Shown piece by piece: positions 1 to 64,000 of a DNA stretch of 64,000 bases. The notes beneath the pieces were generated by a model. The model worked only from the letters and a program-made list of their open reading frames with translations. It had not been told where the DNA came from and did not search any database. The stretch lies in assembly GCF_030362835.1 (NCBI RefSeq), contig NZ_JAUCGQ010000001.1, positions 969,451 through 1,033,450 of the forward strand, written 5' to 3'. Made by a program: the position numbers and the translations under genes. Numbering within the stretch: position 1 is the first letter of the stretch; every line of letters starts with the position of its first letter. The stretch comes from Cellulomonas alba (GTDB lineage: Bacteria; Actinomycetota; Actinomycetes; Actinomycetales; Cellulomonadaceae).

Positions 1-1
1 G

Positions 2-418
2 CAGGCCGTCGGCCCGATCGTCGTGGGCGCAGCGCTCGCGCTCTCGCTCGGCCGCGCGCTCGACGGGCTCGCGCTCGGCGACGACGTCGCGCGCGCGCTC
101 GGTCAGCGCGTCGGGCGGGTGCGCGTCGTCGCCGGCGTCGCCGTCGTGCTGCTGTGCGGCACGGCGACCGCCGCCGCCGGGCCCATCGCGTTCGTCGGGC
201 TCGTGGTACCGCACGCCGCTCGGCGGTTCGTCGGGCACGACTACCGGTGGCTGCTCGCGTACTCCGCGGTGCTCGCGCCCGCGTTCCTGGTGGCGTGCGA
301 CGTCGTCGGGCGGGTCGTCGCGTACCCCGGCGAGCTCGAGGTCGGGATCGTCACGGCCGTGGTCGGCGCGCCCGTGTTCATCGCGATCGTGCGGCGCGGC
401 CGGGCGGTGACGCTGTGA
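2..418 (+). CDS. FecCD-family ferric-siderophore ABC permease, C-terminal part
   Basis: This is the 3' end of a gene that starts before the window; the frame is open from base 2 and about 138 codons remain. The protein would be an inner-membrane permease of the FecCD/BtuC family, which passes ferric siderophores across the membrane. The visible part contains the family's conserved stretch with AAAGPIAFVGLVVPHAAR, followed by hydrophobic helices and the usual C-terminal VGAPVFIAI segment. A second FecCD permease begins 52 bases downstream and an ATPase follows that one, so this is the first of two permease subunits of a heterodimeric importer. The substrate cannot be read from the sequence. 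Confidence 0.93.
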   Translation, partial: QAVGPIVVGAALALSLGRALDGLALGDDVARALGQRVGRVRVVAGVAVVLLCGTATAAAGPIAFVGLVVPHAARRFVGHDYRWLLAYSAVLAPAFLVACDVVGRVVAYPGELEVGIVTAVVGAPVFIAIVRRGRAVTL

Positions 419-470
419 GCGCTCCGGAGGCCGCGCAGCGGCCGCAGGTTCGCGAACCGGAGGCACTCTG

Positions 471-1529
471 ATGACGACGACGCTCGACGTGCCCCGGCCG
501 GACGCGGCCGGGGCGGCGCGGGACGCGCGGGCGCTGCGGCGCTCGCACGAGCTGCGCGTCGTCGTCGTGCTCGGGGTGCTGCTGGCGTTCGCGGCGGCGG
601 TGTCGCTGTGCCTCGGGCAGGCCGGTCTGACCCCGGGCGAGGTGCTCGACGTGCTGCTCGGGCGCGGGGACGCGATCTCCCGTTTCGTGGTGCTCGAGCT
701 GCGCGGGCCGCGGCTCGCGACGGCGGTGCTGGTCGGCGCGTGCCTCGGCGTCTCGGGCGCCCTGCTGCAGTCCGTGGTGCGGAACGTGCTCGCGAGCCCC
801 GACGTCGTCGGGCTGACGGCCGGAGCCTCGGCCGCCGGGGTCATCGGCCTGGTGTGGCTCGGCCTGTCCGGGCTCGCGCTCTCGGGGCTCGTGCTGGTCG
901 GGGCGCTCGCCTCGGCCGCCGCGGTCTACCTCCTGGCGTGGCGCGACGGGTTGTCGGGGTACCGGTTCGTGCTCGTCGGGATCGGGGTGGCGGCGCTCGG
1001 GACGGCCGTCGTCTCGTACGTGCTGACGCGCGGCAGCGTCACGGACGCGCGCGTCGCACTCACCTGGCTGACGGGCTCGCTCAACGGGTCCGGGGGCACG
1101 GCGCTCACGACGCTCGCGGCGTCGTCGCTGGTCGCCGTGCCCGCGGCGCTGCTGCAGGGCCGTCGGCTCGCGGTGCTCGAGCTCGGCGACGAGGCCGCGA
1201 CCGCGTTGGGGGTACGCGCGGAGCGCGCCCGCGGCCTCGCGGTGCTGACGTCCGTGGTGCTCGCCGCGGTGGCCGTGGCGGCGGCCGGCCCGGTCGCGTT
1301 CGTGGCGCTCGTGGCCGGGCCGGTCGCACGGCGTCTCACCGGGACCGGCGGGCCGCCGCTGCTGGGCGCCGCGCTGGTCGGGGCGCTCGTCGTGGTGGTG
1401 TCGGACGCCGTCGCGCAGTTCGCGGTCCCGGGCACCGTGTTCCCGGTCGGCGTCGTGACGGGCATCGTCGGCGCGCCGTACCTGCTGTGGTTGCTGGTCC
1501 GCACCAACCGGGCCGGTCGAGGTGGTTGA
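471..1529 (+). CDS. FecCD-family ferric-siderophore ABC permease (second subunit)
   Basis: A full-length 352-residue FecCD/BtuC-type permease, the usual size for the family, with about 9-10 hydrophobic helices. Family signatures are visible: an early ELRGPRLATAVLVGACLGVSGALLQ block near residues 73-100, which contacts the ATPase side in this family, and a late AAAGPVAFVALVAGPVARRL block. The ATG at 471 follows a good GGAGG-type ribosome site. The end of the first permease lies 52 bases upstream and the ATPase gene starts 6 bases after the stop, so the three form one transcription unit. It should work as a heterodimer with the preceding permease in uptake of a ferric siderophore or a similar chelate. 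Confidence 0.95.
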   Translation: MTTTLDVPRPDAAGAARDARALRRSHELRVVVVLGVLLAFAAAVSLCLGQAGLTPGEVLDVLLGRGDAISRFVVLELRGPRLATAVLVGACLGVSGALLQSVVRNVLASPDVVGLTAGASAAGVIGLVWLGLSGLALSGLVLVGALASAAAVYLLAWRDGLSGYRFVLVGIGVAALGTAVVSYVLTRGSVTDARVALTWLTGSLNGSGGTALTTLAASSLVAVPAALLQGRRLAVLELGDEAATALGVRAERARGLAVLTSVVLAAVAVAAAGPVAFVALVAGPVARRLTGTGGPPLLGAALVGALVVVVSDAVAQFAVPGTVFPVGVVTGIVGAPYLLWLLVRTNRAGRGG

Positions 1530-1535
1530 GATGAG

Positions 1536-2372
1536 GTGGACGACGTGACCGCCGAGCACACGCTCGTCGCGGAGGGCCTGACCCTCGCGTACGACGGCCG
1601 CACGGTCGTCGAGGACCTGGGTCTGGCGGTGCCACCGGGACGCGTGACCGCCGTGGTGGGGCCCAACGCGTGCGGCAAGTCGACGCTGCTGCGCGGGCTC
1701 GCACGACTGCTCGCGCCGACCGCGGGCCGCGTGCTGCTCGACGGCGAGGACGTGCACCGTGTGCCGACGCGGCGCGTGGCCACCGTGCTCGGGCTGCTGC
1801 CGCAGACGCCGACCGCGCCCGAGGGCATCACGGTCGCGGACCTCGTCGCGCGCGGGCGGTACCCGCACCAGGGCTGGGTCAGGCGCTGGTCCGCCGCGGA
1901 CGACGAGGCGGTGGGCGCGGCCATGGCGGCGACCGGCGTCGTCGACCTGGCCGCGCGACCGCTCGCGGAGCTGTCCGGCGGGCAGCGGCAGCGCGTCTGG
2001 ATCGCGATGGCGCTCGCCCAGCAGACCGACGTGCTGCTGCTCGACGAGCCGACGACGTTCCTCGACATCGCGCACCAGGTGGAGGTCCTCGAGCTGCTCG
2101 CGGACCTCAACCGGTCGCGCGGCACGACCGTCGTGATGGTGCTGCACGACCTCAACCTCGCGGTGCGGTACGCCGACCACCTGGTGGCGATGCGGGACGG
2201 CCGGGTGGTCGCGGCGGGCGCGCCGCGCGACGTCGTGGACGCCGCGCTCGTGCAGGACGTGTTCGACCTGCGCTCCGTGGTCGTGCCGGACCCCGTGACC
2301 GGCGATCCGCTCGTGGTGCCGGTCGGCCGCTCGCACCACGCGCCGGGCGCCGAGCCGGGCGCCGGGATCTGA
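1536..2372 (+). CDS. Ferric-siderophore ABC transporter ATP-binding protein (FepC-like)
   Basis: A 278-residue cytoplasmic ATPase that powers the two preceding FecCD permeases. The ABC core is complete: Walker [10 protein letters not shown] near residue 43, a Q-loop, signature [18 protein letters not shown] near 148, Walker [13 protein letters not shown] and an H-loop histidine in VLHDLNLA. The DEPTTFLD form is typical of FepC/FhuC/BtuD ATPases of iron-chelate importers. The GTG at 1536 is used; an in-frame GTG at 1545 is an alternative because the upstream ribosome site is weak. The substrate-binding lipoprotein is not in the window. It converges on folE with only 46 bases between the stops. 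Confidence 0.95.
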
Positions 2373-2418
2373 CGACGCGGCGCGGCTGCGACGAGGGTCG
2401 GCCGGCGACGTCGCCCGG

Positions 2419-3057
2419 TCAGCGCCGCGGCGCCGGCTCCGCGACGGCGGCGAGGAACTCGTCGCGCAGCGCGCGGTCGGTGCGCAGGTCGCCGAGCAGC
2501 GTCGACGTCCGCGTCGTGGCTCCGGTGGCGCGCGCGCCGCGCAGGCTCATGCACGAGTGCTCGGCCACGACGACGACGCCGACGCCGCGCGTGTCCAGCG
2601 CGCCCGCGAGTCGCTCCGCGACCTGGCGCGTCAGCCGCTCCTGCGTCTGCGGCCGCGCCGCGGCGTGCGCCACGAGCCGCGCGAGCTTGGACAGCCCGAC
2701 GATCCGCGTGCCGGGCAGGTAGCCGACGTGCGCCACTCCCCCGAACGGCAGCATGTGGTGCTCGCAGACCGAGCGGACGGGGATCTCGCGCACGAGGACG
2801 AGCTCGCCGTACGCGTCGTCGTTGGGGAACGTCGTGACGTCGAAGCCGGCCGGCGTGAGCAGCTCGGCGTACGCCTGCGCCATCCGGCGCGGCGTCTCGA
2901 GGGTGCCGGCGGTCGTCACGTCGACGCCGAGGGCGACGAGGAACGCGGCCGCGGCGTCCTCGGCGGCGTCGAGGTCGACGACGCGCTCGTCACCGTCGTC
3001 CGGGCGGCTGTCGACGCCGCGCGCCCGGGCGCGCCCGGCCCACGTCGCCGCGCTCAC
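2419..3057 (-). CDS. folE: GTP cyclohydrolase I
   Basis: A 212-residue enzyme that converts GTP to 7,8-dihydroneopterin triphosphate, the first step of folate/pterin synthesis. Type I (FolE1) motifs are clear: the zinc and active-site segment CEHHMLPFGG with its Cys and His pair, the QTQERLTRQ helix, and the second zinc cysteine in AEHSCMSLRG. The start is set at the GTG at 3057, whose GTGA overlaps the stop of the upstream doxX gene by 4 bases. A longer open frame upstream only shadows doxX. Being coupled to a DoxX membrane protein and lying near a SufR-like regulator is unusual for folE, and suggests this copy belongs to a stress regulon (inference). Confidence 0.93.
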   Translation of the reverse strand: MSAATWAGRARARGVDSRPDDGDERVVDLDAAEDAAAAFLVALGVDVTTAGTLETPRRMAQAYAELLTPAGFDVTTFPNDDAYGELVLVREIPVRSVCEHHMLPFGGVAHVGYLPGTRIVGLSKLARLVAHAAARPQTQERLTRQVAERLAGALDTRGVGVVVVAEHSCMSLRGARATGATTRTSTLLGDLRTDRALRDEFLAAVAEPAPRR

Positions 3058-3479
3058 AGCGCGTCCGGGCGCGGGCGGTCCGCGGCGAGGAACGCGAGCG
3101 CCAGCGCGCCGGCGAGCAGCCCGAGGTCGCGGAGCACGATGTCGCCGTAGCCGCCAACGCTCAGCAGGCTGACGACGATGCCGGCGAGCCACAGGGCGAC
3201 GACGTAGCCGCCGACCCGCGGGTACAGCGCGATGAGCAGACCGGCCGCGACCTCGACGGCGCCGACGATCAGCATCGCGTCGTGCGCGGTGCCGGGCACG
3301 ATCCGGTCGATCCACGGCGCGAGGTACTTCTCCCAGTCGGGCTGCATCACGCGCACGAACTTGTCGAGCCCGAACAGCACCGGCGCGACGGCGTAGACCG
3401 TGCGCAGGAGGTAGAACGCCCGGCGGGCGCCCGCGCCGGTGGCGACGGACGGCTGCGCGACGGCTTCGGTCCTGGTCAT
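3054..3479 (-). CDS. DoxX-family membrane protein
   Basis: A 141-residue integral membrane protein with four predicted helices, matching the DoxX/SURF4-like family in length and layout. The segment FYLLRTVYAVAPVLFGLDKF near the N terminus is typical of the family's first helix. Family members have been linked to thiol and oxidative stress, but their activity is poorly defined. It is first in an operon with folE (4-base GTGA overlap). The ATG at 3479 has an AGAAAGG ribosome site 8 bases upstream, which lies inside one outer arm of the palindromic intergenic region shared with the divergent regulator at 3566. Confidence 0.85.
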   Translation of the reverse strand: MTRTEAVAQPSVATGAGARRAFYLLRTVYAVAPVLFGLDKFVRVMQPDWEKYLAPWIDRIVPGTAHDAMLIVGAVEVAAGLLIALYPRVGGYVVALWLAGIVVSLLSVGGYGDIVLRDLGLLAGALALAFLAADRPRPDAL

Positions 3480-3487
3480 GGGAGCGA

Positions 3488-3561
3488 CCTTTCTATGGGA
3501 GCGTACGCTGGACGTTAGAACGCTCGAGATCTAACGTCAATGGTTGTCTCCGATAGAAGGA
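3488..3561. promoter_or_regulatory. Near-palindromic divergent promoter/operator
   Basis: Between doxX-folE (minus) and the SufR-like regulator (plus) lies a dyad centred at 3524.5. The inner arms GACGTTAGA (3511-3519) and TCTAACGTC (3530-3538) are perfect, with a 10-base spacer. Outer imperfect arms, CCTTTCTATGGGAG (3488-3501) and its near reverse complement ending at 3561, share the same centre and contain both genes' ribosome sites. The likely job is binding of the regulator encoded at 3566, with both directions controlled together (inference). Confidence 0.8.
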
Positions 3562-3565
3562 CCCC

Positions 3566-4261
3566 ATGGACCTCGCCTCCCGCGCCGCCGCGATCGGGGC
3601 TCTCGCCGACCCCGTGCGGCGCGCGCTCTACCAGCACGTCGTCGCCCAGCCCGACGGGGTGGGTCGCGAGCAGGCCGCCGCGGCCGTCGGCGTGCCGGCG
3701 CACACCGCGAAGTTCCATCTCGAGCGGCTGGCCGACGAGGGCCTCCTCGACGTCGAGTTCCGACGGCTCAGCGGCCGGACCGGGCCCGGCGCCGGGCGAC
3801 CCGCCAAGCTCTACCGCCGCGCGCGCTCGGAGGTGACGGTGTCACTGCCCGAGCGGCGGTACGACCTGGTCGGAGACATCCTGGCCACCGCGCTGGAGCA
3901 GGTCGGCGAGGGTGCCAAGTGGGACACGGCCGTGCAGCGCGCGGCGCGCGCCGAGGGGGTACGGGCGGGCGACGCCGCGCGGGCCGCGGCGGGCGGTGCC
4001 ACGGCGGGACCGGAGCCGGACCGGCTCGCCGGCGCGCTCGAGCAGCACGGCTACGAGCCGCGCGTCGAGGGGTCCGAGATCGTGCTGACGAACTGCCCGT
4101 TCGACGCGCTGGCGCAGCGCCACACCGCGCTCGTGTGCGGCCTGAACGTCGACTACGTGCAGGGCGTCGCCGACGGTCTCGAGTGCGCCGACGCGCACGC
4201 GCGACTCGCGCCCGCGCCGGGCCTGTGCTGCGTGCGGGTCGGCACGTCCGGTCAGGCGTAG
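3566..4261 (+). CDS. SufR-like winged-helix regulator with C-terminal cysteine cluster
   Basis: A 231-residue regulator. An ArsR/DeoR-like winged helix occupies roughly residues 5-65 (ADPVRRALYQHV, then AHTAKFHLERLADEGLL as recognition region). The C-terminal part carries Cys177, Cys191, Cys207 and the pair Cys221-222, spaced x13, x15, x13, close to the iron-sulfur ligand pattern of SufR-type repressors. No suf operon is adjacent; instead it diverges from doxX-folE across a dyad. It therefore probably senses redox or Fe-S status and controls its own promoter and doxX-folE (inference). The ATG at 3566 follows AGAAGG. The cluster is not proven and other metals could bind the cysteines. Confidence 0.85.
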   Translation: MDLASRAAAIGALADPVRRALYQHVVAQPDGVGREQAAAAVGVPAHTAKFHLERLADEGLLDVEFRRLSGRTGPGAGRPAKLYRRARSEVTVSLPERRYDLVGDILATALEQVGEGAKWDTAVQRAARAEGVRAGDAARAAAGGATAGPEPDRLAGALEQHGYEPRVEGSEIVLTNCPFDALAQRHTALVCGLNVDYVQGVADGLECADAHARLAPAPGLCCVRVGTSGQA

Positions 4262-4274
4262 GCGCCGGGCCGCC

Positions 4275-4808
4275 TCAGACGCGGTCGAGCTCGACGACGG
4301 GGATCTCGCGGTCCACCTGACGCTGGTGGTCCGCCAAGAACGGCGCCGTCGAGACGATCGCGCCCCACGCCACCGCGCGCTCGTCGCCGGCCAGCACGCG
4401 CGCCCGGGCGTCGAACTGCTCGTCGTCCAGCTCGACGTGCACCGTGGGGTCGGCCGCGACGTTGCGGACCCACACCGGGTCGCTCGGTGACGCGTTGCCC
4501 GACGCCACGACGAGCACGCGCCCGTCGAGCCGGTGCACCATCAGCGGCGTCGTCCTGCGACGGCCCGTCCGACGGCCGGTCGTGGTGAGCAGCACGAGGC
4601 GGTCGCGGTGCATGCCCGGGGGCGTGGCGCCGGCGCGGAACTGCTCGACGACGGCGGCGTCGCGGGCGTGCGCGTCGGCGCCCTGCCGCTCGCTGCCCTG
4701 CCGCTCGCTGCCCTGCCGCTCGCTGCCCTGCCGCTCGCTGCCCTGCCGCTCGCTGCCCTGCCGCTCGCTGCCCTGCTGCTCGCTGCTCTGCGGATCGGTG
4801 TTCGCCAT
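4275..4808 (-). CDS. DDN-like nitroreductase/deazaflavin-dependent oxidoreductase with N-terminal QGSER repeats
   Basis: A 177-residue protein whose last about 130 residues match the split-barrel family of F420-dependent (DDN-like) oxidoreductases: LLTTTGRRTGRRRTTPL, then VASGNASPSDPVWVRN and a C-terminal EIPVVEL strand. F420 dependence is inferred from the family. The first about 45 residues are unlike the family: they consist of pentapeptide repeats QGSER, six perfect copies plus degenerate ends, encoded by a 15-bp tandem repeat. This tail is low-complexity, hydrophilic and probably disordered. ATG at 4808; a GACGAT box 6 bases upstream may be a weak leaderless -10. The gene converges on the SufR-like regulator. 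Confidence 0.88.
   Translation of the reverse strand: MANTDPQSSEQQGSERQGSERQGSERQGSERQGSERQGSERQGADAHARDAAVVEQFRAGATPPGMHRDRLVLLTTTGRRTGRRRTTPLMVHRLDGRVLVVASGNASPSDPVWVRNVAADPTVHVELDDEQFDARARVLAGDERAVAWGAIVSTAPFLADHQRQVDREIPVVELDRV
4681..4785. repeat. 15-bp tandem repeat inside the DDN-like gene
   Basis: Six exact copies of the 15-base unit CCCTGCCGCTCGCTG (4681-4770) followed by one copy with a single change (4771-4785) and a more degenerate copy. On the coding strand each unit gives one QGSER pentapeptide in frame. Exact identity of the copies suggests recent slippage, so copy number probably varies between strains. Confidence 0.97.
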
Positions 4809-4832
4809 CGAGCCATCGTCGGCCCGGAGCGG

Positions 4833-5258
4833 TCAGCCCGCGAGCAGGAGGACGCCCCCGCTCACGAGCGCAGCCACCTTGACGACCTCGAGGACGACGT
4901 ACACGAGGTGCGCGTGCGACCGGGGCGCGTCACCGCCGGCGAGCACCGCGTCCGACCGGCGGGTCAGCGCAGGCCGCACCCCGACGATCTGGGCGACGAG
5001 CACGGCCGCCGCCACCGCGAGCGCGACGACCGCGGCCGCCGGCGGCGCGCCCGCCGCGAGCCCTACGCCCGCGACGACCGCGAGCAGCGCCTCGGCCGCG
5101 TTCAGCGCGCGGAACACGAGGCGGCCGATGCCGAGCCCGAGCGGGACGGTGACGCCCGGCGCTCGGAACTTGAGCGGCGCCTCGAGGAACGAGATCGCGA
5201 GGACCATGCCGAGCCACACGAACGTCGCGGCCACCGCGAGCGCGTCGCCCGCGCTCAC
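4833..5258 (-). CDS. Small integral membrane protein next to ferredoxin
   Basis: A 141-residue hydrophobic protein with about four transmembrane helices, beginning with GDALAVAATFVWLGMVLAIS. It resembles uncharacterised actinobacterial membrane proteins encoded beside ferredoxin genes; I do not recognise a specific function. The GTG at 5258 overlaps the ferredoxin stop by 4 bases (GTGA), so it is translationally coupled to fdxA and cotranscribed. A longer frame upstream is only the antiphase reading of fdxA. Possible roles include anchoring an electron carrier, but nothing in the sequence proves this. Confidence 0.75.
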   Translation of the reverse strand: MSAGDALAVAATFVWLGMVLAISFLEAPLKFRAPGVTVPLGLGIGRLVFRALNAAEALLAVVAGVGLAAGAPPAAAVVALAVAAAVLVAQIVGVRPALTRRSDAVLAGGDAPRSHAHLVYVVLEVVKVAALVSGGVLLLAG

Positions 5259-5605
5259 GTCTGGTCGCCCTGCGGCGCGAGCGACGCGACCAGCGGGGTG
5301 TCGACGTCGAGCGGGCCGAGCCGCGCGGCTCCGCCGGGGGAACCGAGCGGTGCGCTGCGGCCGGGCAGCGGCTCCGCGAAGAACGCGGCGTTGTCCACGA
5401 GGTACGGCGCGAGCGCGTCGGGGAGGTCGTCCTCGTAGTAGATGGCCTCGACCGGGCAGACCGGTTCGCACGCGCCGCAGTCGACGCACTCGTCCGGGTG
5501 GATGTAGAGCGAGCGTGCGCCCTCGTAGATGCAGTCCACGGGGCACTCGTCGACGCACGCGCGGTCCTTGACGTCCACGCACGGCTGGCCGATGACGTAG
5601 GTCAT
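5255..5605 (-). CDS. fdxA: Ferredoxin, FdxA type
   Basis: A 116-residue cytosolic electron carrier of the FdxA family. The first cluster motif is near residues 9-25 (CVDVKDRACVDECPVDC) and a second is CVDCGACEPVCP near residues 40-51. This arrangement is usual for actinobacterial 7Fe or 3Fe-4S/4Fe-4S ferredoxins. The length and the acidic C-terminal extension fit. The ATG at 5605 is preceded by TAAACT ending exactly 7 bases upstream with no ribosome site, which indicates a leaderless mRNA. It is coupled by GTGA to the membrane protein downstream. Its promoter shares 10 identical bases with that of the second SufR-like regulator (7281). Confidence 0.95.
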   Translation of the reverse strand: MTYVIGQPCVDVKDRACVDECPVDCIYEGARSLYIHPDECVDCGACEPVCPVEAIYYEDDLPDALAPYLVDNAAFFAEPLPGRSAPLGSPGGAARLGPLDVDTPLVASLAPQGDQT

Positions 5606-5612
5606 GGCTGCG

Positions 5613-5618
5613 AGTTTA
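5613..5618 (-). promoter_or_regulatory. Leaderless -10 box of fdxA
   Basis: TAAACT followed by 7 bases and the ATG at 5605, no ribosome site. The 10-base core GTAAACTCGC is identical to that upstream of the regulator at 7281. Confidence 0.7.
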
Positions 5619-5635
5619 CACAGGCCATTCTTGGA

Positions 5636-6583
5636 TTAATCCGCCACCTCGCGCGATCGTCGCAAGCGCTCGGCGGCGCCGGAGCAGAACCACGCGACGA
5701 CCTCCGCGGCGGGCCGCGGGCCGCCCACGAGACCCACTCCCTGCCCCGCGTCGACCGTCGCCACGTCCCAGTCGCCCGTGGTGAACGCGTCGCGCACCAC
5801 CTCGGCGTCGGGCGCGACGGCACCCTCGGTGAGCCGGTTCCGCACCACGCGCGCGGGCTGGTGCGCGGGCCACGGGTAGCCGAGCGCCTCGTCGACGGTC
5901 GTCGTGAGCACCGCGTCCTCGCCGCGCGCGGCGCGCATGCGCTCGCGCGCACCCGGCGCGAGCGTCGACTCCGCGCAGGCGGCGAACGCCGTGCCGACCC
6001 ACGCGCCGTGTGCACCGGCGGCGAGGACGGCGGCGAGCGAGCGCGGGCCGGAGATCCCGCCGGCCGCGAGCACCGGTCCGTCGACCACGTCGAGGACCGC
6101 GTCGAGCAGCGGCAGCGTGCCCATCGCGGGCGTGCCGTGACCGCCGCCCTCCGCGCCGCGCGCCACGACGACGTCCGCACCGGCGTCGGCGGCACGCCGC
6201 GCAGCCGACGCGTCCGCGACCTGGACGGCGACCGCGACGCCCGCGGCGTGCGCGCGCCCGACCCAGCCGAGGTCGTCGCCGAAGCTCACCGAGAGCAGGG
6301 CCGGCGCCGCACCGAGCGCGACGTCGAGCAGCTCGGGCTCGCGCTCGGCGACCCAGGCCACGAGCCCGACGCCGAACGGTCGGCCGAGCCCGGCCACGTG
6401 CGCGAGCTCGGCACGCAACGCGGCCGCCGTCCCGGCGCTGCCCACGCCGACCATGCCCAGCGCGCCCGCACGACTCACGGCCGCTGCGAGCCGACCGCCG
6501 GCGACCCCGCCCATCGGCGCGTTCGCGAGGGGTGCCGCCAGGCCGAGCGATCGCGACCAGGGCGTCGACAGCCCGGCCGTCAC
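5636..6583 (-). CDS. Nitronate monooxygenase (NPD/2-nitropropane dioxygenase family)
   Basis: A 315-residue FMN-dependent TIM-barrel enzyme that oxidises alkyl nitronates; some family members have other flavin activities. Visible features are the N-terminal APLANAPMGGVAGGRLAAAVS block, the catalytic-histidine loop ARGAEGGGHGT near the middle, and the phosphate-binding AAGGISGPRSLAAVLAAGA and WVGTAF segments. The start is the GTG at 6583, which overlaps the stop of the upstream regulator by 4 bases (GTGA), so it is translated with it. Its TAA lies 31 bases upstream of fdxA. Pairing with an iron-sulfur-type regulator suggests a detoxification role (inference). Confidence 0.9.
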   Translation of the reverse strand: MTAGLSTPWSRSLGLAAPLANAPMGGVAGGRLAAAVSRAGALGMVGVGSAGTAAALRAELAHVAGLGRPFGVGLVAWVAEREPELLDVALGAAPALLSVSFGDDLGWVGRAHAAGVAVAVQVADASAARRAADAGADVVVARGAEGGGHGTPAMGTLPLLDAVLDVVDGPVLAAGGISGPRSLAAVLAAGAHGAWVGTAFAACAESTLAPGARERMRAARGEDAVLTTTVDEALGYPWPAHQPARVVRNRLTEGAVAPDAEVVRDAFTTGDWDVATVDAGQGVGLVGGPRPAAEVVAWFCSGAAERLRRSREVAD

Positions 6584-7281
6584 GACGCCGCCTCGTGCCG
6601 GCGGCGACCCGCGCGGCGCACGTGCGCGAGGCACAGGTCCGGCTCGACGAACGGCTCGAGCCGGTCGACCTCGGCCCCGGACCGCCAGGTGGCGAGGGCG
6701 CCCTGCATGAGGCCGAGGTGCACGCGACACACCACCATCCGGGGTGCCTCGACGAGGTCGAGGAAGGGGCACTGACGGAGCGCGATGCCGTGCGGCGCCC
6801 GCTCGGGCGCGAAGCCCACGTCGTCGAGCACGGTCAGCAGCGCCGGGAGGCCGTCCGGGGGCGCGACCGCGCGCGGCCCCGGGTCCGGTGCGGCCGTGCC
6901 ACGTGCCCGCGCGATGCGGGCACCCCACGCCCGACCGGCGTCGAGTGCCCGCGTGCCCGCGTCGTCGTCGTGGACGAGCGCCTCGAGCAGCGCGCCGGCG
7001 AGCTCGCGGTACCGGTCGGGCCCCTGGGGCATGCGGCGCGTCGCGCGGTAGACGAGCGACGGGCGCCCGCGGCCGCGCGCCGTCGTGGCCGGCGCCTCCT
7101 CGACGAGGCCGTCGGCCGCGAGCGCGGCCACATGGAGGCGCACGGTGTTCGGGTGGACACCCAGGCGTGCCGCGAGCTCGGCGACGCCGTCGGGCGCCCG
7201 GCGCAGCTCGGCGAGCACCGCGGCGCGCCGCCCCGACGCGGCGCGCGGGCCCGGCGTGCGGTCGTCCTCGATCGCGGCCAT
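6580..7281 (-). CDS. Second SufR-like winged-helix regulator
   Basis: A 233-residue regulator with an N-terminal winged helix (about residues 12-60, with VHPNTVRLHVAALAADGLV as recognition helix and wing) and a C-terminal domain containing CPFLDLVEAPRMVVC (two cysteines 13 residues apart) and a third in FVEPDLCLAHV. The spacing resembles SufR-type Fe-S repressors but only three cysteines are present, so a histidine would have to be the fourth ligand. It is coupled by GTGA to the nitronate monooxygenase. The ATG at 7281 is leaderless (TAAACT plus 7 bases). It is a paralogue of the regulator at 3566, with a different cysteine set. Confidence 0.87.
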   Translation of the reverse strand: MAAIEDDRTPGPRAASGRRAAVLAELRRAPDGVAELAARLGVHPNTVRLHVAALAADGLVEEAPATTARGRGRPSLVYRATRRMPQGPDRYRELAGALLEALVHDDDAGTRALDAGRAWGARIARARGTAAPDPGPRAVAPPDGLPALLTVLDDVGFAPERAPHGIALRQCPFLDLVEAPRMVVCRVHLGLMQGALATWRSGAEVDRLEPFVEPDLCLAHVRRAGRRRHEAAS

Positions 7282-7288
7282 GGTGGCG

Positions 7289-7294
7289 AGTTTA
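7289..7294 (-). promoter_or_regulatory. Leaderless -10 box of the second SufR-like regulator
   Basis: TAAACT followed by CGCCACC and the ATG at 7281. It overlaps the TAA stop of the upstream membrane-protein gene (7292-7294) and matches the fdxA promoter core. Confidence 0.7.
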
Positions 7295-8371
7295 CCCAGA
7301 CACGCCCTGGAGATACGACGTGCCGTCGGCCGGTGGGCGACGCCGCGCCCGCCACCTCCAGGCCACCAGCGCGAGGGTGCCGAGCAGCAACGTCCCGCCG
7401 ATCGTGACGACGCGCCACGCGAGCGTCGCCGCCACGATCGCTCCCTCGTGCTCGGTGCCCGCGGCGACGGTCCACCCGCCCACCAGCAGGGCGTCGACGA
7501 CACCGAGCCCCGCCATCGGCAGGATCGTCAACGGGTACGCGAGCAGGAACGCGCCGAGGACGTCGAGGGTCGGCAGGGTCGCCTCGCCGACGCCGACGGC
7601 CCGCAGCGCGACCAGCAGGATCGACGCGTCGACGAGCAGCATCACGACGAGCGCCAGGACGGCGCGGAGGATCCCGCGGCGCAGGTCGCCGGCGGCCGTC
7701 TGCCGCACCTGCACCACCCGCGCCGCCCACGCCTCCGGGTCCACGCCCCGCCGGACGAGCCGTCCGGCCCGCCCCGCCGCGCGGCCGACGGCGGCGGCGA
7801 ACGCGTCGCCGCGCAGGATCAGGGCCACGGCCACGCCGAGCGCGGCCGTGGCGAGCGCGCACAGCCCGGCGAACAGCCACTGCCGCCGCTCGATGCCGTC
7901 GGCCGCGAGGAACGCGAGGCCGAGCACCGGCGCGCCCACGCGCACGCCGTAGTACGTCGCCATGTTGAGCGTCATGCCCGTCATGGCGCGCACCGGGTCG
8001 ACGTCCCACGACCGGAACTGCGCCACCCGGAGCACGAGGTCGGCGGGCGGCGGCGCGAATGTCGCGACCACGTGCGCCGACAGGTCGTTCTGCGTCGCGT
8101 GCCACAGGCCGAGGCCTGGCACGTACAGCGCCATGGGTGCGGCGTTGAGCGTCTGCCGCACGAGCAGCAGCACGACCATCGGCACGAGCGCCCACCAGGA
8201 GAGCCGGCGGAGGGCCGCGGCGACCTCGTCCCAGTCGACGGCCCCCGCGAGCCGGGTGACCGCCCACCAGGCGAACGCCACGACCGCCAGCCACCCCGCC
8301 GCGCGCAGGAGGCGCCGGCGCAGCGGCACGGGCTCGGGCGCGGGGACCGGCACGGTCGCGGGCGACGTCAC
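7292..8371 (-). CDS. LPG-synthase/AglD-like (UPF0104) membrane protein
   Basis: A 359-residue integral membrane protein with about eight hydrophobic segments, beginning with a short Pro-rich cytosolic N terminus. The layout and the AYPLTILPMAGLGVVDALLVGGW segment match the lysylphosphatidylglycerol synthase TM-region/UPF0104 family, whose members flip or transfer lipid-linked groups. No soluble catalytic domain is fused, so a specific reaction cannot be assigned. The GTG at 8371 overlaps the stop of the CDF gene by 4 bases, making it third in the 11075-to-7292 operon. The last codons form part of the promoter of the regulator at 7281. Confidence 0.85.
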   Translation of the reverse strand: MTSPATVPVPAPEPVPLRRRLLRAAGWLAVVAFAWWAVTRLAGAVDWDEVAAALRRLSWWALVPMVVLLLVRQTLNAAPMALYVPGLGLWHATQNDLSAHVVATFAPPPADLVLRVAQFRSWDVDPVRAMTGMTLNMATYYGVRVGAPVLGLAFLAADGIERRQWLFAGLCALATAALGVAVALILRGDAFAAAVGRAAGRAGRLVRRGVDPEAWAARVVQVRQTAAGDLRRGILRAVLALVVMLLVDASILLVALRAVGVGEATLPTLDVLGAFLLAYPLTILPMAGLGVVDALLVGGWTVAAGTEHEGAIVAATLAWRVVTIGGTLLLGTLALVAWRWRARRRPPADGTSYLQGVSG

Positions 8372-9276
8372 TCGGCCAGCTCGCGGTCCGTGGTCAGCTC
8401 GACGGTCGCCCACAGGTCGAACGGAAGCTGCTCGAGGGCGCCGACGACGGCGCGGCGCACCCGGTCCTCGGCGTCGACGTCCCAGCGCGCCTCCTCGACC
8501 ACGAAGTCGACCTCGACGTACAGGCGGCGTCCGAGCTTGGTGGCCCGGACGAGCGGGTCGGGCAGGTCGAACCCGGCGCGCCCCTCGTCGACCGCGCGCT
8601 CGACGGCCGCCATCACGTCGGCCGGCGCCGAGCCCTCGAGCAGCTCGTGGACGCCCTCGCGCATCAGCCGGACCGGCAGCGGCGCGACGGACGCGACCGC
8701 CACGAGCACGAGCACCGGGTCGACGAACGACGCGGCCCGGTCGTAGCCGTTGTCGACCAGCAGGATCGCGACGAGGCCCCCCACGGCCACGACCGCGCTC
8801 ATCGCGGCGCCCGCACGCCACGAGACGATCTCGGCGCGCGCGAGCTCGCCGTCCGGCGAGAGCCGGTGCAGCCACACCGCGACCAGGACCGCGATGACGC
8901 CCGACACCACGCCGTAGGCGAGGATCGCGCTGCCCGCCGCCTGCGACCCGCCCGCGACGAGCGTCGCGACCGCCGACACCGCGCCGTACACCAGCGTCGC
9001 GAGGATCGCCGCGCCTTGCATGGCGACCGTCAGCGGCGTGGCGGCGTGCCGGCCGAACGGGAAGCGGTGCGACGGCTCGGAGGCCGCGGCGTGCGACGCG
9101 AGCAGCGAGACCGCGACGAGCGCGATGCCCGCGACCATGTAGATGCCGTCGAACACCAGCACGTCGGCCCGCGCGGCGAGCCCCCAGAGGATCGCGCCGA
9201 GCCCGAGCACACCTGACGTGACGAGCGACGCCGTCAGCGCGCGGCGCTCGCCGAGGGCGGCCGCCTCGGCGGTCAC
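8368..9276 (-). CDS. Cation-efflux (CDF-like) family membrane protein
   Basis: A 302-residue protein with six predicted helices and a C-terminal cytosolic ferredoxin-like domain (about residues 205-295), the plan of cation diffusion facilitators that export Zn, Co, Fe or Mn. The expected HxxxD/DxxxD metal pair of helix 2 is not obvious: the segment reads VFDGIYMVAGIALV, with one Asp only, while helix 5 keeps DNGYDRAASFVDP. It may belong to a divergent subfamily with altered metal choice. The GTG at 9276 overlaps the stop of the SLC13 gene (GTGA); the longer upstream frame is only its shadow. Confidence 0.85.
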   Translation of the reverse strand: MTAEAAALGERRALTASLVTSGVLGLGAILWGLAARADVLVFDGIYMVAGIALVAVSLLASHAAASEPSHRFPFGRHAATPLTVAMQGAAILATLVYGAVSAVATLVAGGSQAAGSAILAYGVVSGVIAVLVAVWLHRLSPDGELARAEIVSWRAGAAMSAVVAVGGLVAILLVDNGYDRAASFVDPVLVLVAVASVAPLPVRLMREGVHELLEGSAPADVMAAVERAVDEGRAGFDLPDPLVRATKLGRRLYVEVDFVVEEARWDVDAEDRVRRAVVGALEQLPFDLWATVELTTDRELAE

Positions 9277-11075
9277 GTCGACCACACGAGCGGGATGAGC
9301 CCGATCGCGACGACGAACCACACGGCGGTCGTCACGATGCCGAGCCGCCAGTAGTCGCCGAACCGGTAGCCGCCGGGGCCCATGACGATCATGTTGGCCG
9401 GTGTCGCGATCGGCGTCAGGAACGACGCGGCCCCCGCGACGGCCACGAGCATGAGCATCGGCGCGGCACCCACGCCCGCGTCGTGCGCGGCCGCGAGCGC
9501 GATCGGCGTGACGACCAGCACCGTCGCGGCGTTGCTGACGAACTGGCCGAGCACGACGGTGAGCCCGAAGATCGCCGCGAACAGCACCCGGGTGCCGCCG
9601 TCACCGACGAGCGCGACCAGGTGGCGGGCGAGCTCGTCGGCGGCGCCGCTCGTCTGGATCGCCACCGACAGCGGGATCAGACCACCGATCAGCACGACGG
9701 TCTGCCATGAGACGGCCCGGTAGACCTCGCGCTCGGAGAGGACGCGCAGCAGCACCATGCCCGCCGCCCCGACGAGTGCCGCGACCGCCGGCGCGGTGAC
9801 GCCGGACGCGAACAGCGCGACCGTCACGACGAGCACGCCGAGCGCGCGCCAGGCGGCCGGGCCGAGCGGCGCGTTCTGCTGCCGCACGAGCGCCGGGTCG
9901 TCGACCACCAGCACGTCGTCGTCCTGCGCGAGCCCCGCCACGGCGTCCCACGGTCCGTGCAGCAGCAGCATGTCGCCCTGCTCGACGTCGGCGGGCTGTG
10001 CGCCGAGGTCGTGACCGAGCCGGTGCACGGCGAGCACCGTGAGCCCGTTGCGCCGCACCTGCCCCGGGAAGACCTTCTGGCCGACCAGCGCCGAGCGCGG
10101 CGGGACGACGACCTCGCCGACGCCCGCCTCGCGGCTCAGCAGCGACTCGCGCGTCGCGCGCGTCACCGGGGTCGCGACCACGTCGAGGCCGTGCTCGGCC
10201 ACGAGCCGGCCGACGCGCGACGAGCTGCCCGTCACGACGAGCACGTCGCCGGGGGCGAGCCGGTCGCCCGCCGCACCCGGCTCGCCGTCGGCGCGCTGGA
10301 CGCCCACGAGCGCGATGCCCTCGGTGAGCGCGAGGCCGTCGACCGACGCCCCGACCAGCGGGGACGCGGCGCGGACGGCGGCGCGCGTGAAGCCCTCGTC
10401 GAGCCGGTAGTGCTCGAGGATGGTCTCGAGGTGGTCGGACAGGTCGGCCGCCTCCTCGTGCGGCTGACGCTCGGGCAGCAGGCGACGCCCGACCAGCGCG
10501 GCGACCGCCGTCGTCACGAGCACGAGCGGCACCCCGACGAGCGCGAACTCGAAGAACCCGAACCGCCGGCCCGTCTCCGCGTAGAGCGCGTCGGACACGA
10601 TGACGTTCACGGGGCTGCCGGACAACGCGAGCAGCGCGCCTGCGCTCGCCGCGTACGCCGTCGGCATGAGCAGCGCGGACGGGCGCAGCCGGGCGCGCCG
10701 CGCCGCGAGCACGACGACGGGCAACATGGCGGCGGCCCCGCCGTTGGGCGTCACGACCGCCGCGAGCAGCGCGGTCAGCGCCATGATCGCAACGAGCAGC
10801 CGTCCCCAGGTGGTCCCGGCGTGCTGCACGAGCGTACGGCCGGCCCACGCCGTGACGCCCGACCGCTCGAGCCCGGCCGCGATCACGAACAGTGCGGCGA
10901 TGAACACCACGACCGGGTCGCCGAAGCCGCCGACCGCGGTGGGGGCGTCGACCAGCCCTGTCGCGTACACCGCGAGCGCCGACAGCACCGCGACGAGCCC
11001 GACCGGCAGGCGGTTCCAGACGAACAGCGCGACCGTGCCCGCCAGCACGACCAGGCTGAGCGTCGCGTCGCTCAC
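9273..11075 (-). CDS. SLC13/DASS-type transporter with TrkA-C domains
   Basis: A 600-residue transporter. N-terminal helices (about residues 1-185) are followed by two RCK-C/TrkA-C regulatory domains (about 205-380: VDGLALTEGIALVGVQR and ALVGQKVFPGQVRRNGLTVLAV) and a second helical half. The symmetric motifs SGSPVNVIVSD and, near the end, TPIATPANMIVMGPGGY correspond to the SNT-type sodium/substrate loops of the SLC13/ArsB superfamily; the order of domains matches sulfate or dicarboxylate carriers such as SAC1/SLT-like proteins. Substrate is not determined. GTG at 11075 follows a strong GAGGAGGG ribosome site. It heads a coupled operon with the CDF and UPF0104 genes. Confidence 0.9.
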   Translation of the reverse strand: MSDATLSLVVLAGTVALFVWNRLPVGLVAVLSALAVYATGLVDAPTAVGGFGDPVVVFIAALFVIAAGLERSGVTAWAGRTLVQHAGTTWGRLLVAIMALTALLAAVVTPNGGAAAMLPVVVLAARRARLRPSALLMPTAYAASAGALLALSGSPVNVIVSDALYAETGRRFGFFEFALVGVPLVLVTTAVAALVGRRLLPERQPHEEAADLSDHLETILEHYRLDEGFTRAAVRAASPLVGASVDGLALTEGIALVGVQRADGEPGAAGDRLAPGDVLVVTGSSSRVGRLVAEHGLDVVATPVTRATRESLLSREAGVGEVVVPPRSALVGQKVFPGQVRRNGLTVLAVHRLGHDLGAQPADVEQGDMLLLHGPWDAVAGLAQDDDVLVVDDPALVRQQNAPLGPAAWRALGVLVVTVALFASGVTAPAVAALVGAAGMVLLRVLSEREVYRAVSWQTVVLIGGLIPLSVAIQTSGAADELARHLVALVGDGGTRVLFAAIFGLTVVLGQFVSNAATVLVVTPIALAAAHDAGVGAAPMLMLVAVAGAASFLTPIATPANMIVMGPGGYRFGDYWRLGIVTTAVWFVVAIGLIPLVWST

Positions 11076-11192
11076 GGACCCTCCTCGTCGGTCGGTCGGC
11101 CGGGACGTGCGGCCGCTGCCGAGTGTGCCGTCTCGGCACGCCGTGGTCGACCTGCCCCGCTGTGGGCGCTGACGGGCGGTTCGTCCCGCCGC

Positions 11193-11198
11193 TACGTT
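11193..11198 (+). promoter_or_regulatory. Leaderless -10 box of the M20 peptidase gene
   Basis: TACGTT followed by 6 bases (GCAGGC) and the ATG at 11205. There is no ribosome site, so translation probably starts at the mRNA 5' end. Confidence 0.65.
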
Positions 11199-11204
11199 GC
11201 AGGC

Positions 11205-12647
11205 ATGACCGGCATCTCGTCGGACGACGCGGCGCTCGCTGCCCGCGCCGCCGAGCTGACCCCGTCCCTCGTCGACCGGCTGGTGCGGCTGGCGCGGATC
11301 CCGTCGGTCGCCGCGCCGGGCTTCCCGGCCGAGCCGCTGCTCGACGCGCACCGCGCGCTCGTCGAGGAGCTGCGGGCCGTGGGCGTCGGTCAGATCGACC
11401 AGGTGCTGCTCGACGGCATGACGGCGCCCACCGTCGTGGCGGACGTGCCCGGGCCGCCCGGCGCGCCGACGGTGCTCGTCTACACGCACTACGACGTGGT
11501 GCCCGCGGGCGACGAGGGGCTGTGGGACACGCCGCCGTTCGAGCCGGTCGTGTCCGCCGACCGTGTGGTGGGGCGCGGCGTCGCCGACTCGAAGGGCAAC
11601 ATCGCCGCGATCCTGGGGGCGCTGCAGCTGGTCGACGGCCGGCCGCCCGTCACGCTCCGGATCGTGCTCGAGGGCCACGAGGAGTTCGGCAGCGTCTACG
11701 AGGAGCACCCGCCGGCCCACCCCGAGCTGTACGCGGCGGACGCGATCGTCATCGCCGACGTGGGAAACGTGCGGCCGGGCGTGCCGACGCTGACGATCGG
11801 CCTGCGCGGCTCGGTGACCATGACGGTCGAGGCGCGCACGCTCGACACCGACAAGCACTCGGGCCAGTTCGGCGGGGCCGCACCCGACGCCCGCACCGCG
11901 CTGATCCGCGCGCTCGCGTCGCTCCACGACGCCCGCGGCGACCTCGCGGTGGCGGGCCTGCGCCGCGAGCCCTGGACCGGCGCGTCGTACACCGACGACG
12001 AGTTCCGCGAGCTCGCGGGGGTGCTGCCGGGCGTGCCGCTCGTCGGGACCGGCGACCTCGGCTCGCGCATCTGGTCCGGCGCGGCCGTCACCGTCATCGC
12101 GTTCGACGCACCGCCGGCGTCCGCACCGCTCAACGCGGTCGCGTCGTCCGCCAGGGCCGTGCTCAACCTGCGGGTGCACCCCGCGCAGCCGGCGCGCGAG
12201 GCGGGCGAGGCGCTCGCCGCGCACCTGCGGGCACAACGGCCCTTCGGCATCGACCTCGACGTCACCGTGGGCGAGGCCGGCGACGGGTTCCTCGCGCCGA
12301 CCGGTGGGCCGGCGTTCCGCGCGGCGCAGACCGCGCTGCGCACCGCGTGGGACGGCGCCGAGGTCGGGACGCTCGCACTCGGCGGGTCGATCCCCATCGT
12401 CATGGCGTTCCACGAGGCGCAGCCCGGCGCCGAGAAGCTGCTGTTCGGCGCGACGGACGGGTACGCGAACATCCATGGGCCCAACGAGCGGCAGCTGCTC
12501 GACGAGCTGACGCGGACGGTCGTCGCGCTCGCGGTGTTCTGGCGCGAGCTCGCGGCGGGCCCGACCGGTCCGGGCACGGCCGGTCCGGGCACGACCGACC
12601 CGGGCACGACCGACCCGGGCGCGACCGACCCGGGCGCGGACCGATGA
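11205..12647 (+). CDS. M20/M25/M40-family metallopeptidase (dipeptidase-like)
   Basis: A 480-residue di-zinc peptidase of the M20 family, likely a cytosolic dipeptidase, carboxypeptidase or amidohydrolase. The metal site is intact: YTHYDVVPAG (His plus the nearby Asp), VADSKGNIAA (bridging Asp), GHEEFGS (catalytic Glu and ligand Glu), and the last ligand in NIHGPNER near residue 430. A lid domain lies between. The ATG at 11205 is chosen because a TACGTT box ends 6 bases upstream and the family N terminus fits; longer upstream frames are antisense to the SLC13 gene. The C terminus has an odd PG-rich tail encoded by 15-bp repeats. It is ATGA-coupled to the YfcC carrier, which suggests that a transported peptide or acylated amino acid is cleaved. 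Confidence 0.93.
   Translation: MTGISSDDAALAARAAELTPSLVDRLVRLARIPSVAAPGFPAEPLLDAHRALVEELRAVGVGQIDQVLLDGMTAPTVVADVPGPPGAPTVLVYTHYDVVPAGDEGLWDTPPFEPVVSADRVVGRGVADSKGNIAAILGALQLVDGRPPVTLRIVLEGHEEFGSVYEEHPPAHPELYAADAIVIADVGNVRPGVPTLTIGLRGSVTMTVEARTLDTDKHSGQFGGAAPDARTALIRALASLHDARGDLAVAGLRREPWTGASYTDDEFRELAGVLPGVPLVGTGDLGSRIWSGAAVTVIAFDAPPASAPLNAVASSARAVLNLRVHPAQPAREAGEALAAHLRAQRPFGIDLDVTVGEAGDGFLAPTGGPAFRAAQTALRTAWDGAEVGTLALGGSIPIVMAFHEAQPGAEKLLFGATDGYANIHGPNERQLLDELTRTVVALAVFWRELAAGPTGPGTAGPGTTDPGTTDPGATDPGADR
12570..12644. repeat. 15-bp repeats encoding the PG-rich tail of the M20 peptidase
   Basis: About five imperfect 15-base units, of the form GACCCGGGCACGACC, lie at the very end of the peptidase gene and give pentapeptides such as GPGTA, GPGTT, DPGTT and DPGAT. 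The unit differs in sequence from the DDN-like repeat but has the same length and stays in frame. Confidence 0.85.
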
Positions 12648-14215
12648 GCGCGACCACGGCCGAGGCGCCACCGGAGGCGCCCGCACCGCGACCCCGTCGG
12701 CGGCTGCGGTTCCCGTCGGCGATCACCACGCTGGCGATCGTCATGGTCGCGGTCTGGGTCGCGGCGCTGTTCGTCCCGTCGGGCACCTACCAGCTCGACG
12801 CGGACGGCGGCCCGATCCCGGGCACGTACACGCAGGTCCCGTCGCCGCTGACCGGCGCGGAGCGGGTCGAGCAGCTGCTGCTGTCGCCGGTGAACGGCCT
12901 GTACGGCCTGATCAACGGCGACGGCGTGGTCGACACCGAGACGGTCGGGCACCTGTTCGGCTCGATCGGCGTCGTCATGTTCATCATGGCGCTCGGGGCG
13001 TTCATCTCGGTGGCGTTCTCGACGCGCAGCCTCGAGGTCGGCGTCTCGCGGCTCGCGGACCGGCTGCGGGACCGCGGGTGGCTGCTCGTCGCCGCGATCA
13101 TGGTGCTGTTCTCGCTGCTCGGCTCGACCATGGGCTTCTCGGTCGAGACGTTCGGGTTCTACCCGCTGCTCATCCCGCTGTTCCTGGCGCTCGGCTACGA
13201 CCGGATGGTGGCGGCGACCGCGATCCTGCTCGGCGCGCTGACCGGCTCGATGGCGTCGACGGTCAACCCGTTCTCCATCGGCGTCGCGTCCGGCGAGGCG
13301 GGCGTCTCGATCGGCGACGGCATCGCGCTGCGCGTCCTGCTGTGGGTCGTGCTGACGACGATGGCGGTGCTGTTCGTGCTCCGCTACGCCCGGCGCGTCC
13401 GGCGCGATCCCGGCACGTCGCTCGTCGGCTTCGACCAGCCCGCGGACGAGGACGAGGCCGACGAGCACGAGGCGATCCCGCCCGGCACACGCCTGACGCG
13501 GACGCAGACGTGGGTGCTCGTGGTCACGGTGCTCACGTTCGCGCTGATGATCTTCTCCGTCATCCCCTGGTCCAGCATCTTCGGCTCGACCGGCGGGCCG
13601 GCCGACGACGGGCTCACGCACCAGACCGCCACCGCGCCGTACTGGTTCGAGCTCGGCTGGTGGTTCCCGGAGCTGACGATGCTGTTCGTGGTCGCCGCGA
13701 TCGTCGTCGGGCTCGTCGCGCGCATGGGCGAGGGCAAGCTCGTCGGCCTCATCGCGCGCGGCGCGGCCGACATGATCGGGCCGGCGATCGTGATCCTGCT
13801 GGCGCGCGGCGTCTCGGTGATCATGACGAACACCGACACCCTCGACACGGTGCTGCACGCGATGGAGAACGCCGTGACGGGCGCGGCGGCCGCCGCGTTC
13901 ACCGCGCTCGTGACGATCGTCAACATCCCGCTCGCGTTCCTCATCCCGTCGTCGTCGGGCCACGCGACCCTCGCGATGCCGCTGCTGGCACCGCTCGGCG
14001 ACTTCGCGGGCGTCAGCCGCTCGCTCGTCATCACGGCCTTCCAGATGGGCCACGGGCTCATGCTGCTGTTCGCGCCCACCAACGCGGTGCTCGTCGGCGG
14101 GCTGGCGATCGCGAAGGTCGGCTACGACAAGTACCTGCGGTTCGTGTGGCCGCTGCTCGCGGCGAACCTCGTGGTCGCGATCGTCGTGGTGGGGATCGCC
14201 GCCGCGACGGGCTGA
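12644..14215 (+). CDS. YfcC-family (DcuC/ArgF-type) membrane carrier
   Basis: A 523-residue integral membrane protein with about 12 helices of the YfcC family, related to C4-dicarboxylate (DcuC) and basic-amino-acid carriers. Marks include PSGTYQLDADG after helix 1, the repeated serine-rich hairpin segments (STVNPFSIGVASGEAG and IPSSSGHATLAMPLLAPLGD) and AFQMGHGLMLLFAPTNAVLVGG. It is joined by ATGA to the M20 peptidase, a frequent pairing in which the carrier probably imports a peptide or N-acyl amino acid hydrolysed inside the cell (inference). The N-terminal 25 residues are Pro/Arg-rich and cytosolic. No regulator is adjacent. Confidence 0.9.
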   Translation: MSATTAEAPPEAPAPRPRRRLRFPSAITTLAIVMVAVWVAALFVPSGTYQLDADGGPIPGTYTQVPSPLTGAERVEQLLLSPVNGLYGLINGDGVVDTETVGHLFGSIGVVMFIMALGAFISVAFSTRSLEVGVSRLADRLRDRGWLLVAAIMVLFSLLGSTMGFSVETFGFYPLLIPLFLALGYDRMVAATAILLGALTGSMASTVNPFSIGVASGEAGVSIGDGIALRVLLWVVLTTMAVLFVLRYARRVRRDPGTSLVGFDQPADEDEADEHEAIPPGTRLTRTQTWVLVVTVLTFALMIFSVIPWSSIFGSTGGPADDGLTHQTATAPYWFELGWWFPELTMLFVVAAIVVGLVARMGEGKLVGLIARGAADMIGPAIVILLARGVSVIMTNTDTLDTVLHAMENAVTGAAAAAFTALVTIVNIPLAFLIPSSSGHATLAMPLLAPLGDFAGVSRSLVITAFQMGHGLMLLFAPTNAVLVGGLAIAKVGYDKYLRFVWPLLAANLVVAIVVVGIAAATG

Positions 14216-14290
14216 ACCGGACCGCGACGCCGTTCGACGCGCGTCGGCGTTCGACATGCGGACCCCTGCGGTGCAGGTCAGGATGCCGTC

Positions 14291-14767
14291 GTGGCGCTGC
14301 TCCGGCGGTGGGTCCTCGCCGCGGGGCTCGCCGCGGCGTGCGCCGTGCTGCCGTCCGGCTGCGGGCTGGGCTCGGCGACCTCGACGCCGAAGCAGGCGGC
14401 CGAGCGGATCGCGCAGGACGTCGACCTGGCGAGCTCCGCGGTCGGCACGGCGGAGCTGACCGTGCGCCAGCTGCGTGCGTCGCGCACGTTCCCGACCGTC
14501 GCCGAGACGACCCTCAAGGAGAGCGGCGGCATGGCGAGCGGCGCGTCCGCCGGGCTCACGCGCTACATCCCGGTCGGGCCGGTCGACGCTCGCTGGCGGG
14601 ACGAGGCGGTGAAGGCGACGGCGCAGGCGCAGGTGGCGATCGCCGACGCCCGCGCGTGGGTCGACGGCGCAGGCGGGTCCGGTGCGCGCGTGCAGGCCGA
14701 GCTCAGCGCGTCCTCCGACGCGCTCGACGCGGTCAGCTCGACGCTCCAGAAGGCCGGCGCGCAGTGA
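14291..14767 (+). CDS. Putative lipoprotein of unknown function
   Basis: A 158-residue protein with a lipoprotein signal: positively charged start, hydrophobic stretch, then the lipobox LPSGC with the lipidated cysteine near residue 24. The mature part is Ala-rich and helical, with no family that I recognise. The GTG at 14291 is preceded by a weak CAGGAT box 6 bases away rather than a ribosome site. It overlaps the NRAMP-related gene by 4 bases (GTGA), so it is probably expressed with it and may be an extracytoplasmic partner of that carrier (inference). Confidence 0.78.
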   Translation: MALLRRWVLAAGLAAACAVLPSGCGLGSATSTPKQAAERIAQDVDLASSAVGTAELTVRQLRASRTFPTVAETTLKESGGMASGASAGLTRYIPVGPVDARWRDEAVKATAQAQVAIADARAWVDGAGGSGARVQAELSASSDALDAVSSTLQKAGAQ

Positions 14768-15993
14768 AGCGCCTGCTCGGCGTCGCGCTCGGCGTCCTCA
14801 CCGCGATCGGCGGGTTCCTGGACATCGGGGACCTCGTCACGAACTCGGTCGTCGGGTCGCGGTTCGGCATGACGCTGACCTGGGCCGTGGTGCTCGGCGT
14901 CATCGGCATCTGCCTGTTCGCCCAGATGGCCGGCCGCGTCACGGCCGTGAGCGGCCGCGCGACCTTCGAGATCATCCGCGAGCGCCTCGGCCCGCGGACC
15001 GCCGGCGCGAACCTCGTCGCGTCGTTCCTCATCAACCTGCTGACGCTCACGGCGGAGATCGGCGGCCTCGCGCTCGCGCTCCAGCTCGCGAGCAGCGTCG
15101 AGCCGCGGCTCTGGGTCCCGGTGGCGGCATTCGCGGTGTGGGTCGTCGTCTGGCGCGCCAAGTTCTCGGTGCTCGAGAACGTCACGGGGCTGCTCGGCCT
15201 CACGCTGCTCGTGTTCACCTTCTCGGTGGTGCTGCTCGACCCGGACTGGGCGCACCTCGTGCACACCGCGGCCGCGCCCCAGATCCCCGCGTCCGAGGGT
15301 GCGGCGAGCTACTTCTACTACGCGATCGCGCTGTTCGGCGCGGCCATGACGCCCTACGAGGTCTTCTTCTTCTCGTCCGGCGCCGTCGAGGAGAAGTGGG
15401 GGCCGAAGGACGTCTCGCAGTCGCGCCTCAACGTGCTGATCGGGTTCCCGCTCGGGGCGCTCCTGTCGCTGTCGATCGCGGCGGGCGCGACCCTGGTGTT
15501 CCTGCCGCAGCAGATCGAGGTGTCGACGCTCTCCCAGGTGGTCGCGCCGGTCGCCGAGGCGGGCGGGAAGGTCGCCCTCGCGTTCGTGCTGGTCGGGATC
15601 GTCGCGGCGGTGTTCGGTGCCTCGCTCGAGACCACGCTCTCCTCCGGCTACACGATCGCCCAGTTCTTCGGCTGGTCGTGGGGCAAGTTCCGCCGGCCGA
15701 GCCAGGCGCCGGGGTTCCACGTCGTCATGATCCTCGGGCTGCTCGTCGGCGCGGGGGTGCTCATGACGGACGTCGACCCGATCCGCGTCACCGAGTTCTC
15801 GGTCGTGTTCTCCGCGATCGCGCTGCCGCTGACGTACCTGCCGATCCTGCTCGTGGCCAACGACCGCGAGTACATGGGCGACCAGGTCAACGGGCGCGTG
15901 CTCAACGGGTTCGCGCTCGTGTTCCTGGTGCTCATCGTCGTGGCGTCCGTCGCGGCGATCCCGCTGATGGTCGCGACGGGAGCTGGAGCATGA
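14764..15993 (+). CDS. NRAMP-related divalent-cation carrier
   Basis: A 409-residue membrane protein with about 11 helices that matches the NRAMP/MntH fold. The metal-site motifs differ from classic NRAMP: helix 1 has DIGDLVTNS where DPGN is expected, and helix 6 has GAAMTPYEVFFFSSG where the canonical MPHNLYLHSS contains the metal-binding Met. These changes resemble NRAMP-related carriers thought to move Mg2+ rather than Mn2+/Fe2+. Helix 6 continues with AVEEKWGPKD. It sits in an operon after a lipoprotein and before two PRC-barrel-like proteins, with overlaps of 4 bases on both sides. The substrate is an inference. Confidence 0.85.
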   Translation: MKRLLGVALGVLTAIGGFLDIGDLVTNSVVGSRFGMTLTWAVVLGVIGICLFAQMAGRVTAVSGRATFEIIRERLGPRTAGANLVASFLINLLTLTAEIGGLALALQLASSVEPRLWVPVAAFAVWVVVWRAKFSVLENVTGLLGLTLLVFTFSVVLLDPDWAHLVHTAAAPQIPASEGAASYFYYAIALFGAAMTPYEVFFFSSGAVEEKWGPKDVSQSRLNVLIGFPLGALLSLSIAAGATLVFLPQQIEVSTLSQVVAPVAEAGGKVALAFVLVGIVAAVFGASLETTLSSGYTIAQFFGWSWGKFRRPSQAPGFHVVMILGLLVGAGVLMTDVDPIRVTEFSVVFSAIALPLTYLPILLVANDREYMGDQVNGRVLNGFALVFLVLIVVASVAAIPLMVATGAGA

Positions 15994-16430
15994 GCCCACG
16001 GGTCCGACCGCGGCCGCGCGTCCCCGACGAGCTGCCCGAGCTGCCGCCGCACCTGCGCCCCGCGGGCCGCGTGCTGGACGCGCGGCTGCACCTGCTCGAC
16101 CGCCAGATTCTCGACGTCGAGGACGTGCCCGTCACGACGCTCGACGACCTGCACGTCAGCTACGCGGACGGCGACGACGACGTGACGTCCGGCGACCGAC
16201 CCGCATTCGTCGACCAGGTCCTCACCGGGCCGGTCCTCGTGACGCGCGTGTTCGGCGGCCGGCCGCCGGCGTCGCGGCTCGTGCGCATCCCGTGGTCCGA
16301 CGTCGTGGACGTCGGCGTCGCCGTGCGGCTCGGCGTGCGCGGCGAGGGGCTGGACGCCACGTGGGTGCAGCGCTGGCTGCGCGACCGCGTGATCGGGCGC
16401 ATCCCGGGAGGTCGCCATGATCCTGAGTGA
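15990..16430 (+). CDS. PRC-barrel-like cytosolic protein downstream of the NRAMP-related carrier
   Basis: A 146-residue soluble protein. The segment ARLHLLDRQILDVEDVPVTTLDDL near residues 30-55 matches the opening of PRC-barrel-like domains that accompany Mg2+ transport genes in actinobacteria; the rest has no obvious motif. It starts with an ATGA overlap of the carrier stop and its end overlaps the next gene by 14 bases. The likely role is a cytosolic partner or sensor of the carrier (inference). The Pro/Arg-rich N terminus is unlike the domain. Confidence 0.7.
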   Translation: MSPRVRPRPRVPDELPELPPHLRPAGRVLDARLHLLDRQILDVEDVPVTTLDDLHVSYADGDDDVTSGDRPAFVDQVLTGPVLVTRVFGGRPPASRLVRIPWSDVVDVGVAVRLGVRGEGLDATWVQRWLRDRVIGRIPGGRHDPE

Positions 16431-16794
16431 CCTCGTCGACGCCGCGGTCTACGAGGACGGCCGGCAGCTCGGGTTCGTGGTCGACGTGCGGCTCGCGCTC
16501 GACGGCCCGGTGACGGGCCTGATGGCGGCGCCGCGCATCGTCGGCCTCCTCGTCAGCGCGCGTACCAGCACCTCGTTCATGGGGTACGAGCGCACCGGCA
16601 CGAACGCGCCCGCCGTCATCGCGCGGTACCTCGCGTACCGCCACCGCGGCACGTTCCTGGTGCTGTGGGAGGACGTCCGGACCGTCGGGGGCGGCGACGC
16701 CGCCGGCTCGGCCGACGCGCGGGTCGAGCTGCGGCCCGGGTTCCGGCGCTGGTCGGCGGCGCTCGAGCAGCACGGCACAGCGAGCCAGGCCTGA
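16417..16794 (+). CDS. Second PRC-barrel-like protein
   Basis: A 125-residue protein starting MILSDLVDAAVYEDGRQLGFVVDVRL, which has the shape of a PRC-barrel domain (D-A-x-V-x-D-x-x-G-x-x-x-G). It overlaps the previous gene by 14 bases in another frame, ends the operon, and is followed by the convergent TM2 gene. No catalytic residues are seen. The presence of two different PRC-barrel-like proteins after one carrier is the notable point; they may form a cytosolic complex with it. Confidence 0.72.
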   Translation: MILSDLVDAAVYEDGRQLGFVVDVRLALDGPVTGLMAAPRIVGLLVSARTSTSFMGYERTGTNAPAVIARYLAYRHRGTFLVLWEDVRTVGGGDAAGSADARVELRPGFRRWSAALEQHGTASQA

Positions 16795-16849
16795 CCCGGG
16801 CGATGCGCTGACCTCACCCGGGCGTGACCGGGTCTGACGTGGCGGGGGC

Positions 16850-17452
16850 TCAGCGCAGGGGGCGTCCGTACCCGTCACGACCGCCCGACGAGAGCAGCAC
16901 GATGCCGTCGACGACCGACCAGAGCCAGATCGCGGGGGCGATGACGAGCCCGACCAGCACGATGATGAGGAAGGCGCCGACGACGAACCCGATCAGCTGG
17001 ACGAGCCCGATGCCGATCTGGCCCGCGTACAGCCGTCCCACGCCGCAGATGCCGGCGAACGGCAGCAGCAGCTGCAGCAGGCCCGCGGTGGTGCGCGTCT
17101 TGTCCGACCACGGCAGGCCGGTCACCGGGTCGGTGCCGTAGCCGCTCGGGGGCACCGCGGCGTAGGGCGACGAGCCGTACGGCGGCTGACCGGCCGCGCC
17201 CGGGTACCCGTAGCCCGGCTGGCCGTACGGCTGCTGGCCGGGGCTCTGCGCCTGGCCCGGGTACGGCTGCTGGCCCGGGTACGGCGGCTGCCCTGCGCCT
17301 GCCTCCGGGCCCGGCGGCTGAACCGCGGGGGGCTGGCCCGTGTACGGCTCGAGCGCGGCGGGCTGCGCGCCGTCCCCGGTCGCCGTGGGCGCCGGCTCGG
17401 CGCCGTCCGCAGGCTGCTCGCGCCACTGACCCTCGGGCTGCTGTTCGGTCAT
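16850..17452 (-). CDS. TM2-domain protein with Pro/Gln/Tyr-rich N terminus
   Basis: A 200-residue protein. Residues 1 to about 105 are low-complexity, rich in Pro, Gly, Gln and Tyr, with repeated PGQQPYPGQ-type motifs. The C-terminal part has a TM2 domain with two helices separated by a short loop (AGLLQLLLPFAGICGVGRLYAGQIGIGLVQL, then VGLVIAPAIWLWSVVDGIVLL). This architecture is common in actinobacteria; the function is unknown. ATG at 17452 is leaderless: TAGTGT ends 7 bases before it, and GTCACA lies 17 bases further upstream as a possible -35. Confidence 0.88.
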   Translation of the reverse strand: MTEQQPEGQWREQPADGAEPAPTATGDGAQPAALEPYTGQPPAVQPPGPEAGAGQPPYPGQQPYPGQAQSPGQQPYGQPGYGYPGAAGQPPYGSSPYAAVPPSGYGTDPVTGLPWSDKTRTTAGLLQLLLPFAGICGVGRLYAGQIGIGLVQLIGFVVGAFLIIVLVGLVIAPAIWLWSVVDGIVLLSSGGRDGYGRPLR

Positions 17453-17459
17453 GCGCCGG

Positions 17460-17465
17460 ACACTA
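17460..17465 (-). promoter_or_regulatory. Leaderless -10 box of the TM2-domain gene
   Basis: TAGTGT, then CCGGCGC, then ATG. A GTCACA hexamer 17 bases upstream fits a weak -35. Confidence 0.68.
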
Positions 17466-17540
17466 GCGCTGCGGGCGCGCCGTGTGACCGGGTTCGGGCC
17501 GACAGATCCGCGCGCGGCGAGGAGACCGGACGAGGGCGCC

Positions 17541-18215
17541 TCAGTGCCCGCCCGGCACGACGAGACCCGACTCGTATGCGAGCACCACGGCCTGCGTCCG
17601 GTCCCGCAGGCCCAGCTTCGTCAGGACGCGGCTGACGTGCGTCTTCACCGTCTCCTCCCCGACGACGAGCCGCGCGGCGATCTCGGGGTTCGACAGCCCT
17701 TCGGCGACGAGCAGCAGCACCTCGCGCTCGCGCGGGGTCAGCGACGCCACCGCGGCGTCGACCGCGGGACCGGGCGGCTCCACGGCGGCGCGCAGCCGCG
17801 CGAACTCCGCGACCAGCCGGCGCGTGACGCCGGGCGCGAGCAGCGCGTCGCCCGACGCGATCACGCGCACCGCCTCGAAGAGCCGCTCGGCGGTCACGTC
17901 CTTGAGCAGGAACCCGCTCGCGCCCGCCTCGAGCGCCGCGTACACGTGCTCGTCGAGGTCGAACGTCGTCAGCACCAGGACGTGCGGGCGGGGCTCGCGC
18001 GCCACGATGCGGCGGGTCGCCTCGATGCCGTCCATCACGGGCATGCGCACGTCCATGAGCACCACGTCGGGGCGGCGCTCGGCACACAGCCGCACCGCCT
18101 CGGCGCCGTCCGCCGCGCTGCCCACGACGGCGAGGTCGGGCTGCGTCGCGAGCAGCGCCTCGAACGCGGCGCGGACGACCTCCTGGTCGTCCACCACGAG
18201 GATGCGGGTCGTCAC
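17541..18215 (-). CDS. NarL/LuxR-family response regulator
   Basis: A 224-residue two-component regulator. The receiver domain spans about residues 1-120 with the phosphoacceptor Asp in VVLMDVRMP and the acidic pair VVDDQ near residue 8; the Thr switch is in LVLTTFD and Lys in FLLKDV. A LuxR-type helix-turn-helix follows near 150-215 ([24 protein letters not shown]). It is coupled by GTGA to the upstream histidine kinase gene. It diverges from an ABC exporter operon, so the pair probably controls those genes, as is common for this kinase/regulator/exporter layout. Confidence 0.95.
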
Positions 18216-19402
18216 GCGGCACCCCCGAGCGGCAGCTCGGCGTGCACCACGAACCCGCCGACCCGGCCCGGCCCGACGGTCAGCGTCCCGCCGGCCATGG
18301 CGACGCGCTCCCGCATCCCGGCCAGACCGTGGCCGCCGGCGTCCGCTGCGGCGTCACCGACGGGGCCCGGGCCGGCGTCACGCACCTCGACCACGAGCCG
18401 GTCCGGCCGGTACTCGAGCTCGACGTCGACGGCCGTACCACCGGCGTGGCGCCGCGCGTTCGTGAGGGCCTCCTGGACGATCCGGTACGCGGTGAGCTCG
18501 GTGCCCGCGTCCAGCGGGCCGACCGCGCCGCTGACGATGAGCCGCGTGCCCGCCGGTCCGACGCCGCGCACGTCGTCGACGAGGTCGGTGAGCTCGGCGA
18601 TGCCCGGCTGCGGGCGGCGGGTCGCGGCGTCGGCCGCCTCGACGTCCTCGCGCAGCACGCCGAGCAGCCGGCGCATCTCGGTGAGCGCGGTCCGGGCCGT
18701 GTCACCGATCGCGACGAGCCGCTTCTCCCCCTCCTCGGGCAGGCCGGGCACCGTCACGCGTGCGACCTCGGCCTGGAGCGCGATCAGGGACACGTGGTGC
18801 GCCACGACGTCGTGCAGCTCGCGCGCGATCCGCACGCGCTCGCCGCGGGCGAGATGCTCGAGCTCCGACTCCTGCGCCGCCACGACGGCCGCGTCCCGCC
18901 GGCCGGCCTCGCGCCGCAGGCGCCATCCGACGCCCGCCGCCCCCGCGAGCACGGCGACCGCGAGCACCGCGGCGGCCGTCGGCCGGTCGACCGCGTGCGA
19001 GGGGAGCACGACGAGCAGCGGGGCGACCAGCACGGCCACGACCCACGCGGGGCGCCGCAGCCCGACGAGCACGAGCAGCGTGGCGAGCGCGGCGAGTGCA
19101 CCGACGGTGGGAGTGACTCGCGCGAGCAGCGTCAGCACAGTGGCCGCGACCGACAGCGCCGCGGCGACCACGGGCCACAGGCCGGCGAGCGCGACCGGTG
19201 CCGTCGCCGCGAGCGCCAGCAGCACGCCGACGACGGCCTCCTGGGGCCGCTCGAACCCCGGGCCGGCGGCGGTCCCCTCGCCGAGGGCGGGTCGGACGCT
19301 CGCGACGCGACCCGAGCCGCCCCCGGCCTGCAGCACGGCGAGCAGCGCGAAGGCGCCGGCCGCCAGCGGGGCACGGGCGGCCGGCATCAGGCGCCACGAC
19401 AT
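18212..19402 (-). CDS. Two-component sensor histidine kinase (HisKA_3)
   Basis: A 396-residue membrane kinase. The N-terminal half (to about residue 165) contains several hydrophobic helices and no extracytoplasmic domain, which fits a sensor of membrane stress. The dimerisation helix with phospho-His is [20 protein letters not shown] near residues 185-205. The ATPase domain is C-terminal, with the G-box [20 protein letters not shown] at 19402; a GAGAAT box 6 bases upstream hints at a leaderless mRNA but is not a clear -10. It is the upstream gene of a kinase/regulator operon and diverges from the exporter genes at 19521. Confidence 0.94.
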
Positions 19403-19507
19403 GCGTCCATTCTCCCGGCCGTGTCATCCCTCGTGGGAGGGAGGGCGGTCGCCGCCCGGTGGCGAGAGATCCCCCGCTGCCGTGACGACCCCCCGCGCTG
19501 CCGCTCG

Positions 19508-19513
19508 TAGCGT
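19508..19513 (+). promoter_or_regulatory. Leaderless -10 box of the ABC exporter operon
   Basis: TAGCGT, then 7 bases (CGCCGTC), then ATG at 19521. No ribosome site precedes the start. Confidence 0.68.
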
Positions 19514-19520
19514 CGCCGTC

Positions 19521-20447
19521 ATGCAGCCATCGCTCGAGGTCCGCGACGTCACCAAGGCGTACCGCGGCACGGTCGCGGTCGACCGTCTGTCCTTCCAGGT
19601 CCGCCCCGGCGAGGTCACCGGGTTCGTCGGTCCGAACGGCGCCGGCAAGTCGACGACCATGCGCCTCCTCCTCGGCCTCGACGCCCCCGACGGCGGCGAC
19701 GCGCTCGTCAACGGCGAGCGGTACGCGCGGCTCGACCGCCCGCTGACACACGTGGGCGCGCTGCTCGACGCGGACGCCGTGCACCCGAGCCGCCGCGCCC
19801 GCGACCACCTGCTCTGGCTCGCGCGCAGCAACCGGCTGCCCGACGCCCGCGTCGGCGAGGTGCTCGACCAGGTCGGCCTGGCGTCGGTCGGCCGCAAGCG
19901 CGTCGGCGGGTTCTCGCTCGGCATGCGCCAGCGGCTCGGCATCGCGGCCGCCCTGCTCGGCGACCCGCCGGTCGTCATGTTCGACGAACCCACGAACGGG
20001 CTCGACCCGGACGGCATCGTGTGGATCCGCGAGCTGGTGCGGACGCTCGCGTCGCAAGGACGCGTCGTGCTCGTGTCGAGCCACCTGATGCGCGAGCTGC
20101 AGGACACGGCGGACCGGCTCGTCGTGATCGGCCGCGGCCGGCTGGTCGCCGACACCACGGTGGACGACCTGCTCGGCACGGTGTCGCGGGACCAGGTCGA
20201 GGTCGTGACCCCGCACCGGTCCGAGGCGACGACCGTGCTGGCGAACGCGGGTGCGCGCGTCACCATCGCCGGCGGCGACGGGGTGGTCGTCGAGGGGCTG
20301 CCGGGCGACCGGGTCGCGGCCCTGCTCGGCACGGCGGGCATCGCGTTCACCGAGCTGCGGCGCTACCGCGCGTCGCTCGAGGAGGCCTACATGGCCCTGA
20401 CCCGCGACGCCGTCGAGTTCGCCGCCGCCGAGGAGGACGGGCGATGA
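19521..20447 (+). CDS. ABC exporter ATP-binding protein (drug/bacteriocin type)
   Basis: A 308-residue ATPase of the CcmA-like class that powers ABC-2-type exporters. Walker A GPNGAGKST near residue 38, signature FSLGMRQRLGIAAALLG near 132 and Walker B VVMFDEPTNGLDPDG are intact, with an H-loop in VSSHLMRELQD. The signature has SLGMRQ where SGGQ is usual, which is normal for this class. The last about 90 residues form an extra domain, as in exporters of antimicrobial peptides. The ATG at 19521 is leaderless. The gene is ATGA-coupled to two permeases and diverges from the kinase/regulator pair. Confidence 0.95.
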   Translation: MQPSLEVRDVTKAYRGTVAVDRLSFQVRPGEVTGFVGPNGAGKSTTMRLLLGLDAPDGGDALVNGERYARLDRPLTHVGALLDADAVHPSRRARDHLLWLARSNRLPDARVGEVLDQVGLASVGRKRVGGFSLGMRQRLGIAAALLGDPPVVMFDEPTNGLDPDGIVWIRELVRTLASQGRVVLVSSHLMRELQDTADRLVVIGRGRLVADTTVDDLLGTVSRDQVEVVTPHRSEATTVLANAGARVTIAGGDGVVVEGLPGDRVAALLGTAGIAFTELRRYRASLEEAYMALTRDAVEFAAAEEDGR

Positions 20448-21943
20448 GCGCCGTCCGCGCCGAGTGGACCAAGCTCCGATCGGTGCCGCGCTGGGTCGCG
20501 ACCTTCCTGGGCGCGCTCGTGCTCACGGTCGGCCTCAGCGCGCTGGCCGCGTCGGGGAGCACGACGGACGCCAACGAGCACCCCGACTTCGTCACCGGAC
20601 CGCACGGCGACGCCGTCACCGACGGCTTCGGGTTCGCGCACCAGGCCGTCACGGGCGACACGACGATGACCGTGCACGTCACCGGGCTCGCCCGGGCGGC
20701 CACCGAGCGCGCCGAGAGCGGCGCCCCCGGCACGGCCGTGCCGACGACGCCGTGGACCGACATCGCGGCCGGGATCACGCTCAAGGCGGGGACCGAAGCC
20801 GGCTCCTCGTACGTCTCGGTGCTGCTCACGGGCTCGCACGGCGTGCGCCTGCAGGGCGACTTCACGCACGACGTCGCGGGGAGCGCGGCGCACGGCGACC
20901 GCTGGCTGCGCCTGACCCGGACGGGCGGCACGGTCACGGGGTACGAGTCGGCCGACGGGACCTCGTGGACGCGCATCGGCGCGCTGACGCCCGCCGCGAT
21001 CCCCCCGCGGGCCGAGATCGGCATGGCGGTGTCGGCCGCGCCGGTGCTGCACGTGTCGCGAGGAGGCGGCGGCTCGTCGGTCGGTGGCCACCCGGGTCGG
21101 GCGTCGGCCACGTTCGAGGACGTCACGCTCGAGCCGGCCACGGACGGCACGTGGCAGGGCACCGCCGTGACGATGCCGACGCCGGCGGACCAGCCCGCGA
21201 AGGTGGGCGGCTCCACCGCGCCCACGCCGCGGGTGCTGACCGCGTCGGGCGACACCTCCACCGTCACCGGCTCGGGCAAGGTCGGGCCGCAGAGGCCGGA
21301 CGACGACGTCGTCGAGGGCGCGCTGCTCGGCGTCGTCGCGGGCCTCATGGCGCTGATCTGCGTCGGCGTGCTGTTCGGCACCTCGGAGTACCGCCGCGGC
21401 ATGATCCGCACGACGTTCGCCGCGACGCCCCGCCGCGGCCGCGTGCTCGCCGCCAAGGCGCTCGTGCTCGGGGGCGCCGCGTTCGCGGTCAGCCTCGTCG
21501 CCGTGGTGGTCGCGTTCGTCGTCGCCGTGCCGATCCTGCAGGACCACGGCATGGCACCGCCCGCGTTCCCGTCGCCGTCGCTGGGCGACCCGGCCGTCGT
21601 GCGCGCGCTCGTGCTCGCCGCCCTGTTCATGACGGGCGTGACGCTCGTCGCCCTCGCGGTCGGCATGCTGCTGCGCCGCACCGCGCCGGCGATCACGCTG
21701 ACGATCGTGCTGCTGGTGCTGCCGCTGGTGGCCGGCACGATCCTGCCCGGGACGTCGCCGCGGTGGCTGATGTACACGACGCTCGCGGGCGGGCTCGCGA
21801 CGCTGCGCGCCCAGCCGCCGACCGACACGCTCGCCGAGCCGTGGGCGCTGATCGGCCCGGGCGCCGGGATCGGCGTCGTCGCGTCCTACGCCGCCGTCGG
21901 ACTCGCGCTCGCGTGGTGGCAGCTCCGCCGGCGCGACGCATGA
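20444..21943 (+). CDS. ABC-2-type permease with large ectodomain between helices 1 and 2
   Basis: A 499-residue permease. The start RAEWTKLRSVPRWVATFLGALVLTVGLSALA is typical of ABC-2 permeases. After helix 1 comes an unusual loop of about 250 residues (about 38-290) predicted outside the membrane. It contains a strand-rich stretch with GDRWLRLTRTGGTVTGYESADGTSWTRIG, resembling a DUF1349/concanavalin-like beta-sandwich that in other proteins binds sugars or ligands. Five further helices follow. Normal family members are about 250 residues, so the insertion doubles the protein. The ATGA overlaps at both ends show coupling to the ATPase and the second permease. Function: export, or sensing through the loop (inference). 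Confidence 0.9.
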   Translation: MSAVRAEWTKLRSVPRWVATFLGALVLTVGLSALAASGSTTDANEHPDFVTGPHGDAVTDGFGFAHQAVTGDTTMTVHVTGLARAATERAESGAPGTAVPTTPWTDIAAGITLKAGTEAGSSYVSVLLTGSHGVRLQGDFTHDVAGSAAHGDRWLRLTRTGGTVTGYESADGTSWTRIGALTPAAIPPRAEIGMAVSAAPVLHVSRGGGGSSVGGHPGRASATFEDVTLEPATDGTWQGTAVTMPTPADQPAKVGGSTAPTPRVLTASGDTSTVTGSGKVGPQRPDDDVVEGALLGVVAGLMALICVGVLFGTSEYRRGMIRTTFAATPRRGRVLAAKALVLGGAAFAVSLVAVVVAFVVAVPILQDHGMAPPAFPSPSLGDPAVVRALVLAALFMTGVTLVALAVGMLLRRTAPAITLTIVLLVLPLVAGTILPGTSPRWLMYTTLAGGLATLRAQPPTDTLAEPWALIGPGAGIGVVASYAAVGLALAWWQLRRRDA

Positions 21944-22731
21944 CGGGCGCGCTGCGCGCCGAGTGGACCAAGGCGCGCTCGCTGCCGAGCACCGGCTGGC
22001 TCCTGCTCGGCCTCGCGGTCGCGATGGTCGGGATCGGCCTCGCCGCGACGGGCTCCCTCCGCGTGGACGAGTGCGGCGAGGGTGCGTGCACGCTCGACAC
22101 CGTGAAGCTGAGCCTCGGCGGTGTCCGGCTCGCGCAGGTGGCGGCCGCCGTGCTCGGCGTCCTGCTCGTCACCGCGGACTACGCGACGGGCACGATCGTG
22201 CCGACGCTCGCGGCCGTGCCCCGGCGATGGCGCGTGGTCGTCGCGAAGGTCGCCGTCGTCGGCGCGGGCGTGGGCGGCGCAGCCGTGGCGGGCGTCGTCG
22301 GCGCGCTGCTCGCTGCGCGGGCCGTGCTCCCCCGCCGCGGCTTCACGGCCGCGCGCGGCTACGCGGCCACGACGGTCGTGCACGACCTCACGCAACGCGC
22401 CGCGGTCGGCACCGTCCTCTACCTGGTGCTCGTCGCCGTGCTCGGCGCGGGTCTCGGGCTCGTGATCCGCGACACCGGCGTGGCGGTCACGGTCGTGCTG
22501 GCGCTGCTCCTGGTGGCGCCCGTGCTGGCGATGGTCGTCGGCGACCCCGTGTGGCAGACGCGCATCCACCGGTTCGCGCCCGCGGACGCGGGGCTGGCGG
22601 TGCAGGCCACGCGCGGGCTCGCGACGCTGCCGATCGCCCCCTGGGCCGGGTTGGCGCTCCTCGCGGCGTACGCCCTCGCGGCGCTCGCGGCCGGTGCGTG
22701 GATGCTGCAGGCGCGAGACGCCACGACCTAG
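21940..22731 (+). CDS. ABC-2-type permease, second subunit
   Basis: A 263-residue permease with about six helices and the same RAEWTKARSLPSTGWLLLGLAV opening as its neighbour, so the two arose by duplication. It lacks the large loop; only a short segment with a Cys pair (DECGEGACTLD, residues about 37-48) lies outside after helix 1. The start ATG overlaps the stop of the first permease by 4 bases. It probably forms a heterodimer with the ectodomain-bearing subunit, driven by the ATPase at 19521. Confidence 0.88.
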   Translation: MTGALRAEWTKARSLPSTGWLLLGLAVAMVGIGLAATGSLRVDECGEGACTLDTVKLSLGGVRLAQVAAAVLGVLLVTADYATGTIVPTLAAVPRRWRVVVAKVAVVGAGVGGAAVAGVVGALLAARAVLPRRGFTAARGYAATTVVHDLTQRAAVGTVLYLVLVAVLGAGLGLVIRDTGVAVTVVLALLLVAPVLAMVVGDPVWQTRIHRFAPADAGLAVQATRGLATLPIAPWAGLALLAAYALAALAAGAWMLQARDATT

Positions 22732-22844
22732 ACGCGCGTCCAGATCCACCCCCGTTCGGCCCATCCAGACGGCACTCCCCGGGGCCGATGAACGGGCAGC
22801 GGTGCAACCGGCCGCTGCTCCACCGGCACGAGGGAGTGCCACCG

Positions 22845-23984
22845 ATGCACCTCCGACGCGCGCTCGCGACCCTCGCGAGCCTCACCCTGGCGGCGACCGT
22901 GACAGCGCTCGCCGACCCCGCCTCCGCCGCCGCGCCGCCACCGCCACCGTCGCGAGCGGTCGCGGCCGCCCTGCCCGGCGTGCACCCCACCGGCCAGACC
23001 CGCCGCGCCGCGCACCGGCTCTACGTCGTGGCCATCCAGGATCCGGGCGCCCGCGCCCCCGTGTCCCTCGCGACGGCGCGGGCGTCGGCCACCGCCGCCG
23101 GCCGGATCTGGGTGGCCCAGACGCGAGGCGCGATCCCCGCGTTCCCCGTGCGAGGCGCACGCACGCTGGTCGTGCCCGGCTCGTGCCGCGTCGCCGACCC
23201 CTGGCGGTTCCTGGAGCGGGTGGGCGCGACGGCGTTCCCGGGGGTGCGGTTCGGGCAGGGCACCGCGAACCACCTCGTCGTGTTCCGGCCGAACAGCTGC
23301 CCGCTGCGATGGGGCGCGGGACTCGCGTCGATCGGCGCGTACGAGCACGAGGGCGGCCGCGTGCTGATGAGCACGTCGGTGCCGAGCGTGCTCGAGCACG
23401 AGCTCGGCCACAACCTCGGCCTGCGGCACACGAACCTCGCGCTGCCCGGCGGCCGCGGCTCCCACGAGTACCTCGGGGGCTACGACGCCATGTGCGGCGA
23501 TCCGAGGCCCGGTTGGCTGAGCGTCGCGGACCAGCTGCGGCTCGCCGTTCCCGGGACCGCCCGGCACGTGCGGGTCGTGCGGCCGTCGGCGCACCGGAGC
23601 GTGGTGAGGACGACGCTGCACGGCGCGCAGACGACGAGGGGCGTGCGCGGGCTGACCTTCCAGGACCCCGCGACGGGGTCGCGCTACGTGGTCGAGCTGC
23701 GCGACGGTCGCGGGTTCGACGCGCACGCGCTGTACGCCCGCGGGTACGGCCGGTCGTCGGTGTCGTCGTCGACCTGGTACGCGCCGGGCGTGCGGGTCAC
23801 ACGGATCGCGCGCGACGGCTCGGTCGACACGCTGAGCGTGCGGTCCGGGCGGACGTACCGCACGGCGCTGGGCGCGCGGCAGACCCTCGTCGGGCCCGGT
23901 GGGCGGTTCCGCGTCCACGTCGACGCCCTCGGCCGGTCGACCGCGCGCGTGACCCTGGTGGTCGCGCCGGCGCACCGGAGGTGA
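22845..23984 (+). CDS. Secreted metzincin-type zinc metalloprotease
   Basis: A 379-residue exported protein. A signal peptide covers residues 1 to about 30 (ending ADPASAAA). The zinc site HELGHNLGLRH is the full metzincin HExxHxxGxxH form with the Glu catalytic base, and the segment GGYDAMCG about 27 residues later provides the Met-turn. The C-terminal 160 residues form an Ala/Arg/Val-rich, probably beta-rich domain. The exact metzincin family is not recognised; it resembles actinobacterial secreted zinc peptidases. The ATG at 22845 has a GAGGGAG ribosome site. It stands alone as a single-gene unit between the exporter operon and the sugar-uptake cluster. Confidence 0.87.
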   Translation: MHLRRALATLASLTLAATVTALADPASAAAPPPPPSRAVAAALPGVHPTGQTRRAAHRLYVVAIQDPGARAPVSLATARASATAAGRIWVAQTRGAIPAFPVRGARTLVVPGSCRVADPWRFLERVGATAFPGVRFGQGTANHLVVFRPNSCPLRWGAGLASIGAYEHEGGRVLMSTSVPSVLEHELGHNLGLRHTNLALPGGRGSHEYLGGYDAMCGDPRPGWLSVADQLRLAVPGTARHVRVVRPSAHRSVVRTTLHGAQTTRGVRGLTFQDPATGSRYVVELRDGRGFDAHALYARGYGRSSVSSSTWYAPGVRVTRIARDGSVDTLSVRSGRTYRTALGARQTLVGPGGRFRVHVDALGRSTARVTLVVAPAHRR

Positions 23985-24003
23985 CGGAGCCCAGCGCGCC
24001 GCG

Positions 24004-24780
24004 TCAGGCGAAGCGCGGCACCGAGCGGTAGCCCTGGTGGGTGGCGCCGGTGATCGCCGCGAGGATCGCCTCGTAGCTCGCGCTCGACGCGTCGAACGAC
24101 CCGTTGTTGCGCCCGTGCCGCAGCACCTCGATCCGGTCGGAGACGGCGCGCACGTCGTTCATGTTGTGGCTGATCAGCACGACGCCGAGGCCCAGGTCGC
24201 GCAGCCCCTGGATGTGCGTGAGCACCTCGGCCGTCTGCGCGACGGACAGCGAGGCCGTCGGCTCGTCGAGCACCACGATGCGCGGCGACCCGATCAGCGT
24301 GCGGGCGATCGCGACGGACTGCCGCTGCCCGGCGCTCAGGTCGCGCAGCTGCGTGCGCACGGACGGGATCCGGCTCGACAGGTCGCGCAGGATCTTCTTG
24401 GCGGCGTCCTCCATCTGCGCGTCGGCGAGCAGCGCGCGGCCGGTCATCTCGCGGCCGAGGAACAGGTTCGCGGTGACGTCGAGGTTGTCGCAGAGCGCGA
24501 GGTCCTGGAAGACCGTGGCGACGCCGAGGTCGTGCGCCGCGGACGGCGACGGGATCGCCACCGTCTCGCCCTCCATCTCGATGAGGCCCGAGTCGGGCTG
24601 GAGCACACCGGAGATGACCTTCGCCAGCGTCGACTTCCCGGCGCCGTTGTCGCCGACCAGCGCGACGACCTCGTGCGCGTAGACCTCGAAGTCGACGTCG
24701 ACGAGCGCCTCGACCGCGTTGAAGCGCTTGCAGATCTGCCGCATCGCGAGGAGCGGCGTCCGCGTCGTCGTCGTCGTCAT
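24004..24780 (-). CDS. Sugar-type ABC ATP-binding protein (FrcA-like), single domain
   Basis: A 258-residue ATPase with one nucleotide-binding domain. Walker A GDNGAGKST near residue 43, signature LSAGQRQSVAIARTL near 148, Walker B IVVLDEPTASL and the H-loop in LISHNMNDV are all present; the DEPTASL and HNMNDV forms match carbohydrate CUT2 ATPases such as FrcA. Canonical CUT2 ATPases have two domains, so this is a half-size version. It lies downstream of ROK and of a complete CUT2 system (24836-30265) but has no permease of its own. The ATG at 24780 is chosen; the alternative at 24846 would overlap the ROK gene. It may swap into the neighbouring transporter or serve an orphan one (inference). 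Confidence 0.88.
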   Translation of the reverse strand: MTTTTTRTPLLAMRQICKRFNAVEALVDVDFEVYAHEVVALVGDNGAGKSTLAKVISGVLQPDSGLIEMEGETVAIPSPSAAHDLGVATVFQDLALCDNLDVTANLFLGREMTGRALLADAQMEDAAKKILRDLSSRIPSVRTQLRDLSAGQRQSVAIARTLIGSPRIVVLDEPTASLSVAQTAEVLTHIQGLRDLGLGVVLISHNMNDVRAVSDRIEVLRHGRNNGSFDASSASYEAILAAITGATHQGYRSVPRFA

Positions 24781-24835
24781 CGTCTGCCTCGCTTGCTCGC
24801 CATCGGGCACGCCTATCGTCTCATCGCGGACCGCC

Positions 24836-26065
24836 TCAACCGGCATGCGTCGCCTCCACGGGGGGCTCGTCGTGAGGGTCGTCGTCGGGCTCGTCGAGCC
24901 GGACGTCGAACTCGGTCGCCTGCAGCACCATCGACAGCGCCCCCTGCACCTCGGCGCTCTGCCCGAGCTCCGCCGGCACCACCTCGAGCGGCGCGATCTG
25001 GTTGAGCAGCACGCGCCGGTGGATCGCGTCGCGCATCGGGCCGATCAGGATCTCGCCCGTCTCGGCCAGGTCGCCGCCGACCACCACGCACTGCGGGTTG
25101 ACCGCGGTCGCGAGCCCGGCCACGACCGTGCCGATCGTCGCGCCCGCGTCGGCGATGACGCGCGCGCAGCCCGGGTCGCCGTCGAGCGCGCGCTGCACGA
25201 CGTCGCGCAGCGTCAGGCTGCCGTGCGTCCCGCGCAGCGGCTCCACGATCGCCCGTGCGCCGACCACGGTGTCGAGGCACCCGCGACTGCCGCACCGGCA
25301 GATGTCCCCCTGCGGGTCGACCTGCACGTGCCCGATCTCGCCCGCGGTGCCGGCGAACCCGCGGAACACCTGGCCGTTGACGACGATCCCGGCGCCCGTC
25401 CCGACCGAGGCGCGCACGTACACGCTGTCGCGGTACTCGCGGGACGCACCCGCCGTGCTCTCGGCGAGCGCGCCGAGGTTTGCGTCGTTGTCGACGAACA
25501 CGGGGCGGGCGAGGCGCTTCGACATCACCTGCGCCACCGGCACGTCGTCCCAGCCGCGCAGGATGCCACGCACGGAGACGGCGCCCGTCGCGGCGTCGAC
25601 CGGCGCGGGCAGCCCGATGCCGATGCCGACCACCTCGTCGATCGACGAGCCGACGCGGTCGAGCAGCTCGACGATCAGCAGAGCGGCGCGGTCGAGGCTC
25701 GTGTCGGCGCGGTGCTCGCTCGGCAGCGGCAGCACCTGGTCGGCGACGATCTCGTGGGCGAACCCTGCGAGCGCCACCCGCATGCTGCGGTGCCCCACGT
25801 GGATGCCGACCGCGAGCCCGGTGCGGCGGGCGAGCGTGACGAGCTGCGCGCGCCGCCCGCTGCGGATCGTCGTCCGGGTGTCGACGACACCCGCGCCGAG
25901 CAGCTCCTTGATGATCGTGGAGACGGTCGCGGCGGAGAGACCGGTCGCGCCGGCGAGCTCGACCTGGGTCAGGCCGCCGTGCCGCTTGACCGCGTCGATG
26001 ATCGACGCCCGGTTCGCCTCGCGCAGCGAGGTCTGCGACCCCGACACGGGCACTCGGTCTCTCAC
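24836..26065 (-). CDS. ROK-family transcriptional regulator
   Basis: A 409-residue ROK protein: N-terminal winged helix (TQVELAGATGLSAATVSTIIKELLGAGVV near residues 30-60) plus a sugar-kinase-like domain. Zinc-binding cysteines follow the usual GEIGHVQVDPQGDICRCGSRGC pattern near residue 245, and the sugar site has the expected VDNDANLGALAE. The start is set at GTG 26065 because TAGGTT ends exactly 7 bases before it; an upstream TTG at 26074 is the only other in-frame option and lies inside that box. Probably represses or tunes the adjacent sugar ABC operon (inference). Confidence 0.9.
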   Translation of the reverse strand: MRDRVPVSGSQTSLREANRASIIDAVKRHGGLTQVELAGATGLSAATVSTIIKELLGAGVVDTRTTIRSGRRAQLVTLARRTGLAVGIHVGHRSMRVALAGFAHEIVADQVLPLPSEHRADTSLDRAALLIVELLDRVGSSIDEVVGIGIGLPAPVDAATGAVSVRGILRGWDDVPVAQVMSKRLARPVFVDNDANLGALAESTAGASREYRDSVYVRASVGTGAGIVVNGQVFRGFAGTAGEIGHVQVDPQGDICRCGSRGCLDTVVGARAIVEPLRGTHGSLTLRDVVQRALDGDPGCARVIADAGATIGTVVAGLATAVNPQCVVVGGDLAETGEILIGPMRDAIHRRVLLNQIAPLEVVPAELGQSAEVQGALSMVLQATEFDVRLDEPDDDPHDEPPVEATHAG

Positions 26066-26072
26066 GTCGCTC

Positions 26073-26078
26073 AACCTA
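26073..26078 (-). promoter_or_regulatory. Leaderless -10 box of the ROK regulator
   Basis: TAGGTT followed by 7 bases (GAGCGAC) and GTG at 26065. It shows the regulator has its own promoter inside the sugar operon. Confidence 0.65.
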
Positions 26079-26185
26079 TCCGTGCAGGCCCGCGCACCGG
26101 CGGCGCCTCGGTGGTGCGTCCGGGTGGAAGCGGAGCGGCGGGGGCAGGCGCGTCACGCACGCGCCGGCCCCGGGCCCGGCCGACG

Positions 26186-27469
26186 TCAGCGGGCAGCGCC
26201 CGCGCGACGCTTGTTGTAGATGTCGAAGGCGACCGCGAGCAGCAGCACCAGGCCCTTGATCATCTGCTGCACCGACTGGTCGATGCCCATGAGCTGCATG
26301 CCGTTGCTCATGACGCCCATGATCAGACCACCGACCATCGCGCCGGTGACCCGGCCGACGCCGCCCGTCGTCGACGCCCCGCCGATGAAGCAGGCGGCGA
26401 TGGCGTCGAGCTCGAACATCTGCCCGGCGGCGGGCTGCGAACCGTTCGACCGCGACGAGAACACGACGCCCGCGACGGCCGCGAGGAAGCCCATGTTCAC
26501 GAAGATCCAGAAGTTGACCTTCTTGACCTTGACGCCGGAGAGCTGCGCGGCCGACAGGTTGCCGCCGATCGCGTAGACGTGCCGGCCGAACACCGTCTTC
26601 GTGGTGATGACGGAGTACGTCATGATCAGGATGCCCAGGATGATGAGCACCACCGGCAGGCCGCGCGAGTGCGCCAGCTGCCACGCGAGCGCCATCACCA
26701 CGACGGCCACGAGCACGAGGCGCAGGACGAACAGCGGGAACGCCTCGACCGACTGCTGGTAGCGGATCCGACCCCGACGGTTGCGCAGCTGCGAGTACGC
26801 GTAGCCCGCGATGCCCACCGCCGCGACCACGAGCGTGAAGACGTCGTAGCCGTTGCCGCCGAGCACCCCGTTGATGAAGCCGCCGGCGATGTTGTGGTAG
26901 TCCGTCGGGAACGGCGACAGCGAGATGTTGTGCAGCACCCGCAGCGTCATGCCGCGGAACAGCAGCATGCCGGCCAGCGTCACGATGAACGCCGGGATCC
27001 CGACGAACGCGACCCAGAAGCCCTGCCACGCGCCGACGAGCAGCCCGACGCCGAGCGCGACGAGCACGCCCAGCCAGGACGGGTGGCCCTGCTTGATGAC
27101 GAACGTCGCGGAGACCGCGCCGGTGAGCGCGACCACCGAGCCGACCGAGAGGTCGATGTGCCCGGCGATGATCACGATCACCATGCCGATCGCGAGGATC
27201 AGGATGTAGCCGTACTGCAGGAAGACGTTCGTCACGTTGTCCGGGCTGAGCAGCAGCCCGTCGGTGAGCCACGCGAACAGGCCGATGATCGCCACGAACG
27301 CGATGTAGATGCCGCTCTGGCGCAGGTTCCGCGTGAAGACGTCCCTGAGGGCGTCGACCGCGCCGACCACCCGCGGCTCGCCGCCCTGCTCGGGCGCTCG
27401 GGGCGTGTCCGGGTCGCTCTGGCGCTGGCCGCGCGTGAAGACGTCCTTGAGAGCCGGGATGGCGTTCAT
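26186..27469 (-). CDS. mmsB: Sugar ABC transporter permease (XylH/MmsB/GguB-like)
   Basis: A 427-residue CUT2 permease with about 10 helices. The motif [18 protein letters not shown] near residue 105 is the hallmark of RbsC/XylH/GguB permeases, and [28 protein letters not shown] closes the protein. Length is longer than the usual about 390-400 because the first 50 residues contain a duplicated segment (see the repeat at 27313-27454). The ATG at 27469 overlaps the stop of the ATPase gene (ATGA). It forms the channel for the sugar bound by the lipoprotein at 29105, driven by the ATPase at 27466. The gene symbol follows the closest named family. Confidence 0.93.
27313..27454. repeat. In-frame 102-bp-offset direct repeat at the N terminus of the sugar permease
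   Basis: Bases 27313-27352 and 27415-27454 are about 80% identical, offset by 102 bases, or 34 codons. They encode the matching segments [15 protein letters not shown] and [15 protein letters not shown]. The second copy corresponds to the normal start of the protein family, so the extra N terminus looks like an in-frame duplication. Confidence 0.85.
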
Positions 27470-29007
27470 CGGACCGTGTCCCTTTCCTTGGTCATGAGCT
27501 CCATGAGGTTCTCCTGGGTCGCCTGCTCGCGAGGGAGCACGCCGGTGATCCGGCCGAACGCGAGGGTGTAGATGCGGTCGCAGATCCCGATCAGCTCGGG
27601 CAGCTCGGACGAGATGACGACGACGGCCTTCCCCGCGTCCGCGAGCCGGTTGATGATCGTGTAGATCTCGTACTTGGCACCGACGTCGATGCCGCGTGTC
27701 GGCTCGTCGAGGATCAGCACGTCCGGATCGGTGTGGATCCACTTGCTGAGGACGACCTTCTGCTGGTTGCCGCCGGACAGCTTGCCGGCGGTCGCGAGGA
27801 CGGTCGGCGCCTTGATCTTCATGCTCTGCCGGTACTCCTCGGCGACGCGGATCTCCTCGTTGGCGTTGATCCAGCCGAACGACGAGAACTTGCGCAGGCT
27901 CGCGGCGGAGATGTTGGTGCGGATGTCCTCGATGAGGTTGAGGCCGTACTTCTTGCGGTCCTCCGTCGCGTACGCGATGCCGTGGCCGATCGCGTCGTCG
28001 ACGTCGCGGATCGTCACCTCGCGGCCGCGGACGAACACCTTGCCGGTGATGTTGCGGCCGTAGCTGCGGCCGAAGACGCTCATCGCGAGCTCGGTGCGTC
28101 CCGCGCCCATGAGGCCCGCGATGCCGACGACCTCGCCGGCCCGCACATACAGGCTCGCGTCGTCCACGACCACGCGGTCGGGGTCCGTCGGGTGGTGCAC
28201 GGTCCAGTTCTCGATGCGCAGGATCTCCTCGTCCCGCACCGACGGCTCGTGCGGCGGGAAGCGGTGGTCCAGGTCGCGGCCGACCATGCCCTTGATGATC
28301 CGCTCCTGCGTCACCTTGTCGGCGTGCATGTCGAGCGTCTCGATGGTGCGGCCGTCGCGGATGATCGTCGTCGAGTCGGCGATCTCGGCGATCTCGTTCA
28401 GCTTGTGGCTGATCATGATCGAGGTGATGCCCTCGGCCTGGAGCTGGCGCAGGAGCCCGAGCAGGTGCTCGGAGTCCGTGTCGTTCAGGGCGGCCGTCGG
28501 CTCGTCGAGGATGAGCAGCCGGACCTTCTTGGAGAGGGCCTTCGCGATCTCCACGAGCTGCTGCTTGCCGACGCCGAGGTGCCCGACGGGGGTCACCGGC
28601 AGCTCGTCCAGGCCCACCCGCCGCAGCAGGGCCGAGGCCTCGGAGTTCGCCTGGTTCCAGTTGATGAGACCGCGCCGCACACGCTCGTTGCCGAGGAAGA
28701 TGTTCTCCGCGACCGACAGGTAGGGCACCAGCGCGAGCTCCTGGTGGATGATCACGATCCCTCTGGCCTCGGAGTCGTTGATCGACCCGAAGGCCACCTC
28801 CTCGCCCTCGAAGAGGATCTCGCCGTCGTACGTGCCGTGCGGGTACACGCCCGACAGCACCTTCATCAGCGTCGACTTGCCGGCGCCGTTCTCCCCGCAG
28901 ATCGCGTGCACCTCGCCGGGCGCGACGGACAGCGACACGTCCTGGAGCGCCTTGACGCCGGGGAAGGTCTTGGTGATGGACCGCATCTCGAGGATCGGCT
29001 GCGCCAT
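27466..29007 (-). CDS. mmsA: Sugar ABC transporter ATP-binding protein, two domains (MmsA/GguA-like)
   Basis: A 513-residue CUT2 ATPase with two fused nucleotide-binding domains. The first has Walker [10 protein letters not shown] near residue 38 and Walker [14 protein letters not shown]; the second has the usual degenerate Walker [10 protein letters not shown] and an intact signature [14 protein letters not shown] plus Walker [15 protein letters not shown]. This is the pattern of GguA, XylG and MmsA in which only one site hydrolyses. ATG 29007 is preferred over 29025, because an AAGGGTGG ribosome site lies 10-17 bases before it, while 29025 has none. ATGA overlap to the permease. Confidence 0.95.
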
Positions 29008-29104
29008 ACCCCAACCACCCTTCATTCACTCGGGAGCGTGGACCGACCGGCCGGCGTCGACGAGACGCCGGCCGGCACGGTTGCCACGCGGGAACTGCCT
29101 CGGA

Positions 29105-30265
29105 TCAGGACGCCTTGCCCGCGGCGACCTCGTCAGCGGTCCAGTACCCCGAGTCGATGAGCAGCGGCTTGATCTTGTCCTTGTCGACGATGTCCGACTG
29201 CAGGAGGAACGACGGCACGACCTTCTTGCCGTTGTCGTACGACTTGGTGTCGTTCGGCTCCGGCGTCTGCCCGCCCAGGAACGCCTTCGAGGCCACGACG
29301 GCCTGCTCGGCCAGCTTGCGGGTGTCCTTGAAGATCGTCGAGTACTGCACGCCGTCGTTGATGAGCTTGACGGAGGCGATCTCGGCGTCCTGACCGGTCA
29401 CGATCGGCATCGGCACGCTCGAGCCGTACTTGTTCGACGGGTCGTTCTGGAGCGCCGTGATGATGCCGCGCGAGAGGCCGTCGTACGGCGACAGGACGCC
29501 GTCGACCTTCTTGCCCGACGAGTACGTCGAGGTCAGGAGGTTCTCCATGCGCTGCTGCGCCGTCTCCTGCTGCCAGCGCAGGATCGCGGCCTTCTCGATC
29601 GTCACCTGGCCGGACGGGACGACGATCGCGCCCGAGTCCATGTACGGCTTGAGCGTGTCCATCGCGCCCTGCCAGAAGAAGTGCGCGTTGTTGTCGTCCA
29701 GCGAGCCCGCGAACAGCTCGACGTTGAACGGGCCGGTCTTGTCGCCCTTGCTGCCGTCCGCCTTGACCAGGCCCAGGCCGGTGAGGAGCGACGTGGCCTG
29801 CTGCACGCCGACCTTGTAGTTGTCGAAGGTGACGTAGAAGTCGACGTTGTTGCTGTCCCGGATCAGGCGGTCGTACGCGATCACGGGGATCTTCTTGTCG
29901 GCGGCCGCTTGCAGCTGGTTCGCGAGCGCGGTGCCGTCGATCGAGGCGACGATCAGCAGGCCGGCGCCCTTCGTGATCATCTGGTCGATCTGCTGCTGCT
30001 GGGTCGGGATGTCGTCGTTGCCGTACTCGAGGTCGACCTTGTAGCCCGCGTCCTCGAGGCCCTTCTTGACGGCGTTGCCGTCGGCGATCCAGCGCTCCGA
30101 CGTCTGCGTCGGCATCGCGACGCCGACCAGCGTGCCCTTGCCGTCGTTGCCGCCCGCCGAGGCCGTGCCGGTGCTGCCCGACCCGCCGCCCGCGCCGCCG
30201 CCCGAGCAGGCGGCGAGCGTCAGCGCGAGCGCCACACCCGCTGCCGCGAAAGTGATCCGTCGCAT
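29105..30265 (-). CDS. chvE: Sugar-binding lipoprotein (ChvE/MmsE/XylF-like)
   Basis: A 386-residue periplasmic-type binding protein. The lipobox LTLAAC places a lipidated Cys near residue 20, followed by a Gly/Ser/Thr linker and a two-lobed type I fold. The segment VAMPTQTSERWIADGNAVKKGLEDAGY and the sugar-facing VIAYDRLIRDSNNVDFYVTFDN match ChvE/MmsE (aldose/sugar-acid binding) proteins. GAAGGAG ribosome site 7 bases before ATG 30265. It heads the operon that runs to mmsB and binds the sugar for mmsAB. ChvE homologues bind galactose, arabinose and galacturonate; here the exact ligand is unknown. Confidence 0.94.
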   Translation of the reverse strand: MRRITFAAAGVALALTLAACSGGGAGGGSGSTGTASAGGNDGKGTLVGVAMPTQTSERWIADGNAVKKGLEDAGYKVDLEYGNDDIPTQQQQIDQMITKGAGLLIVASIDGTALANQLQAAADKKIPVIAYDRLIRDSNNVDFYVTFDNYKVGVQQATSLLTGLGLVKADGSKGDKTGPFNVELFAGSLDDNNAHFFWQGAMDTLKPYMDSGAIVVPSGQVTIEKAAILRWQQETAQQRMENLLTSTYSSGKKVDGVLSPYDGLSRGIITALQNDPSNKYGSSVPMPIVTGQDAEIASVKLINDGVQYSTIFKDTRKLAEQAVVASKAFLGGQTPEPNDTKSYDNGKKVVPSFLLQSDIVDKDKIKPLLIDSGYWTADEVAAGKAS

Positions 30266-30497
30266 GAACTGCTCCTTCTCGTCGTTGAGAGTCCCGGTCC
30301 CGTGGCTCCACGTGCCGAGCCCGTGCAGCCTCAGCGCTGCAGGGTCGTTCCCCGGGGCTGTCCGCACGGCTCGCGCCGCCGGTGCAGTGGGAGCACTCTC
30401 GTCGCGTTCGGATCTCAAAGTCAACCGAGTCGGCGCACCGGACCATCACGAATACATCACGATCGCTTGCCGCGTCGGGGCGTGCTCTAGCGCGCTC

Positions 30498-30511
30498 TGT
30501 TAGCGATCACA
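30498..30511. promoter_or_regulatory. LacI-type operator-like half-palindrome
   Basis: TGTTAGCGATCACA matches its reverse complement at the outer TGT/ACA and central CG positions. It resembles LacI-family sugar operators of actinobacteria (TGTTAGCG-type), but no LacI gene is next to it, and ROK or the GntR could also bind. Confidence 0.4.
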
Positions 30512-30698
30512 TGGGATCACTTCTTCGACATACGAACTCAACGGCAACTTTCGATGGCTTTCGCCACCGCGATCCGGCCCGCTACCTGCGGCTCCGCGTC
30601 GTCGAGCACGGCGCCTCGACGACGCGGTTGCGCAAGCGACCGCGCGGGCAGCTCGTCCCGGCTCCGCCCTGCCCGGGCACTGCCCCGACCCAGCGCGG

Positions 30699-30708
30699 TT
30701 GTATACGA
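30699..30708. promoter_or_regulatory. GntR/FCD-type operator candidate upstream of rraA
   Basis: TTGTATACGA contains the palindromic core GTATAC and fits the TNGTNNACNA type bound by FadR-like GntR proteins. It lies 26 bases before the rraA start and probably serves autoregulation by the GntR at 31474. Confidence 0.55.
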
Positions 30709-30733
30709 TCGGCACGACTGCAGGGAGGCAGCC

Positions 30734-31477
30734 ATGACGACGCCGTCAGCCGCCGGTCCCCACGCCGGCACCGCTCCCCCGCCCCTCGACCCCACGCTGC
30801 GCGACAAGCTCCTGCAGGTTCCCGTCGCCGCCCTCTCGGCGCAGCTCCGCAGGCGCGGGCTCGACACCGTCACGGTCGACGGCGTCCGGCCCCTGCACCC
30901 GGACGCCAAGCTCGTCGGCATCGCCCGCACGCTGCGCCTCCTGCCCGCTCGCGAGGACCTCGTCGCGAGCCGCGGCGGCGGCCACAACGCGCAGAAGCAG
31001 GCGTTCGACGCGCTCGGCGTGGGCGAGGTGCTGGTCATCGACGCGCGCGGGGACACCACGGCCGCGACGCTCGGCGACGTGCTCGCGCTACGGGCGCACG
31101 TGCGCGGTGCCGCCGGCATCGTCACGGACGGCGGCGTGCGCGACGTCGCGGCAGTCACCGCGGTGGGCATCCCCGTCTGGTGCGCCGGCGCACACCCCGC
31201 GGTCGTGGGGCGTCGGCACGTGCCGTGGGAGACCGACGTGGCGGTCGCGTGCGGCGGCACGACGGTCGAGCCGGGCGACGTCGTCGTGGCCGACGCCGAC
31301 GGCGTCGTCGTCATCCCGCCCCCGCTCGTGGCGGAGGTCGTCGAGGCGGCTGTGGCGCAGGAGGACGAGGACGCATGGATCGCGTCCCAGGTGGCGCAGG
31401 GCCACGGCGTCGAGGGGCTGTTCCCGATGGACGCCGAGTGGAGAGCGAGGTACGACGCGTGGCGGGCGGCGCGGTGA
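30734..31477 (+). CDS. RraA-like/HMG-aldolase-family protein
   Basis: A 247-residue protein of the RraA-like/dimethylmenaquinone methyltransferase fold. Its core matches 4-hydroxy-4-methyl-2-oxoglutarate/4-carboxy-4-hydroxy-2-oxoadipate aldolases: GGGHNAQKQAFDALGVGEVLVIDARGD, then IVTDGGVRDV with the conserved Asp/Gly-Arg pair that binds metal and substrate, and CGGTTVEPGDVVVADADGVVVIP. Such enzymes cleave 2-oxo acids to pyruvate. Catalysis rather than RNase regulation is favoured by the operon, which holds a hydratase and a pyruvate aldolase. ATG 30734 has a GGGAGG ribosome site. Regulated by GntR (inference). Confidence 0.87.
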   Translation: MTTPSAAGPHAGTAPPPLDPTLRDKLLQVPVAALSAQLRRRGLDTVTVDGVRPLHPDAKLVGIARTLRLLPAREDLVASRGGGHNAQKQAFDALGVGEVLVIDARGDTTAATLGDVLALRAHVRGAAGIVTDGGVRDVAAVTAVGIPVWCAGAHPAVVGRRHVPWETDVAVACGGTTVEPGDVVVADADGVVVIPPPLVAEVVEAAVAQEDEDAWIASQVAQGHGVEGLFPMDAEWRARYDAWRAAR

Positions 31478-32217
31478 GCGCAGCTCGCCGGGTCGGCGCC
31501 GCCGGCGCCGCCGGCGCTGCCGGCGCTGCGGGCACGGCCGGCGCTGCGGGCGTCAGCAAGTCGCAGACGGCGTACCGCTCGATCAAGGCTCGGATCGCGA
31601 ACCAGGAGCTCGCGCCCGGCTACCGCCTCGTCCTCGGCACCCTCGCGGCCGAGCTCGACATGTCCGTCGTCCCCGTCCGCGAGGCCGTGCGCCAGCTCGA
31701 GGCCGAGGGACTCGTCACGTTCGAGCGCAACGTCGGCGCCCGCGTGTCGATGGTCGACGACACGCAGTACCGGTTCGCGATGCAGGCGATCGGCGTCGTC
31801 GAGAGCGCCGCCACCGCGCTCGCCGCGCGCAGCGTCACGGCCGCGGACCTCCGGCGGGCGCGCGCCGTCAACGAGGCGATGCGGGCGACGCTCACGCGTT
31901 TCGACCCGCGCACGTTCTCGACGCTCAACGCGGAGTTCCACCACGTGCTGTACGCGCGCTGCCCGAACCCGCGGCTGGTCGAGATCGTCGCGGCCGAGTG
32001 GGCGCGGCTCGGCGCGATGCGGGACTCGATCTTCGCGTTCGTCCCGGGCCGGGCGGCCGAGTCGGTCCGCGAGCACGATCAGCTCCTCGCCCTCGTCGCC
32101 GCCCGCGCGCCGCTCGGCGACATCGAGCAGGCCGTCCGCCGCCACCGCATGGGCACGCTCAACGCGTACCTGTCGCACGAGCACCCGGGCGAGTCGCTCG
32201 GCCTGCCGACCTCCTGA
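31474..32217 (+). CDS. GntR-family (FCD) transcriptional regulator
   Basis: A 247-residue FadR-type GntR. The winged helix occupies about residues 35-95 (TAYRSIKARIANQELAPGYRL; LAAELDMSVVPVREAVRQLEAEGLV) and an all-helical FCD ligand domain follows, with metal-ligand-type residues in FHHVLYARC and the late HRMGTLNAY. The first about 26 residues are an unusual Ala/Gly run encoded by short GC-rich repeats, probably disordered. It starts with GTG overlapping the rraA stop (GTGA). It lies inside the operon it probably controls through the TTGTATACGA site. Confidence 0.92.
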   Translation: MSAARRVGAAGAAGAAGAAGTAGAAGVSKSQTAYRSIKARIANQELAPGYRLVLGTLAAELDMSVVPVREAVRQLEAEGLVTFERNVGARVSMVDDTQYRFAMQAIGVVESAATALAARSVTAADLRRARAVNEAMRATLTRFDPRTFSTLNAEFHHVLYARCPNPRLVEIVAAEWARLGAMRDSIFAFVPGRAAESVREHDQLLALVAARAPLGDIEQAVRRHRMGTLNAYLSHEHPGESLGLPTS

Positions 32218-32241
32218 CCCCCTCAGAGCCGGAGGCCGCCC

Positions 32242-33027
32242 ATGCTGCCCGCCGGGACGATCGCCGAGATCGCCGACGAGCTGGCGCGTGCCGAGCGGGA
32301 GCGCAGCGTGGTCCCGCGCATCACGGCGCGCTACCCCGAGGCGACGGTCGAGGACTCCTACGCCATCCAGCGCGTGCGGGTCGAGCGAGCCCTGGCGGAC
32401 GGGCGCCGCGTCGTCGGTCGCAAGATCGGCCTGACGTCCCGCGCGATGCAGCAGGCGACCGGCATCACCGAACCCGACTACGGCGTCATGCTCGACGACA
32501 CCGTCTGGGCCAGCGACGCGACGATCCCGTTCGACGCCTACGCGAACGTGCGGATCGAGGTCGAGCTCGCGTTCGTGCTGGCGGCGCCGCTCGAGGGCCC
32601 CGGCTGCACGCTCGACGACGTGCTCCGCGCGACCGCCCGCGTGACGCCCGCGCTCGAGATCCTCAGCTCCCGCATCGAGCTCGAGGGCCGCACGATCGTC
32701 GACACCATCGCGGACAACGCCGCGTACGGCGGCATGGTGACGGGCGGCCGGCCGGTCGCCCCGGACGCGGTCGACCTGCGCTGGGTGTCGGCGCTGCTGT
32801 ACCGCAACGGCACGATCGAGGAGACGGGCGTCGCGGCGGGCGTGCTGGGCCACCCGGCGACGGGCGTGGCTTGGCTGGCGGGCAAGCTGCACCAGCACGG
32901 CGCGCGCCTCGAGGCCGGGGAGACCATCCTGGCGGGGTCGTTCACGCGCCCCGTCTGGGTGCAGCGCGGCGACACGATCCTGTGCGACTACGGACCGCTG
33001 GGAGCCATCTCGTGCCGCTTCGTCTGA
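32242..33027 (+). CDS. hpaH: 2-oxo-hept-3-ene-1,7-dioate hydratase-type enzyme (HpaH/MhpD family)
   Basis: A 261-residue hydratase of the fumarylacetoacetase superfamily, class HpaH/MhpD. Key segments are VVGRKIGLTSRAMQQATGITEPDYG, the acidic metal residues in NVRIEVELAFVLAAPLEG and the A-L-E-I-L-x-S-R-I segment. The family adds water to 2-oxo-4-enoates in meta-cleavage pathways, and GguC-type relatives accompany ChvE-GguAB sugar uptake genes. It follows GntR by 24 bases and overlaps the aldolase gene by 16 bases. The true substrate may be an aromatic-degradation intermediate or a sugar-acid derivative. Confidence 0.87.
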   Translation: MLPAGTIAEIADELARAERERSVVPRITARYPEATVEDSYAIQRVRVERALADGRRVVGRKIGLTSRAMQQATGITEPDYGVMLDDTVWASDATIPFDAYANVRIEVELAFVLAAPLEGPGCTLDDVLRATARVTPALEILSSRIELEGRTIVDTIADNAAYGGMVTGGRPVAPDAVDLRWVSALLYRNGTIEETGVAAGVLGHPATGVAWLAGKLHQHGARLEAGETILAGSFTRPVWVQRGDTILCDYGPLGAISCRFV

Positions 33028-33812
33028 GCCCGACCCTCCGCGCCGCCCTCGCCGCCGCCGACCGGCCGCTCGCCGGCATGTGGGTGTCCAGCGGCTCGTC
33101 GCTCGTCGCCGAGATCTGCGCGGGCAGCGGGCTGGACTGGCTGCTGGTCGACATGGAGCACGGCCCGAACGGGCTCGCCTCGGTGCTCGCGCAGCTGCAG
33201 GCGGTCGCGGCCTACCCCGTGACGCCCGTCGTCCGCGTGCCCACCAACGACGGCGTCGTGATCGCTCAGGTGCTCGACCTCGGCGCCCAGACCGTGCTCG
33301 TGCCGATGGTGTCCTCCGCCGACGAGGCGCGCGCCGCGGTCGCCGCGGTGCGCTACCCGCCCGGTGGCCACCGCGGCGTGGGCTCGGCGCTCGCACGGTC
33401 GGCGCGCTGGAACCGCGTCGACGGGTACCTGCGCGACGGCGACGAGCACGTGTCGCTGCTCGTCCAGGTCGAGACCGCCGACGCGGTCGACGCCGCGGCC
33501 GAGATCGCGGCGGTCGACGGGGTCGACGGCGTGTTCCTCGGGCCGTCGGACCTCGCGGCGTCGATGGGCCTGCTCGGGCAGCAGACCCACCCGGACGTGG
33601 TCGCGGCCGTGCTGCGCGCGTTCGACGCCGTGCGGGGCGCGGGCAAGCCCGTGGGCGTCAACGCGTTCGACCCCGGTGCCGCGGACGCCTACCTCGACGC
33701 CGGGGCGTCGTTCGTGCTGGTCGGCGCGGATGTGACGCTGCTGGCGCGCGGGTCGGAGGCGCTGGCCGCGCGCTTCGTGAACCGGACCGCAGGGTACGAC
33801 GCACGGGGGTGA
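33012..33812 (+). CDS. hpaI: HpaI/HpcH-type pyruvate aldolase
   Basis: A 266-residue class II aldolase of the HpcH/HpaI family that releases pyruvate from a 2-oxo-4-hydroxy acid. The active site shows the metal and substrate blocks LVDMEHGPNG, a conserved Arg in VVRVPTND, VLVPMVSSADEARAAVAAVRYPPGG (typical HpaI loop), VQVETADAVDAA and FLGPSDLAASMG. These match 4-hydroxy-2-oxoheptanedioate and 2-keto-3-deoxy-L-rhamnonate aldolases. GTG 33012 starts 16 bases inside the hydratase gene, so they are translated together. It is the last enzyme of the operon, which suggests that the two steps are sequential. Confidence 0.92.
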   Translation: MPLRLSPTLRAALAAADRPLAGMWVSSGSSLVAEICAGSGLDWLLVDMEHGPNGLASVLAQLQAVAAYPVTPVVRVPTNDGVVIAQVLDLGAQTVLVPMVSSADEARAAVAAVRYPPGGHRGVGSALARSARWNRVDGYLRDGDEHVSLLVQVETADAVDAAAEIAAVDGVDGVFLGPSDLAASMGLLGQQTHPDVVAAVLRAFDAVRGAGKPVGVNAFDPGAADAYLDAGASFVLVGADVTLLARGSEALAARFVNRTAGYDARG

Positions 33813-33883
33813 CCGCCGGTGCGCGCGCTCCGCCCGACGCACGCACGAATTGCTCCGGTGCATCCCCGAAGCCTGCGACGTAC

Positions 33884-33911
33884 GATATGTAGCGATGTAT
33901 CGCTAAGTATC
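33884..33911. promoter_or_regulatory. 28-bp perfect-armed operator upstream of padR
   Basis: The dyad GATA-NN-TAGCGAT-GT-ATCGCTA-NN-TATC spans 33884-33911. Both the inner 7-base arms and outer GATA/TATC arms are exact. It lies 24-51 bases before the padR start, where a -10 region is expected, so it is the likely autoregulatory PadR operator. Confidence 0.85.
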
Positions 33912-33934
33912 ACGACCGACCGAGAGGTGAGGAC

Positions 33935-34486
33935 ATGCACCACTACGGCAAGGGCCCCCTCGGGCCCGACGTGGGCACCTTCGCGCGCAGCTTCGCGGCC
34001 TTCGGCATGGGCGGTCCCGGGCCGGGAGTCGGACCGGCCGGGCGGGCGCGGCGCGGCGACATCCGGCCGGCGGTCCTGCGGGTGCTGGCCGACCAGCCGA
34101 TGCACGGTTACCAGATCATCCAGGAGATCTCCGCCCGCAGCGGCGGCACCTGGAACCCCAGCGCCGGCTCCGTGTACCCGACGCTGCAGCTGCTCGCCGA
34201 CGAGGGCCTGGTCGTCGCCGAGGAGACAGGCGGCAAGCGCGTCTTCTCGCTGACGGCCGCGGGCGAGGCCGCCGTCGCCGACCTCGCCGACGAGCAGGCG
34301 CCCTGGGACGTCGCGGCGGCCAGTCCCGATCTCAGCGGGTACGCCGCCCTGCGCCAGGCCGGTGGCCGGTTGGCCGCCGCCGTGCTGCAGGTCGGACGCT
34401 CCGGTGACAAGAATCAGATCGTGTCGACCATCGAGATCCTCAACGCCGCGCGCAAGCAGGTCTACACCTTGCTCGCCCAGGACTGA
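33935..34486 (+). CDS. PadR-family transcriptional regulator
   Basis: A 183-residue PadR-type repressor. A Gly-rich N terminus (1-40) precedes the winged helix (residues about 42-110: RPAVLRVLADQPMHGYQIIQEISARSGGTWNPSAGSVYPTLQLLADEGLV), followed by a wing with EETGGKRVFSLT and a C-terminal helical dimer part. The ATG at 33935 has a GAGAGGTGAGG ribosome site. The ABC1-kinase gene follows after 3 bases, so the two are cotranscribed and presumably both repressed at the 28-bp dyad. The ligand is not known. Confidence 0.93.
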   Translation: MHHYGKGPLGPDVGTFARSFAAFGMGGPGPGVGPAGRARRGDIRPAVLRVLADQPMHGYQIIQEISARSGGTWNPSAGSVYPTLQLLADEGLVVAEETGGKRVFSLTAAGEAAVADLADEQAPWDVAAASPDLSGYAALRQAGGRLAAAVLQVGRSGDKNQIVSTIEILNAARKQVYTLLAQD

Positions 34487-34489
34487 GAC

Positions 34490-36169
34490 GTGGCGCCGCC
34501 GCCTCGACTGCGCGCCCGCTACCGGCGGATCGTCTGGTTCTTCGCCGGCGTCATGGCCAGGTTCATCATCTGGGAGCTCGTCCTGCCCCGGCTCGGCCTG
34601 CGACGTTGGTCGGACCGGAGCCGGCGCGACCGGAACCGCCGCACGGCCGTGCGGTTCCGGGCGCTCGCGCTGTCGATGGGCGGCCTGATGATCAAGGTCG
34701 GCCAGTTCCTCTCCGCGCGGCTGGACGTGCTGCCGGCCGAGATCACCGACGAGCTGGCCGGCCTCCAGGACGAGGTGCCACCTGCCGCTTTCGCCGACAT
34801 CAGAGAGTGCGCCGAGCGGGAGCTGGGGCGGCCCGTGGCCGACGCCTTCCAGAGCTTCGACGAGGCGCCCCTGGCCGCGGCCTCGTTGGGGCAGGCGCAC
34901 CGTGCGGTGCTCTGGGACGCCGACGCCGAGGAGGCGGGCTTCTCGCACGCCGTCGTCAAGGTGCAGCGGCCGCACATCGACCAGATCGTCGCCGTCGACC
35001 TCGCGGCGCTGCGCCGCGTGGGCGGCTGGTTGACCCGGTACAAGCCGGTCAGCAGCCGCGCCGACGTGCCCGCACTCGTCGAGGAGTTCGCCGCCACCAC
35101 GCTGGAGGAGATCGACTACACCGCCGAGGCGCGCAACGCCGAGCACTTCCGCTGGGTGTTCGAGAACGACGACCGCGTCGGGGTGCCGCGCGTCGCGTGG
35201 GAGCACTCGCGGTTGCGCGTCCTGACTCTCGAGGACGTGTCGGCGATCCGGCTCGGCGACTACGACTCGATCACCGCCGCGGGCATCGACCGCGCGGAGG
35301 TCGCCGAGAAGCTGGTGGCGACCTACCTGCAGCAGATCTTCGACGACGGCGTCTTCCACGCCGACCCGCACCCGGGCAACCTGTTCGTCACGCCCGTCGA
35401 GGGCCGGCCCGGCGAGTTCCGGCTGACGTTCATCGACTTCGGCATGGTGGGACGGGTGCCCGACACGCTCCGCTCGTCGCTCCGCGAGGCGCTGATCGCG
35501 GTGGGCACCCAGGACTCGGCTCGCCTGGTCGACGCGTTCGGGTCGATGGGCGTGCTGCTGCCCACGGCCGACACCAAGCTCCTCGACCTGGCCGTCGCGC
35601 AGGTGTTCGCACGGTTCGGCGGCATGGCGATGAGCGACCTGCGCTCCATCAGCCCCCAGGAGATGCGGGACATCGGGCTGCAGTTCCGCGAGCTGCTCGT
35701 GGCGATGCCGTTCCAGCTGCCGGAGAACCTGCTGCTGCTCGGTCGAACGCTCGCGGTCCTGTCGGGCATGTGCGCCGGTCTGAACCCCGAGTTCAACCTG
35801 TGGACGTCCATCACCCCGTACGCCACCAACCTCGTCTCCGACGAGGCCGGCGGGGGCGGGCCGTGGGGCGCGGTCGCGACCGAGGGCGCGAAGATCGCGC
35901 GGTCGCTGCTCGCGCTCCCCGCACGCACCGACCGCCTGCTGACGCTCGCCGAGCGCGGCGACCTGTCGCTCCGGACGCCGATGCTCGACCAGCGCGTCCG
36001 CGAGCTGGACCGCTCGGTGCAGCGGATCGCGATGGCCATCGTGTTCACGGCGCTCCTGGTGGCCGGTGCCCTGCTGTCCCCGGCGGAGCCGACGTTCGCG
36101 AAGGTCCTGATGGGCGTCTCGGTCCTGCCGCTGATCGGGGCGCTCCGGCGGGGACCGCGACGCCGGTAG
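34490..36169 (+). CDS. ABC1/UbiB-like atypical kinase with C-terminal helices
   Basis: A 559-residue ABC1 (AarF/UbiB) protein. Motifs are complete: KxGQ in LMIKVGQFLSARLD near residue 65, AAASLGQAH, the catalytic ADPHPGN in DDGVFHADPHPGNLFV and the metal DFG-like FIDFGMVG. Two hydrophobic helices close the protein (residues about 510-550), typical of the membrane-anchored UbiB type; ubiquinone is absent in actinobacteria, so a role in menaquinone or lipid handling is likely (inference). GTG 34490 starts 3 bases after padR. Pairing with PadR under a perfect operator is unusual for this family. Confidence 0.92.
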   Translation: MAPPPRLRARYRRIVWFFAGVMARFIIWELVLPRLGLRRWSDRSRRDRNRRTAVRFRALALSMGGLMIKVGQFLSARLDVLPAEITDELAGLQDEVPPAAFADIRECAERELGRPVADAFQSFDEAPLAAASLGQAHRAVLWDADAEEAGFSHAVVKVQRPHIDQIVAVDLAALRRVGGWLTRYKPVSSRADVPALVEEFAATTLEEIDYTAEARNAEHFRWVFENDDRVGVPRVAWEHSRLRVLTLEDVSAIRLGDYDSITAAGIDRAEVAEKLVATYLQQIFDDGVFHADPHPGNLFVTPVEGRPGEFRLTFIDFGMVGRVPDTLRSSLREALIAVGTQDSARLVDAFGSMGVLLPTADTKLLDLAVAQVFARFGGMAMSDLRSISPQEMRDIGLQFRELLVAMPFQLPENLLLLGRTLAVLSGMCAGLNPEFNLWTSITPYATNLVSDEAGGGGPWGAVATEGAKIARSLLALPARTDRLLTLAERGDLSLRTPMLDQRVRELDRSVQRIAMAIVFTALLVAGALLSPAEPTFAKVLMGVSVLPLIGALRRGPRRR

Positions 36170-36376
36170 GCGCTCGTCCGGCCCGCACACAACCCTGAGG
36201 CCCTGCCTCTCCACCGAGCGAAGGCGCGGCGGAGCACACCGGCAGGACGTACCGATCGCGCGCCGGGACAGCAGCCGGCGCTCGCTGGGCCGACAGCGCC
36301 CGATGACGCCAGTGACCCTGCACCCTGCACGCGGTGTTGACTGACGGGACCAGATGAAGGGTTCGGAGGTGCACTC

Positions 36377-37291
36377 GTGCGGATCCTGGTGCTGGGCGCC
36401 GGCGTGATCGGCAGCGTGTACGCGGGAAAGCTGCTGCGGGTCGGGCACGACGTGGTCCTCCTGGCCCGTGGTTCCCGTCTCGTCGACCTGCAGACCCATG
36501 GGCTGGTCCTGGAGGATGCGGAGTCCGGGGACCGCTCCGTCGCGCTCGTGCCTTCGGTCGCCGACGTCGCCGCCGGTGATCCCTTCGACCTGGTGCTGGT
36601 ACCCGTGCGGGCTGAGCAGCTGCGGAGCGCACTGCCCGTCCTGACAGGCATGACGGACGGCTCCGACGTGCTGTTCTTCGGCAACACTGCCCACCGGCAA
36701 GCCGAGCTGACGGCCGCGCTGGGTGGCCGTGCACTGTTCGGGTTCCCGGCGGCCGGAGGCAGCCGGGACGGCCCGGTCGTGAGGTTCGTGCTGATCCGTC
36801 AGCAGAAGACGATGCTCGGCGAGCCGGACGGCAGCGCCAGTCCGCGGGTCAGGCGCCTGCAGGGTGTTCTCGAGGGCGCCGGCTTTCCCACGCTCATCAG
36901 CTCCGACATCGGAGGCTGGCTCGTGGGGCACACGGCATTCGTCGTGCCGATCGCGTTCGCGCTCTACCGCGTCGGAGGCGTCCCGGCAGCACTCGCCGCC
37001 GATGCGTCCACGATGCGCCTCATGGTGAGCGCCACCCGCGAGGCGTTCGCGGCGCTCCGGGCCGACGGCAACGCCGAGATCCCGATGAACCTGCGCATGC
37101 TGTACCGCCTCCCGACGAGGCTGGTCGTCGGCTACTGGCGGCGGGCTTTCGCAGGCCCCCGGGGAGAACTGTGGTTCGGCGCCCACAGCCGAGCCGCTCC
37201 CGAGGAGCTGCACCAGCTGGCCGACGAGCTGCGAGCGGCCGTGCGACGAACCGGGCGCCTCACGCCCGACCTCGAGCGTCTGCTCGGATGA
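36377..37291 (+). CDS. Ketopantoate reductase-family protein (ApbA/PanE-like)
   Basis: A 304-residue NADPH-dependent reductase fold. The N-terminal Rossmann motif is VLGAGVIGSVYAGKLLRVGHDVVLLARG. The catalytic region is divergent: the typical conserved Lys of PanE appears only as LIRQQKTM and the later helical half lacks the usual GxNK loop. It may be a PanE paralogue acting on another 2-oxo acid. Codon use is somewhat richer in A/T at third positions than nearby genes, which hints at transfer. GTG 36377 has a GGAGGTG ribosome site 8 bases upstream. It ends 67 bases before the terminator shared with tRNA-fMet. Confidence 0.8.
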   Translation: MRILVLGAGVIGSVYAGKLLRVGHDVVLLARGSRLVDLQTHGLVLEDAESGDRSVALVPSVADVAAGDPFDLVLVPVRAEQLRSALPVLTGMTDGSDVLFFGNTAHRQAELTAALGGRALFGFPAAGGSRDGPVVRFVLIRQQKTMLGEPDGSASPRVRRLQGVLEGAGFPTLISSDIGGWLVGHTAFVVPIAFALYRVGGVPAALAADASTMRLMVSATREAFAALRADGNAEIPMNLRMLYRLPTRLVVGYWRRAFAGPRGELWFGAHSRAAPEELHQLADELRAAVRRTGRLTPDLERLLG

Positions 37292-37358
37292 TCGGACGCG
37301 GCCGATCGGCTCCCGGCGGTACACGGACGAGAGGCAGCGCCCGAGGGTTGCGCCGACG

Positions 37359-37392
37359 ACGAAGGCCCGGACCATCAGGTCCGGGCCTTCGT
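37359..37392. terminator. Bidirectional terminator between panE-like gene and tRNA-fMet
   Basis: A perfect 15-bp stem (37359-37373 pairing with 37378-37392) with loop ATCA. It lies after both convergent transcripts, so it can end the tRNA from the minus strand and the reductase mRNA from the plus strand. Confidence 0.85.
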
Positions 37393-37400
37393 TCACTGTG

Positions 37401-37474
37401 TAGCGGGGGCAGGATTTGAACCTGCGACCTCTGGGTTATGAGCCCAGCGAGCTACCGAGCTGCTCCACCCCGCG
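37401..37474 (-). tRNA. Initiator tRNA-fMet (CAT anticodon)
   Basis: A 74-base cloverleaf, with CCA not encoded. The anticodon loop CTCATAA gives CAT. Initiator hallmarks are visible: the first base pair of the acceptor stem is a C1-U72 mismatch, and the anticodon stem has the GGG/CCC run. The T arm reads GCAGGTTCAAATCCTGC. The gene is followed by a strong terminator at 37359-37392 and preceded by its own promoter near 37486-37514. It marks the junction between the variable and conserved halves of the window. Confidence 0.97.
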
Positions 37475-37485
37475 TCGGCTCGATT

Positions 37486-37514
37486 ACCTTACGTCACCCG
37501 CGGGACACCGCCAA
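37486..37514 (-). promoter_or_regulatory. Promoter of tRNA-fMet
   Basis: On the minus strand TTGGCG (37514-37509) lies 17 bases before TAAGGT (37491-37486), placing transcription start a few bases before the tRNA 5' end at 37474. Confidence 0.75.
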
Positions 37515-37577
37515 ATCGCGTGCAGGACACGGGATCGGACGGCGCCCGCGGCGGCACGGGGAGCGAGCCCGGGAGCG

Positions 37578-40500
37578 TCAGCCCCCGTTCGTCGGCGTCG
37601 GGGTCGGCGTCGGACTGGCCGTCGAGCCCGAACCGGACGTGCCCGACGTGGTCTCGCCGAGCCGCGCCTGCGCGTCGACGGCCTCCTGGACGGCGTTCTG
37701 CAGCGCCTTCTGCGCGTTCCCGTAGGCCGTGAAGTCGCCCGAGGCCAGGGCCGCCTGGCTGTCCTGGATCGCCTTCTGCGCCTGCTGCAGCGCGCGGTCG
37801 AGGTCGGAGCGCGCCTGCGCCTGGTCGGGCGACGGCGTGGCGCCGCCGCCGGTGCCGCCCGTGCCCGTGCCGCCCGTCCCGCCGGTGCTGTCGGCCGGTG
37901 GCTTCCCGGCGTCGCCGGCGTTCGCCCCGGAGTCCCCGCCGAACACCTGGTCCAGCGCGCCGTCGAGCGTGTCGGAGAAGCCGATGTCGTCGCCGAACGA
38001 GACGAGCACGCGCTGCAGCAGGGGAAACACCGTGCCGGTGCGCGCCTGCAGGTAGACGGGCTGCACGAACAGGAACCCGTTCCCGACCGGCAGCGCGAGC
38101 AGGTTGCCGCGCACCACCGTCGAGTCGCCGCGGCCCAGGATGTTGAGCTCGTTCGACACCGTCGGGTCGGTGGTGAAGTTGTTGTTCACCTGGCCGGGGC
38201 CGGGCACGTTGGAGTCGCGCGGCAGCGCCAGGATGCGGAGCTTGCCGTAGTCGGACGAGGGCTTCCCGGACGTCCCGCCGGCGTCGGCGTCGACCGCGAG
38301 GTAGCCCTGCAGCGTCTCGCGCGCATTGGTGCCGAACGGGATGTACGTCGTCGTCAGCGAGAACGCCGCCTTCTCCTGGTCCGGCATCTTGAGCGTCAGG
38401 TAGTACGGCGGCTGCGCGACCTTCTGCGTCACGGTCGGGTCGTTCGGCGTCTGCCAGAAGTCGCCACCGGTGAAGAACTGCTTCGGGTCGGTCACGTGGT
38501 ACTTGCCGAGCAGCGCGCGCTGCACCTTGAACAGGTCCTCGGGGTAGCGCAGGTGGCTCATCAGCGTGCCGTCGATCGACGAGAGCGGCTCGAGCGTCGA
38601 GGGGAAGATCTTCGACCAGGCCTTGAGCACCGGGTCGCTCGGGTCCCACGCGTAGAGCGTGACCGAGCCGTCGTACGCGTCGACCGTCGCCTTCACCGAG
38701 TTGCGGATGTAGTTGACGTTCTTCGGCGACAGCGCCTGCACGGCCTGCGACGTCTCGGTCAGCGAGTCGATCGTCGCGTCGTCGAGCGAGCGCGACGCCG
38801 AGTACGGGTACTGGTTGCTGGTCGTGTAGCCGTCGACGATCCACTTCACGCGCCCGTCGACCACGGCGGGGTACACGCGCCCGTCGAGCGTCAGGTACGG
38901 CGCCACCTTCTGCACGCGATCGCGCGGGTCACGGTCGTAGAGGATCTGCGAGTCGCTCGTCACGCGGTCGGAGAACAGGATCTGCTCCGAGCCGAACTTG
39001 ATCGTGTAGAGCAGCTTGTTCCACGGGCTGCCGATGCTCGGGCCCGCCGAGACCGACTGCGTCGGGAACCGCGTGGTGGCCGAGCCCGCCGGCGAGTCGT
39101 CCGGGTAGTCGAGCTCCCAGCCCTTGCTGCTCTCGGGGCCGCCGACGATCGAGTACTCGGGCGCCTTCGGGCTGAAGTAGATGCGGGGCTGGTACTCGCC
39201 GAGCTGGCCGGCGGACGGGATGCCGCCCTCGAAGAAGTCCGGCGCGCCGCGGCCCTGCGTCGTGTTGCCGTAGGCGGCGACCACCCCGTACCCGTGCGTG
39301 TAGACCGTCGTGTCGTTGACCCAGTTCCGCTGCGCCTGGTCGAGGCCGCCCTGGTCGAGCTCGCGGACGGCGATCACCGTGTCGCGGCTCTGGCCGTCGA
39401 TCGTGTAGCGGTCGACCGAGAGCGTGTCGGGGAAGTTGTAGAACGCCTTGACCTGCTGCAGCTGCTTGAAGGACGGGCTGACGATGTTCGGGTCGAGCAG
39501 GCGGATCGACGCGGTCGTCTCGGCGTCCTGGCGCAGCTGGCCGGCGGATGCCGTGGTCTGCGCGGTGTAGGCCCGCTCGTCGACGTCGTCGATGCCGTAC
39601 GCGGTGCGGGTCGCCTGGATGTTCCGCTGGATGAACTCCGACTCGGCGTCCTGCGCGTTCGGCTGCACCTGGAAGCGCTGCACGATGGCCGGGTAGATGC
39701 CGCCGACCGCGATGGCGGCGATGATCATGAGCCCGACGCCGATGGCGGGGAGCCTCCAGTTGCCGCGCACCGCCGTGAGGATGAACGTCACCGCGACGAA
39801 CACCGCGATGCCGGCGAGGATCGCCTTCGCGGGGATCACCGCGTGGACGTCGGTGTACGACGCACCCGTGATCTTGGCGCCGACCTTGGTGAGGATCGAG
39901 TACCGGTCGAGCCAGTAGTTCGCCGCGATGAGCAGCATCAGGACGGCGGCGATGACCGACAGGTGGACGCGCGCCGCCCGCGTGGTGCGCGAGCCCTCGC
40001 CGCGCCGGCCGCCGATCCGGAGGCCGCCGTACAGGTACTGCGTGACGACGCCCGCGATGCCCGCGAGCACGGTGACGGCGATCAGGAACGAGACGACGAA
40101 CCGCAGCCCCGGCAGCACGAACAGGTAGAAGCCGAGGTCGACGCCGTACTGCGGGTCCTTCTGGCCGACCGTGCCGCCATGGATCCACAGCTGGACGGTC
40201 TGCCACTGCTGGGCCGCGGCCGCACCGGCGAACAGGCCGAGCACGGTCGGCGCGACGATCGTGACGAGCCGGCGCAGCGGCTCGACGGCCTCGCGGTACT
40301 GGTCGAGGTTCGCCTGCTCGGGCGTCGACGGCGCGTACACCGGCCGGGACCGATACCCGTACGAGAGGCTCCACGCCACCGCGCCGCCCATCACGGCGAA
40401 GCCTCCGACGAAGAGCGCGAGCCGCGTCAGCCACTCGGTCCGCAGGACGCGCCAGTAGCCGAGCTGCGAGAACCACAGGCCCTCGGTCCACAGCTGCGCG

Positions 40501-40604
40501 AGCACCAGGAGCAGCACCACGAGGGCGATGACGACGACGATCGCGGGGATCAGCGCGCTCCGGCGGCGCGGGGTGCGGGGGCGGGGCGGGCTCGCGGCTG
40601 TCAC
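37578..40604 (-). CDS. UPF0182-family membrane protein
   Basis: A 1008-residue protein with an N-terminal block of about seven hydrophobic helices (residues 15-300), then a long extracytoplasmic part and a low-complexity Gly/Thr/Pro C terminus (about 900-1008). Segments such as QLWTEGLWFSQLGYW and the central NFPDTLSVDRYTIDG are typical of UPF0182 proteins found throughout actinobacteria. Function unknown. It lies next to the PPA1309 and S16-protease genes, the same order as in many actinobacteria. GTG 40604 is used, with an AGAGGA ribosome site 11 bases upstream. The open plus-strand frame opposite it is only antisense. Confidence 0.93.
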   Translation of the reverse strand: MTAASPPRPRTPRRRSALIPAIVVVIALVVLLLVLAQLWTEGLWFSQLGYWRVLRTEWLTRLALFVGGFAVMGGAVAWSLSYGYRSRPVYAPSTPEQANLDQYREAVEPLRRLVTIVAPTVLGLFAGAAAAQQWQTVQLWIHGGTVGQKDPQYGVDLGFYLFVLPGLRFVVSFLIAVTVLAGIAGVVTQYLYGGLRIGGRRGEGSRTTRAARVHLSVIAAVLMLLIAANYWLDRYSILTKVGAKITGASYTDVHAVIPAKAILAGIAVFVAVTFILTAVRGNWRLPAIGVGLMIIAAIAVGGIYPAIVQRFQVQPNAQDAESEFIQRNIQATRTAYGIDDVDERAYTAQTTASAGQLRQDAETTASIRLLDPNIVSPSFKQLQQVKAFYNFPDTLSVDRYTIDGQSRDTVIAVRELDQGGLDQAQRNWVNDTTVYTHGYGVVAAYGNTTQGRGAPDFFEGGIPSAGQLGEYQPRIYFSPKAPEYSIVGGPESSKGWELDYPDDSPAGSATTRFPTQSVSAGPSIGSPWNKLLYTIKFGSEQILFSDRVTSDSQILYDRDPRDRVQKVAPYLTLDGRVYPAVVDGRVKWIVDGYTTSNQYPYSASRSLDDATIDSLTETSQAVQALSPKNVNYIRNSVKATVDAYDGSVTLYAWDPSDPVLKAWSKIFPSTLEPLSSIDGTLMSHLRYPEDLFKVQRALLGKYHVTDPKQFFTGGDFWQTPNDPTVTQKVAQPPYYLTLKMPDQEKAAFSLTTTYIPFGTNARETLQGYLAVDADAGGTSGKPSSDYGKLRILALPRDSNVPGPGQVNNNFTTDPTVSNELNILGRGDSTVVRGNLLALPVGNGFLFVQPVYLQARTGTVFPLLQRVLVSFGDDIGFSDTLDGALDQVFGGDSGANAGDAGKPPADSTGGTGGTGTGGTGGGATPSPDQAQARSDLDRALQQAQKAIQDSQAALASGDFTAYGNAQKALQNAVQEAVDAQARLGETTSGTSGSGSTASPTPTPTPTNGG

Positions 40605-40797
40605 GACGTGGTGGTCCTCTGGTCGGGCCCGACGCACCCGCCGGACGGCAGGCAGCCGGCCGTCGAGCGCCCGGGCGGGGCGCGGTCGCAGCGGCGCAGA
40701 TCCGCCACTCGCAGCGTGAACGCGCCGGTCGACGCCCAGGTTCCCACACGACCGTGCCACCTGCGGGACGACCTCCCCGCGATGCGACGATGGGGCC

Positions 40798-41367
40798 GTG
40801 ACCGACGACTCCCCCGCCCCGCAGACGACCGCCGACCCCGCTCAGCGCGCGCTCGCCGACGCCGTGCGCGAGATCGAGCACCACGTGGCCGCCGCCGGCT
40901 GGGACGCGCCGGTGCGGGTGTTCGCGCTGGTGCGGACGCAGGCCGCGCTGGCCGCCGAGCCGGGCCTCGCCGCGCAGCTGACGCCCGAGGTCCTCGCGGC
41001 CGCGGCGGCCGAGCCGTGGCACCTGACGTCGATCGAGCAGGAGGAGCTCCCCGGGGCGCCCGACCTCGAGTCGCTCCTGGCGGGCCTGACCTGGCCGGAG
41101 TCGGTCGACGGCGCCGCGGTGACGGTCGAGCGGATCGTGCTGCCGCCCGCGGCCGAGCAGCACGTGCCGGACGACGAGGCGGCCGCGCTCGAGTACCTGC
41201 TGACGCACCCCGAGCGGCAGGACGTGCGGCTCGCCGTCGGCGTGCTGCGCGGGGGCGCCGCGTGGTGCGCCGTGCGGACCCGCGCGAACGACGCCGACGA
41301 CGCGGTGGGGCACGGTCCGGACCTGGTGCCGGGGCTCGTCGCGGCGGTGCGCTCGACGCTCGCCTGA
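40798..41367 (+). CDS. PPA1309-family protein
   Basis: A 189-residue acidic cytosolic protein of the PPA1309 family, identified by EIEHHVAAAGWDAPVRVFALVRT near residue 25 and ERQDVRLAVGVLRGGAAWCAVRTR near the end. Function is unknown, but it is always found near the UPF0182 and YlbL-like protease genes. It starts at GTG 40798; a GACGAT box 6 bases upstream may be a leaderless -10. The last codons and the stop lie in the first copy of a 25-bp tandem repeat. Confidence 0.9.
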   Translation: MTDDSPAPQTTADPAQRALADAVREIEHHVAAAGWDAPVRVFALVRTQAALAAEPGLAAQLTPEVLAAAAAEPWHLTSIEQEELPGAPDLESLLAGLTWPESVDGAAVTVERIVLPPAAEQHVPDDEAAALEYLLTHPERQDVRLAVGVLRGGAAWCAVRTRANDADDAVGHGPDLVPGLVAAVRSTLA

Positions 41368-41421
41368 CGCGGTGCGCTCGGCGCTCGCCTGACGCGGCGC
41401 GCGCGACGCTCACGTGACGGG
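41347..41421. repeat. 25-bp tandem repeat spanning the PPA1309 stop codon
   Basis: Three copies of a 25-base unit (41347-41371, 41372-41396, 41397-41421); the first two differ at one base, the third is more diverged. Each carries a TGA. The first copy holds the true stop, so the gene's 3' end has been duplicated into the intergenic space. Confidence 0.9.
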
Positions 41422-41434
41422 CGCGACTGCCTCG

Positions 41435-42574
41435 TCAGGAGCAGGTCGGCAGCGTCTCGCCCTTGCCCTCACCGATCGCGGCGACGGCCTCGCGCGCCCC
41501 GTGCAGCGTCGACACCTTGGCCACGTGCAGGCCGCGCGGCACGTGGCCGACGACCTCGTTGCAGTTCGAGTCGGGCGCGAGGAACCACCGTGCCCCGTCG
41601 CGGACCGCCCCCGCCATCTTCTGCCGGATCCCGCCGATCGGGCCGACGTCTCCCGTGATGGAGATCGTGCCCGTCCCCGCGATGACCTGGCCCTTCGCCT
41701 CGTCCGCGGGCGTGAGCATGTCGATGATGCCCAGCGCGAACATCGTGCCGGCGCTCGGCCCGCCGATGTTGTCGATGCTGATCTTCACGTCGATCGGCGG
41801 GTGGAACGTGGGGTCGATGTAGATGCCGATCTGCGCCGAGCCGTCGGGGCGCTTGCCGGTGACGACCGGGACCTCGACCGACGAGCCGCCGCGCTTCACC
41901 GTCACCGTGATCGTCGCGCCCGGCTTCACGGCGGCCAGCACGTCGGCCAGATCCTGGTAGGTGGGGACGGCCTTGCCGTCGATCGCGGTGATGACGTCGC
42001 CCTTCTGGAGCTTGCCGTCCGCGCCGGACCCCTGCACCGTGCCCGCCACGGTGAGGGTGGCCGGCACCGCGTAGCCGAGCTCGGTGAGCGCCGCGACGGT
42101 CGCGTCCTCCTGCGACGTCGTCATCTGCTGCTGGTTCGTCTGGTCGATCTCGTCCTGCGACTTGCCCTCGGGGTACAGGTCCTCGCGAGGCAGCACGACG
42201 GACCACCGGGAGATCCAGCCGCGCAGCACGGTCAGGACCGTCGACGGGAACCCGGGGCCGCCCGTGCCGGACACCGTGACGAGGCGGAGCTGGCCCGTCG
42301 GGTCGTACGTCTGGGCGCCCTTGATCGTGATGAGCGGCGTCCCGTTGTCCGTCCCGAGCACGTCCTTGGTCGGTCCGGGGCTGTCGACCGCGTAGGGCGC
42401 GGGCGCGACCACGAGGACGCCCAGCAGCACGGCCGTGACCAGCGCGGAGACGGCAAGCACGACCGAGCGCCGGCTCGAGCGCATCGCCGGCTGCGCGGGC
42501 GGGAACCAGGCCGGGCCTCCGTCGGCGGGCGGCGCTGCGGGGTCGATCTCGTCCGGCACGCCATGATCATGCAC
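41435..42574 (-). CDS. PDZ and Lon-type (S16) serine protease, YlbL-like
   Basis: A 379-residue membrane-anchored protease. One helix lies near residues 35-58, a PDZ domain near 165-245 (DGKLQKGDVITAIDGKAVPTYQDLADVL) and an S16 Lon-like domain at the C terminus. The catalytic Ser is in NIGGPSAGTMFALG and Lys in GGIRQKMAGAV, the Ser-Lys dyad. The product is exposed outside and may degrade secreted or membrane proteins. GTG 42574 is the longest start; GTG 42559 is possible because a CATGAT box lies 6 bases before it. It lies next to UPF0182 and PPA1309, the usual conserved order. Confidence 0.93.
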   Translation of the reverse strand: MHDHGVPDEIDPAAPPADGGPAWFPPAQPAMRSSRRSVVLAVSALVTAVLLGVLVVAPAPYAVDSPGPTKDVLGTDNGTPLITIKGAQTYDPTGQLRLVTVSGTGGPGFPSTVLTVLRGWISRWSVVLPREDLYPEGKSQDEIDQTNQQQMTTSQEDATVAALTELGYAVPATLTVAGTVQGSGADGKLQKGDVITAIDGKAVPTYQDLADVLAAVKPGATITVTVKRGGSSVEVPVVTGKRPDGSAQIGIYIDPTFHPPIDVKISIDNIGGPSAGTMFALGIIDMLTPADEAKGQVIAGTGTISITGDVGPIGGIRQKMAGAVRDGARWFLAPDSNCNEVVGHVPRGLHVAKVSTLHGAREAVAAIGEGKGETLPTCS

Positions 42575-42770
42575 CAGCCACCTGGACGCCGCGTTCCCGG
42601 ACCGCGAGCGCCCGTCCGGCGTTCGCCGGGACCGCGACCTGCGGCGCGACCGGCTCGCGGTACGGCCCGCCTCCGGCGTCCGGTCGACCCCTGAGCGCCG
42701 TCGTGCGCGGCTCGCGGGCGGCGCCGCGCGCTACGGACCGCGGCGGCGGATCGCGGCGGGGCTGCGCGCG

Positions 42771-44012
42771 CTACCGGCCGCGGCGGTGGCGGGCCTGCCG
42801 CCAGATCGCCGCCGTGCCGATCAGCGCGACCGCGGCACCCGCGGCACCGAGCGCCGCCGCATCCCGCGCGCCGACCCGCCGGCCGGCGACCGCGAGCCGG
42901 CCCTGGACGCCCTCGAGCAGCACGTCGAGGCACTGCGCGCTGCTGTGCGCCGGCGCCCAGCCCGCCGCGATCAGCCCGTCGGACGCCACGGTCCACGGGT
43001 ACACGACGAACGCGAGCTCGCCCGACGCCGACGGCAGCACGCCCACCCGGTGCAGCCGCTCGGCGGTCCCGAACGCCGTGGCGGGCGCGAGCTCGATGCG
43101 CCGCATGCCCGACGCGGCCTCCACCTGCGTGGGCGTCAGCACGTCCGGCGCGCCGACGGTGAAGGTGCCGGCCATCCGCCGCTCGACGACGAGGCGGGCC
43201 GCGGCCGCGAGGTCGTCCACGTGGACGAACTGCCACTCGCGCACCGCACCCCGCACCGTCAGCAGCCGCGGAGCCTCGAAGTGCCGCGTGACGAACGTGT
43301 CGACGCCGCGTCCGACGACCGCGGCGGGGCGCAGCACCGTGAGCAGCGGGCTGCGCCGCCGGGCCGCGCGCGCGAGCACCGACTCGACCGCGAGCAGGTC
43401 GCCCACCAGGCCGTCGCGGGCGGCGTCGTCGAGGCGCTGCAGGGGCTCGTCGTCATGGATCAGCGGACGGTCGGGCCGCGCACCGTGCACGACCGCAGAC
43501 GTCACGGCCACGACGTGGCGCACCTTCGCGCTGCGCGCCGCCGCGAGGAGCCGCTGCGTGCGCGACACGAGGGCGGCCTGCCGCTCGTGCCAGCCGTGCC
43601 CGCGCACGGGCTCGCCGGGCAGCGCCACGAGGACGACGACATCAGCGCCCGCGAACGCGTCCTCGAGGGCGGTGGGTCGCACCGGGGTGGGCGCCGCGGG
43701 CACCGGATCGCCTCCTGCGGCGCGCGGCGCGGCGGCCGACCCGGCGGGGGTCGTCGACGGGACACCGGCAGCGGTCGTCGGCGCGACACCGGCGGCGCGT
43801 GCGCCGTGCGCGGTCGCGTCGGCGGCGGGCGCGTCGTCGAGCAGCGTCGAGCCGGGCCACGACCGCGCGACGGCAGCAGCGACGGGCCCGCGGCCGACGA
43901 CGACCACACGGTCGTCGTGCGTGCCGCCCGCTGCCGCCGCGCCGTTCGTCCCGGCCTCCGACGTCCGCGCTCGCGATCGCGCGCTGCGCCCTGAGCGAAC
44001 CGGCTCGTCCAC
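42771..44012 (-). CDS. SDR/NAD-dependent epimerase-like protein with C-terminal helix
   Basis: A 413-residue protein with a Rossmann start VVVVGRGPVAAAVARSW, but placed after about 34 residues of Arg/Ala-rich leader. A long Ala/Pro/Thr-rich insertion (about 55-110) follows, then the dehydrogenase core with VAVTSAVVHGARPD, LRPAAVVGRG and WQFVHVDDLAAAARLV, typical of extended SDRs. The YxxxK catalytic pair is not seen, so it may be non-catalytic or use another site. A hydrophobic helix near the C terminus (ALGAAGAAVALIGTAAI) may anchor it. GTG 44012. Neighbours are the same in other actinobacteria. Confidence 0.82.
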   Translation of the reverse strand: MDEPVRSGRSARSRARTSEAGTNGAAAAGGTHDDRVVVVGRGPVAAAVARSWPGSTLLDDAPAADATAHGARAAGVAPTTAAGVPSTTPAGSAAAPRAAGGDPVPAAPTPVRPTALEDAFAGADVVVLVALPGEPVRGHGWHERQAALVSRTQRLLAAARSAKVRHVVAVTSAVVHGARPDRPLIHDDEPLQRLDDAARDGLVGDLLAVESVLARAARRRSPLLTVLRPAAVVGRGVDTFVTRHFEAPRLLTVRGAVREWQFVHVDDLAAAARLVVERRMAGTFTVGAPDVLTPTQVEAASGMRRIELAPATAFGTAERLHRVGVLPSASGELAFVVYPWTVASDGLIAAGWAPAHSSAQCLDVLLEGVQGRLAVAGRRVGARDAAALGAAGAAVALIGTAAIWRQARHRRGR

Positions 44013-44146
44013 CCGTCCCCGCCCCTCGCCTGCCTGGTTACCGTGGTCCGACCAGCCTCGGCCGGTCGGCGCGCGCCGTGCGCCACCGCGCCGATCGTGA
44101 GCCCGTCGGCAGCCCGTCGTGGGCCCATCGTCGCAGGAGGTCCCGC

Positions 44147-45547
44147 GTGAGCCAGCACGACCCGACCGGTCCGTCCGACGTCCCCCCGTGGGAGCAGATG
44201 CTGCGCGCGATCCTCGGCGAGGAAGGTGCCGCCGACGCCGTGCGCGAGCTCCGCGCCCAGGGCTTCGACCCGGCGCAGCTCGCCGGCGCGAGCGAGCTGC
44301 CCACCGATCCTGCCACGGTCCGGGCGATGTTCGCGCAGGTCAACAGCATGATGGCGGCGGGTGGCGACGCCTCGGTGAACTGGCCGATGGCTCACGACCT
44401 CGCCCGGCAGGTCGCCGCGCAGGGCGGCGACCCGGCGCTGACGCCGGCCCAGTCGCGCGAGGTCACCGACGCGCTGGGCGTCGCCGAGCTCTGGCTCGAC
44501 GCCGCCACCGACCTGCCCCCGTCCGCCGGCACGCCCCGGGCCTGGAGCCGCGCGGAGTGGGTGGAGGCGACTCTCCCGACGTGGCGCACGCTCACCGAGC
44601 CCGTCGCCACGTCGCTCTCGGCCGCCCTGAGCGACGCGCTCGCCGGCGCGCTCCCCGAGGACCTCGGCGCGGACGTGTCGCTGCCGGGTGGGCTCGACCC
44701 GTCACAGCTGATGCGCCGCCTCGGCTCCGCGGTGTTCGGCATGCAGGTCGGCCAGGCGGCCGGCACGCTCGCGCGCGACGTCTTCGGCACCACGGACATC
44801 GGGCTCCCCCTGCTCGACCGGCCCGCACCCGCGCTCGTGGCGAGCAACGTCGCGGACTTCGCCGAGGACCTCGACGCTCCCGCCGAGGAGGTCCGCCTGT
44901 TCCTCGCGCTGCGCGAGGCCGCCGCGAGCCGCCTGTTCACGCACGTCCCGTGGCTCCGCGCACACCTGTTCGGCGCCGTGGCCGCGTACGCGCGCGGCAT
45001 CACGATCGACGCCGACCAGCTCGAGGAGGCCGTCCGCTCGATCGACCCGACGGATGCGTCCGCGCTCCAGCAGGCGCTCTCCGGCGGCGTGTTCGCGCCG
45101 CAGACGACTCCCGAGCAGGAGGCCGCGCTCGGCCGGCTCGAGACCGCGCTCGCGCTCGTCGAGGGCTGGGTCGACGAGGTGAGCACCAGCGCCGCGCTGC
45201 CCCACCTGCCCCACACCGTCGCGCTCCGCGAGATGATCCGCCGCCGCCGAGCCGCGGGCGGCCCCGCCGAGCAGACGTTCGCCAACCTCGTCGGCCTCGA
45301 GCTCCGGCCGCGCCGCCTGCGCGACGCCGCGACGTTGTGGGCGCAGATCGCGCGCGACGGTGGGCAGAGCGCACGCGACGCCGTGTGGGATCACCCCGAC
45401 CTGATGCCGACCGCCGAGGACCTCGACGACCCCGCGGGCTACACCGCGCGCCGCACGGCCGCCGCCGACGAGTCCGCGGCCGTCGACCGCGCGATCGCGG
45501 AGCTGCTGGGCGACGGGTCCGACGGGGGCGCCGCGTCGGGCGAGTGA
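44147..45547 (+). CDS. DUF2342/zinc-dependent-metalloprotease-family protein
   Basis: A 466-residue protein of the actinobacterial DUF2342 family (annotated in databases as zinc-dependent metalloprotease or F420-associated hydrolase). Segments such as VNWPMAHDLARQ, FGMQVGQAAGTLA and LFTHVPWLRAHLFGAVAAYARGI are family marks. No canonical HEXXH is visible, and the family-typical AAH near LFTHVPWL reads AAAS here, so catalysis is unproven. GTG 44147 follows AGGAGG. A unit on its own, divergent from the SDR, and part of the conserved core order. Confidence 0.88.
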   Translation: MSQHDPTGPSDVPPWEQMLRAILGEEGAADAVRELRAQGFDPAQLAGASELPTDPATVRAMFAQVNSMMAAGGDASVNWPMAHDLARQVAAQGGDPALTPAQSREVTDALGVAELWLDAATDLPPSAGTPRAWSRAEWVEATLPTWRTLTEPVATSLSAALSDALAGALPEDLGADVSLPGGLDPSQLMRRLGSAVFGMQVGQAAGTLARDVFGTTDIGLPLLDRPAPALVASNVADFAEDLDAPAEEVRLFLALREAAASRLFTHVPWLRAHLFGAVAAYARGITIDADQLEEAVRSIDPTDASALQQALSGGVFAPQTTPEQEAALGRLETALALVEGWVDEVSTSAALPHLPHTVALREMIRRRRAAGGPAEQTFANLVGLELRPRRLRDAATLWAQIARDGGQSARDAVWDHPDLMPTAEDLDDPAGYTARRTAAADESAAVDRAIAELLGDGSDGGAASGE

Positions 45548-45655
45548 CGCGAAGGTCGGCGTCGTGCCGCCGGTCATGCGCCGGCACGGCCGGTCCGCGC
45601 GGTGCCGGACGCCCGGCGCCATCTCCCCGTGGCCGAGCCGGGCGATCGCCGGCCG

Positions 45656-46297
45656 TCACACGCCGCGCGCCGCTCCCGTCTCGTCGTCGGCCTCGAGCGT
45701 GACGGGGTTGTCGCGCGGGTCGTCCTCGAGCACGTCGGCCTCCTCGTCCGCCTCCTCGGCCTCGTCGCCCGTCGGCTCACCCGCGCCGTCCGCGCGGTAC
45801 GAGTAGCCCTCGAGGAACCCGCGGGCCCGCTGCGTGCGTGGGTACGCGTCGAGCTCGGCCCAGAAGGCCGGTCCGTGGCCGTTGTGCAGCAGGTGCGCCA
45901 GCTCGTGCAGCAGCACGTAGTCGAGCACCCAGCGCGGCATGCCGCGCACGCGGTCGGAGATGCGGATGGTCCCGTCCGACGGCGTGCAGGAACCCCAGCG
46001 TCGCCCCTGGTTCGACGACCAGGCGACGCTCGTCGGCGTCGCACGACCGCCCAGGTACCGCGTCGACAGGTCGGCGGCACGCGCCGCGAGCTCGTCGTCC
46101 GACGGCCGGCGCCGGCGCTCCTGGGCGGCGAGCCGGGCCAGCATGCGCCGCACCCACTCGCGCTCCTGCGTGCGCGTGAACCGCGCGGGGATCGCCACGA
46201 TCGTCCGGTCGCCCTCGCGCCACGCCGAGACGGTCCGCACACGCTTGCGCGAGCGGCGGACCTCGACGTTCGCCAGGTCGGACGTGTGGTGCGTCAC
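45656..46297 (-). CDS. YgjP/SprT-like (M48-type) metallopeptidase
   Basis: A 213-residue cytosolic protein of the YgjP/DUF45 family. The zinc motif is HELAH within YVLLHELAHLLHNGHGPAFWAEL, where the later His is the third ligand. The family WGSC is present (WGSCTPSDGTIRIS). The acidic C-terminal tail (about 180-213) is unlike the family. The start at GTG 46297 is chosen because TAGCGT ends exactly 7 bases before it (leaderless); the longer frame upstream is antisense. Its 3' end converges on DUF2342. Confidence 0.9.
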   Translation of the reverse strand: MTHHTSDLANVEVRRSRKRVRTVSAWREGDRTIVAIPARFTRTQEREWVRRMLARLAAQERRRRPSDDELAARAADLSTRYLGGRATPTSVAWSSNQGRRWGSCTPSDGTIRISDRVRGMPRWVLDYVLLHELAHLLHNGHGPAFWAELDAYPRTQRARGFLEGYSYRADGAGEPTGDEAEEADEEADVLEDDPRDNPVTLEADDETGAARGV

Positions 46298-46304
46298 AGG
46301 GTGC

Positions 46305-46310
46305 ACGCTA
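46305..46310 (-). promoter_or_regulatory. Leaderless -10 box of the YgjP-like gene
   Basis: TAGCGT, then GCACCCT (7 bases), then GTG at 46297. It fixes the start of this gene. Confidence 0.7.
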
Positions 46311-46499
46311 GCGTGCCGCCCTCGACCGGAGCCCGCGCGGCCCACGGACGCCCGACACGCCGTGCGTCCTGCGCTGACCTGGGCCGACCCGGCGGTACCG
46401 CCCACTACTGTTGTCGTCGCTCGGTCGCTGGTGGAGACGCGGTCCGAGCCGCCGGCCGGCGACCCGGACCGGTGCCCCTGACACCGATGGAGGTCCCCC

Positions 46500-46658
46500 G
46501 TGGCCGAGACGTACGCAGGCGAGTTCTACTGCGTGAAGTGCAAGGAGAAGCGCGAGGCGGAGGGCGAGGTCGTCGTCTCCGAGTCGGGCCGCAAGATGGC
46601 CAAGGCCGTGTGCCCGGTCTGCGGCACCAAGCTGAACCGGATCCTCGGCAAGGCGTGA
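46500..46658 (+). CDS. DUF5679 small zinc-ribbon protein
   Basis: A 52-residue protein, too short for many gene finders: VAETYAGEFYCVKCKEKREAE at the start and CPVCGTKLNRILGKA at the end. The two CxxC pairs (CVKC, CPVC) form a zinc-ribbon-like site. DUF5679 proteins are conserved in actinobacteria and unknown in function. GTG 46500 has a GGAGG ribosome site 6 bases before it. A strong terminator follows 18 bases after the stop, so it is a single-gene unit. Confidence 0.92.
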   Translation: MAETYAGEFYCVKCKEKREAEGEVVVSESGRKMAKAVCPVCGTKLNRILGKA

Positions 46659-46675
46659 GCCACCGCTGAACCTCC

Positions 46676-46712
46676 GCGGAGGGGCGTCGTCCACGGGACG
46701 GCGCCCCTCCGC
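46676..46712 (+). terminator. Terminator after the DUF5679 gene
   Basis: A 17-bp stem (46676-46692 with 46696-46712, one G-U pair) with loop ACG. It lies 18 bases after the DUF5679 stop. Confidence 0.8.
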
Positions 46713-46805
46713 CGTTCTCCGGCCGGGGCGTCGGCTCCTGTGGACGGATCGCGACCGCCGTCCGCTGGGTCGTGCCACAGTGCGTGGCCGACGAGCGGAG
46801 GACGC

Positions 46806-47846
46806 GTGCGACTGCGCCCGGGGCTACGCGTTCTCCGTCGCGGACCGCACTCCGTGCAGATCGGTACCGACCCGCGCTGGGCCGTCCTGGTCGACGACCT
46901 GACCGCAGCCGAGGCGGACGCGCTCGCGACCCTCGGCGCGGGCGGCGACCTGACGGCCGTCGGGGCGCGCCAGGGCGTGGACGAGCGCCGCGCGGCGCGC
47001 ATCGTCGCCGACCTCGACCGCGCCGGGCTCGGCGGCGGAGCGCGCGACCGGCGGTCCGGCCAGCTGGGCGCCGAACCGCAGATCGCCGAGCTCGTGGGCC
47101 TCGGCGACGTCGTGTCCGCGCGCGCCGCCGGCTGCGTCGGCGTCATGGGCCTCGGGCCCGTGGGGCTCGCCATCGCCGCGACACTCGCGGCGGCCGGGGT
47201 CGGCACGCTGCTGCTCGACGACGCGCGCCCTGTGCGGTCGGGCGACATCGCCCCGGGCGGCTACGGCTGGGGCGACGTCGGTGCCCCGCGTGACGTCGTC
47301 GGCGCACGTCGGCTGCGCGACGTGGCGCCCGAGGTGGCACTGACCGGCGGGGCGCCCGACGTCCTCGTCGTCGTCGACACGGACGTGGCCGATCCCGAGC
47401 AGGGGCCGCGGCTGGTCGCGGCGGGAGTGGTGCACCTGTCGGTCGTCGAGCGAGAGGGCGACGTGCTGGTGGGGCCGCTCGTCGTGCCCGGCGACGGCGC
47501 CTGCCTGCGGTGCCTCGACCTGCACCGCGCCGACGCGGACCCTCAGTGGTCCGACGTCGCTCCCCAGCTGGGCACCCAGGTGGGCGCGGCCGCCGGCGTC
47601 GCGCCCCCGACCGGGTTCGCCGCCGGAAGCGTGCTCGCGGTCGCCGCGGTGAGCGCGGGGCTCGCCGCAGCGGCGGTGCTCGCGCACCTCGACGGTGGTC
47701 GCTCCCCCCTGCGGGGCGTCACCTACGAGGTCGTCGCGCCGTACGCGCTGCCGCTGCGGCGGGAGTGGGCGGCGCACCCGTCGTGGGGGTGCGCCGCGCC
47801 GCCCACGTGGTCCGGCGTGCCGGTGGCCGAGGCACCGACGGTCTGA
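46806..47846 (+). CDS. ThiF/E1-like protein of the TOMM-precursor-binding type
   Basis: A 346-residue protein. The N-terminal 80 residues resemble the leader-peptide-binding domain of TOMM cyclodehydratase partners; a Rossmann-like E1 domain follows, with GLGPVGLAIAATLAAAGVGTLLLDD. The usual E1 Asp/Asn/Arg site (SNLxRQ) is replaced by RPVRSGDIAPGG and only one CxxC (CLRC) is seen, so it probably does not adenylate. No peptide precursor or other TOMM enzyme is nearby. GTG 46806 with a GGAGG ribosome site. The gene is in the same place beside WhiB7 in other actinobacteria; role unknown. Confidence 0.8.
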   Translation: MRLRPGLRVLRRGPHSVQIGTDPRWAVLVDDLTAAEADALATLGAGGDLTAVGARQGVDERRAARIVADLDRAGLGGGARDRRSGQLGAEPQIAELVGLGDVVSARAAGCVGVMGLGPVGLAIAATLAAAGVGTLLLDDARPVRSGDIAPGGYGWGDVGAPRDVVGARRLRDVAPEVALTGGAPDVLVVVDTDVADPEQGPRLVAAGVVHLSVVEREGDVLVGPLVVPGDGACLRCLDLHRADADPQWSDVAPQLGTQVGAAAGVAPPTGFAAGSVLAVAAVSAGLAAAAVLAHLDGGRSPLRGVTYEVVAPYALPLRREWAAHPSWGCAAPPTWSGVPVAEAPTV

Positions 47847-47927
47847 CGTCCCGGGACCGGGCCGGCGCCGGCCCCGGGCGCCGCCGGACCGGCGCACTCG
47901 TGCAGCCGGTCCGGCGGTGAGCCGCCG

Positions 47928-48272
47928 TCAGGCGGCCGGGTTCTTGCGCGGCCGACCACGGCCGCGCTTCATCGGGACGACGACCCCGCCGATGAAGACC
48001 TCTCCGCCCCAGACGCCCCAGGGCTCGGCGCGTTCGATGGCGCCGGCCAGGCAGCCGTCGCGAAGCGGGCAGTCGCGGCAGAGAGCCTTGGCCAGCTCCA
48101 CCTCGGCGGTTCGCTCGGCGAACCACAGCTCCGGGTCGTGGGAACGGCACGGGACGAGGGTCTGGACCAGGTCGTCGAAGACCGTGGCGTCGTCGGTGGT
48201 CTCGGGGCTGCCGGCCGGCCAGGGACCCGATCCACCCTGGTTGATGGTGTCGAGCAGCGTCGTGAGCCGCAC
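47928..48272 (-). CDS. whiB7: WhiB7-type regulator with AT-hook
   Basis: A 114-residue Fe-S regulator that binds RNA polymerase sigma factor and activates intrinsic-resistance genes. Four cysteines (C42 in LVPCRSH; CRDCPLRDGC) bind the cluster, the GVWGG turn is present, and the C terminus has an AT-hook RGRGRPRK, which sets the WhiB7 subclass. GTG 48272 is preceded by an AGGAGG ribosome site 7 bases away. A 390-base leader with uORF and hairpin lies upstream, followed by the promoter with an AT-rich element for autoactivation. Neighbour uvrD2 has the same orientation. Confidence 0.95.
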   Translation of the reverse strand: MRLTTLLDTINQGGSGPWPAGSPETTDDATVFDDLVQTLVPCRSHDPELWFAERTAEVELAKALCRDCPLRDGCLAGAIERAEPWGVWGGEVFIGGVVVPMKRGRGRPRKNPAA

Positions 48273-48338
48273 GATGTCCTCCTGCTTCTTGCTGGTGAGC
48301 GTCTTGCGTCGGGTGCCGGATCGGCGACCGCTGGCTCA

Positions 48339-48352
48339 CCCGCCCGAGCGGG
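48339..48352 (-). other. Small hairpin in the whiB7 leader
   Basis: CCCGC-CCGA-GCGGG, plus GGTGAGC (48294-48300) complementary to GCTCACC (48334-48340), gives alternative stems close to the whiB7 ribosome site. Confidence 0.45.
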
Positions 48353-48359
48353 AAAGACG

Positions 48360-48394
48360 AAGGCCGCGGATCCGAGAACGGACTCCGCGGCCTT
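48360..48394 (-). terminator. Attenuator hairpin in the whiB7 leader
   Basis: A perfect 11-bp stem (AAGGCCGCGGA at 48360-48370, pairing with 48384-48394) with a 13-base loop lies 20 bases after the uORF stop and ahead of whiB7, followed on the minus strand by CGTCTTTCC. It fits an attenuator that ends transcription unless translation of the uORF stalls. Confidence 0.75.
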
Positions 48395-48413
48395 GATGAC
48401 CTGTCGGCCTGGT

Positions 48414-48596
48414 TCAGGCCGGTGGAGTCCCGAGTCGGAGTCGGGGGTCGGACGTGCGCTTGCTCGCGTTCACGACTGCTGCCGTGTCGACGGCCCCAAA
48501 GCGCGAGACGTGCTCGGACGCGGGCATACGCCACCCCTGGAGAAGGGCAGCGCACGGAGCCGCGTTGCGATACGTCGCGGTGATCTGAATGTCCAT
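48414..48596 (-). CDS. Leader peptide (uORF) of whiB7
   Basis: A 60-codon open frame starting MDIQITATYRNAAPC, with a perfect AAGGAGGTG ribosome site about 10 bases before ATG 48596. It lies between the whiB7 promoter (48669-48698) and the attenuator (48360-48394). It shows no similarity to known proteins and is probably a regulatory peptide whose translation measures ribosome stress by antibiotics. An in-frame start 14 codons upstream (48638) lacks a ribosome site and was not chosen. The length is greater than the uORFs known in mycobacteria. Confidence 0.65.
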   Translation of the reverse strand: MDIQITATYRNAAPCAALLQGWRMPASEHVSRFGAVDTAAVVNASKRTSDPRLRLGTPPA

Positions 48597-48668
48597 CTCG
48601 GCTGCCACCTCCTTCTGGGGATCGTTCCTGGCCGTCACTGGCCGGAGCTCACGTTGGGGACGTGTGCC

Positions 48669-48706
48669 ACCCTAGGCCCGGTCGATCGACCCGGACAACC
48701 GATTAA
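48669..48706 (-). promoter_or_regulatory. whiB7 promoter with AT-rich element
   Basis: On the minus strand TTGTCC (48698-48693), an 18-base spacer and TAGGGT (48674-48669). TTAAT at 48706-48702 lies just upstream of the -35, the position of the AT-rich element bound by the AT-hook of WhiB7, so positive autoregulation is expected. Confidence 0.7.
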
Positions 48707-48795
48707 CCACGAATTCTTGAAAGAACCGGGAAGTCGGTTTCACCTGGCCCTTCGGCCGCCTCGGCGGCGCCCCTCGGGGCCCGGTGCGGGCGACC

Positions 48796-50796
48796 TCAGC
48801 GCCGCCGCGCCTCGCCGCCGGCGACCGCCGCGAGCACACCGTCGCCGATGACGCGCAGCTTCTGCTGGCCGATGCCGCGCACCGTGGCGAGCTCCTGCAG
48901 CGTCCGTGGCCGCAGCCGTGCGACCTCGTCGATCTGCGCGCTCGTGAGCAACGACCGAGCCGGCACCCCGTCGGCGTGGGCCCGCTCGGCGCACCAGGCG
49001 GTGAGCCGCTCGACGACCCGCGCGTCCGTGGCCACGGACTCGGGGCGGGTCGCGGCATCACTCGCGGGGCCGCCCTGCGGCCAGACGTCGCGCAGGAACC
49101 GCGTCGCCGAGCGCGACGCCCGGCCACCGGGCCGACCGGCGCGGGCGAACGACACCTGCAGGTGCTCGCGTGCGCGCGTGACGCCGACGTAGAGCAGGCG
49201 GCGTTCCTCGGCGACGGCCGCCGGTGTCTCCGCCTGCAGCGTGGGGATCAGCCCCTCGCGCGCGCCGACCAGGAACACCGCGTCCCACTCGAGCCCCTTG
49301 GCGGCGTGGAGCGACGCGAGCGTGACGCCGTCGATCGTGGGCGCGTGCTGTGCCGACGAACGCTCGTCGAGCTCCGCGACGAGGTCCGCGACCGTGGCGC
49401 GCTCCCGGCCCTCGGGCGGCGCGGCCGCGAGCGCGTCGGCGAGGCCGACGAGTGCCTGCATCGCGTCCCACCGCTCGCGCACCGCGCCCCGCGCCGGCGG
49501 CGGCTCCTCGGCCCAGCCGACGTTGCGCAGGATGTCGCGCACCGCCTCGGGCATCGGGACGTCCGGATCGGCGGCGCGTGCGCCACCGCGGAGCAGCACC
49601 AGCGCGTCGCGGACGTCACGACGCGCGAAGAACCGCTCGTTGCCGCGCACCTGGTAGCCGACCCCGGCCTCGGCGAGCGCCGCCTCGAACGCCTCGGATT
49701 GCGCGTTCGTGCGGTAGAGGATCGCGATCTGCGCGGCGGGCACCCCGCTCGCGACGAGCCGCGCCGCGGCCCGCGCGACACCGGCTGCCTCGGCCTCGTC
49801 GTCCGGGTAGGCGACGTAGCCGACCTCGGGGCCGTCGGGTCGCTGCGCGCGCAGCTCGAGCGGGCGCGGCCCGCCCGCGCGCAGCGTCTGCGCGATCACG
49901 CGGTTCGCCAGTGCGACGACCTGCGGGGTGGACCTGTAGTCGCGCACGAGCTCGACCGTCGTCGCGCGCGGGTAGCGCTGGGTGAACGAGAGCAGGTGGT
50001 GCGGCGTGGCGCCGGCGAACGAGTAGATCGTCTGGCTCGGGTCGCCGACGACGCACAGCTCGTTGCGGCCGCCGAGCCACTGCTCGAGCAGGTGCTGCTG
50101 CAGGGGGCTGACGTCCTGGTATTCGTCGACCACGAAGTGCGTGTACTGCTCGCGCACGGTCTCCGCGACGTCGCGGCGCTCGGCGAGCATCGCGGCGAGC
50201 AGCAGCAGGACGTCCTCGAAGTCGATGACGGCCCGCTCGTCCTTGACCTGCTCGTACGCCGCCATCAGCCGCGCGACTGCCTGCGCGTCCGCGCCAGCGG
50301 GGGCCGGGCGACCCGTCGCGGCGAGCGCCTTCTCGTAGTCGTCCGGGACGACGAGGCCGACCTTGGCCCACTCGATCTCCGAGGCGAGGTCGCGCACGCT
50401 CTCGCGGTCGACGGACAGCCCCACGCGGCGCGCGGCCTCGGCGACGAGCTGCGCCTTGGCCTCGACCAGGCGCGGCGGCGCACCGCCCACCACCTTCGGC
50501 CAGAAGAACCCGAGCTGGCGCAGGGCCGCGGAGTGGAAGGTGCGCGCCTGGACACCCGGCGCGCCGAGCTCGCGGAGCCGCGTGCGCATCTCGCCCGCGG
50601 CGCGCGCCGTGAACGTCACCGCCAGCACGTTGGCCGGGCGGTAGACCCCCGTGCGGATGCCGTACGCGATGCGGTGCGTGATCGCGCGCGTCTTGCCGGT
50701 GCCCGCGCCGGCGAGCACCCGCACCGGACCGCGGAGCGCGAGCGCGACGGCGCGCTGCTCGGGGTCGAGCGCGTCGAGGAGGGCGTCGGCGGACAT
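48796..50796 (-). CDS. uvrD2: UvrD2-like ATP-dependent DNA helicase with HRDC domain
   Basis: A 666-residue SF1A helicase. Walker A VLAGAGTGKTR near residue 27, Walker B FVVDEYQDVSPLQ near 220, motif III GDPSQTIYSFAGA, motif V GLEWDAVFLVG and motif VI YVGVTRARE are all intact. The C terminus has an HRDC domain (SAQIDEVARLRPRTLQEL...GIGQQKL) typical of actinobacterial UvrD2. ATG 50796 is preferred to the GTG at 50820, because a GACACT box ends 7 bases before it. DNA unwinding and repair is the family role. It lies upstream of the whiB7 promoter region and diverges from the mycoredoxin gene. Confidence 0.93.
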   Translation of the reverse strand: MSADALLDALDPEQRAVALALRGPVRVLAGAGTGKTRAITHRIAYGIRTGVYRPANVLAVTFTARAAGEMRTRLRELGAPGVQARTFHSAALRQLGFFWPKVVGGAPPRLVEAKAQLVAEAARRVGLSVDRESVRDLASEIEWAKVGLVVPDDYEKALAATGRPAPAGADAQAVARLMAAYEQVKDERAVIDFEDVLLLLAAMLAERRDVAETVREQYTHFVVDEYQDVSPLQQHLLEQWLGGRNELCVVGDPSQTIYSFAGATPHHLLSFTQRYPRATTVELVRDYRSTPQVVALANRVIAQTLRAGGPRPLELRAQRPDGPEVGYVAYPDDEAEAAGVARAAARLVASGVPAAQIAILYRTNAQSEAFEAALAEAGVGYQVRGNERFFARRDVRDALVLLRGGARAADPDVPMPEAVRDILRNVGWAEEPPPARGAVRERWDAMQALVGLADALAAAPPEGRERATVADLVAELDERSSAQHAPTIDGVTLASLHAAKGLEWDAVFLVGAREGLIPTLQAETPAAVAEERRLLYVGVTRAREHLQVSFARAGRPGGRASRSATRFLRDVWPQGGPASDAATRPESVATDARVVERLTAWCAERAHADGVPARSLLTSAQIDEVARLRPRTLQELATVRGIGQQKLRVIGDGVLAAVAGGEARRR

Positions 50797-50959
50797 CGCG
50801 CACAGTGTCTCAGCCCGCACCGACAGCGCCGGCCCCCTCGGGCCGCCCCCTGTGGACGCGACGCCGACCGGGAATCGACCGGCGGGTCGGGACGTTGCGC
50901 GGTGCGCAGGCGCGAGACACGCGCGCCCGACCTATCGAACCGACGTCGCGAGGAACCCG

Positions 50960-51217
50960 ATGACGACCACGCTGCCCGAGCCCGGCACGATCACGATGTA
51001 CACGACCACGTGGTGCGGGTACTGCCGACGGCTCAAGACGCAGCTCGCCTCGGCCGGCATCGGCTACACCGAGATCGACGTCGAGGACCACGAGGACGCG
51101 GCGTCGCTCGTCGAGTCCATCAACGGCGGCAACCGCACGGTGCCGACCGTCGTCTTCCCGGACGGGTCGGCGGCCACGAACCCGTCGCTGGCCGAGGTCC
51201 AGGCCCGACTGAGCTGA
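50960..51217 (+). CDS. mrx1: Mycoredoxin 1-like glutaredoxin
   Basis: An 85-residue thioredoxin-fold protein with the active site TTWCGYC near residues 17-23 and the cis-Pro TVPTVVFPDG, as in mycoredoxin-1. It reduces mycothiol mixed disulfides in actinobacteria. ATG 50960 with a GAGGAA ribosome site. Located between divergent uvrD2 and convergent nudC, its neighbours in M. tuberculosis too. The gene is short and lies within a longer open frame whose upstream part is not coding. Confidence 0.95.
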   Translation: MTTTLPEPGTITMYTTTWCGYCRRLKTQLASAGIGYTEIDVEDHEDAASLVESINGGNRTVPTVVFPDGSAATNPSLAEVQARLS

Positions 51218-51234
51218 CGTCGGACGCGCCGCCG

Positions 51235-52260
51235 TCAGAACGCGGCCGCCCCCGCGGGCAGCGGGCCGCCGAACCAGTCCTCGACCAGCGCCCGCGCGAT
51301 GGATGACCGTCCCGGCGGGATGACCTCGCCGTCGACCACGGCCCGCGCGAGCTCCTCGCGTGTGAACCAGCGCGCGTCGGTCAGCTCGACGCCGTCGACC
51401 CGCACGTCCCCCGTCGTGGCGCGGGCGTGGAACCCGACCATGAGGGACGCGGGGAACGGCCACGGCTGACTGCCCCGGTACTTGACCTCTCCGACGACGA
51501 CGCCGGTCTCCTCGAGCACCTCGCGGCGCACCGCGTGCTCGAGCGACTCGCCGGCCTCGACGAACCCGGCGAGCGTCGACCATCGGCCCGCCGCCCACGC
51601 CGCGGCGTGCCCGAGCAGCAGCCGGTCGGCGTCGTCGATCACGGCCATGATCACCGCCGGGTCGGTCCGGGGGTAGTGCTCCGAGCCGTCGACCTCGCAG
51701 GTGCGGACCCAGCCGGCCTGCGTGATGCGGGTCGGGCCGCCGCAGCGGGGGCAGCGCGGGTGGCGCGAGTGCCATGCGTCGAGCGCGACGGCGGCGGTGG
51801 CGAGGCCCGCGTCGCGCGCACCCAGGTCGGCGCCGACCGTGCGCAGGGCGGCCCGGACCAAGCCCGACGGGAGCTCGCGGGGCGCTGGCGGCGCCTCGCG
51901 GCGGTGCACGAGGACGTCGCTCGGGGATCCCGTGGGCGGAGCGGGCCGCGTCGCGCGCACCCGGCGAGCCAGGTAGCGGCCGCCGTCGTCCGCGCCGAGC
52001 AGGAGCCACTGCTCCGCGTCGTGGGCGGTCCCGGGCTCGTCGGCCGGCGTGCCCTCGAGCGTGGCCGCGGCCTCGTCGGCGTCCGCCGGGGTCAGCAGCG
52101 CGAGCTCGCCGTCGGCGCTGAGGACGACGGACGAGTCGCCGACCAGGAGGACGCGCGTCGTGGGGTCGGCGCGCGCGTCGTCCACGGCCGAGGCGTCAGC
52201 GCGGAGATGAGCAGCGCGGTCGACGAGCGCGCGCGAGAGCGGGAGCTCGTCGGGGATCAC
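51235..52260 (-). CDS. nudC: NAD(+)/NADH diphosphatase
   Basis: A 341-residue Nudix hydrolase that splits NADH and NAD caps. N-terminal domain, then a zinc ribbon (CPRCGG near residue 168; the second pair is reduced to one Cys in RTCEVDGSEHYPR), then the Nudix box GFVEAGESLEHAVRREVLEETGV near 230 and the NudC signature SQPWPFPASLM. The start is set at GTG 52260, since TACCGT ends exactly 7 bases upstream; GTG 52269 lies inside that box. Leaderless. It diverges from the phosphotransferase gene. Incomplete zinc site is worth noting. Confidence 0.94.
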   Translation of the reverse strand: MIPDELPLSRALVDRAAHLRADASAVDDARADPTTRVLLVGDSSVVLSADGELALLTPADADEAAATLEGTPADEPGTAHDAEQWLLLGADDGGRYLARRVRATRPAPPTGSPSDVLVHRREAPPAPRELPSGLVRAALRTVGADLGARDAGLATAAVALDAWHSRHPRCPRCGGPTRITQAGWVRTCEVDGSEHYPRTDPAVIMAVIDDADRLLLGHAAAWAAGRWSTLAGFVEAGESLEHAVRREVLEETGVVVGEVKYRGSQPWPFPASLMVGFHARATTGDVRVDGVELTDARWFTREELARAVVDGEVIPPGRSSIARALVEDWFGGPLPAGAAAF

Positions 52261-52267
52261 GGCGCCC

Positions 52268-52273
52268 ACGGTA
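52268..52273 (-). promoter_or_regulatory. Leaderless -10 box of nudC
   Basis: TACCGT, then GGGCGCC (7 bases), then GTG at 52260; it corrects the start by three codons. Confidence 0.68.
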
Positions 52274-52391
52274 CCCAGCGCCGAGACGTGAGCCGGTCAC
52301 GGCCGCTACACACGGCCGACGGTCGGACGCGCCGGACGAATCGGACGTGACACGCCGAGGGCGCGCGCCCGGGAGGCGGCTGTGCCGCACC

Positions 52392-52397
52392 TAGGCT
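52392..52397 (+). promoter_or_regulatory. Leaderless -10 box of the phosphotransferase gene
   Basis: TAGGCT, then 6 bases (GAGCGC), then GTG at 52404. Confidence 0.65.
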
Positions 52398-52403
52398 GAG
52401 CGC

Positions 52404-53351
52404 GTGGTCCGATCGCCCCTCGCACTCGCCGCCCTCGCGACGGTCGCCGTCCCCGGACTGGACGCGTTCGACGTCCGCCGGCCGGCTCAACCCGGCACGG
52501 ACTTCGACATCGCGGTGGTCATCGACGCGACCCGCAAGCGCTGGGTGGTGCGCGCGCCCGTCAGCGCTGCCGCCGGTGCGGCGCTCGAGGCCGAGGTGGT
52601 GCTGCTCGAGGCGCTCGACGAGCAGGTGCAGCGCGGCGCGCTGCCGTTCTCCGTGGCACGCCCCGCCGGGTTCGCGCACCTGCCCGAGGGCGGCCGCGCC
52701 GCGGTGCACGCCGAGATCCCCGGGACCGCGCTGGCCGTCGAGCACCTCCGTCCCGGGCCGGGACTCGCCGCCTCCGTCGGGCGCGCGATCGCCGCGATCC
52801 ACGAGCTGCCGACGTCGATCGTCGAGAACGCCGGGCTGCCGGTGTACGAGCCCGAGACGTACCGCGCGCGGCGTCAGGCGGAGGTCGACGAGGCCGCCCG
52901 CACGGGCCGCGTCCCCGCGACGCTGCTGCGGCGCTGGGAGGAGCGGCTCGAGGACGTGGCCCTGTGGCGCTTCAGCCCGACCGTGGTGCACGGCGACGTG
53001 ACGGGCGAGCGGCTGCTGGTGCACGACGACGAGGTGTCGGGCGTCCTGCACTGGGGTGACGCGTGCGTCGCCGATCCCGCCGACGACCTCGCGTGGCTGC
53101 TCGTCGCGGCGCCGCCCGAGGCGGCGGAGTCGCTCATGGAGGCGTACCAGCTGCGCCGGACCGAGCTCCTCGACCCGCACCTGGCCGACCGGGCGCTGCT
53201 GTCGGGCGAGCTCGCGCTCGTGCGGTGGCTGCTCTACGGGGTGCGGACGAAGAATGCGGACGTGGTCGAGGACGCGGTGTCGATGCTCGAGGACCTCGAC
53301 GCGCACACGCGGGCGCTCGACGAGGCGGAGCCGGAGCCGTCGCTGGCCTGA
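52404..53351 (+). CDS. Aminoglycoside/macrolide phosphotransferase-like protein
   Basis: A 315-residue kinase-like protein of the APH family. The N lobe has the Lys-like RWVVRAPVS; the catalytic loop is VVHGDVTGERLLV, in which the Asn that binds metal in HGDxxxxN is an Arg; the metal Asp of WGDACVADPADDLAWLL is present. The change makes ordinary phosphotransfer uncertain. Such genes are conserved between nudC and the AdnB helicase in actinobacteria, so a resistance role is not implied. Leaderless GTG 52404. The C terminus ends in the first unit of a 16-bp tandem repeat. Confidence 0.85.
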   Translation: MVRSPLALAALATVAVPGLDAFDVRRPAQPGTDFDIAVVIDATRKRWVVRAPVSAAAGAALEAEVVLLEALDEQVQRGALPFSVARPAGFAHLPEGGRAAVHAEIPGTALAVEHLRPGPGLAASVGRAIAAIHELPTSIVENAGLPVYEPETYRARRQAEVDEAARTGRVPATLLRRWEERLEDVALWRFSPTVVHGDVTGERLLVHDDEVSGVLHWGDACVADPADDLAWLLVAAPPEAAESLMEAYQLRRTELLDPHLADRALLSGELALVRWLLYGVRTKNADVVEDAVSMLEDLDAHTRALDEAEPEPSLA

Positions 53352-53355
53352 CGGC

Positions 53356-53451
53356 CTGCTCGCCTCGCGGCCTGCTCGCCTGACCGCGTGCTCGCCTGAC
53401 TGCTTGCTCGCCTGACTGCGTGCTCGCCTGACGGCCTGCTCGCCTGACTGC
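53356..53451. repeat. Six 16-bp tandem repeats after the phosphotransferase stop
   Basis: Units of 16 bases, consensus CTGCTCGCCTGACTGC, run head to tail from 53356 to 53451 (six copies). The preceding bases 53340-53355, holding the stop, are a diverged copy. Five of six carry TGA, so the gene's 3' end seems to have expanded. Not CRISPR: there are no spacers. Confidence 0.93.
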
Positions 53452-53526
53452 GGCCTCGCCAGACCGCCACGTCCTGGCCGGGTCGACCGGTCAGGTCGCC
53501 CGCCTGACAGCTGCGTCGCGGCCGAG

Positions 53527-56500
53527 TCAGGCGTTCCCGACTGAGTCGGGCGCCGCGCGCCGGTCGGCGACCGCGCGGCGAAGGAGCGCCACGATCTCGT
53601 CCTCCCCCATCAGCCGGTCCGGGTACACCGTCGTGCCCGTCGCGACGTAGCAGAACGCCGCACGCACGCGATCCACCGGAACGCCCGACCAGCGGGACCA
53701 GGCCAGGCGGTAGACGGCGAGCTGGATCTCGCGCGCGGCGCGTGCGCGCGGGTCGGACGGCGGCGCGCCGGTCTTCCAGTCGACCACCACCACGCCCTGC
53801 TCGTCCGGCGACAGGTCCGAGCGGTCGTCGTCGACGAAGACGGCGTCGATCCGCGAGCGCAGCACGTACCCGTCGACCGACGTCTCGACGTCGACCTCGA
53901 CGGCGACCGGCTCGCGTCGCGCCCAGGGGCTCGCGAGGAACGCGACGCGAAGCGCTGCCTCGTCGGGGGCAGTCGGGGCGGTCTCGTCGTCCGCTCCCGG
54001 GAGCTCGTCGACGTCGACGAGTGCGGCGCGGCCGAACCAGCCCTCGACCCACGCGTGGAACTGGGTGCCGCGGCGTGCCTGCGGGGACGGGCGCGAGGGC
54101 ACCGGCCGGCGCAGCCCGAGTGCGAACTCGTCGGGGTCGGCGGCGAGCCGGACGAGCGCGGACGCGGACAGGTGCGACGGGAGCTCGACCTCCTGCAGGG
54201 GAGCCGACGCACGCTCCTGCTCGTCGAGCAGCCGGTCCGCGAGCGCGGCCCAGCGGCCCGTCAGGTCCGTCGAGCCGACGTCGCCGGCGGCCGCACGCAC
54301 CCACGTCGCCGCCCGCTCCACGGCCGCACGGCGCGACTCGGTCGCCGTCCCGAACGGGTCGACGGGCCACACCGCCGGGTCGCCGGCCGCCTGCTCGGGC
54401 TTGCCGTCCACAGGCGTCGGCGCGTCCGCCCAGGCGTCGATCTCGATGAGCCCGTCGACGGCGAGCTCGTCGAGGAACAGCGAGATCGGTCGCGGCCGGA
54501 CGCCGTCGCCCCACCACGCCGCACTCAGCAGGAGCTCGGAGCGCGCCCGCGTGAGCGCGACGTACGCGAGGCGGCGCTCCTCGGCCACCTCGTGCTCCCC
54601 TGCGGCCTGCAGGAACGCCTGGCGACGGCGCTCGAGGTCCTTGCCGTCGGCCGCTCCCGCGTACTCGAAGCTCGGCAGGTCGTCCCGGTCGCCGCGCAGC
54701 GGGTACGGCAACGAGCCGAGGCCCTTCAGCCAGGCAGAGTCCTTCGGGCCGTCCTTGCCCTGGGTGGCAGTCGCGGGCAGGCCGCCGTCGACGAGGCCCG
54801 CGACGGCGACGACGTCCCACTCGAGCCCCTTCGCGCCGTGGACGGTGATGAGCTGCACCGCGTCCGGGTCGGGCTCGACGACCGGCAGGTCGAGGCCGTT
54901 CTCGCGCTCCTCGGCGGCCTCGAGCCACGCGAGGAACCCGCCGAGCGTGGGGTGGTCGGAGGACTGCGCGAACTCGACGGCGACGTCGCGGAACGCGTCG
55001 AGCTGGGCACGCGCCCGCGCGGGCGCCGTGACCGACCGGGCCGCGAGCTCGATGTCGAGGCCCAGGAGGCGCTCCGCCTCGGCGACGAGCTCGGGCACGG
55101 GGAGGTACGCGTGCGCGCGCAGGGTGCGCAGGACGCGCGCGAGCTCCGCGACCCGCAAGCGACCCGCGGGCGACAGCGCGCGGCCCGAGCGGCTCGTCCA
55201 CTCGCGCTCCGGGTGCTCGCCCACGGCGTCGAGCGCGTCGACGATGCTGCGCTCGTCCACGACGTCGGCCTGGACCGGCGCACCCTCCTCGCCCGTGCGC
55301 TCACGCCGGTTCGCGCGGCCGGTCTGGTCAGCGGCCCACGCCGCGAGCGCGTGCAGGTCCGCCGCACCGAGCCGCGTGCGCGCGCCCGTGAGCAGCCGCA
55401 CGAGCGCATCGCCGCGCGTGGGGTCGTGCGCCGCCTGCAGGACCGCGACGAGGTCGACGACCTCGGGTGCCGCGAGGAGGCCGCCGAGGCCGACCACCTC
55501 GACGGGTAGGTCCTCGGCACGCAGCGCACGTCGCAGGGCGCCGAACTGCGACCGCTTGCGGCACAGCACCGCGGCGGTGACGCGTTGCTGGTCGGAACCC
55601 GCGGGGCGCCACCGCTCCTTGACGAACCGCGCGACCGCGCGCGCCTCGTCCTCGACCGTCGCCGCGACGTGCGCATGCACCCGGCCGGGACCCGCGTCGG
55701 GACGCGCCGTCAGGACGGGAACCTCGACCCGTGCCGCGGCGGCGGCCCGCAGCGGGGCGGCGATCCGGTTCGCGGCGTCGAGGATCGCGCGATCGTTGCG
55801 CCACGACGTCGACAGCCAGTGCACGTCCGCGGAACGGCGCGTCCCGTCGGCGTCGACCGCGCGGAACGTCGCCGGGAACCGCTCGAGGCCGCCCGCGCTC
55901 GCGCCGCGCCAGCCGTAGATCGACTGCTGCGGGTCACCGACCGCGGTCACGGGGTGCCCGTCGCCGAACAGGGCGCGCAGGAGCTCCAGCTGCGCGTACG
56001 AGGTGTCCTGGTACTCGTCGAGCAGCACGACCCGGAACCGGTCGCGCTCGGCGGCGCCGACCTCGGGCACGTCGCGCGCGAGCCGGGCCGCGAGCGCGAC
56101 CTGGTCACCGAAGTCGATCGCGTCGGCCGCGCGCTTGCGGGCGCGGTACTCCGCGACGAGGTCCAGCACCCGAGCCCGCTCGCCGAGTGAACGCACCAGG
56201 CCGCGCACCTCGGCCATGAGCGATCCGGGCGTCGCCTCGATCGCCTCGACGATCCCGTCGATCCGGCGCCGCGCCTCATCGGGGTCGAGAAGGTGCTCGT
56301 CGAGCGCGCCCGACAGCGCGAGCACCGCCTCGGTGACCGTCGAGGTGGCCGCGTCGGTGTCGAGGTCGCCGAGCCACGCCTCCACGACGTCGGCCGCGAG
56401 CTGCCACTGCGCGGCCTCGCCGAGCAGCCGCGCCGACGGGTCGAGCCCGAGCCGCAGCGCGTGGTCGACCACGAGCGACGCGGCGTACGAGTTGTACGTG

Positions 56501-56877
56501 GCGACCGTCGGTCGGGACAGCCCGCCGAGCAGGTCGTCGGCGACGGACGGCCCGGGCAGCGTGACCCCGGCGTCGGCCGCGGCGCGCGCGAGCCGGCGCA
56601 GCCGGAGGCGGACGCGGTCCTGCAGCTCGCCGGCCGCCTTGCGCGTGAACGTCAGGCCGAGCACCTGGTCGGGTGCGACCACGCCGTTGGCGAGCAGCCA
56701 CACGACCCGCGCCGCCATGGTCTCCGTCTTGCCGGAGCCGGCGCCCGCGACGACGAGCGCGGGCGCGAGCGGCGCCTCGATCACGCGGACCTGCTCGTCG
56801 GTCGGACCCGGGCCGCCGAGGAGCGCCGCGATCTGCCGCGCGCTCAGCAGCACCTCCGGTGCCTGCGTCGTGCTCAC
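53527..56877 (-). CDS. adnB: AdnB-like helicase-nuclease subunit
   Basis: An 1116-residue protein: UvrD/PcrA-type SF1 helicase plus RecB-like nuclease. Walker A VVAGAGSGKTETM near residue 45, Walker B VLLDEYQDTSYAQ, motif III GDPQQSIYGWRGA, motif V GLEWDVVAVAG and motif VI YVALTRARSELL are intact. The C-terminal nuclease has VVVVDWKTG with the catalytic Asp and Lys, and upstream HAWVEGWF. With AdnA it forms a heterodimer that resects double-strand breaks. GTG 56877 overlaps the adnA stop (GTGA). The motor is intact, in contrast to adnA. Confidence 0.94.
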   Translation of the reverse strand: MSTTQAPEVLLSARQIAALLGGPGPTDEQVRVIEAPLAPALVVAGAGSGKTETMAARVVWLLANGVVAPDQVLGLTFTRKAAGELQDRVRLRLRRLARAAADAGVTLPGPSVADDLLGGLSRPTVATYNSYAASLVVDHALRLGLDPSARLLGEAAQWQLAADVVEAWLGDLDTDAATSTVTEAVLALSGALDEHLLDPDEARRRIDGIVEAIEATPGSLMAEVRGLVRSLGERARVLDLVAEYRARKRAADAIDFGDQVALAARLARDVPEVGAAERDRFRVVLLDEYQDTSYAQLELLRALFGDGHPVTAVGDPQQSIYGWRGASAGGLERFPATFRAVDADGTRRSADVHWLSTSWRNDRAILDAANRIAAPLRAAAAARVEVPVLTARPDAGPGRVHAHVAATVEDEARAVARFVKERWRPAGSDQQRVTAAVLCRKRSQFGALRRALRAEDLPVEVVGLGGLLAAPEVVDLVAVLQAAHDPTRGDALVRLLTGARTRLGAADLHALAAWAADQTGRANRRERTGEEGAPVQADVVDERSIVDALDAVGEHPEREWTSRSGRALSPAGRLRVAELARVLRTLRAHAYLPVPELVAEAERLLGLDIELAARSVTAPARARAQLDAFRDVAVEFAQSSDHPTLGGFLAWLEAAEERENGLDLPVVEPDPDAVQLITVHGAKGLEWDVVAVAGLVDGGLPATATQGKDGPKDSAWLKGLGSLPYPLRGDRDDLPSFEYAGAADGKDLERRRQAFLQAAGEHEVAEERRLAYVALTRARSELLLSAAWWGDGVRPRPISLFLDELAVDGLIEIDAWADAPTPVDGKPEQAAGDPAVWPVDPFGTATESRRAAVERAATWVRAAAGDVGSTDLTGRWAALADRLLDEQERASAPLQEVELPSHLSASALVRLAADPDEFALGLRRPVPSRPSPQARRGTQFHAWVEGWFGRAALVDVDELPGADDETAPTAPDEAALRVAFLASPWARREPVAVEVDVETSVDGYVLRSRIDAVFVDDDRSDLSPDEQGVVVVDWKTGAPPSDPRARAAREIQLAVYRLAWSRWSGVPVDRVRAAFCYVATGTTVYPDRLMGEDEIVALLRRAVADRRAAPDSVGNA

Positions 56878-59800
56878 TCGGTCACCTGCCCGCCCTCGTC
56901 GCGCAGCGGGCACGAGCGCCGGACCGGGCACCGGTCGCACTGGTCGTTGACGGTCGCGGCGAACGATCGCGCGGCCATCGAGCCCGCGACCTCGTCGACG
57001 AGCGTGCGCGCCCACTCCGGGTCGTCGGCCGTGGCCAGCGCGTCCTGCCGTCGCACCGTGCCGGCCTTCCCCGTGCCGAGGTACACGAGCTGGGCGCCCG
57101 CGCTCGTGGTGCCTGCGGGCAGCTCGTCGAACGCCCCCGCGTCGACGGCGAGCTGGTAGGCGCCGAGCTGCGGGTTCGTCGCCACCTTGCCGGTCGGCGG
57201 GGCCGTCTTGCCGGTCTTGAGGTCCACCACGCGGACCGCGTCCGCTGTGCCCGGGGCGCGCTCGATCCGGTCGACCTGGCCGCTGACGAGCGCACGGTCG
57301 GTCTCCATGCGGAACGAGGCCTCGAGCAGCACGGGCTCGCCGGCGGTCGCCAGGTAGTCCGCGAGCCGAGCGACCATCGCGTCCGCGTTCCGTCGGGTGT
57401 ACCGCGCCGGCCAGCCCTCACCGAGGCCCAGCTCGACCCAGCGCCGGTCGAGCGCGGCGGCGAGCTCCTCGCGCGTGCCGCGGGGGTGCTCCTGCGCGAT
57501 CGAGTGGATGAGCGTGCCGAGGGTCTGCTGCGCGCTCGCCGCGGGCGAGCCGCCGGCCGACTCGAGCGCCCAGCGCAGCGCGCACCGCGCCGCCGCCTCG
57601 ATGCGCGACGGCGACACGGGCACCCGCTCGTCGTCGGCCCAGAGCGGCTCGTCGGTCGACGGCTCGGCGAGGCCGTACCAGGTCGCCGGGTCGGCCCCGG
57701 GTGCACCGTGCCGAGCCAGGCGGCCGAGCGTGGCGACGGCCTCCGGGTCGGGCGCCTCACCGCGCCGCGCGGCGTCCTCGAGCACCGCCCGCAGCTGGCC
57801 GACGAGGCCGCGCAGGTCGAGCGGTGCCGGCGCCGAGCCGAGCCGGTCGTCCGGCTCCGTCCGCGCGGCCTGGACGAGGTCGACGAACGGCGACGGCTCG
57901 TGCTCGGTGTCGGTCACGGCCGTGACCAGCAGTCGCCGCCGCGCGCGCGAGCACGCGACCGCGAACGACCGCAGCTCGTCGTGCAGCACGGCCTCGCGCG
58001 CCGCGGACGCCCCGCGCTCGTCGTCGGAGGCGCCGGCGCGGCCCGCCACCACGTCGACGAGCGCCTGCGCGCCGAGCAGCGAGTCGCGCAGGCGCAGGTC
58101 GGGCCAGGTGCCCTCCTGCACGCCCGCGACGACGACCACGTCCCACTCCCGGCCGGCGGCGCCCGCAGGCGTGAGCACCGGCACAGCCGCGCGCCGGGCT
58201 CGCGCCGCGATCGAGTCCGAGGGCAGGTCCTGCGCGGCGAGCCAGTCCACGAACGCCGCGGCGCGCGAGCGCGGGCTGCGGTCGACGAACGTCTCGGCGG
58301 CGCGGAACAGTGCGAGCACGGCGTCGAGGTCGCGATCCGCGCGATCGCCCGCGGCCCCGCCTGCCAGCGCGGAGCGCTGCCAGGCCGGTGCGAGCCCGGA
58401 CGCGTCCCAGAGCGCCCACAGCACCGTCTGCGCGTCCGCGTCGGGCTCGGCGGCAGCCGCTCGACCGGCATCCAGGACCGCGGCGAGGCGTCGCAGGGGC
58501 CGCGGCGGGGTGGCGCCCTCGGCGAGCGCCTCCACCAGGAGCGCGTCGCTCGGGCGCCCACCGCCGCCCTCGAGCTCGGCCGCGCGCAGCGCCCGGCGCG
58601 CCCGTCGCAGCCCGACCGCGTCGAGACCGCCCAGCGGCGAGCACGCCAGGCGGGACGCGACGGCGGCGTCGAGCGGCGCGTCGCCGAGCACCACGCGCAT
58701 CGCCTCGAGCAGCGGCCGCACGGCCGGTTCGTCGCGCAACGCGACGTCGCTCCCGGCCACGGCGACGGGCACGGAGGCTCCGGCGAGGGCCCGTCGCAGC
58801 GCCGACACCTGCGCCCCGGTGCGTGCCACGACGGCCATGTCGTCCCACGCGACACCGTCGTGCAGGTGCGCGTGCCGCAGCTGGACGGCGATGTACGCGG
58901 CCTCCTGCGCGGCGCTCGGCAGCAGGACGACGCCCGCGGTGCCCGTCGGTCCGTGCCCGCCGGCGCGACGGTGCTGGGCGGCGCCGACGGTCCCGACGCG
59001 CTCCGCGACGCGGGCGACGACCTGACGGACCTCGGGGCCGTGCCGCCACACCGTGCGCAGCACGACCGTCTCGGCGCCGAGCTCACCGATGCCCGGGCCG
59101 TCCACCACGGCGCGACCGACCAGCGCCGGCGTCGCCCCGCGGAACGTCTGGACCGCCTCGTCCGGGTCGGCCGTCAGCAGCAGGCGCGCACCGTCGTCCG
59201 CGAGCACGCGCAGGAGCGTCGCGGTCGCCGCGGTGCTCTCCTGGTGGTCGTCGACGACGACCAGCCGCCAGCGCGGCCGCGGCGCGCGAGGCACCTCGTC
59301 GTCCCAGGTCAGCAGCGCGCGTGCGGCCTCCTCGACGACGACGGCCGGGTCGAGCCGCTCGCCGGCGTCGGGCGTCGACGCGCGGAGCAGCGCGACGTCG
59401 AGGTACTCGCCGTACAGGGCGGCGCCGGCCACCCACTCGGCGCGCCCGTGCTCGCGTCCGAGCCGTTCGAGGTCCTCGGGCGCGAGCCCGCGCTCGGCCG
59501 CGCGCATCAGCAGGTCGCGCACCTCGTCGCGGAAGGCGCGCATGCCCAGCACGTCGGACCGCACGTGCGGCGGCCACGGGATCGGCACGCCGTCCCCCGC
59601 CGCGTGGCCCGCGAGCAGGTCCGCGAGCATCAGGTCCTGCTCGGGGCCCGAGACCAGCACCGGCGCGGGCTCGCCGCGCAGCGCCGCACGCGCGCGCAGC
59701 ACCGAGAACGCGGCGGCGGCGGGCGTGCGCACGATGCGGCCGCCGGTCGTCGTGCCGAGCCGCGCCGCGAGCCGGTCCTGCAGCTCGGCGGCGGCGCGCC

Positions 59801-60077
59801 GCGTCGGCGCGAGGACCAGCACCTCCTGGACGGGGAACCCCGCCTCGACCGCTGCGCCGACGGACTCGAGCGCGACGGTGGTCCGCCCGCTGCCCGGCGC
59901 GCCGAGCACGAGGAGGGCTCGGTCCTGTCCCGCGACGACCCGGCGGACGACGTCCGACTGGTCAGCGTCGAGCACGCGCGACGCGCCCGCCGCCGCCGCG
60001 TCGGCGAGCGACGGGCGCGCAAGGCGGAGGCCGGCCGACGTCGTCACGGCCGGAAGTCCACCACACGCCACCGACAT
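56874..60077 (-). CDS. adnA: AdnA-like helicase-nuclease subunit with altered Walker A
   Basis: A 1067-residue partner of AdnB. The helicase part has Walker A LVLGAPGSGRTTVAL, with Arg in place of the conserved Lys, and Walker B VVVDDHQESTA where DExx is expected; so its ATPase is probably weak or absent. The nuclease motif AVRVVDLKTGKT is intact and four cysteines (C in AAARCALRW; CDRCPVRRSC) can hold an Fe-S cluster, as in AddB/AdnA. ATG 60077 is used; GTG 60047 is an alternative. It diverges from the TetR gene. This fits a heterodimer with one lead motor (AdnB). Confidence 0.92.
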   Translation of the reverse strand: MSVACGGLPAVTTSAGLRLARPSLADAAAAGASRVLDADQSDVVRRVVAGQDRALLVLGAPGSGRTTVALESVGAAVEAGFPVQEVLVLAPTRRAAAELQDRLAARLGTTTGGRIVRTPAAAAFSVLRARAALRGEPAPVLVSGPEQDLMLADLLAGHAAGDGVPIPWPPHVRSDVLGMRAFRDEVRDLLMRAAERGLAPEDLERLGREHGRAEWVAGAALYGEYLDVALLRASTPDAGERLDPAVVVEEAARALLTWDDEVPRAPRPRWRLVVVDDHQESTAATATLLRVLADDGARLLLTADPDEAVQTFRGATPALVGRAVVDGPGIGELGAETVVLRTVWRHGPEVRQVVARVAERVGTVGAAQHRRAGGHGPTGTAGVVLLPSAAQEAAYIAVQLRHAHLHDGVAWDDMAVVARTGAQVSALRRALAGASVPVAVAGSDVALRDEPAVRPLLEAMRVVLGDAPLDAAVASRLACSPLGGLDAVGLRRARRALRAAELEGGGGRPSDALLVEALAEGATPPRPLRRLAAVLDAGRAAAAEPDADAQTVLWALWDASGLAPAWQRSALAGGAAGDRADRDLDAVLALFRAAETFVDRSPRSRAAAFVDWLAAQDLPSDSIAARARRAAVPVLTPAGAAGREWDVVVVAGVQEGTWPDLRLRDSLLGAQALVDVVAGRAGASDDERGASAAREAVLHDELRSFAVACSRARRRLLVTAVTDTEHEPSPFVDLVQAARTEPDDRLGSAPAPLDLRGLVGQLRAVLEDAARRGEAPDPEAVATLGRLARHGAPGADPATWYGLAEPSTDEPLWADDERVPVSPSRIEAAARCALRWALESAGGSPAASAQQTLGTLIHSIAQEHPRGTREELAAALDRRWVELGLGEGWPARYTRRNADAMVARLADYLATAGEPVLLEASFRMETDRALVSGQVDRIERAPGTADAVRVVDLKTGKTAPPTGKVATNPQLGAYQLAVDAGAFDELPAGTTSAGAQLVYLGTGKAGTVRRQDALATADDPEWARTLVDEVAGSMAARSFAATVNDQCDRCPVRRSCPLRDEGGQVTE

Positions 60078-60126
60078 CGACTGTTCATCACCCGGTCGTC
60101 GTCATCGCCCTGTCATCTGCCGTGAC

Positions 60127-60132
60127 TACCAT
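60127..60132 (+). promoter_or_regulatory. Leaderless -10 box of the TetR gene
   Basis: TACCAT, then 6 bases (CGCGGC), then ATG at 60139. Confidence 0.68.
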
Positions 60133-60138
60133 CGCGGC

Positions 60139-60801
60139 ATGATCGAGGGCGAGCACTCGACGCGGACCCGCAGCCCGCGCATGGGCAGGTCCGAGCGGCG
60201 CGCCCAGGTGCTCCGCATCGCGCAGGAGCTCTTCTCCTCGGAGGGCTTCCACCACGTCTCGATGGACGACATCGCCGACCGCGCCGAGGTCAGCAAGCCG
60301 GTGCTCTACCGGCACTTCCCCTCGAAGCTCGACCTGTACCTCGCGGTGGTCGACCAGCGCGGCGCGGACCTCCTCGCCGCGATCGATGCGGCCGTCGCCC
60401 CGGTCGAGCAGGGCCCCGTGCACCGCGGTGACGGGCGCGACGTGGTCGCGGCGGTCGTGCGCGCGTTCGTCATGTTCGTCGAGGGCGCCGGGACGTCGTC
60501 GGTGCTGCTCTTCGAGTCCGACGTCACGCACGACGACGACGTCCGCGCCCGCGTCGAGCACGCGTCGTCGGTCGCCGCCGAGCGCATCGCGGGCGTCCTC
60601 GGCGAGGTCACCGCGCTGCCGGCCGACGAGACCGCGCTGCTCGCGGCCTCCCTCATCGCGATGGCGCAGGGCGCCGCGACGCACCGGCTGCGCCGGCAGG
60701 ACGACTCCGGCCCCGAGCGGACGGTCGAGCTCGTGGCCCAGCTCGCGTGGGCGGGGGTCGCGGGGCTCATCCGGCCGGACTTCGTCTACGAGGACGCCTA
60801 G
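60139..60801 (+). CDS. TetR-family transcriptional regulator
   Basis: A 220-residue TetR regulator: helix-turn-helix near residues 20-65 (RRAQVLRIAQELFSSEGFHHVSMDDIADRAEVSKPVLYRHFPSKLDLY), followed by the ligand-binding helical domain with hydrophobic core. ATG 60139 is leaderless. The ligand is unknown. Conserved between adnA and DUF3107 in actinobacteria, so it is likely a core regulator rather than an acquired one. The DUF3107 gene follows after 63 bases and has its own ribosome site. Confidence 0.94.
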   Translation: MIEGEHSTRTRSPRMGRSERRAQVLRIAQELFSSEGFHHVSMDDIADRAEVSKPVLYRHFPSKLDLYLAVVDQRGADLLAAIDAAVAPVEQGPVHRGDGRDVVAAVVRAFVMFVEGAGTSSVLLFESDVTHDDDVRARVEHASSVAAERIAGVLGEVTALPADETALLAASLIAMAQGAATHRLRRQDDSGPERTVELVAQLAWAGVAGLIRPDFVYEDA

Positions 60802-60864
60802 GATCGGACCCTCCGCAGGTGGCCGGTCCGGCCGCCCGCGAACGCAGCGAGAGGGACCGAACAA

Positions 60865-61095
60865 ATGACGGTGGAGATCACCATCGGGGTGCAGAACCTG
60901 CCGCGCGAGATCGTGCTGGAGTCCGACCAGACGGCCGACCAGGTCGCGGCGGCAGTCGCGGCTGCCCTGTCGGGCGGGGCGTCGCTCGAGCTGCGCGACA
61001 CGCGCGGCCGCCGCGTCATCGTCCCGACGGCGGTGCTCGGGTACGTCGAGATCGGCTCCGAGGCGAAGGCCCGCGTGGGCTTCGGCTCGATCTGA
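60865..61095 (+). CDS. DUF3107 protein
   Basis: A 76-residue protein of the DUF3107 family (TB9.4 in M. tuberculosis), with VEITIGVQNLPREIVLESDQTADQVA at the start and GYVEIGSEAKARVGFG at the end. Small, probably beta/alpha fold; function unknown. GAGAGGGA ribosome site and ATG 60865. A strong bidirectional terminator follows 36 bases after the stop. Confidence 0.95.
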   Translation: MTVEITIGVQNLPREIVLESDQTADQVAAAVAAALSGGASLELRDTRGRRVIVPTAVLGYVEIGSEAKARVGFGSI

Positions 61096-61130
61096 CCCCG
61101 CTCGTGCCGCTCGGCGGCACGAGGCACGAC

Positions 61131-61168
61131 GACGACTGAGGCCGCCCTCCGGGGCGGCCTCAGTCGTC
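61131..61168. terminator. Bidirectional terminator between DUF3107 and the ferritin-like gene
   Basis: A 16-bp perfect stem (61131-61146 pairing with 61153-61168) with loop CTCCGG lies between two convergent genes. Confidence 0.85.
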
Positions 61169-61181
61169 CGCGCAGCAGGCG

Positions 61182-61952
61182 TCAGGCCGTGAGCCCGAGC
61201 CGCGACATCCGGCGCGTGTGCTGCGCGGTGAGCTCGCTGAACAGCTTCGTCGGCTGGTTCGTGTTGAGGTCCGCGGCGTCCACGGCCGGGACGTCGGCGT
61301 CGCGCGAGCGCGTCAGCACCCTGACCAGGCCGGGACGCTGCACGAGCAGGCGCTGCACCACGCCGAGCGACTCGCCGACCAGGCGGCGGCCCCACAGCGC
61401 GAGCCGCGCGGTGAGCACGCCGTCCGACGAGCCGGCGGCGTCGAGCTCGGCGACCGCGAGGTCGGCGTGCGACGCGTCGTCGAGGATCTCGAGCACCATC
61501 GCGCGCGAGGTCTCGTCGAGGCCCTCGGCGGCGATGCGGCAGAAGTCGTCGGCGACGCCGTAGCCCACGTACGCCTTGAGCAGGCGCTCCCACCACGAGC
61601 TCGGCTGCGTGCGTGCGTCGAAGTCGTCGAGCACGTGGTCGTACTGGCGGAGCGCGGCGACGGGGTCACCCCCGAGGTCGGTGATGCGCGCCAGCACCCG
61701 GTCGCGCCGCACGACGGCCGCGGCGGCGAACTGCGTGAGCGCGAGCCGCTGCTCGGTGCTCGGTGCGAGCGCGGCGTCGGCGGCGAGCCGGGCGAACGCG
61801 ACGTCCTCGAGCTGGGCCACGAGGCCCAGGAGCTCGATGGTGTCGCGCCGGTCCGCCGGCGTCTCGGGCGCCGCCTTCGCGATGTGGTTCTCGTCCGTGG
61901 GGCCGACGGGCGTGGCGTCGACGCTGACACCGTCCGGAAGGTGCGTCGTCAT
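61182..61952 (-). CDS. Ferritin-like-fold protein
   Basis: A 256-residue protein of the actinobacterial ferritin-like/MiaE-like family (Rv3210c type). Helical bundle with EDVAFARLAADAALAPSTEQRLALTQFAAAA and an E/H-type metal pattern that is only partly visible (QYDHVLDDFDA, ILDDASHADLAVAELD). Enzymatic role is not established. The start ATG 61952 is leaderless (TACCAT plus 6 bases). Convergent with DUF3107; the gene order is the actinobacterial core order. Confidence 0.88.
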   Translation of the reverse strand: MTTHLPDGVSVDATPVGPTDENHIAKAAPETPADRRDTIELLGLVAQLEDVAFARLAADAALAPSTEQRLALTQFAAAAVVRRDRVLARITDLGGDPVAALRQYDHVLDDFDARTQPSSWWERLLKAYVGYGVADDFCRIAAEGLDETSRAMVLEILDDASHADLAVAELDAAGSSDGVLTARLALWGRRLVGESLGVVQRLLVQRPGLVRVLTRSRDADVPAVDAADLNTNQPTKLFSELTAQHTRRMSRLGLTA

Positions 61953-61958
61953 CCGGCG

Positions 61959-61964
61959 ATGGTA
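61959..61964 (-). promoter_or_regulatory. Leaderless -10 box of the ferritin-like gene
   Basis: TACCAT, then 6 bases (CGCCGG), then ATG at 61952. Confidence 0.68.
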
Positions 61965-62036
61965 GTCCGGGACCCGTCCTCACTTCGACGCGGCGGGTCG
62001 GGACGCAGGTCACAGCGGTTGCCCCCAGCCGTCCGA

Positions 62037-62243
62037 TAGACTCGCTCCCGTACATCGGTTGCCCGGTCGTCACGTCTCACGTCTCACGACCCGCCTCGCG
62101 CGGCCCCGGACCTCGTTCCGGCGACGCCCGCAGGAGAAATCCACGATCGGCTGCCGGCCACCCGCGTGACGCGGAGCGCCGTCCCCGGCCGTCGTCGGCC
62201 AGGCCCGAGCGGGCCCCGTCACCCTGCGTAGTGAAGAGTCCGC
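62037..62243 (+). promoter_or_regulatory. Long leader of the DEAD-box helicase gene
   Basis: A TAGACT box at 62037-62042 suggests transcription starts near 62050, which leaves about 195 untranslated bases before GTG 62244. The leader has TCTCACG direct repeats (62075-62090) and an AGGAG at 62131-62135 that is not followed by a start codon. Such long 5' regions are common for cold-stress helicases. No -35 was found. Confidence 0.5.
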
Positions 62244-63962
62244 GTGACCAACTCCGCCACCGACCTGGGCACGAACGCCCAGGTCGAGACCACCGACGAG
62301 CCCACGCTCGCCTCCGCGCTCGCCGCCCCGGCGACGCGCCCCCTCTACAACACCGCGTCCTCCGTGCAGGCCGTCGACGCGTCGTTCGGCGACTTCGAGG
62401 TCCGCCCGGAGATCGTCCAGGCCCTCGCCGATGCCGGCATCACCCACCCGTTCCCCATCCAGGCGATGACGCTGCCGGTCGCGCTCCAGCGGCACGACAT
62501 CATCGGCCAGGCGAAGACCGGCACCGGCAAGACTCTGGGCTTCGGCGTCCCGCTGCTGAACTCGATCGTCGCGCCCGGTGAGCCCGGGTACGACGAGCTC
62601 GCCGGCCCGGGCAAGCCGCAGGCTCTCGTCGTCGTCCCGACGCGTGAGCTGGCCGTCCAGGTGGCCGGTGACCTCGCGACCGCGTCGGCGCGCCGCACCG
62701 TGCGCGTCGTCCAGGTCTACGGCGGCCGCGCGTACGAGCCGCAGATCGAGGCGCTCAACCACGGCGTCGACGTCGTGGTCGGCACCCCCGGCCGCATGAT
62801 CGACATGCTCAAGCAGCGCCATCTGGACCTCTCGCGCGTGCGCACGGTCGTGCTGGACGAGGCCGACGAGATGCTCGACCTCGGCTTCCTTCCGGACGTC
62901 GAGACGCTGCTGGCGGCCACGCCGGCGAGCCGCCACACGATGCTGTTCTCGGCCACGATGCCGGGCGCGGTCGTCGCGATGGCGCGTCGCTACATGACGC
63001 AGCCGACGCACATCCGGGCAGCCGACCCGGACGACGGCGGCCAGACCGTCAAGAACATCACGCAGGTCGTCTACCGCGCGCACGCGCTCGACAAGGTCGA
63101 GCTGCTCGCCCGGATCCTGCAGGCGCGCGGCCGTGGCCTGACGATCGTCTTCGCGCGGACCAAGCGGACCGCCGCGAAGGTGGCCGACGAGCTCGTCGAG
63201 CGCGGGTTCGCCGCGGGCGCGCTGCACGGCGACCTCGGCCAGGGCGCGCGCGAGCAGGCGCTCCGCGCGTTCCGCCACGGCAAGGTCGACGTGCTCGTCG
63301 CGACCGACGTCGCCGCGCGCGGCATCGACGTCGAGGACGTCACGCACGTGGTCAACTACCAGTGCCCCGAGGACGAGAAGACCTACCTGCACCGCACCGG
63401 CCGCACGGGCCGCGCGGGCGCGAAGGGCACGGCCGTCACGTTCGTCGACTGGGACGACATGCCGCGCTGGTCGCTCATCGACAAGGCGCTCGACCTCGGC
63501 AAGCCCGAGCCGGTCGAGACCTACTCGAGCTCGCCGCACATCTACTCCGACCTCGACATCCCCGAGGGCGTGAAGGGCCGCCTGCCGAAGGACCAGCAGA
63601 CGCGCGCCGGCCTGGCGGCCGAGGCGATCGAGGACCTCGGCGAGACCGGCAAGCGCACGGGCAAGGCACCCGCGGGTCGCAGCGGCCCGGGCGGCTCGGG
63701 CTCCGGCTCGGGCGCCGCGGGCTCGCGCGGCGGCCGTGGTCGCGGCGGTCACGCCGGCGGCGGCCAGGGCGGCGGGCGTCGCGACGGCGCTCGCAGCGAG
63801 GGCGGCCAGCACGCTGACGGCGCCGGCCAGGAGCGCCCGGCGCGGGCCGAGCGGCCCGCCGCCGAGGGCGCGCCGGGCGAGGGCCAGCCGCGCCGCCGTC
63901 GTCGCCGCCGCGGCGGCTCGTCGTCGGGCGGGTCGACCGCCCCCGCGCAGCCGACGGCCTGA
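62244..63962 (+). CDS. DEAD-box RNA helicase (RhlE/DeaD-like)
   Basis: A 572-residue RNA helicase. Q-motif FPIQAMTLPVAL near residue 70, Walker A QAKTGTGKTLGFG near 90, VVLDEADEMLDLG (DEAD), FSATMP (SAT) and the C-terminal motifs VATDVAARGIDVEDV and HRTGRTGRAG are intact. The last about 120 residues are Gly/Arg/Ser-rich with RGG-type repeats, which bind RNA. RNA unwinding in ribosome assembly and mRNA decay, especially in cold, is the family role. GTG 62244 has no clear ribosome site. The gene ends 38 bases before the window end. Confidence 0.95.
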   Translation: MTNSATDLGTNAQVETTDEPTLASALAAPATRPLYNTASSVQAVDASFGDFEVRPEIVQALADAGITHPFPIQAMTLPVALQRHDIIGQAKTGTGKTLGFGVPLLNSIVAPGEPGYDELAGPGKPQALVVVPTRELAVQVAGDLATASARRTVRVVQVYGGRAYEPQIEALNHGVDVVVGTPGRMIDMLKQRHLDLSRVRTVVLDEADEMLDLGFLPDVETLLAATPASRHTMLFSATMPGAVVAMARRYMTQPTHIRAADPDDGGQTVKNITQVVYRAHALDKVELLARILQARGRGLTIVFARTKRTAAKVADELVERGFAAGALHGDLGQGAREQALRAFRHGKVDVLVATDVAARGIDVEDVTHVVNYQCPEDEKTYLHRTGRTGRAGAKGTAVTFVDWDDMPRWSLIDKALDLGKPEPVETYSSSPHIYSDLDIPEGVKGRLPKDQQTRAGLAAEAIEDLGETGKRTGKAPAGRSGPGGSGSGSGAAGSRGGRGRGGHAGGGQGGGRRDGARSEGGQHADGAGQERPARAERPAAEGAPGEGQPRRRRRRRGGSSSGGSTAPAQPTA

Positions 63963-64000
63963 CGCCGTCCGGGCGAGAGCCCGGACCCGCCGACGACGAA

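Follow-up and report, generated by a model that had tools for sequence, protein, structure and literature searches.

The window, as the whole 64,000-nucleotide stretch of Cellulomonas alba DNA analysed here is called, contains on its minus strand a gene encoding a 114-residue protein preceded by a long leader, the features of which are collected in Table 1. The product matched the Whib domain of Pfam (PF02467, E 8.1e-15), its top match in the PDB was the WhiB7 structure 7kif (E 2e-27) and it was without a match in NCBIfam; the domain together with the AT-hook identifies the gene as whiB7. The next open reading frame upstream (48796-50820) is UvrD/PcrA helicase-like and scored under the curated cut-offs of both families. 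Beside whiB7 lies a gene for a ThiF-family protein of 368 residues (46740-47846; PF00899), which also matched, weakly, a TOMM leader-binding domain, and positions 46500-46658 encode a small, zinc-ribbon-like DUF5679 protein of 52 residues.

Table 1. Features of the whiB7 leader and gene in the window.
Feature	Position	Strand	Remarks
AT-rich element TCGTGGTTAATCGG	48712-48699	minus	upstream of -35; strict pattern also in relatives
-35 hexamer TTGTCC	48698-48693	minus	
-10 hexamer TAGGGT	48674-48669	minus	spacer to -35 of 18
Shine-Dalgarno sequence AAGGAGGTGG of uORF	48614-48605	minus	
uORF, 60 codons	48596..48414	minus	60 aa; ATG 48596, stop TGA 48416-48414
Copy of mid-uORF element CAGGGGTGGCGTATGCCC	48539-48522	minus	degenerate; predicted pause, RNA 3' end 48526, +1 48525
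Anti-terminator 5' strand	48439-48416	minus	predicted; TCCGA 48439-48435, GGACTCC 48430-48424, CGGCCT 48421-48416
Anti-terminator 3' strand	48393-48371	minus	predicted; equals terminator 5' arm and loop (AGGCCG, GGAGTCC, TCGGA)
Intrinsic terminator hairpin	48394-48360	minus	arms 48394-48384 and 48370-48360; 11-bp perfect stem extended within loop
whiB7	48272..47928	minus	GTG start 48272; 114 aa; Whib domain, GVWGGE, RGRPRK AT-hook

The leader has an AT-rich element, the site where WhiB7 acts, ahead of the -35 hexamer, a Shine-Dalgarno-led uORF between the promoter and whiB7, and an intrinsic terminator between the uORF and whiB7. An earlier sequence-only reading had described a complete WhiB7-type leader comprising the AT-rich promoter, ribosome site, 60-codon uORF, 11-bp hairpin and whiB7, and every part was located on the minus strand. 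That reading placed the uORF stop about 20 bases ahead of a perfect hairpin, in agreement with the measured gap of 19 nt and arms that are 100% complementary. The hairpin is followed by the T-containing tail CGTCTTTCC and the fold of the terminator stretch gave a z of -4.96. The uORF peptide had no match in Pfam or NCBIfam, and Rfam returned nothing in the leader and two sub-threshold matches within 40000-56000. A separate 6-bp hairpin, GGCCTG AAC CAGGCC (48406-48420, minus strand), encloses the uORF stop codon; a similar stop-codon hairpin (GGTCATC..GATGACC around TGA) is present in the leader L061 of Cellulomonas hominis.

Two sets of related loci were compared with the window. The first was assembled from 80 loci among the matches listed (80 of 526) from a scan of named genomes and 30 loci from a search of the genus and order. 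In that search whiB7 turned up in every one of the 36 genomes of the genus and, overall, in 48 of 58, counts that include the window's own. Removal of L107, which has no WhiB7 core pattern, and of 18 duplicates from the 110 loci left 91 that were non-redundant, 80 of which have a terminator starting with an arm like GGCCGCGG; the other 11 were left out. A class-wide search gave a WhiB7 match in 239 of 295 genomes. The second set comprised 89 leaders from this search, made up of the 30 best matches, with the window itself removed, and 60 more hand-picked to spread across families, the window's family among these; a uORF and hairpin were accepted in 83 and the remaining six were dropped. Both the terminator pattern and the element pattern were settled after inspection of the loci to which they were applied, and the element matrix was afterwards tested more strictly: it was applied leave-one-out, with near-identical uORFs excluded, and to the second set. 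At least 16 genomes of family f19, of the same order, were without a WhiB7 match, and two WhiB7 matches per genome were found in G057, G230, G318 and G325.

All 80 first-set leaders with the terminator pattern have a Shine-Dalgarno-led uORF, 34-134 codons long, that ends 7-25 nt before the terminator, with stop-to-hairpin distances bounded by the search at 40 nt in the first set and 60 nt in the second. A reading frame of this kind ending within 40 nt of the hairpin occurred in 80 of 80 real leaders versus 59 of 1600 dinucleotide shuffles, and a full 7/7 Shine-Dalgarno match in 62 of 80 versus 2 of 1600. At least four T residues lie within 10 nt after the hairpin in 77 of the 80. The strict arrangement of AT-rich element and promoter was found in 61/80 of these leaders and in 20/83 of the more distant ones. 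Median uORF length was 63.5 codons in the 80-leader set and 73 codons over 163 leaders, 129 of which exceed 60 codons, so the window uORF is of ordinary size. The sequence-only reading had supposed it longer than those known from mycobacteria, which did not hold: uORFs of f22, the label assigned in the analysis to a Mycobacterium-like family, are 12-95 residues long with a median of 67.5 (n = 10), the 12-residue one being probably miscalled. Start codons are probably miscalled in some leaders (L091, L137, L172).

The end of the window uORF is predicted to pair with the 5' arm and loop of the terminator in three blocks (TCCGA/TCGGA, GGACTCC/GGAGTCC and CGGCCT/AGGCCG; 18 bp). The predicted anti-terminator fold has an energy of -36.6 kcal/mol when the terminator 3' arm is absent, and once that arm is present the terminator fold is the predicted minimum (-52.0). 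The terminator still folds (-28.4) when ribosome cover is mimicked by leaving out all RNA up to 12 nt beyond where the stop codon starts. The strand to be covered extends into the stop codon in the window, and in many loci 15-22 nt separate the end of the anti-terminator arm from the stop, which is at the limit of what a terminating ribosome covers. The terminator core GGAGTCC occurs in 57 of 72 first-set leaders, and this core with its matching arm sets the first set apart from most other whiB7 families sampled.

The pairing was evaluated with a helix score for the last 60 nt of the uORF against the terminator arm. The score was at least 7 in 59/80 first-set leaders, and its mean over the 80 leaders was 6.98, whereas synonymous shuffles of two kinds averaged 4.75 and 5.08; 26/80 leaders individually reached 0.05 or below, and since the loci share descent these P values overstate independence. 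Generic duplex energy between the same partners had a z of -2.9 in the window and carried no signal over the 80 leaders (mean z 0.003). Among 19 loci with variant terminator cores, the uORF fits its own terminator better than the canonical one in 13, ties in one (L040) and fits the canonical one better in five (L036, L039, L061, L064, L128). Examples of co-variation with the own terminator are GTGGAGTC/GACTCCAC (L091, L097) and GCGGACCC/GGGTCCGC (L127); the advantage of the own terminator is just 0.5 in L031, L047 and L070. True pairs of uORF and terminator scored 6.17 versus 4.92 (sd 0.13, 60 permutations) for permuted pairs over 144 leaders, which are the 163 less 19 duplicates and include 72 of the first set. 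Within the second set, only 3/83 leaders exceeded their synonymous shuffles at 0.05 or below in the helix test. The score of family f34 lay under that of its shuffles (7.8 versus 8.9), the best terminator from another family outscored the own one in f34 (5.3 versus 3.9) and f17 (5.8 versus 5.3), and the own terminator tied, within 0.1, in f33, f32 and f39. Prediction and co-variation point to a mutually exclusive anti-terminator involving the uORF, both in the window and among the first-set leaders; support for the pairing is good in these Cellulomonas leaders and the window but does not extend to all families.

These features suggest that the window whiB7 leader very likely works by ribosome-gated transcription attenuation, with two predicted folds that exclude each other. 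In unstressed cells the ribosome would reach the uORF stop and cover the 5' strand of the anti-terminator, the terminator would form and RNA polymerase would stop before whiB7. Antibiotics or starvation would slow ribosomes within the uORF, leaving that strand free to capture the 5' arm of the terminator, and whiB7 would be transcribed. Ribosome-mediated control had already been proposed from the layout, and the proposal is supported by the layout, the identity of the gene and conservation. Alternatively, the hairpin might simply terminate leaky transcription, with the uORF a by-product and induction due solely to autoactivation by WhiB7 at the promoter; the AT-rich promoter element common among the first-set leaders and the weak anti-terminator test in the second set are consistent with this. 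Against it stand the match of the uORF end to the terminator arm in the first set, Shine-Dalgarno-led uORFs far above the shuffles and, as stated in the available part of PMC11550727, published dependence on the uORF in other actinobacteria. We consider a plain terminator with autoactivation alone extremely improbable.

Translation of the window uORF is predicted from its Shine-Dalgarno-led frame, and selection on the peptide lends no support to it. The pooled dN/dS over 18 independent close pairs was 0.996 (pN 0.097, pS 0.097), single pairs ranged from 0.27 to 2.53 with one pair having no synonymous change, and the identical codons read in the other two frames gave 1.05 and 0.85. Selection on the whole peptide was thus not detected at the sequence level, although the frame stays open. 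The sequence-only reading had made attenuation depend on conserved uORF codons. Taken literally, the codons are not conserved, and attenuation is left standing because the start, open frame, stop position, terminator arm and a nucleotide element are kept while the peptide is not. With the window peptide as query against the 58 genomes, matches were obtained in 17 at E up to 0.1, and only the window's own was at a whiB7 locus.

The uORFs nevertheless have a peptide motif in common, [LV]AP[T]..FQG.A[VL][PS], raising the alternative that the uORF encodes a specific arrest peptide or an amino-acid sensor in which the LAPT..FQG.AVP residues or alanines stall the ribosome. Its A-P and Q-G columns are frequent across the 80 uORFs (A 62/80, P 67/80, G 68/80), and alanine accounts for 11 of the 60 residues in the window; alanine starvation is reportedly linked to mycobacterial whiB7, going by the title of Poulton 2024. 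However, the motif codons are also constrained at third positions, being skewed relative to background (GGG 54/68, GCT 36/42, GTG 35/38, CCC 57/67). Amino-acid substitutions leave the bases in place: in 66 of 76 uORFs codon 5 is NYG, although V, L, A, P or M is encoded, and in 61 of 76 the last base of codon 4 is T, although A, G, T, S or R is encoded. Isoptericola-type leaders have similar nucleotides in frame 1, and family f35 has them, less strongly, in frame 2. With the pooled dN/dS and a mean alanine content of 12.8% in the first set versus 26.5% in f22 added, an arrest peptide or sensor is judged very unlikely. The third positions, frame changes and dN/dS likewise make the motif unlikely to be conserved as a peptide unit, and alanine sensing in the window leader was rejected as not supported by composition. 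The preferred reading is that the uORF serves as a translated ruler, the peptide itself seeming of little importance. The f22 uORFs (L162-L170, L172; n = 10) are alanine-rich at the mean given above, a composition that would fit alanine sensing there and not in the window.

Judged from its sequence, the window leader is an instance, from a further host, of the known whiB7/wblC attenuator. That uORF attenuator is reportedly the subject of Mycobacterium and Streptomyces work by Burian and Thompson in 2018 and by Lee, Lee and Roe in 2022. As in those organisms, a promoter, a Shine-Dalgarno-led uORF, a Rho-independent terminator and an anti-terminator alternative are combined. The position of the ribosome also decides between terminator and anti-terminator in the trp attenuator of E. 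coli, which has a leader pause, and does so in the ilvB1 attenuator of M. tuberculosis according to the portion of PMC13236596 at hand. Both of these sense specific codons, whereas no peptide selection was detected in the whiB7 leaders compared. The whiB7/wblC mechanism is described in sections of PMC11550727 and PMC13236596, and the attenuator is also treated in passages of PMC4128351 and PMC13393426. A literature search on whiB7 together with Cellulomonas listed one general review.

The nucleotide element, CAGGGGNNNGCTSTGYCC, lies within the uORF about 94 nt past the start codon. It was recognised in 65/80 first-set uORFs, those above the 99% background level with the leave-one-out matrix, and was absent or unrecognised in 15/80. 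The presumed +1 of the element is 94.3 nt (sd 15.5) from the start codon versus 105.8 nt (sd 38.0) from the stop. The best-conserved columns are G-11, G-10, Y-1 and G+1, with G at -10 and -11 in 69 and 70 of 76 relatives, a pyrimidine at -1 in 73/76 and G at +1 in 67/76. The same columns constitute the consensus RNA polymerase pause as given in excerpts of PMC10268239; PMC6336406, likewise seen in excerpt, is a further pause paper from which no consensus letters were taken. Copies in frame 1 were found in Isoptericola, Xylanimonas, Xylanimicrobium and one Georgenia (eight cases, one of which, L091, comes from a miscalled start), and these, like the copies in frame 2, speak against a signal carried by the peptide or its codons.

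The matrix trained on the first set was also applied at threshold to the second set, where it recognised the element in 39/83 uORFs versus 66/4150 codon-permuted and 546/4150 synonymous controls, and did not recognise it in 44/83 of these distant leaders. By family the counts were f34 17/22 (frame 0), f35 8/10 (frame 2), f17 5/5, f33 4/8, f1, f2 and f5 1/1 each, f39 1/12, f32 0/9, and f41 and f46 0/2 each. The f35 copies score 7.6-10.7, near the threshold, which 129/500 of the f35 synonymous shuffles also reach, and the f33 matches are out of place at 228-364 nt from the start. The element stands at its usual position in several families but not in the majority: pause-like copies occur in the relatives of the window, f34, f35 and f17, and in f22 the element was recognised in one of ten Mycobacterium-like leaders and unrecognised in nine. 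The near and distant leaders in which it is unrecognised indicate that whiB7 attenuation does not generally require the element. The window copy is degenerate, with its +1 at nt 72 of the uORF, the core bases present and A rather than G or C at -2; it scores 6.3 bits versus the 99% background threshold of 7.56, a score equalled or exceeded by 10/400 background windows and 51/2000 codon permutations.

A mid-uORF RNA hairpin was considered as a general feature and rejected (mean z 0.2 against synonymous shuffles, 58 leaders). Since its best-conserved columns coincide with the consensus pause and no local hairpin is favoured, the element is predicted to be a polymerase pause that gives the ribosome time to load. 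Relatives keep it at a constant spacing from the start codon, and it would hold RNA polymerase while the ribosome loads and catches up. Conservation extends beyond the published pause consensus, to +3, +4, -5 and -12, and the upstream bases GCRCCCACC are third-position biased too, as might be anticipated were the element a protein-binding site or a distant RNA pairing partner rather than a pause. This alternative carries an appreciable probability, short of an even chance; it is opposed by the identity of the four best-conserved columns with the consensus pause, by the hairpin result, and by the fixed distance from the start codon, which fits ribosome loading.

A predicted pause in such a leader has a precedent in that of vmlR in Bacillus subtilis, in which, according to the part of PMC9226507 available, RNA polymerase pausing is proposed to give time for uORF translation. 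Both leaders, that of the window by prediction, precede a drug-induced resistance gene and combine a uORF with a terminator and anti-terminator, and that of vmlR differs in its tripeptide uORF, its additional NusG TTNTTT pause motif, and its unrelated sequence and gene (PMC9226507, same part). In a literature search joining whiB7 with pausing, uORF and attenuation, no pause in the whiB7 leader was mentioned in the titles or the beginnings of abstracts among the matches listed (12 of 85). The mid-uORF pause-like element is possibly a new feature of the known attenuator.

For several actinobacterial families we tentatively propose, as a reading with a little less than an even chance of being correct, that the uORF is a peptide-agnostic ruler containing a pause site about 60-140 nt past the start, read in different frames, and an anti-terminator strand near the stop, the pause holding the polymerase until the ribosome loads. 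In actinobacteria, intrinsic resistance to ribosome drugs has WhiB7 as a master switch; if the peptide were irrelevant and a built-in pause set the timing, this would account for the response of a single leader to many classes of drug. If the ruler reading is true, long uORFs follow from the need to hold the pause and the anti-terminator strand at fixed places, and broad drug sensing follows from the lack of a peptide code. Antibiotic stalling of ribosomes within the whiB7 uORF is, according to a 2025 paper (PMC12121999), as yet untested. The reading of an irrelevant peptide and a pause gives base-level predictions that can be tested by in-vitro transcription and reporters. As a separate observation, the window uORF has a strong hairpin of its own around the pause-like element, at 48525-48556 (minus strand), formed by CGTGCGCTGCCC with GGGGTGGCGTATG (z -1.68).
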